This document shows positions 1-21,230 of a DNA stretch of 21,230 bases, in pieces. The position numbers were made by a program, and so were the translations under genes. The notes below the pieces were generated by a model. It saw nothing but the letters and a program-made list of their open reading frames with translations, did no database searches and was not told where the DNA came from. Origin of the DNA: a virus; IMG/VR virus record IMGVR_UViG_3300046010_016325, positions 1 to 21,230 of that record. One strand, 5' to 3'. Position 1 is the stretch's first letter, and every line of letters starts with the position of its first letter.

Positions 1-116
1 AATAGTGATTCGGCCCGACTCAGTGCTCGCTGAGCAGAATCTTTTTCCGCAGTGAGATTGGCGATCTGGTCGATCAGCTGATCTTTCTTGACGAGTAAGG
101 CGGCTAGATCGGCCAT
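1..116 (-). CDS. N-terminal part of a small unknown, coiled-coil-like protein (runs off the window)
   Basis: An open frame starts at ATG 116-114 and reads 38 codons to the window edge without a stop. It lies 3 bases after the gp53 stop codon, with GGATT upstream as a weak ribosome site. The visible protein is rich in Ala, Leu, Lys, Gln, Asp and Glu and has heptad-like Leu/Ile spacing (LLVKKDQLIDQIANL), which suggests a helix or coiled coil. It is the last visible gene of the minus-strand structural block and is presumably co-transcribed with gp53. The family is not recognised and the C-terminus is missing. Confidence 0.6.
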   Translation of the reverse strand, partial: MADLAALLVKKDQLIDQIANLTAEKDSAQRALSRAESL

Positions 117-119
117 GTG

Positions 120-419
120 TTAGAATCCCAACACGGATTGCAGTGTGGTTATCTTGGGAAGATAAATGGTTTCACCGGCCACGAAGTCCCAGGGTGGTGC
201 TGTGAGCGTGTTGGGATTGCGTTGATAAAACACCCACCAGAGATCCGGCAGATCATACAGGTCAAAGGCCAGCATGTCCGGCCGGTACTGATAGGTTTCG
301 TTGATCTGGAACAATTGATCATCCAATTCCTTGGGGATCACACGATTGACCATGATGTCCAGATAGAACTGGGCATAGGGCGTGGCGAAGTAAGGACTAG
401 TTGAATTGTAAACGGCCAT
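120..419 (-). CDS. 53: Baseplate wedge protein gp53-like (LysM-like)
   Basis: This 99-aa protein starts at ATG 419-417, which overlaps the stop of the upstream gene (TAATG); an in-frame TTG at 425 is less likely. The C-terminal half (RPDMLAFDLYDLPDLWWVFY, then a DFVAGETIYLPK-like segment) has the pattern of the LysM-like domain of T4 gp53-type wedge proteins: a 'pattern RPD-LA-DLY-D-WW', a RNPN segment and a final G-IY-P strand. T4 gp53 is longer (about 196 aa), so this would be a compact version. In T4, gp53 joins baseplate wedges into the hexagonal ring. The stop-start overlap implies coupled synthesis with the preceding structural protein. The assignment rests on remembered motif patterns, not on an alignment. 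Confidence 0.6.
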   Translation of the reverse strand: MAVYNSTSPYFATPYAQFYLDIMVNRVIPKELDDQLFQINETYQYRPDMLAFDLYDLPDLWWVFYQRNPNTLTAPPWDFVAGETIYLPKITTLQSVLGF

Positions 420-3400
420 TACCAAAATCCTCCTTTGAGCAGATCACCATTGGCATACTGTTTGAGACTGAACTGTTTAGACACCTGTTCACGGCTCTGC
501 ATGGGATGCAGTATGATGCTGATCTCCATCTTGGTGGGCACATAGGTGGGTCTGTTGGTGCCCAGGGTGGGCGGTGCCGGAGGTGAAGCTATGGCACCTT
601 TTTTGATGCCCTGTGGTTTCAGCACATTGTTGATCCTGGTCCAGGCCGACGAAAATGGGTTGGTGGGCAGGTCCTGCCTGTCTCGACGTTGCAGCAAATT
701 GGTTCCGTTGATGTTGGGACTTCCTGCACGTATGTAGTCCACGTCAGCGGGCAGCACGTAGTTAAATGAGGCCACCACGCAGGGTGCGAGATTGAACTGA
801 TATTCGCCTAGGCCTTGAAGGAACACCAAGGGTGGCGGTGCTCCGCTGGTGGCATCCTGACCATAGAACATCTTGGTCACAGATCGGAAGAAGTGTATCA
901 CTGCCAAGAGATAGTTGGCCTCTGCTGTGTCCTGGGCAGTGAATGTGGCATTGATCTGTATGTCTTCCACTTGGCTGCCTTGATAAAAGAATCCGCGGTA
1001 ATTAGAATGTGTGAGGTTGTAGGAGTTGTAAGTGGCCTTGTAGGCCGTGGTGATCTGCGGTGTGTATGGGAACACCACACCATCTGTCACGGCCAAGGGC
1101 TGCAGGATTCCAGGGTTGTCGCTCTTGTAGAGATATTCAGCCAAGGGTGCCAGTCTGAGCCGCACACGCCAGTCACCGTCGTTGGCCTGTTTGCGTTGCT
1201 GCTGCAGGATGGCCTGGGCACGGGCACGGTCCAGCGTGGATCGCTGCCGGGCTGCTTCTGCGGACGACAACGTGGTCAGTCCATCAGGTCCAAATTCAAC
1301 TTGTTGATCTGCCCGGGCAGCATCAATCTCTTCGTCGGTGAGTTCTTCAGCGTCGCTGCGACCTTCCACATCGCTGTAGGGATCGATCTCGTTTTCGAGA
1401 TCATAGTCTATGGGATTGTCTTCGGCCTGTATCTCTTCTTCGGTGAGATCTCGACCCAACACATCCTCATAGGGATCTACTTCTACTTCGTTGCTGTAGT
1501 CAATGGGATTGTCTTCGGCCTGTATCTCTTCTTCGGTGAGATCTCTGTCTGCTATGGCATTGTAGGGATCAATGTCTTCTTCGAGATCATAATCCACAGG
1601 ATTGTCTTCGGCCTGTATCTCTTCTTCGGTGAGGTCACGACCGAGCACATCCTCATAGGGATCAACTTCTACTTCGTTGGCTCTATCCAGTATGTCTGGA
1701 TCCAAGGGTTCATCCACATCACCATAGCCGGGCCCAGGATCTTGGTCCAGGTCATCACCACCGTCGATGTCTGCAGCGGATAACACAAAATCATCCTGTG
1801 GTGTGATCTCAGGATCGGCTGCTTCTTCTTCCGCAGTGAGTTCGGTGTCGGCTTCAGTTTCGGCCACTCGTTCCTCAAGTTCTTCCAGTGTGAGATCCAG
1901 TTCTTCTGTTTCGGATTCAATCTCAGGTGGTGGAGGAGCGTCAATCACCGCACGCACTGCTTCGGGATTTTCCTGGAAGAAGGCTGCCTCGGCCGCGGCA
2001 GCTTCATCACTGACAAAGGGTTCCTGGAAATTGGCACCGGTCTCGTTGACCTGGGTGGCTGTCTGGGCTTGATATTCAGCGACCTCTTCGTCGGTGAGTG
2101 GTGCTGGACCAGTATCTATTTCAGCTGCAGGAACTTCTTCTATGGCAGGCTCTGTGACTTCAGGATCGGCAGCCGTTTGTTCTTCAGTGAGTTCAGTGAC
2201 TGCTTCGGTCTCTATTTCAGCTGCAGGCACTGCTTCGGGCGTCTGTGCTGCTTCTGACACTGCCACTTCGGGATCTGCTGCAGGATTGACATTTTCGGGT
2301 ATGACTTCCACGGTGTCCAGGCTGGGCACAGGATCCGCCACAGGATCTACGAAAGTGTCAACCTGGGGATCTTCACCCGCAGCCAGCACCGTGGGATCTG
2401 TTTCGGCCACGGCCTGCTCGGCCTCTACCAGAGCAGCATCAGCGGCTGCAGTGACCTGGGACTGTTCTTCCAAGGCAGCAATCTGTGTGTCGCTGAGAGG
2501 TATGCCTGCGGAAGTCTGTTCTTTAGCTGCAATGAGATCTTCGCGTAGTTTCTGGTTTTCGGCGATGGCTTTTTGTTCGGCTTCTGATGCAACCTGTTTG
2601 CTTGTTTGTATACTTTGTTCTTCACTGACGACCTCGCCATTGGCATCAACCACCAATCTTTCTGTTACGCCGCCGCCTTGAGCGACATCAATTATGCCCA
2701 CAGGTTGGCCACCCACAGTTTCGATCGTCGTTAACCTGGCGGGTCCTGTATCATAACTTACCGTGGTGCTGATGGGTTCACCATCCTTGGTTATGGTGGA
2801 AGTGGTCAGCGGTCCATTGGTATAATTAGTGAGCTGTACGCCGTCGGTGGTAGTGGTCACAGAGAACCCGTCGATGGTGGGCGTAGTGTAAGATGTTTCT
2901 TGGCCAGCGGCATCATAGCGGAATGTTCCGTCAGCACCGGAAATCTCATAACTGCCGTCTCTATTGATGGTTTCTCTGCGGCCGTCACCGAGGTCGACCA
3001 CTACTGATCCTCGGTCATTGATGCTTTCGGGGTTGGTAGCTGCGGCCTGGATCCAACGATTTTCTTGCTGGGCCTGTTCCGCACGGAAAGCAGCATCGGG
3101 TGGCGGTGGTGGTCGTTGGAAGGTACCCGCACCCTCAGTTGATGGTGGAGGTATCTGTGGATCTTCTGTAGGATATGAAGGTGCGGATTCAACGCCAGCG
3201 ACCGGAGTACCCGAAGTTAGGCCGCCTGCCGTGAGTCCTTTCACGGGCTCGCTGACTATGGGTCCTGCTGGTTGACCAAGACCCGGTATGGTAGTGTTCA
3301 ATGTGCCAATGGTCTGGCCGTCTGTGCCCTGCTGTTGCGGCACGCCCACGCCCACAGTGCCCGGAGCAGTGGTGGGAGGAGGTGCAGAAAGTTCTTCTCT

Positions 3401-3736
3401 CAGTGCTTGTTGGCTGGTGGGTGCATTGGTGTAGAGATCCTGCTGTTCTTGGGCATAACGAGCGGCATAGGCATCTTTGTTTCCACCGGCAGCAGCATCA
3501 GCACCGGTGCGGATGTTGGTGAGTTCTTGGCGGAATTCTGGACTGACATTGGTGCCGGTTTCAAAGTTGGCATCAGCATCGGCCAGTTTGTTCACGGCCT
3601 GTTCCTTGGCCCGGGCAGCGGCGTACTGCTCGTAGGAGCCGTCAGCTGGCGTGCTGGCCTGGCCGTTGGTGGTCAAGGCATCGTATTCTGCTTGGCTTAC
3701 TTCTCGTAGTTCACCATTGATATTGATCTGGGGCAT
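419..3736 (-). CDS. Large virion structural protein (baseplate/tail) with acidic repeat linker
   Basis: The 1105-aa protein has three zones. Residues about 1-240 are Ala/Gln/Pro rich and look disordered, followed at about 240-380 by Gly/Thr-rich beta segments resembling YD-type repeats (DGSYEISGADGTFRYDAAG). Residues about 380-840 are extremely acidic, poor in aromatics and contain 31-residue tandem repeats. Residues about 850-1105 look globular (RVRLRLAPLAEYLY, AVIHFFRSVTKMFYGQDA, PPPLVFLQGLGEYQFN, PCVVASFNYVLP, VDYIRAG). This last zone resembles a structural domain of marine T4-like phages, possibly the tail-tube cap/initiator (gp48/gp54) group, but I cannot assign it firmly. A late-promoter motif lies 22 bases upstream of the start. 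The stop overlaps the gp53 start. A sperm-like acidic linker of about 450 residues between two structural ends is unusual. Confidence 0.75.
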   Translation of the reverse strand: MPQININGELREVSQAEYDALTTNGQASTPADGSYEQYAAARAKEQAVNKLADADANFETGTNVSPEFRQELTNIRTGADAAAGGNKDAYAARYAQEQQDLYTNAPTSQQALREELSAPPPTTAPGTVGVGVPQQQGTDGQTIGTLNTTIPGLGQPAGPIVSEPVKGLTAGGLTSGTPVAGVESAPSYPTEDPQIPPPSTEGAGTFQRPPPPPDAAFRAEQAQQENRWIQAAATNPESINDRGSVVVDLGDGRRETINRDGSYEISGADGTFRYDAAGQETSYTTPTIDGFSVTTTTDGVQLTNYTNGPLTTSTITKDGEPISTTVSYDTGPARLTTIETVGGQPVGIIDVAQGGGVTERLVVDANGEVVSEEQSIQTSKQVASEAEQKAIAENQKLREDLIAAKEQTSAGIPLSDTQIAALEEQSQVTAAADAALVEAEQAVAETDPTVLAAGEDPQVDTFVDPVADPVPSLDTVEVIPENVNPAADPEVAVSEAAQTPEAVPAAEIETEAVTELTEEQTAADPEVTEPAIEEVPAAEIDTGPAPLTDEEVAEYQAQTATQVNETGANFQEPFVSDEAAAAEAAFFQENPEAVRAVIDAPPPPEIESETEELDLTLEELEERVAETEADTELTAEEEAADPEITPQDDFVLSAADIDGGDDLDQDPGPGYGDVDEPLDPDILDRANEVEVDPYEDVLGRDLTEEEIQAEDNPVDYDLEEDIDPYNAIADRDLTEEEIQAEDNPIDYSNEVEVDPYEDVLGRDLTEEEIQAEDNPIDYDLENEIDPYSDVEGRSDAEELTDEEIDAARADQQVEFGPDGLTTLSSAEAARQRSTLDRARAQAILQQQRKQANDGDWRVRLRLAPLAEYLYKSDNPGILQPLAVTDGVVFPYTPQITTAYKATYNSYNLTHSNYRGFFYQGSQVEDIQINATFTAQDTAEANYLLAVIHFFRSVTKMFYGQDATSGAPPPLVFLQGLGEYQFNLAPCVVASFNYVLPADVDYIRAGSPNINGTNLLQRRDRQDLPTNPFSSAWTRINNVLKPQGIKKGAIASPPAPPTLGTNRPTYVPTKMEISIILHPMQSREQVSKQFSLKQYANGDLLKGGFW
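1310..1675 (-). repeat. 93-bp (31-aa) in-frame tandem repeat, about 3.9 copies
   Basis: Inside the large structural gene, copies begin at 1675, 1582, 1489 and 1396 (minus strand), the last one diverged and incomplete. The unit reads E-x-E/D-x-DPY..., then DLTEEEIQAEDNP and (I/V)DY. Copies 1 and 3 are nearly identical, giving a 186-bp higher-order period. The period is a multiple of 3, so copy number can change without breaking the frame. The encoded peptide is strongly acidic. Confidence 0.9.
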
Positions 3737-3758
3737 GGGGGGTCAGCATCCTATGTGA

Positions 3759-3766
3759 TATTTATG
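3759..3766 (-). promoter_or_regulatory. Putative T4-type late promoter for the large structural gene
   Basis: On the minus strand the motif reads CATAAATA, one base away from the T4 late consensus TATAAATA. It lies 22 bases before the ATG at 3736, leaving a short leader with an AGGA-like ribosome site. Such motifs are read by RNA polymerase carrying gp55, which is encoded just across this intergenic region. Confidence 0.65.
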
Positions 3767-3800
3767 GGCTATAAAAACGGCTAAGTTTATCATATCGAGG

Positions 3801-3828
3801 TTGACAACCGTGGCGTTTGTGCTACAAT
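3801..3828 (+). promoter_or_regulatory. Putative sigma70-type promoter for gp55
   Basis: TTGACA at 3801-3806 and TACAAT at 3823-3828 are separated by 16 bases. This is a near-consensus host-type promoter, 20 bases before the gp55 start. It would let the late sigma factor be made by host polymerase before late transcription begins. Confidence 0.65.
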
Positions 3829-3833
3829 AAATA
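3826..3833 (+). promoter_or_regulatory. Late-promoter-like motif overlapping the gp55 -10 box
   Basis: AATAAATA matches the T4 late consensus TATAAATA at 7 of 8 positions. It overlaps the sigma70-type -10 hexamer and ends 15 bases before the gp55 ATG. The ribosome site GGAG at 3841-3844 follows. If active, gp55 would also feed back on its own gene. Confidence 0.4.
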
Positions 3834-3848
3834 CATTCTAGGAGAATC

Positions 3849-4757
3849 ATGTTGTCAACTACACTGCCGTTGAAGCCTCCCCCCAAAGTCAACTATCTCA
3901 ACAACCGAGATCTTTTAAAAGAAATACACCTCAGCAAGAACACCTACTGCAGTTTTCGAGACCCTGTAGCGGATCATCAGTACGACATTATCTTGCCCTC
4001 AGTGAGCAAAATCAACCAAAGGACCATAGCCGAAGCCCGCAGGAATCGTGCGGCCCGGCTCACCAAAGAAACCGGCACCGAAGTCAACGAAAAAAAGATA
4101 CTTTGCACAGATCTGGTGTTCCGCATCATGACCTGGGAACACATACCCATGGCCGCCAAAAAAGTGCCCAAGACCGCTGCCAAGAAAAAGAAAAGCATCG
4201 AAGACATCCTGGGTTTTGAGGAACTGCCGCCCGAGGATCCGCTAGCGGATCTCGTGGATGAACCCATCCTGGATCCGGTGCATGTGCGTGTGAATTTTCC
4301 ACCGTTTTTCCATTATCGTGTCACCGACCATCGCGTGCCTTATCTGGTGGGCCGAAGCCATTGGCAAGGTGATGTAGATACCGGTTCCTACAGCCGAGAT
4401 CACGGCACCATGACCCGCAAATTGGCCATGATGTTCATGAAACTGTGCGAGCGGTATGCCACAAGATCCAACTGGCGAGGCTATACCTACAACGAAGAAA
4501 TGCGTGGTCAAGCACTGTTGCAATTAAGCCAGATTGGCCTGCAGTTTGACGAATCAAAGTCCAGCAATCCTTTTGCCTACTACACAGCGGCCATAACCAA
4601 TTCGTTTACAAGAGTACTCAACATCGAAAAGAAAAATCAAAACATCAGAGATGACATACTGGAGATGAATGGTTTGAATCCATCCTGGACCCGGCAGTAT
4701 TCACAAGCCGGTACCACGGCCACTACTTCGGTGGTTGCTATCTCTTCAGAAGACTAG
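3849..4757 (+). CDS. 55: Late-transcription sigma factor gp55, with an extra N-terminal domain
   Basis: The 302-aa product is longer than T4 gp55 (185 aa). Residues about 160-275 carry the gp55-like core: a basic helix-rich segment, then NPFAYYTAAITNSFTRVLNI followed by EKKNQNIRDDILEMNG, which matches the sigma-2-like region of gp55. Residues 1-100 (YLNNRDLLKEIHLSKNTYCS onward) look like a separate small domain of the type found as a free-standing conserved hypothetical protein in marine T4-like phages, as I recall. A Lys/Ala linker at about 101-116 joins the halves. An internal ATG at 4149 (residue 101), with GGGA 10 bases upstream, could start a separate gp55 of 202 aa. gp55 binds host RNA polymerase and recognises TATAAATA-type late promoters, present in this window. 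The gene is followed by gp47 after 12 bases. Confidence 0.85.
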   Translation: MLSTTLPLKPPPKVNYLNNRDLLKEIHLSKNTYCSFRDPVADHQYDIILPSVSKINQRTIAEARRNRAARLTKETGTEVNEKKILCTDLVFRIMTWEHIPMAAKKVPKTAAKKKKSIEDILGFEELPPEDPLADLVDEPILDPVHVRVNFPPFFHYRVTDHRVPYLVGRSHWQGDVDTGSYSRDHGTMTRKLAMMFMKLCERYATRSNWRGYTYNEEMRGQALLQLSQIGLQFDESKSSNPFAYYTAAITNSFTRVLNIEKKNQNIRDDILEMNGLNPSWTRQYSQAGTTATTSVVAISSED

Positions 4758-4769
4758 TATACTGATCCA

Positions 4770-5786
4770 ATGACCAACTTATTCCGCAAGACCGCGGTAT
4801 TCACCGACATCCACTTTGGCTTGAAGTCAAACAGTCTTTTACACAACCAAGACTGCGAAAAATTCGTGGATTGGTTCATCGCCACTGCCCAAGAACAGGG
4901 CTGCGAGACCGGCATGTTCCTGGGAGACTGGAGCCATCATCGGGCCAGCATCAACATGCAGACCTTGCAGTACAGCCTGCGTGCTTTGGAAAAACTCAGT
5001 GCAGCATTTGATCGATTCTATTTCATCCCGGGCAATCATGATCTTTATTATCGCGATCGGCGAGACATCTACTCAACTGAATGGGCTCGTCACATACCCA
5101 ACATCATCATCTGCAATGATTGGTTCCAGGACGGTGATGTGATCATAGCTCCTTGGTTGGTGGGCGACGACCATAAAAAGATCTCCAAGATGTCGGCCCG
5201 ATACATGTTTGGTCATTTTGAGTTGCCACACTTCAAGATGAATGCCATGGTAGAGATGCCCGATCATGGCGAAATCGCCGTGGAGCACTTTGGTCATTAT
5301 GATCGTGTGTTTTCTGGGCATTTCCATCTCAGGCAACACAAACGCAACATAACCTATATCGGCAATGCTTTTCCACATAACTTTGCCGACGCAGGCGATG
5401 ATCAGCGAGGTGCCATGATCTTGGAATGGGGGCAGGAACCCGTGTTTGTGGCCTGGCCCGAACAACCTCTGTACAATGTCTGGGATCTCAGTTACGTGAT
5501 CGACAACGCTGATCGGATACTACGACCCAACATGCATGTGCGAGTGCAGCTGGACATTGAAATTTCCTACGAAGAAGCCAACTACATCAAAGAAACGTTC
5601 ATCACCAAGCATGGTCTGAGAGAAATGGCCTTGATGCCAAACAAACGCACGGCTCTGGAAGAAGACATGGCACCCGGGGATGTGAAATTCGAAAGCGTGG
5701 ACCAGATAGTCACTGATCAGATCGTCAAGATCGAATCAGAATTCTACGATCCAAAATTGCTGCTGCAGATCTACCAGGCCTTATGA
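4770..5786 (+). CDS. 47: Recombination endonuclease subunit gp47 (SbcD/Mre11-like)
   Basis: The 338-aa protein matches T4 gp47 in length and has the metallophosphatase motifs in order: D13-x-H15 (FTDIHFG), GD53W, GNH90D91, GH149 and GH184FH186. These residues bind two metals and cleave DNA. With gp46 it forms the Mre11/Rad50-like complex that resects DNA ends for recombination-dependent replication. No clear ribosome site is visible before the ATG; the gene follows gp55 by 12 bases. Its stop overlaps the next ATG (ATGA). In T4, genes 46 and 47 are close together, but here five accessory genes separate them. Confidence 0.92.
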   Translation: MTNLFRKTAVFTDIHFGLKSNSLLHNQDCEKFVDWFIATAQEQGCETGMFLGDWSHHRASINMQTLQYSLRALEKLSAAFDRFYFIPGNHDLYYRDRRDIYSTEWARHIPNIIICNDWFQDGDVIIAPWLVGDDHKKISKMSARYMFGHFELPHFKMNAMVEMPDHGEIAVEHFGHYDRVFSGHFHLRQHKRNITYIGNAFPHNFADAGDDQRGAMILEWGQEPVFVAWPEQPLYNVWDLSYVIDNADRILRPNMHVRVQLDIEISYEEANYIKETFITKHGLREMALMPNKRTALEEDMAPGDVKFESVDQIVTDQIVKIESEFYDPKLLLQIYQAL

Positions 5787-6601
5787 TCTACTGTGTCTGG
5801 TACCCCAGTGGTGGCTTTGGTCATTTTATCAATGCAGTGATTTCTTTTTTTGGCGACAATTTCCAAAGACCCCAGGGTGACTATTCATTTTTAGGTGACG
5901 GTCGTAGCCATGATACGCCGCTGTCTTTGCCCAAATTAGACAAAAAAACTCTTTACAGGTATTCTACGATCAATGTGGATCCCGGTTTGGATCACAGTGT
6001 GCTGATAGACAATGGCATAGAGGACGAAACTGTGGATTTCCTTCATTTCTTTCCACAGGCAAAATTGATAAAAATCTGTTACGATGACAAGACCTGGCCC
6101 ATAGTGGCCCAGACACACATCATCAAGGCCATGCAATCGGATCTGGACAGCGAGATAGCACTGGATATCGATCTCTGGCCCGATGCTGCAGATTGGGCAC
6201 GGAGAGAAAAATATTTCCTTTATCTACGAGACCACGATTTCCGTCATCGATGGAGACCTGACCATTTGTCCGTGCCATTTCATTTGAAATATTTGTTGGA
6301 ATATGATTCCATGATCCAGGAGTTTGATGGTCTTGGTATAACTGTGCGAGGCAGCGAAAAAATCTGGCAACAATGGTTTGCCAGCAATGAAAAATATCTA
6401 TCTCCGGTGTTGCTGGCCCAGGACGTGATCCGATCTATCAACAACGGTCAGAACCGTGATCTCAGTCACATCAAAGATCTATGGACTCAGGCCGTGATTT
6501 ACTATTTCATATGGTTGGAATTTGGTAAGGAAATTCCGCACAATGATTATGCAGATTTTTTCCCTGACACTGATGCCATGACCAGATTCCTGATGTCATG
6601 A
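5783..6601 (+). CDS. Sulfotransferase-like phage protein (P-loop-like N-terminus), function unknown
   Basis: The 272-aa protein overlaps gp47 by ATGA, so it is probably translated by coupling. Its N-terminus, WYPSGGFGHFINAVISFF, resembles the glycine-rich 5'-phosphate-binding loop of sulfotransferases (YP-x-G-G-x-G). A later segment, LEYDSMIQEFDGLGI, and the aromatic-rich body fit the loose family of sulfotransferase-like proteins in marine myoviruses. No downstream 3'-phosphate-binding motif could be confirmed. The first gene of the five-gene insert between gp47 and gp46 shares its N-terminal pattern with the last one (8343-9236). The role could be modification of glycans or small molecules, but this is inferred. 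Confidence 0.6.
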   Translation: MIYCVWYPSGGFGHFINAVISFFGDNFQRPQGDYSFLGDGRSHDTPLSLPKLDKKTLYRYSTINVDPGLDHSVLIDNGIEDETVDFLHFFPQAKLIKICYDDKTWPIVAQTHIIKAMQSDLDSEIALDIDLWPDAADWARREKYFLYLRDHDFRHRWRPDHLSVPFHLKYLLEYDSMIQEFDGLGITVRGSEKIWQQWFASNEKYLSPVLLAQDVIRSINNGQNRDLSHIKDLWTQAVIYYFIWLEFGKEIPHNDYADFFPDTDAMTRFLMS

Positions 6602-7380
6602 ATATATTGACGATAGCCGACGGCTATGGTGACAGCGTGGCCTGTCCGGCCTGGTACCCAGACTACTTTAAGTGGCCGAAATTACTGCAGTTGATGACCA
6701 AAGGTACCACTGTGATCGACCTGTGTCGTTATGGTGCCGGCAACGAGTACATCGTGAACTGTCTCAAACATAATTCCGACCCAGCAGATGTTGTTTTTGT
6801 ACAATGGGCCATGCCAAACAGGCTTGATCTCGTGCTGTGTCATCCTCCTGACGTTTTGCAGCAATGGCAACAGAAAATCCAGGATGATCCGATATATTCA
6901 GACAACGTCATAGGACTTAAAAATGAGAATTGGTGGCTTTCGAGCTCTTCGACGGTTGACTGGGTGCAGACATATCATCACACGATATCATCTCGGCAGC
7001 ACGAGCTAAGATCGCAGATCTGGATCGAATATGCCGATAGATTTTTAGAAAACAAGCCGCATGGTTTTCTGCTGACCTCAAACAGCGAATATCTCAGCGA
7101 AGTACAAATCGACCCTGACAAATGGATCTGGCACCAGCCCTGGAAAGGCATGCATGATTGGAGATTCCACAGTCGATACAAAGATCTCGATCTGGGCTTG
7201 GTACAGCCCATTCCTTTGATACAGTTTGATTTCGTACGAGAATTTTTCATGCCAAAGTTTGATCTTTCCTGGAGAAACGAAAAAGAATTGCAGGCCGTCG
7301 AAAACCTGCTGTTTAAAAAACACAATGCATGCAAAGACAAAAAGCCGCCCAAAGTAAAACAAGGATATCATCCACGGTGA
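6598..7380 (+). CDS. SGNH-hydrolase-like protein, function unknown
   Basis: The 260-aa protein starts in an ATGA overlap with the upstream gene. The pattern of an N-terminal beta strand ending in DGYGDS, then a GAGNEYI segment at about 47-53 and DVVFVQWAMPNRLDL at about 64-78, follows the block order of SGNH/GDSL-type proteins found in marine phages (GDS, G-x-x-N, then a strand with a conserved turn). The usual GDSL serine position is altered or shifted, and no C-terminal DxxH was confirmed, so catalysis is uncertain. The Trp-rich C-terminal half (WIWHQPWKGMHDWRF) is not assignable. The stop overlaps the next gene (GTGA). Confidence 0.5.
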   Translation: MNILTIADGYGDSVACPAWYPDYFKWPKLLQLMTKGTTVIDLCRYGAGNEYIVNCLKHNSDPADVVFVQWAMPNRLDLVLCHPPDVLQQWQQKIQDDPIYSDNVIGLKNENWWLSSSSTVDWVQTYHHTISSRQHELRSQIWIEYADRFLENKPHGFLLTSNSEYLSEVQIDPDKWIWHQPWKGMHDWRFHSRYKDLDLGLVQPIPLIQFDFVREFFMPKFDLSWRNEKELQAVENLLFKKHNACKDKKPPKVKQGYHPR

Positions 7381-7844
7381 ATTGGCGACGTATACAATTG
7401 GTGGATGAGCTATGTGATCAAGATCAGACGATATTACGACTCGTCAATGGTCATCCGGTGCGATTAAATGGAAATCATCGAGGTTTTGATCAATTCATCA
7501 CACAAGATCAGGATAGCAATTTTGCCCTGGTATTGCTTACCGATCCGGCATGGATCAGTGAAATATTCCAACAGTTGGACGATTGGATCGATGATAAAAT
7601 TGATTTCGTTTACATAGGAATCAATAGATATTGCATACTCGGAAACGACACAATCACGGAGTATCATGATAACGGCATTGGGCGAGGACAACAGCTTGTG
7701 AATGTGCTACGTGATTTTTTGCTGGGAAAAGGTCTTGTCATGAAGACTTCGGGTACCTTTGACGACGATCTGGGACGATACTTTAATTTTGTACAACCGT
7801 TAACTTGGATTTATTGCGAACGTGAGACAGACCGCAGTCACTGA
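7377..7844 (+). CDS. Hypothetical phage protein (155 aa)
   Basis: The frame is open from 7329, but a GTG at 7377-7379 makes a GTGA overlap with the previous stop, just like its neighbours, and is the preferred start; AAGGAT lies about 14 bases upstream. The protein has alternating hydrophobic strands (FALVLL, FVYIGI) and an acidic body, suggesting a soluble alpha/beta fold. No catalytic motif or known family is recognised. It overlaps the next gene by 23 bases. The chain of overlaps indicates one polycistronic unit from gp47 to gp46. Confidence 0.6.
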   Translation: MNWRRIQLVDELCDQDQTILRLVNGHPVRLNGNHRGFDQFITQDQDSNFALVLLTDPAWISEIFQQLDDWIDDKIDFVYIGINRYCILGNDTITEYHDNGIGRGQQLVNVLRDFLLGKGLVMKTSGTFDDDLGRYFNFVQPLTWIYCERETDRSH

Positions 7845-8373
7845 TACCAATCGTATAGACTTTTACCGGCAGCTATATCCGGTTCAAAAAGACACGATTG
7901 AAGAACTCATTGATATTTCCGCCGTGGACGATCCAATCATGGCCATAGACTGTTGCGGCTGGCATTACAAAGATCTTTTTGACAAACAAATCATCATGGT
8001 TGAAACGATAAAGACTGCACACCAATTCACACTTGACAAAGAGAAATTTGATCGGCTGATAGATGATCGCACAGACGGAAAAATTGTTTGGCCCAAGATT
8101 CAATGTACACGACCAGCATTGCTGATGGACCGATCGCCCTTGCTTAGATATAAAACTGTGCCGCAGATAAGTGATTTTCTTTCAGACCTGATCTCAAACT
8201 ACCATCCAACAAAGATTTTTCTTCGTGGCAGTCTGTTGACTGTGGATGATTTCAGGCTGGATGATAGATTTTATTCCTGGCAAAACTTCAGGCTCAACGG
8301 ATTCGTGGTGACCAAATTCTTTTATGATACCAACAGGCTCACATGGCAGATTTCATTAAAATCTCGAATCTGA
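7822..8373 (+). CDS. Hypothetical phage protein (183 aa, GTG start)
   Basis: The start is GTG at 7822-7824, inside the end of the previous gene, with GAACGTG context and no strong ribosome site. The protein contains IMAIDCCGWHYKDLF, a central WPKIQCTRPALLMDRSPLLR block and a strand-rich end (KIFLRGSLLTVDDFRLDD). It reads like a soluble alpha/beta protein with an ordered fold, but no family or active site is recognised. It has no signal peptide or membrane segment. Its end overlaps the next gene's start by 31 bases. Position inside the coupled gp47-gp46 insert suggests joint expression with the sulfotransferase-like neighbours. Confidence 0.6.
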   Translation: MRQTAVTDTNRIDFYRQLYPVQKDTIEELIDISAVDDPIMAIDCCGWHYKDLFDKQIIMVETIKTAHQFTLDKEKFDRLIDDRTDGKIVWPKIQCTRPALLMDRSPLLRYKTVPQISDFLSDLISNYHPTKIFLRGSLLTVDDFRLDDRFYSWQNFRLNGFVVTKFFYDTNRLTWQISLKSRI

Positions 8374-9236
8374 TACCATTGGACTTTGTGCCTGGTACGC
8401 ATGGTCATTTCTTGGAATATCTATTGAATCGAGGATTTGGTCATGTTAATTGCGGGTTTTCTCCTTTCAGCGACACGGGCACTAGCCATCGCTGGCCGGA
8501 AACCTATCGGGCACGCCCTGTCAAATGCCGACACTGGAGCGAGAAATACTCCGAGCAGCTCAGAGCCTACGATCGTGCTATCCGCATCGTGTTTGATCAA
8601 GATGATCTACTGCTGGTCAACAGTCTTTGTTGGTTGCGTGCGGCCGATCAAAATCTTGACAACAACCAATTGCACATCGACACAGTCAAAAAACTCAACA
8701 CCGAATTTTATAGTACGGTTTTAGAAGAGATATATCATGCCTATCCATTTCTAGACAGAAATGATAGAGACATACCTAGATATGTGTTGAGAGAGTTTTT
8801 TAAATTTGGGTTCGCTGATCCTTGCAAAAACGGCATGTGGATCAGACTAAATCATCTGCTAGATTTTCCCTTGCAGGATGATTTCAAGATCAAATTAAAA
8901 CAAATCTATGACCTTCCCAGCTTGTATGCTGTGCTAGATGATATACAAGATTGGTCAAAGATGACCTTCCATTTTGGCGACTGGATTCCGGTACTCCACG
9001 GAGAATTCCTATCAAAAATAAAATACTTCAACGACAAAGATCACTGTGATCAGATCATCCAAAACATAGTCAATCAAAACGATTGCGACATTCCATTACT
9101 GAGTCTGTTCCAAGAAAGCTACATCAACGGCAATTTAGAACGGATCTATCGGAAAGAAATGCCTTTTTGTCAGCATGACTATTTTAAAAACACAAAAGAT
9201 GTGTTAGAATATATAAAAATCGCACCCAACCTATGA
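8343..9236 (+). CDS. Sulfotransferase-like phage protein (PGTHGHFLEY motif), function unknown
   Basis: The 297-aa protein has near its N-terminus LDFVPGTHGHFLEYLLNRGF, a glycine-rich loop after a beta strand, as in a group of marine-phage proteins related to sulfotransferases. The body is rich in Tyr, Phe, Trp and Asp, with helices such as YVLREFFKFGF and LHGEFLSKIKYF. The start at ATG 8343 overlaps the upstream gene by 31 bases; a start nearer the upstream stop at 8373 cannot be ruled out. The stop overlaps the gp46 ATG (ATGA). Together with 5783-6601 it brackets the accessory insert, and the two may be distant relatives. The substrate is unknown. Confidence 0.55.
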   Translation: MADFIKISNLIPLDFVPGTHGHFLEYLLNRGFGHVNCGFSPFSDTGTSHRWPETYRARPVKCRHWSEKYSEQLRAYDRAIRIVFDQDDLLLVNSLCWLRAADQNLDNNQLHIDTVKKLNTEFYSTVLEEIYHAYPFLDRNDRDIPRYVLREFFKFGFADPCKNGMWIRLNHLLDFPLQDDFKIKLKQIYDLPSLYAVLDDIQDWSKMTFHFGDWIPVLHGEFLSKIKYFNDKDHCDQIIQNIVNQNDCDIPLLSLFQESYINGNLERIYRKEMPFCQHDYFKNTKDVLEYIKIAPNL

Positions 9237-10996
9237 TACAGATACGAGACCTCACGGTAAAGAATTTCATGAGCGTGGGCAATGCCACGCAGGCCATAAA
9301 CTTTGATCGCAGAGACCTCACCTTGGTCCTGGGTGAAAACTTGGATCTGGGCGGTGATGGCAGTCGCAATGGCACAGGCAAGACCACCATCATCAATGCT
9401 CTCAGTTATGCTCTCTATGGCCAGGCCCTGACCAACATCCGACGAGACAATCTGGTCAATAAAACCAACGGCAAAAACATGTTGGTCGGTTTAGATTTCA
9501 CTGTTAACGGACGAGACTATCGCGTGGAGAGAGGTCGCAAGCCCAATGTGCTAAAGTTTTATGTCAACAACGAAGAACAGTCGGCCGAAGACGACAGCCA
9601 AGGTGATTCTAGAGAAACGCAGGAAGCCATAGAGTCAGTCTTGGGCATGACACACGACATGTTCCGTCATGTGCTGGCCTTGAACACCTACACCGAACCA
9701 TTCTTGAGTCTCAAGGCCACGGATCAACGGATCATCATCGAACAGTTGCTGGGCATTACCTTGTTGAGCGAGCGTGCGGAACGTATCAAAGAACTCAATC
9801 GCGTGACCAAAGAAAGCATCACCGCAGAAGAGATGCGGATACGTGCGGTACAAGAAGCCAATCGTCGCATAGAAGAACAGATCGAAAGTCTAAAAAAACG
9901 TCAGACTCTGTGGCTGGCTAAACAGCGAGATGACTGCGACAAGTTGCAGCAGGCCATCGCGGCCTTGGAGCACATCGACATTGACGCAGAGATACAGGCA
10001 CATCGAGATCTTGATACCTATCATGCCCGCAAGAAAACCATTGACGATCACAATCGATACATCCGGCAGATCGACACCGAACAGGCCAAGATTGTCAAGG
10101 AACAGGACAAAATCAAGAGAGAACTAGCAGCCTTGGATGACCATCAGTGCTATGCCTGTGGCCAGAACATACACGATGCCAAACAGGATGAGATCCGGAA
10201 AAACAAACAGGCTGCATTGCAAGAAACCGCTGTCCAATATCTTGCCAATGACACACAGCGAACCGAGCATGTGAACGAACTAGATGACCTTGGTGAACTG
10301 GGCACAGCACCTACAGTGTTCTATGACGATCTGGAACAGGCCCTGGGTCACAAGAACAGCGTGGATGGTCTACGCCGTGATCTCGAGCACCGATCCGCTG
10401 AAACCGACACCTACGGTGAACAGATTGAGGACATGCAGGGCCAGGCCCTGCAGACAGTGAGTTATGATGAGTTAAACGAACTCACCCGGCTGCAGGAACA
10501 TCAGGACTTCTTGTTGAAGTTGCTCACAAACAAAGATTCCTTCATACGCAAAAAGATCATCGAACAGAACTTGAGTTATCTCAACAATCGTCTCACACAC
10601 TATCTGGACCGTATCGGCCTGCCACACCAGGTCATATTCCAAAACGACCTAACCGTGGAGATCACGGAACTGGGCCGTGATTTGGACTTTGATAATTTGA
10701 GTCGAGGCGAACGAAATCGCCTGATACTAAGTATGAGTTGGGCATTCCGAGATGTGTGGGAAAGTCTGTATCACCCCATCAATGTATTATTCATCGACGA
10801 ATTGGTAGATTCCGGCATGGACACACAGGGCGTGGAGAACAGCCTAGCCTTGTTGAAAAAGATGAGCAGAGAACGACACAAAAGCATCTGGCTCGTGAGC
10901 CACAGAGATGAACTGGCCGGGCGTGTGGAAAATATCCTGCGAGTGATCAAAGAAAACGGATTCACTTCCTACAATACCGATATTGATCTAGCATGA
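9233..10996 (+). CDS. 46: Recombination endonuclease subunit gp46 (SbcC/Rad50-like ATPase)
   Basis: The 587-aa protein is near the T4 gp46 length (560 aa). It has a Walker A loop GSRNGTGKTT at about 43-52, a long coiled-coil-like middle (about 180-450) with a zinc-hook CYAC at 306-309, a signature motif LSRGERNR at about 489-496, and a Walker B strand NVLFIDELVDSGMD at about 517-530 followed by a His switch (WLVSHRDEL). It pairs with gp47 to process DNA ends. Its ATG overlaps the previous stop (ATGA). The stop in turn overlaps the ATG of a 17-codon mini-ORF. Confidence 0.93.
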   Translation: MIQIRDLTVKNFMSVGNATQAINFDRRDLTLVLGENLDLGGDGSRNGTGKTTIINALSYALYGQALTNIRRDNLVNKTNGKNMLVGLDFTVNGRDYRVERGRKPNVLKFYVNNEEQSAEDDSQGDSRETQEAIESVLGMTHDMFRHVLALNTYTEPFLSLKATDQRIIIEQLLGITLLSERAERIKELNRVTKESITAEEMRIRAVQEANRRIEEQIESLKKRQTLWLAKQRDDCDKLQQAIAALEHIDIDAEIQAHRDLDTYHARKKTIDDHNRYIRQIDTEQAKIVKEQDKIKRELAALDDHQCYACGQNIHDAKQDEIRKNKQAALQETAVQYLANDTQRTEHVNELDDLGELGTAPTVFYDDLEQALGHKNSVDGLRRDLEHRSAETDTYGEQIEDMQGQALQTVSYDELNELTRLQEHQDFLLKLLTNKDSFIRKKIIEQNLSYLNNRLTHYLDRIGLPHQVIFQNDLTVEITELGRDLDFDNLSRGERNRLILSMSWAFRDVWESLYHPINVLFIDELVDSGMDTQGVENSLALLKKMSRERHKSIWLVSHRDELAGRVENILRVIKENGFTSYNTDIDLA

Positions 10997-11046
10997 ACAT
11001 TCTAATTATCGGTCAGAAAGAGCGGCATGCAGCAATCTCCTTTTGA
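10993..11046 (+). pseudogene. 17-codon mini-ORF, possible remnant or leader (MNILIIGQKERHAAISF)
   Basis: The ATG overlaps the gp46 stop in an ATGA arrangement, exactly the coupling used by real genes in this operon. The peptide begins like a nucleotide-binding beta strand (MNILIIG) but ends at TGA 11044. The true radical SAM start at 11027 lies inside it in another frame. It may be the stump of a gene cut off by insertion of the radical SAM module, a coupling leader, or chance. Confidence 0.35.
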
Positions 11047-11977
11047 ACTAGAAAACATCACGACATTGCATATCGAAACCACCACGGTTTGTAACGCTGC
11101 GTGTCCGCAGTGTGCAAGAGAAATTCCAGAATTCTACAATGACCGCCACGATCGATATCATCTCAGCATGCAACAACTGATAGATACATTTGGAGATGAA
11201 TTTTTGCGTAAACTACAAAAACTACAGATTTGTGGCGTATTTGGTGATCCAGCTGCAGGACAGCATACCATGGATATTGTGCAATGGTTTCGTAGATACA
11301 ATCCATTATCTGCAATTTCAATACACAGCAACGGTGGTCTGCGGACCGAGGCTTGGTGGATTAAACTTGCCAAACTTCTACGACATCCTAGAGATCATGT
11401 CACATTCAGCATAGATGGTTTAGAAGATACCAATCATCTCTATCGAAAACAGGTGAAATGGTCTGTTTTAATGAGCAATGTTCGGGCATTTGTAGCAGCC
11501 GGTGGGCCCGCACACTGGGACATGTTGGCATTCGCACACAACGAGCATCAAATTGATCAATGCGAATCTCTAGCGAGAGATATGGGATTCCGATATTTCA
11601 GAGTCAAGGTCAGTCGCCGCAATCAAACCGAGTTCACTCCCAAGGTAGCAGTAAGTCCGCAGTGGCAAACTATGTTGATCCCAAAAACCATGAAAGAACA
11701 CCCGGATTTTGGGTACAAAAACAAATCTAATCTATGCCCTGTGGTACATGAACGCAGCCTGTATGTGGCAGCTACCGGAGAAGTCCTGCCATGTTGCCAA
11801 CTGGGCAAAGAAATTTTTTCAAAAACTGATGAATTAAAATCTCTGATAACCACAACAGATTTTCAGGGCATAGTTGACCGGTGGACGGATCGGCCTTATA
11901 GTACCTGTGTACAATGTATGGGAGACTCATGGCACACCTCAGTAAAAAAAGAAGTAAAATTTGATTATGGCACTTGA
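11027..11977 (+). CDS. Radical SAM enzyme with SPASM-like C-terminus, copy 1
   Basis: The 316-aa protein has the radical SAM cluster motif C22-x3-C26-x2-C29 (CNAACPQC) that binds the 4Fe-4S cluster and S-adenosylmethionine. Further motifs are a GDP-type segment (GVFGDPAAGQHT), an SNGG strand and FSIDGLEDTNHLYRK. The C-terminal part has extra cysteines (LCPVV, VLPCC, TCVQC), as in SPASM/twitch domains that bind additional clusters and often act on peptides or proteins. The ribosome site AAAGAG lies 5-8 bases before the ATG. It is a paralogue of the next gene. The substrate is unknown; peptide modification is a family-based guess. Confidence 0.85.
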   Translation: MQQSPFELENITTLHIETTTVCNAACPQCAREIPEFYNDRHDRYHLSMQQLIDTFGDEFLRKLQKLQICGVFGDPAAGQHTMDIVQWFRRYNPLSAISIHSNGGLRTEAWWIKLAKLLRHPRDHVTFSIDGLEDTNHLYRKQVKWSVLMSNVRAFVAAGGPAHWDMLAFAHNEHQIDQCESLARDMGFRYFRVKVSRRNQTEFTPKVAVSPQWQTMLIPKTMKEHPDFGYKNKSNLCPVVHERSLYVAATGEVLPCCQLGKEIFSKTDELKSLITTTDFQGIVDRWTDRPYSTCVQCMGDSWHTSVKKEVKFDYGT

Positions 11978-12001
11978 TCGTTTGAGCATCCAAGGTTGCT
12001 G

Positions 12002-13120
12002 ATGAAATCTTTTGATTTTCAGATTATCAACGAATACCAGTTGGAAATAACCAGTTATTGTAATGCTGCTTGTCCGCAGTGTCCACGAAACAACAACGGA
12101 ACTGGTATCAATCACAGGATGCCGCTGTGCCATCTTGATCGTTGGATCATAGATCGTGCATTTACAAAAGATCTTTGCAGTAAACTGAGACAGATCTTCT
12201 TCTGTGGAAGCTACGGGGATCCTATCATGCATCCTGATTTCTTGGATGTGTTGCGTGACTTTCGCAAAAAAAATCCCAAATTGTGGTTGTATTTCCATAC
12301 CAACGGTGGCGTACACGAACCTGAGTACTGGGAGGAAATCGCTGGTATCATGGCCGGATATGGGCAGATAGATTTTGGCATCGACGGATTGGAAGATACT
12401 TTGCATTTGTACAGACGCAACGTAAAATACAGCAAAGTCATGGCCAATGCCCGGGCATTCATACAAGCAGGCGGCCGAGCTCAGTGGAATTTCATTGTGT
12501 TCCAACACAATCAACATCAAGTTGAGCAGGCACAAAAGTTAGGCAAGGAATTGGGATTTCTCAATGTGTTGATTAGAAAAACAGGAAGATTTTTCAATCA
12601 TCGTACCATAGAGGAAATGACATCGTGGCCGGTAGGAGATCAATATGTGCTGGAACCTCCGACGTTGCCAGAATATCGCAATCAAAGCATGCTGTTTTTG
12701 CCAGATCTTAAAAAACAGTACGCAGACATCCGAGATTACTTTGACGCCACTGAGATTCGCTGTGACGCCATGATCGGTCCAAAGGTTGTGATCAATGCCG
12801 AGGGGCTGGTGTTACCTTGTAATTTTTTCAATCATAACTTGTATGATCGCAGATTCTATGAATCTGATGTATTGCCGGAATCCAATGCATTGAGCACAGT
12901 GGATGGAAAGAACCAGGTAAGAACATTTTTAGAAAGTTACGACTTAGATAGTTTTAATATACATTTGCACAGTCTTGAAGAAATTTTTCAAAATCCCATG
13001 TGGACGGATTTGGTTGCCAGTTGGGAGAAAACTCTGGTTCAAGGCCGCTTGTTTGAATGTGCCATGACCTGCGGCGAAAAAATCACCAAGGTATGGGATC
13101 AAGGAGGAAGCAAAAGATGA
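12002..13120 (+). CDS. Radical SAM enzyme with SPASM-like C-terminus, copy 2
   Basis: The 372-aa protein starts at ATG 12002 (AAGG upstream) rather than the in-frame TTG 11996. It has C20-x3-C24-x2-C27 (CNAACPQC), YGDPIMHPDF, HTNGG and FGIDGLEDTLHLYRR, all aligned with copy 1, so the pair arose by duplication or shared ancestry. The C-terminal half is longer and has cysteines in IRCDAM, VLPCNFF and ECAMTCGEK, again SPASM-like. The difference in the C-terminal region suggests different substrates or partners. A strong ribosome site AAGGAGG (13101-13107) near its end serves the next gene, which overlaps by ATGA. Confidence 0.85.
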   Translation: MKSFDFQIINEYQLEITSYCNAACPQCPRNNNGTGINHRMPLCHLDRWIIDRAFTKDLCSKLRQIFFCGSYGDPIMHPDFLDVLRDFRKKNPKLWLYFHTNGGVHEPEYWEEIAGIMAGYGQIDFGIDGLEDTLHLYRRNVKYSKVMANARAFIQAGGRAQWNFIVFQHNQHQVEQAQKLGKELGFLNVLIRKTGRFFNHRTIEEMTSWPVGDQYVLEPPTLPEYRNQSMLFLPDLKKQYADIRDYFDATEIRCDAMIGPKVVINAEGLVLPCNFFNHNLYDRRFYESDVLPESNALSTVDGKNQVRTFLESYDLDSFNIHLHSLEEIFQNPMWTDLVASWEKTLVQGRLFECAMTCGEKITKVWDQGGSKR

Positions 13121-13701
13121 AATATATGATAACCGGTGGAAGCCGAGGTCTAGGCCAATCTTTGGTCGAGCATTTTAATGGTGACAGTTACTGTCGGCAA
13201 AATGGTTACGACATCACCAAAGACATTGATCGATTGGTCGAGGCCAGTTTTGACTATGACGTTTTTATCAACAATGCATTTGATGGTCCGTTCCACGAGC
13301 CCTGGGCCAACTTTGCACAAACCAAACTGCTTTATGCTGTGGCGGATGCCTGGCGAAGTAAAAACAAAACAGGGTATATCATCAATATTGGCAGTGTGGG
13401 CAGCGAATCTGTAGTGGCCCCGGATCCTGCATTTGAGACCTATCGAGTAAGCAAGTCGGCTTTGAAAGCACACAGCTTGCAATGGACTCGTGCCTTCAAA
13501 GAAAACAAAGTATTGTTCCGGACCAGTTTGCTCACGGTTGATCGACTGGACACAGAGTTGACTCGCAGTCGGCCTAGTTGGACCGGCAATGGACTTGACA
13601 GCAATGATATCTGTCAGTACATCGAGCTAATTATTAGATCTAAATCAAATACCTGCATCGAAGAAATTGTATCTTGGGTGAATTTAGATCATAAACACTA
13701 A
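13117..13701 (+). CDS. Short-chain dehydrogenase/reductase (SDR)
   Basis: The frame opens upstream at 13057, but ATG 13117 overlaps the previous stop (ATGA) and sits 9 bases after AAGGAGG, so it is the start. The 194-aa protein has the NAD(P)-binding TGGSRGLG at 6-13, NNAF in place of NNAG, an IGSVGS serine segment and Y-x3-K (YRVSKSAL). All catalytic elements are present, although it is short for an SDR (usually about 250 aa). It likely reduces or oxidises a carbonyl or sugar substrate. It follows the radical SAM pair in one coupled unit, so it may work on the same substrate. Confidence 0.85.
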   Translation: MKYMITGGSRGLGQSLVEHFNGDSYCRQNGYDITKDIDRLVEASFDYDVFINNAFDGPFHEPWANFAQTKLLYAVADAWRSKNKTGYIINIGSVGSESVVAPDPAFETYRVSKSALKAHSLQWTRAFKENKVLFRTSLLTVDRLDTELTRSRPSWTGNGLDSNDICQYIELIIRSKSNTCIEEIVSWVNLDHKH

Positions 13702-13704
13702 AGC

Positions 13705-14139
13705 ATGTCATGGTTATTCGAAAGCAAAGAAATCACGGAGATACCCGAAGAATATGCTGGTTTTGTTTATATAATAACCAATAAACTGACCGGCAGAATG
13801 TACATTGGCAAAAAGCTCAGCAAATTTAAAAAGACCACATACAAGACAGTAAAACTCAAAAACGGCAAGAAGAAACGCAAGAAGATACGCGGTACCATAG
13901 ATTCAGATTGGCAGACATATTACGGCAGTTCTCCGGAGTTATCTCGAGATGTTGAACTGCTAGGCACAGAAAATTTCACACGCGAGATATTGTATTACTG
14001 CAGATCAAAAGCTGAATGCAGTTACATAGAGGCTCGAGAACAATTCCTCCGCAGGGTACTTGAATCAGACGCATACTACAATGGTCACATACAGGTTCGG
14101 GTGCATGGCTCACACATCAAAGGCAAACTCAGCAACTAA
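13705..14139 (+). CDS. GIY-YIG nuclease-like protein
   Basis: The 144-aa protein has a GIY-YIG-type core: FVYIITNKLTGRMYIGKK at about 20-37 supplies the two motifs (here VYI and YIG). A very basic insert (KLKNGKKKRKKIRG), a YYGSSPEL segment and a Glu in SYIEAREQFL follow as in the family. Such nucleases in T4-like phages are either homing endonucleases or DNA-processing enzymes. No separate DNA-binding domain is present, so it is a compact form. It starts 3 bases after the SDR stop, and is followed by a 440-base non-coding stretch. Confidence 0.7.
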   Translation: MSWLFESKEITEIPEEYAGFVYIITNKLTGRMYIGKKLSKFKKTTYKTVKLKNGKKKRKKIRGTIDSDWQTYYGSSPELSRDVELLGTENFTREILYYCRSKAECSYIEAREQFLRRVLESDAYYNGHIQVRVHGSHIKGKLSN

Positions 14140-14459
14140 CGGCTAGCGCAGGCCAACATCGTGCGCCCTAGACCTGGAACAGGATTCACAGGGATGGAAG
14201 ACTCACCGTGCAGTGAGCACTCAACCACTACCCGCAAGGATGACGACGGCTCAAGACCTGCCGTTTGGTTGTTGGAAAAGCATATCAAGGCAAAATGAGA
14301 GGAGAAAAACCTCAGGCATACAAGTGATGATAGCGTATGATTTGTATGTTGCCGTTGTGATAAGACGGAGTGAGCAGGTACCGGACAACCGCCTGCGTGA
14401 ACTAGTCGTTCGTAGCTCTAACGCTGTGTGACTGCGCCACTCGGATGATGCAGATCTTG

Positions 14460-14488
14460 GCCCGGCCGCGGGCTAAGTGTGACCACTT
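14460..14488. other. Two adjacent hairpins within a closing stem (three-way junction)
   Basis: GCCCG (14460-14464) pairs with CGGGC (14469-14473) across GCCG, and AAGTG (14475-14479) pairs with CACTT (14484-14488) across TGAC. The flanking CAGATC and GATCTG close the pair. Both stems are perfect. Confidence 0.6.
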
Positions 14489-14533
14489 GATCTGGATGAT
14501 ACTGCATACTCGCTTCGCTCGTTTGATTGAGCA

Positions 14534-14577
14534 TATCGATGAACGAAGTGAAATCGATAGACTTGCGTAGCAAGTCT
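14534..14577. terminator. Two consecutive palindromes between convergent genes, possible bidirectional terminator
   Basis: TATCGAT (14534-14540) pairs with ATCGATA (14553-14559) across a 12-base loop, and AGACTTGC (14559-14566) pairs with GCAAGTCT (14570-14577) across GTA. The second starts 2 bases past the stop of the minus-strand gene. There is no T-run, so intrinsic termination is uncertain; it may be an RNA 3'-end stabiliser. Confidence 0.45.
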
Positions 14578-14578
14578 C

Positions 14579-14914
14579 CTAGAACTGATCAGGCCAGTCT
14601 CTGAACAGGGCGTGCTGTATGTTACCTGCAACGAACTGATTGAAACTTTTGTGCTTGGCTTCCAATTCGCCTTCCAATGGAGCCACGCGACGGAAAGCAC
14701 TATCCATCTGTGCCATGTCTCTGAACTCCATGATGATCATGAATTCTGGAAGATCCGAGATAGATCGGAATCCCATCTTGCACCGTGTGATCCTGTAACT
14801 CTGCATTTTGTCTTCAGAGATCAGATGATCAAAGAACTGTTTCATCCCGTTAACCCAATCTAGATCTGTGATGTCGCCCTGTTTGTCTGCCCAGATAGTG
14901 TAGAGATCAGCCAT
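14579..14914 (-). CDS. DUF6614-like small protein
   Basis: The frame is open from 14977, but ATG 14914-14912 gives the natural start (MADLYTIWADKQGD); it overlaps the upstream stop by 8 bases. The 111-aa protein follows the DUF6614 pattern as I recall it: DLY-x-IW at the start, then helix, YRITRCKMGF, a MIIMEFRDMAQMDSAF strand-helix and a closing ALFRDWPDQ. The fold looks like a small dimeric alpha/beta (ferredoxin-like) barrel. This family is known from marine alphaproteobacteria and lacks an assigned function. It ends the coupled minus-strand cassette with the amidinotransferase. Two palindromes follow its stop. Confidence 0.6.
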   Translation of the reverse strand: MADLYTIWADKQGDITDLDWVNGMKQFFDHLISEDKMQSYRITRCKMGFRSISDLPEFMIIMEFRDMAQMDSAFRRVAPLEGELEAKHKSFNQFVAGNIQHALFRDWPDQF

Positions 14915-15941
14915 AATAGTCCTCCATGCCGCCGTTGCGTCGTATGTCCAACGAACAGCAATGTACACTGCCATCAAAGAAAAATCTGTGTCTGATATCG
15001 CACAATATGGGTTCTATGCCGTGCTGACGACAGTAATCAAACACATTTTTGTCGTAGCAGCCAAAAATCACGTGTGATTCGTCTACACTAAGGCAGTTTA
15101 CATCAAACACGCTTTCATGTATGGCACCGATCCATTCATTAAGATAACGATCTACATATTCTCGGAACTGAGGTACATTATCATAGCCAGGAACCCACCA
15201 TTTCAGTCCCGGATGCAATTGCTGTCGAAATTGGGAGAAGCGTTCTAGACTAGAAGATTCAACTCGATGTATGCTCCAGCCCGGAAAATCCTGCCGGTAA
15301 TTGATGCCATCGTCATGATACGAAGTCAGGATCACCCCGGGTTTGAGAACAGCAAACACGCAGTCTCCGTGGCCCTCTGTGAGCATGCGATGGAATCGGT
15401 AGCCCGGATCCGTCATCACGTTCTGTTCCAGCCACTGGCTCTGTTCTGCAGTGAGCCATTCACTTTCGTCAAACCAAACATCTCGCCCCATGCGGAACAC
15501 GCAACTGGCGTTGGCTCCGTTAAACAGATGAGCAGGATCTTGCTCAAAGATGTCCAGAACTTGTGCAGGTGCTGTGTGTTTGTAATGATCAAACAACTGA
15601 TCAAACACATGATAATTGGAACATCTTACCAATTTATTTCCAAAAACAGACTGTCGATCTCGCGGTGTGATTGGAGGCAAGGTGTGATTGCCACCGATGG
15701 CTGCGGTGCGTTGGAATTCTTCCTTGCTGATTATGCCCGGTCTTTGCACCTGTACATTAAAAGATTCCAACGTAGACACCAGGTGATCGAAGTCTTGCTG
15801 TATTTCTGTGAAAATCTGTTCTAGACATTGTCGTACTGTGCTGTCCTGCACGAAATCAAAGTACTCGGGGGGATATCCCTGACCTATCACTACTTCTTCT
15901 AGAGGTTGGAATTCGCTGTAGCTATTAATGATTGTCTTCAT
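14907..15941 (-). CDS. AGAT-family amidinotransferase (glycine/inosamine amidinotransferase-like)
   Basis: The 344-aa protein is close to the length of glycine amidinotransferases. It contains the pentein active-site blocks in order: FRMGRDVWFDES (D154), EGHGDCVFAVLKPGVIL (H191) and DGSVHCCSLDIRRNG near the C-terminus (C328 as nucleophile, with RR following, as in AGAT's HCWTCDVRR). Enzymes of this kind move the amidino group of arginine to an amine acceptor through a Cys intermediate. The acceptor is not determined by sequence. It overlaps the upstream GNAT-like gene by ATGA and the downstream DUF6614-like gene by 8 bases. Presence of all three catalytic residues suggests it is active. Related hydrolases (dimethylargininase) are a less likely alternative. 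Confidence 0.85.
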   Translation of the reverse strand: MKTIINSYSEFQPLEEVVIGQGYPPEYFDFVQDSTVRQCLEQIFTEIQQDFDHLVSTLESFNVQVQRPGIISKEEFQRTAAIGGNHTLPPITPRDRQSVFGNKLVRCSNYHVFDQLFDHYKHTAPAQVLDIFEQDPAHLFNGANASCVFRMGRDVWFDESEWLTAEQSQWLEQNVMTDPGYRFHRMLTEGHGDCVFAVLKPGVILTSYHDDGINYRQDFPGWSIHRVESSSLERFSQFRQQLHPGLKWWVPGYDNVPQFREYVDRYLNEWIGAIHESVFDVNCLSVDESHVIFGCYDKNVFDYCRQHGIEPILCDIRHRFFFDGSVHCCSLDIRRNGGMEDYYG

Positions 15942-16372
15942 GTGATTGGTCCTAGTATTTCAAATCCTTTGATGTCCAGCATATATGGTTCCACTGATTC
16001 AAAATACATCCACTGGAATCCACGCTCGCGATACACTGCGCACTCTGTCTCTAGGCTGAGGATGCCCAGTCTCAACCGCGGATTGCGGTAATTCCAGGCA
16101 AAATGATCGCTGAGTACCGAGTGATCGCCCCATCGACGCAACATGCTCCAAGCCACTAAACATCCTTGGTCTTGATAGCCAATCACATCTGTACCAGATT
16201 CTGTGAACCTCTCAGGAATCATGGGTACCACACTCAAGAATCGTTTGTGGCGGCAGTAGTCTTTGTAAATGGCAAGCAGTTTTGACACCGGGGGATCTTG
16301 GAACAGTACCCAATCTGTGTTGGGCTTGTAATGTGTCTTGGCAAGATTGATGCGACCAAACTGCCAGCTCAT
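15938..16372 (-). CDS. GNAT-fold acyl- or aminoacyl-transferase-like protein (Ate C-terminal-like)
   Basis: The 144-aa protein ends with a segment like that of arginyl-tRNA-protein transferases (Ate/Bpt): YRNPRLRLGILSLETECAVY, then RGFQWMYFESVEPYMLDIKG. In that family this is the C-terminal GNAT-fold half, with R-L-G-x-x-x-L, helix, a GY/YLG-type strand and a basic loop. Ate proteins are longer (about 230 aa) and have an N-terminal Cys cluster that is absent here, so this would be a GNAT-only version. The substrate is unknown. ATGA overlaps join it to both neighbours. Pairing with an arginine-using amidinotransferase is suggestive but unproven. Confidence 0.5.
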   Translation of the reverse strand: MSWQFGRINLAKTHYKPNTDWVLFQDPPVSKLLAIYKDYCRHKRFLSVVPMIPERFTESGTDVIGYQDQGCLVAWSMLRRWGDHSVLSDHFAWNYRNPRLRLGILSLETECAVYRERGFQWMYFESVEPYMLDIKGFEILGPIT

Positions 16373-16866
16373 CGTCGCGGATCCTCCCGGCCTTCAAACA
16401 AAATTTGGAGATAGTCTTCAGGCCAGTCCTTGTAGTAGCCTTTTTCTGAGACCATGCGGGCATGTGCATTGAGTTTGGCCAGAGGCTGTACAAAAGCGAT
16501 GGCCCAAGTGCCTTGGTTCATGGTTACGCCCTGCACCACTTCAGGTGATCCAGGATGATCTGCTAGAGCAAAAAGATCTCTGGCTCGCAGGAATCCTTGA
16601 TTCACAGCAGTGATCTGCTGATTGAACTGCTCGGGTTCAAACTCTGTGGGATCATAGACCAAGGCCACCACGTCCAGTTCCCCGATGTTGATGTGCTGTA
16701 GGTCTGTGTAGGGATCTATGTGTCCGGGTCTGATCTCAAACTTGCCTTCCAGTCTAGCACGGCGTGCGTAGGGGCACGGAGCCCAGCCCGACAGTGCAGG
16801 ATGCGGACGTTCTACGAAGCCGGTGATCCAGGCCAAGATGTCCAATTGTGCTTGTTCAAAATTCAT
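16369..16866 (-). CDS. DUF1415-like protein with CPYAR motif, function unknown
   Basis: The 165-aa protein begins with WITGFVERPHPALSGWAPCP followed by YARRARLEG. The order of WI-x-x-x-V, an NLCPFA-like CPYA block, a DVVALVYDP strand, an F-x-x-x-NQGF helix and a VQPL-x-KLN segment resembles DUF1415 proteins, although distantly. The Cys and Pro are typically conserved and may be functional. The ATG at 16866-16864 overlaps the stop of the upstream small ORF by one or a few bases, and the end overlaps the GNAT-like gene by ATGA. It heads the amidinotransferase cassette. The family call is tentative. Confidence 0.5.
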   Translation of the reverse strand: MNFEQAQLDILAWITGFVERPHPALSGWAPCPYARRARLEGKFEIRPGHIDPYTDLQHINIGELDVVALVYDPTEFEPEQFNQQITAVNQGFLRARDLFALADHPGSPEVVQGVTMNQGTWAIAFVQPLAKLNAHARMVSEKGYYKDWPEDYLQILFEGREDPRR

Positions 16867-17042
16867 TAAAAGAAAGGCAGTCCAGATTTTTTGGTTGTTT
16901 CAAGATTTTCTTTGATTATTTCAGACACGATGGATCTTTCGCCATGGCTGAGATGCATGGATTCAGTGTAAGTGAGCCCGCCTCTCATGTACCACACAAA
17001 TTTCAATGCTTCCTGTCGGATATCTTTGCACTCTTTTTCCAT
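16866..17042 (-). CDS. Small conserved protein downstream of gp26, probable -1 frameshift extension
   Basis: From ATG 17042 it gives 58 aa (GTG 17051 would give 61). The core EALKFVWYMRGGLTYTESMH, the LSHGERSIVSEIIKENLETT helix and the ending KKSGLPFF match a short protein that I recall next to gp26 in T4-like marine phages. Neither start has a good ribosome site. The frame is open back to the slippery site inside gp26 (17102-17096), so a -1 shift would fuse 76 extra residues to gp26. This is the layout of tail-assembly chaperones such as lambda G/GT. The protein is rich in helices and has one Cys. Independent translation is the alternative. Confidence 0.6.
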   Translation of the reverse strand: MEKECKDIRQEALKFVWYMRGGLTYTESMHLSHGERSIVSEIIKENLETTKKSGLPFF

Positions 17043-17072
17043 GCCATCCACGATCTGGGTGATGCGATCAGA

Positions 17073-17102
17073 GTCCGAGGTCAGGAGTCGGACACGAAAA
17101 AA
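17073..17102 (-). promoter_or_regulatory. Putative -1 ribosomal frameshift site (slippery T TTT TTC plus hairpin)
   Basis: In the gp26 frame the codons are CGT TTT TTC, giving the heptamer T TTT TTC at 17102-17096. Two bases later GTCCGA (17093-17088) pairs perfectly with TCGGAC (17078-17073) over a 9-base loop that contains the gp26 stop TGA (17083-17081). Slipping back one base leads straight into the open frame of the small downstream protein. Confidence 0.55.
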
Positions 17103-17923
17103 CGTGCGTTGTCCAAGGTAAACACCTGGTCGTATTTGTGTTGGCAGTTGGGGCAGACGATATCCAATGGTTTGAGTTCGCTGACTTCTCTCATCTGTAC
17201 CATGTGATCTTTTATTTTGTTGAAAGAAGTACGATCACAATTTTTGATGAATTCTAAAACCTGTTGCGGTTCTTGCACCACTGCGGACGGAGTGCGTATT
17301 TCTCTGATGCTCTGTGCCAGTACATTCACAGTTAGCTCCATTATTTTTTTCATCATGCGGTTTAGCTGTTGTACTTTGCTTTCGTCGGTGGCTTCAGCAT
17401 CGGACAAGATCTGTGCTGTTTTCTGCTGTTCAAACTGCAATATACTGTTGGCAGTGATTTCTTGATAATTCAAAGGTCGGAAAAACAGCGTGAGATCACC
17501 GATGACCAGAGGTTGAGAGTAATCTGCTGACTGTATCTTGTCTATCACTAATCTTAGATCAAGTCCAAATTGGCTTTCAGTCTTGCATGATGGACAGGTG
17601 GTATCTATGTCCATGGCATGACCGTAACTGGCGATGCGTATAGCCACCAAGATGGTATCAAGATCACTGGCAGGTATATGCCAGGCATCCAGGATGTTGG
17701 GCACACAACTCTGCACCACTGAAGTCACTGCTTCACCATTGAACAAGGCATCGGGCGTGCGATAAGTGATTTCGTCCATGGCAGTCATGGGATACACTCC
17801 CAACTCACCATTGGCCGGTAGATCTATGCTGCCTTCGGGCCAACCTTGCCCTTTGCTGGGCAAACGGATGTAGATAGCGGGTTGCCGGAAATATTGGCTG
17901 AGAGGATTGGGATTTTTTGGCAT
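17081..17923 (-). CDS. 26: Baseplate hub/tail assembly protein gp26-like
   Basis: The frame opens at 17998, but ATG 17923-17921 (MPKNPNPLSQYF) is the likely start: the upstream part crosses the promoter region. The 280-aa protein resembles the T4 gp26 (T4_baseplate) family of marine phages. It has two CxxC pairs, C110-P-S-C113 and C257-P-N-C260, probably forming a zinc site. Its central region has GELGVYPMTAMDEITYRTPD and a long helical part. T4 gp26 is 208 aa. The last codons contain a slippery heptamer that would extend it into the next frame. A late-like motif, CATAAGTA, lies 26 bases upstream. It sits back-to-back with the tape-measure gene, which fits a chaperone role. Confidence 0.7.
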   Translation of the reverse strand: MPKNPNPLSQYFRQPAIYIRLPSKGQGWPEGSIDLPANGELGVYPMTAMDEITYRTPDALFNGEAVTSVVQSCVPNILDAWHIPASDLDTILVAIRIASYGHAMDIDTTCPSCKTESQFGLDLRLVIDKIQSADYSQPLVIGDLTLFFRPLNYQEITANSILQFEQQKTAQILSDAEATDESKVQQLNRMMKKIMELTVNVLAQSIREIRTPSAVVQEPQQVLEFIKNCDRTSFNKIKDHMVQMREVSELKPLDIVCPNCQHKYDQVFTLDNARFFVSDS

Positions 17924-17933
17924 TTTAGCACCA

Positions 17934-17941
17934 GGTAAATA
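17934..17941 (+). promoter_or_regulatory. Putative late promoter for the tape-measure gene
   Basis: GGTAAATA, sharing TAAATA with the T4 late consensus, lies 41 bases upstream of ATG 17983 and 11 bases from the divergent gp26 start. Confidence 0.4.
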
Positions 17942-17948
17942 GATAACA

Positions 17949-17956
17949 TACTTATG
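17949..17956 (-). promoter_or_regulatory. Weak late-promoter-like motif for gp26
   Basis: On the minus strand CATAAGTA differs from the CATAAATA motif at 3759-3766 by one base, and lies 26 bases before the gp26 start. Confidence 0.35.
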
Positions 17957-17982
17957 GACAAGGGATTTGCCCCTAAACAAAA

Positions 17983-20181
17983 ATGGATGAAGAAGCACTA
18001 GCCAGAGCCTTTGAGAAATTCCAAGCAGGTGTTGATCTAACCGACCAAGACCTCAAGAAACTTGGTCGCGGAACCAGCGAGTTTGGCAAAAATCTCGTTC
18101 AAGCAGGCCTTGATGTATCCAAGACCTTTGGTAAGTTTGCCCAGGGATTAGCCGAAGGTGCCACAGATTTCAAAGCACTGAATCCAGTGATCGACGGTGT
18201 GACGGGTGCCTTGGGCGACATGGCCAAGACCCTGCCCTATGTTGGCAATGCTGTAGCTGGTTCTCTTAAATTGGTTGCTGAAGGCAGCAAATTCCTGATT
18301 GGGCAAATACAACAGGCCGCAGATTCATTCCAAGAAATCAGCAAAATAGGCGGACTCACTGCCCAGGGCATGTCAGGACTGCGTGAGCAGTTCTTGAGAT
18401 CCGGTCAGACCCTGCAAGGTTTCCAGAAAACAGTCAGTGCCAATGCCCAGGCCTTGGCCATGTTCAGAGGCACAGTGGGATCCGGTGCCGAAGACTTCAG
18501 CCGTATAGTTGGCGGCATCGTTGACAGCAATCTCGGGGATGAACTACGCAGGATTGGTTACACAGCCGATGAGATCGGCGAGGCCACCGCAGGTTACATC
18601 GCTCAGCAGACTCGTCTGGGCTATGCACAGAACAAAACCCAAGCACAGTTGATCGCGGGCAGCAAACAGTATGCGGATGAATTGGATATTCTAGCCAGAT
18701 TGACAGGTCAGAGCCGAGAAGCCCTGCAGAAACAACAGGATGCTGCCCTCAGCGAAGGCAGGTTCCGTGCCACACTGGATACCATGAACGAAGGCACAGC
18801 CAAAGCCTTGTTGGATTTCCAAAGCCGTATCAATGCTGTGAGTCCAGAAGTGGCACAAGGTATCAGAGACATCACTTCGGGATTTACCAACAGTGATGCA
18901 GCTATCAAACTGTTCAATAGCACTGCCGGCGAAGCAGGCAATATCATTGAACGTTTGAAAAACAATGAAATTTCACAGGACGAAGCCACTCGCCAGTTGC
19001 AGCAAGCTATCCAAGGCAATATAGAGACAAATCGTGCCTATACCCAGGCTGTGGGTGATGGTACCAATACTTTTATCAAGTACAATCAGGCCAGTGATTT
19101 TGCTCGGGCCGAATTGATAGATGGTCAGTTACGTGCCAAGAAAGCTCAGTCAGAAGCCCAGGCCGGCACCGATGATCTAACCAATCAAACTGTAGATGCA
19201 CAAAAATCTCTTGAACAGATGGGACGCAATCTCAACAACATTGCCTTCCAGGCATTGCCTACAGCAAGTAAAGCTGTATCGGCCTTTGCCGATGTGCTGA
19301 ATCAAGCAGTGGGAAAGTTCAGCAAAGAACTTGGCATCAAACCTGCTGCTGGAGGTGGTGGCGGGGGAGGTGGTGCTGCCGCAGGTGGTGGAGGCAGACC
19401 CCATACTAGTTCACTGGGCGGCAGAATTACCGCCGCGGGTGCGGGTGCTGCTACAGGTGCTGCGATAGGATCAGTGGTTCCGGGGATAGGCACAGCATTT
19501 GGCGGACTAGTAGGTGGTATAGCAGGATATTTTGGTTATGAAATGGCTGCCGGTGGCCCAAAACCTGATGATGTCTTAGACTTCACAGGTCAGAGCGGTG
19601 GTCGTGCCAACTTTGATGAGTTGGATTCAGATTTAAAAAGAAGAGTTTTGGCAGCCGGACAGCAATACCTAGAAGCCACGGGCAAGAAATTACAGGTAAA
19701 CAGTGCCAAACGCGATACCGAAGATCAAAAAAGATTATATGATGAAACAGTGAAAGCCGGGAGACCCGGGGTGGGTCCAACTGGAATGGCCGTGGCCAAA
19801 CCGGGAACAAGTGCTCATGAACTTGGACGTGCCATTGATATACAGAATTATCGCGACAGCCAGGCAGTAGCAGCCATGAACAGCCAAGGACTATTCCAAA
19901 CTGTGCCTAAAGATCCTGTGCATTTCCAGGTGCAAGCGGCCAACGGCGGAGTGTTTGCTGGACCCAGATCCGGATATGCGGCCACGCTACATGGCACCGA
20001 AGCTGTGGTACCCTTGCCTGATGGCAAGACCATTCCAGTGGCCATGCCCGAACTGGCATCTGGACTCCAAGACCAGATGAGCATGATGGGTGCCCAATTG
20101 GTAGCACTGGAAAATCTCGTGGCCATCATGCGTGATCAGACCACTATCAGCACCAAGATACTTCAAGCATCCAACAACTAG
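17983..20181 (+). CDS. Tape-measure-like tail protein with a C-terminal M15 (VanY-like) peptidase domain
   Basis: The 732-aa protein is mostly helical and Ala/Gln rich for residues 1-450, with several small helices of tape-measure type. A Gly-rich stretch (about 455-475) and a hydrophobic Ala/Gly segment (about 483-520, GAAIGSVVPGIGTAFGGLVG) follow. A D-Ala-D-Ala carboxypeptidase-like domain comes next: NSAKRDTEDQ, then S-x-H612-x-x-G-x-A-x-D619 (SAHELGRAID) and DPVH647F, the three zinc ligands. The end, GPRSGYAATLHGTEAVVPLP, is a common end of tape-measure proteins. It likely helps set tail length and locally cuts peptidoglycan during entry. It is shorter than many tape measures and has no ATP or nucleic-acid motif. 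Confidence 0.75.
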   Translation: MDEEALARAFEKFQAGVDLTDQDLKKLGRGTSEFGKNLVQAGLDVSKTFGKFAQGLAEGATDFKALNPVIDGVTGALGDMAKTLPYVGNAVAGSLKLVAEGSKFLIGQIQQAADSFQEISKIGGLTAQGMSGLREQFLRSGQTLQGFQKTVSANAQALAMFRGTVGSGAEDFSRIVGGIVDSNLGDELRRIGYTADEIGEATAGYIAQQTRLGYAQNKTQAQLIAGSKQYADELDILARLTGQSREALQKQQDAALSEGRFRATLDTMNEGTAKALLDFQSRINAVSPEVAQGIRDITSGFTNSDAAIKLFNSTAGEAGNIIERLKNNEISQDEATRQLQQAIQGNIETNRAYTQAVGDGTNTFIKYNQASDFARAELIDGQLRAKKAQSEAQAGTDDLTNQTVDAQKSLEQMGRNLNNIAFQALPTASKAVSAFADVLNQAVGKFSKELGIKPAAGGGGGGGGAAAGGGGRPHTSSLGGRITAAGAGAATGAAIGSVVPGIGTAFGGLVGGIAGYFGYEMAAGGPKPDDVLDFTGQSGGRANFDELDSDLKRRVLAAGQQYLEATGKKLQVNSAKRDTEDQKRLYDETVKAGRPGVGPTGMAVAKPGTSAHELGRAIDIQNYRDSQAVAAMNSQGLFQTVPKDPVHFQVQAANGGVFAGPRSGYAATLHGTEAVVPLPDGKTIPVAMPELASGLQDQMSMMGAQLVALENLVAIMRDQTTISTKILQASNN

Positions 20182-20201
20182 CGGTAAATATCTGCTACCG
20201 C
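20181..20201. other. Hairpin between tape-measure stop and portal start
   Basis: GCGGTA (20181-20186) pairs perfectly with TACCGC (20196-20201) over 9 bases. It overlaps the TAAATA-like motif at 20183-20190 and ends just before the ribosome site GGGG (20202-20205). Confidence 0.6.
20183..20190 (+). promoter_or_regulatory. Putative late promoter for the portal gene
   Basis: GGTAAATA, the same octamer as in front of the tape-measure gene (17934), lies 22 bases before ATG 20212. Confidence 0.45.
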
Positions 20202-20211
20202 GGGGATGATC

Positions 20212-21230
20212 ATGAGCTGGAAAAAGTATTTCAAAGTAGCAAATGTGGGAGGACAACTCAGTCCTCTGTCAGGATCTGGTGCAGAAGGACTGCCTGGCTA
20301 TGGCCGCAACGATGGTCGAGATCCCCTGCGTGGCCATGCTGACGTGGTGTATCGCAACTATGCCAGCCGACTGCCCGAAGTTTACACTGGGCATCCTAAT
20401 CGAGTAGAACGCTACAATCAATACGAAGCCATGGACATGGATTCAGAAATCAATGCTTGCCTGGACATCATAGCGGAATTCTCCACACAGCCCACACCTG
20501 ATGAACAGGTACCGTTCTCTGTGCAGTACAACGATACACCCACAGATCACGAAGTGGAGATCATCAAAAAGCAGTTGCAGCAGTGGACAAAACTCAACAA
20601 ACTGGATCAAAGGATCTTCCGCATATTCCGCAATACCATCAAGTACGGCGATCAGGTTTTCATCCGCGATCCCGAAACTTTTGAACTGTATTGGGTGGAT
20701 ATGACCAAGGTGGCTCGGGTGATCGTCAACGAATCAGAAGGCAAACGGCCCGAGCAATACGTGATCCGCGACATCAATCCCAATTTTCAGAATTTAACCA
20801 TGGCGGCCAAGACCACCACGGACTATCAGTCAAACCCGCCAGCGTCAGGCTACATCGCACCCATGAACTACACCGTGCCCACAGGTGGTGCAGGTGGACA
20901 GGGTGCCGGACTCAGCAGATTCAATGCTGCCATGAACGAAGCTGTGCTAGATGCCAAGCACGTAGTGCATGTAAGCCTCACAGAAGGTTTAGATTTTTAC
21001 TGGCCTTTTGGACAGAGTATCCTGGAAGTGATCTTCCGTGTATTCAAGCAGAAAGAGCTGTTAGAAGATTCTGTGCTGATCTATCGTGTGGCTCGGGCAC
21101 CAGAACGGCGTATGTTCAAGATCGACGTGGGCAACATGCCTTCACACATGGCCATGGCCTTTGTAGAACGTGTGAAAAACGAAATACATCAGCGTCGCAT
21201 ACCGTCAAACACCGGTGGTGGTCAGCACAT
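20212..21230 (+). CDS. 20: Portal vertex protein gp20 (N-terminal 339 residues, runs off the end)
   Basis: The frame stays open to the window edge. ATG 20212 is preferred because GGGG (20202-20205) lies 6 bases upstream; ATG 20206 is too close to it. Diagnostic gp20 blocks are SEINACLDIIAEFSTQ, RIFRNTIKYGDQVFIRDPET, DFYWPFGQSILEVIFRVFKQ and DSVLIYRVARAPERRMFKID, followed by ERVKNEIHQRR. The last blocks are the segment commonly used for gp20-based typing of marine T4-like phages. The protein forms the dodecameric ring at the capsid vertex through which DNA is packaged. T4 gp20 is 524 aa, so about 65 percent is visible. It is in the same direction as the tape-measure gene, with a late motif and hairpin between them. 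Confidence 0.95.
   Translation, partial: MSWKKYFKVANVGGQLSPLSGSGAEGLPGYGRNDGRDPLRGHADVVYRNYASRLPEVYTGHPNRVERYNQYEAMDMDSEINACLDIIAEFSTQPTPDEQVPFSVQYNDTPTDHEVEIIKKQLQQWTKLNKLDQRIFRIFRNTIKYGDQVFIRDPETFELYWVDMTKVARVIVNESEGKRPEQYVIRDINPNFQNLTMAAKTTTDYQSNPPASGYIAPMNYTVPTGGAGGQGAGLSRFNAAMNEAVLDAKHVVHVSLTEGLDFYWPFGQSILEVIFRVFKQKELLEDSVLIYRVARAPERRMFKIDVGNMPSHMAMAFVERVKNEIHQRRIPSNTGGGQH

Follow-up and report, generated by a model that had tools for sequence, protein, structure and literature searches.

A conserved slip site predicted to join gp26 to its downstream reading frame by -1 frameshifting in a jumbo-like T4-like phage

The window analysed here is a stretch of DNA of 21,230 nucleotides (positions 1 to 21,230 of the IMG/VR virus record IMGVR_UViG_3300046010_016325), and the phage that it comes from belongs to an uncultivated, divergent, jumbo-like lineage of T4-like phages, with 33% identity to Atu_ph07. 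The gene for gp26 lies on the minus strand, where it is followed by a small reading frame, and its neighbour on the other side is a divergent gene on the plus strand. The features of this locus are as follows.

17081..17923, minus strand: gp26, the zero-frame product of 280 aa, putative short form of the tail assembly chaperone (TAC-N), based on the open frame, PF12322, phrog_150 and relatives
17081..17083, minus strand: stop codon TGA of gp26, which would be passed over after the slip
17096..17102, minus strand: slippery heptamer T TTT TTC, predicted -1 slip site, correctly phased at all 64 junctions
16866..17102, minus strand: -1 frame from slip site to stop, putative C-terminal domain of the long form (TAC-C), open and conserved in relatives
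16866..17051, minus strand: small ORF of 61 aa with a GTG start, as a gene finder would call it, with no ribosome site and no conserved start
17073..17093, minus strand: 6-bp hairpin GTCCGA / TCGGAC after the slip site, present in the sequence, with no consensus structure and a doubtful stimulatory role
17983..20181, plus strand: divergent neighbour of gp26, probable tape measure protein of 732 aa with a VanY-type peptidase domain, from weak matches

The gp26 protein is matched by PF12322 (T4_baseplate) with an E-value of 1e-17 (65 bits against a cut-off of 24.5) and by phrog_150 (baseplate hub) with an E-value of 1e-18. These are the sole significant matches in our Pfam and PHROGs scans, which returned no lambda-type chaperone family, and gp26 is therefore not classed as a homologue of lambda gpG. 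The AlphaFold2 model of gp26 is confident (mean pLDDT 82.6), and its comparison with a viral structure library leads to T4-like baseplate hub proteins with a best TM-score of 0.90. Foldseek against solved structures gave nothing with an E-value below 1.3, and VIA-align gave no clear match.

The final codons of gp26 are CGT TTT TTC GTG TCC GAC TCC TGA. The heptamer is present in the gp26 frame as originally predicted, and its phase fits tandem -1 slippage, although its distance from the end of the gene, which had been given as eight codons, is in fact 7 codons for TTT TTC when the stop is counted. The -1 frame, FFRVRLL...GLPFF, is open to 16866 as had been claimed. It consists of 78 codons including the two slip-site Phe codons, plus the stop TAA, and so extends gp26 beyond Phe276 by 76 residues to a protein of 352 aa; the translation after the slip is FFRVRLLTSDSDRITQIVDGMEKECKDIRQEALKFVWYMRGGLTYTESMHLSHGERSIVSEIIKENLETTKKSGLPFF, ending at 16868-16866. 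In-frame heptamers of the canonical class are common in the window, with 19 of them among the 20 main ORFs (6720 codons). The one in gp26 is alone in combining a position no more than 20 codons from the gene end with a -1 frame that is open well beyond the stop, since the other end-proximal heptamers have at most 6 open codons in the -1 frame. Because such heptamers are common, a single genome is only suggestive and it is the comparison of relatives that decides.

A scan of IMG/VR yielded 51 relatives, 49 of them with a complete junction. The junction set used for comparison contains 64 junctions in 38 clusters at 85% protein identity, and its members are IMG/VR relatives, jumbo phages (for example Atu_ph07 and 121Q), cyanophages, KVP40, phiM12 and others. 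In all 64 junctions the slip site is in frame and the -1 frame is open beyond the gp26 stop, the heptamer being T TTT TTC in 62 and T TTT TTT in 2. All 49 IMG/VR relatives have an in-phase TTTTTTC followed by G and a -1 frame open beyond the stop. The gp26 stop is located three codons earlier in two sequences (L046 and L047), where the slip site and the open -1 frame are still kept, and the contig ends before the -1 frame does in L047 and in L026. The same layout is present in the cultured jumbo phages Atu_ph07, Phosso, PA5oct, XaC1, BF, 121Q, Vibrio 2.275.O and SCTP-2 at 25-33% protein identity. T TTT TTC is also found in P-SSM2, S-PM2, KVP40 and phiW-14, and T TTT TTT in HTVC008M and phiM12. 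Further scans of IMG/VR with distant gp26 sequences gave no additional relatives, and no relative was found in GTDB contigs, hence no prophage copies were seen there.

A conserved run of T could in principle do nothing more than encode a conserved Phe-Phe pair, the open -1 frame being accidental. The Phe-Phe is invariant in the gp26 sequences compared, and T4 gp26, whose C-terminal end is EFFELL, still retains it. However, T4 gene 26 ends GAG TTC TTT GAG TTA CTA TAA, without a slip site and with TTC TTT for its Phe-Phe, whereas all single-copy phages tested use TTT TTC or TTT TTT after a T. The first Phe codon is TTT in all junctions, with a rough chance of 10^-9.6 when clusters are treated as independent, though they are related. 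The codon before the Phe pair is CGT, AAT, ACT, AGT, TCT, GAT, CAT or TAT among the 38 clusters, and thus encodes Arg, Asn, Thr, Ser, Asp, His or Tyr, while its third base is always T. A C would be synonymous in each of these codons, and gene-wide the share of T among third-position T or C is 23-91%; the rough chance is 10^-10, again with related clusters treated as independent. That the preceding residue varies while its third base stays T argues strongly against a protein-level cause and for selection on the RNA. Moreover, the -1 proteins are conserved, with 15-77% identity among them over their length, and we consider that coding for Phe-Phe has next to no chance of being the whole explanation.

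The same fusion could be made if RNA polymerase slipped on the six-T run and added a base to some messages. Bacterial examples of such slippage on runs of T or A are known, and the T run here is conserved. On the other hand, six bases are short for transcriptional slippage, a run of eight T was found in one phage only (HTVC008M) among those inspected by eye, and the phase that is conserved (T TTT TTC and not any T run) is the one needed for tandem tRNA slippage. Transcriptional slippage is therefore very improbable as the source of the fusion, and slippage of the ribosome is the reading that we follow below.

Conservation of the protein encoded by the -1 frame begins at the slip site and extends through the overlap with the gp26 end (FFRxRLL), a motif whose L6 is invariant across 25 diverse sequences. 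In tblastn searches with the -1 domain, Phosso and Atu_ph07 match from residue 1. AlphaFold2 models the domain as small and helical with a mean pLDDT of 84.8. phrog_18291, a family with no assigned function, begins at residue 15 of the -1 domain (L056 3364-3543, L057 3328-3537), which identifies it as a truncated piece of the predicted frameshift product.

These observations bear on whether the small ORF might be a separate protein, with ribosomes re-initiating after the gp26 stop or with its translation coupled to that of gp26. Most public records of the relatives do annotate a hypothetical protein here (121Q gp595, BF gp247, Phosso 319), and an ATG lies close to the stop in some of the sequences. 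However, the start positions differ between phages and are not accompanied by ribosome sites. No start in the first 25 codons of the window -1 frame is served by a Shine-Dalgarno match of at least 4 nt, in agreement with the earlier claim that the small ORF lacks a good ribosome site of its own, and such a start is present in 4 of 36 sequences overall, with none conserved among the relatives. In addition, the protein conservation of the -1 frame reaches upstream of any start, up to the slip site, and a separate protein would leave the invariant TTTTTT with NNT before it unexplained. A separately translated protein is thus unlikely, gp26 and the small downstream gene are almost certainly one gene, and the small ORF is best not handled as a separate gene. 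The TAA of the -1 frame (16866-16868, minus strand) overlaps the ATG of the next gene as TAATG. This gene (16369-16866) belongs to phrog_28122, for which PHROG assigns no function, and the overlap would couple its translation to that of the fusion.

The 6-bp stem downstream of the slip site, with arms GTCCGA (17093-17088) and TCGGAC (17078-17073) and the gp26 TGA within its loop, is present as described in the original prediction, but it does not behave as a conserved stimulator. RNAalifold over 22 relatives gave no consensus pair, and the stem forms in 54.5% of cells, close to the 49.7% in shuffles (25-36% when slid). The fold of a 73-nt segment at the site has a z-score of -0.3. For the 40 nt downstream, the mean z-score is -0.77 compared with -0.08 in controls (-0.9 for the window sequence), and this low mean is owed to the cyanophages (-5.1 and -3.8) and a few jumbo phages. 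An upstream Shine-Dalgarno-like stimulator was found in 6 of 36 sequences, compared with 14% in controls, and is not conserved. Unlike the window lineage, the cyanophages P-SSM2 (L071 2184-2240) and S-PM2 (L072 2181-2237) have strong hairpins directly after the slip site, which are candidates for a cyanophage-specific stimulator. It may therefore be that stimulators vary by lineage, or that the site needs little help.

T4 genes 26 and 51 both belong to PF12322 and lie on opposite strands. At its C-terminus, gp51 has an additional part that matches phrog_634 ('baseplate hub assembly catalyst'), and the FF-R junction is where its end (VFKLLVNPDEI...MIPAERGFVLKLIEK) aligns with the -1 domains. 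In P-SSM2, phiM12, KVP40 and HTVC008M, the -1 peptides match phrog_634 from their second residue with E-values of 2e-29 to 3e-19, so gp51 looks like the frameshift product of these phages made from a gene of its own. Judging from these sequence matches, the -1 domain in several groups is the C-terminal domain of T4 gp51, and for this reason the short chaperone is best identified with gp26 and the long one with the fusion. The -1 domain of the window has no direct match to phrog_634. It occupies the same position as the end of gp51, after the FF-R junction, and its hhalign comparison with the gp51-type group (E-value 9e-5, probability 59%) is suggestive only.

The number of PF12322 copies follows the presence of the slip site. 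Phages with the site have one copy, as in the window, and all single-copy relatives tested have both the slip site and the open -1 frame (the copy in SCTP-2 was missed by the Pfam model and recovered with a profile of the -1 domain), whereas T4 and RB49 have two copies, both without the site. In Campylobacter phage CP81 (L079, L082) two PF12322 frames lie in tandem and the slip site is missing, so that frameshifting seems to have given way to two genes a second time, independently. We lean slightly towards the view that slippage at U UUU UUC is ancestral in the T4-like superfamily as a whole, and that gene duplication with in-frame fusion has removed it on more than one occasion. The losses would then have occurred within the Straboviridae, where KVP40 has one frameshifted gene and T4 and RB49 have two, and apparently in the Campylobacter phages. 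If this is true, such pairs allow one to ask why two genes replace a programmed frameshift.

Taken as a whole, the relatives, which span the T4-like superfamily, keep the heptamer and a -1 frame open across the overlap and have no conserved independent start, which supports the original proposal of a programmed -1 frameshift with a reading like that of lambda G/GT. We infer the slippage itself, its rate and the chaperone role, and on the sequence comparison it is very probable that gp26 serves as the short tail assembly chaperone in this T4-like phage and that a -1 frameshift at T TTT TTC yields a 352-aa long form. The majority of ribosomes would terminate at the TGA and release the 280-aa gp26. 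In a minority at T TTT TTC, the two Phe-tRNAs would re-pair one base back (a single tRNA species decodes both UUU and UUC), and the slipped ribosomes would read the -1 frame to 16866, producing the 352-aa fusion whose last 76 residues would be the small helical domain. If the parallel with lambda gpG/gpGT holds, many short and few long copies may coat the tape measure protein, the C-terminal domain may recruit tail-tube subunits, and the short and long forms would then leave.

In lambda, the short form G far exceeds the fusion GT, both are absent from virions, and the system binds the tape measure and tail tube proteins. PMC5009743 describes how the tape measure protein is coated by the short form while the few long copies recruit the tail tube protein, and cites Xu et al. 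2004 for gpG/gpGT and its counterparts in long-tailed phages. The locus in the window shares with lambda a -1 slip, here predicted, near the end of the short chaperone gene, an open downstream frame and a C-terminal extension. However, no sequence relation was found between the two, and the slip site is T TTT TTC here but G GGA AAG in lambda. The arrangement also differs. The original prediction placed gp26 next to the tape measure gene as in lambda, and gp26 does adjoin a probable tape measure gene, although the two are divergent and on opposite strands, whereas the lambda chaperone is upstream of the tape measure gene in one operon. The assignment of this neighbour (17983-20181) comes from weak matches, namely to the tape measure family phrog_23574 (E-value 8e-5) and to the virion protein beside gp26 of PA5oct (22% identity, E-value 7e-5). 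PF02557 (VanY) matches its residues 561-627 with an E-value of 2e-8. This VanY / D-Ala-D-Ala carboxypeptidase domain recalls tape measure proteins with built-in wall hydrolases.

The abstract of Vladimirov, Gautam and Davidson (2022, Virology 566:9-15) reportedly describes conserved frameshifting in several T4-like groups, and the use of two separate genes, 26 and 51, by the T4 group. The gene in the window resembles these gp26/gp51-type chaperones in the PF12322 family, the class of slip site and, as the profile comparison above suggests, the -1 C-terminal domain, and differs in its origin from the divergent lineage described above; with T4 itself it has PF12322 in common, T4 having two genes on opposite strands and no slip site. 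A 2016 review describes wide conservation of the G-T frameshift 'except T4' (PMC5009743), and the work on gp26/gp51 accounts for this exception. The 2022 paper is the source given in PMC10885494 for separate short and long chaperone genes in some T4-like phages, and in PMC12846349 for poly-T frameshift signals in T4-like chaperone genes. According to PMC12846349, the short chaperone gene of Pakpunavirus and Vandenendeviridae (phage Adele) carries an invariant poly-T slip motif, GTTTTT, at its end, and a so-called 'hypothetical gene' turns out to be its -1 extension; these are other families than that of the window phage, with the poly-T slip motif in common. Our literature search on frameshifting in jumbo phage chaperones found no paper. 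The idea itself, which the original prediction did not know as a standard annotation, is not new, as T4-like tail assembly chaperone genes and their frameshifting were published in 2022, judging from the citing passages of PMC10885494 and PMC12846349. The present finding is thus well supported yet no discovery of a new kind. It adds many lineages to those that keep the frameshift site, settles the annotation of the pair listed publicly as 'baseplate hub' and 'hypothetical protein' in the jumbo T4-like phages examined, explains phrog_18291, and lends support to the published assignment of T4 gp26 and gp51 as tail assembly chaperones and not as structural parts of the hub.

Some other genes of the window deserve mention. 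A protein of 1105 aa (419-3736, minus strand) contains acidic repeats of the type DPYEDVLGRDLTEEEIQAEDNPIDY and has a C-terminal match to the virion structural protein family phrog_12050 (E-value 6e-46). Five consecutive unassigned ORFs (5783-9236, plus strand) are located between the genes for gp47-like (4770-5786) and gp46-like (9233-10996) nuclease subunits. Beside the gp46-like gene, the region 11027-13701 (plus strand) holds two adjacent genes with similar radical-SAM-like N-termini (the Pfam match was examined for 11996-13120 only) together with a short-chain dehydrogenase-like gene, and these genes perhaps form a small modification pathway.
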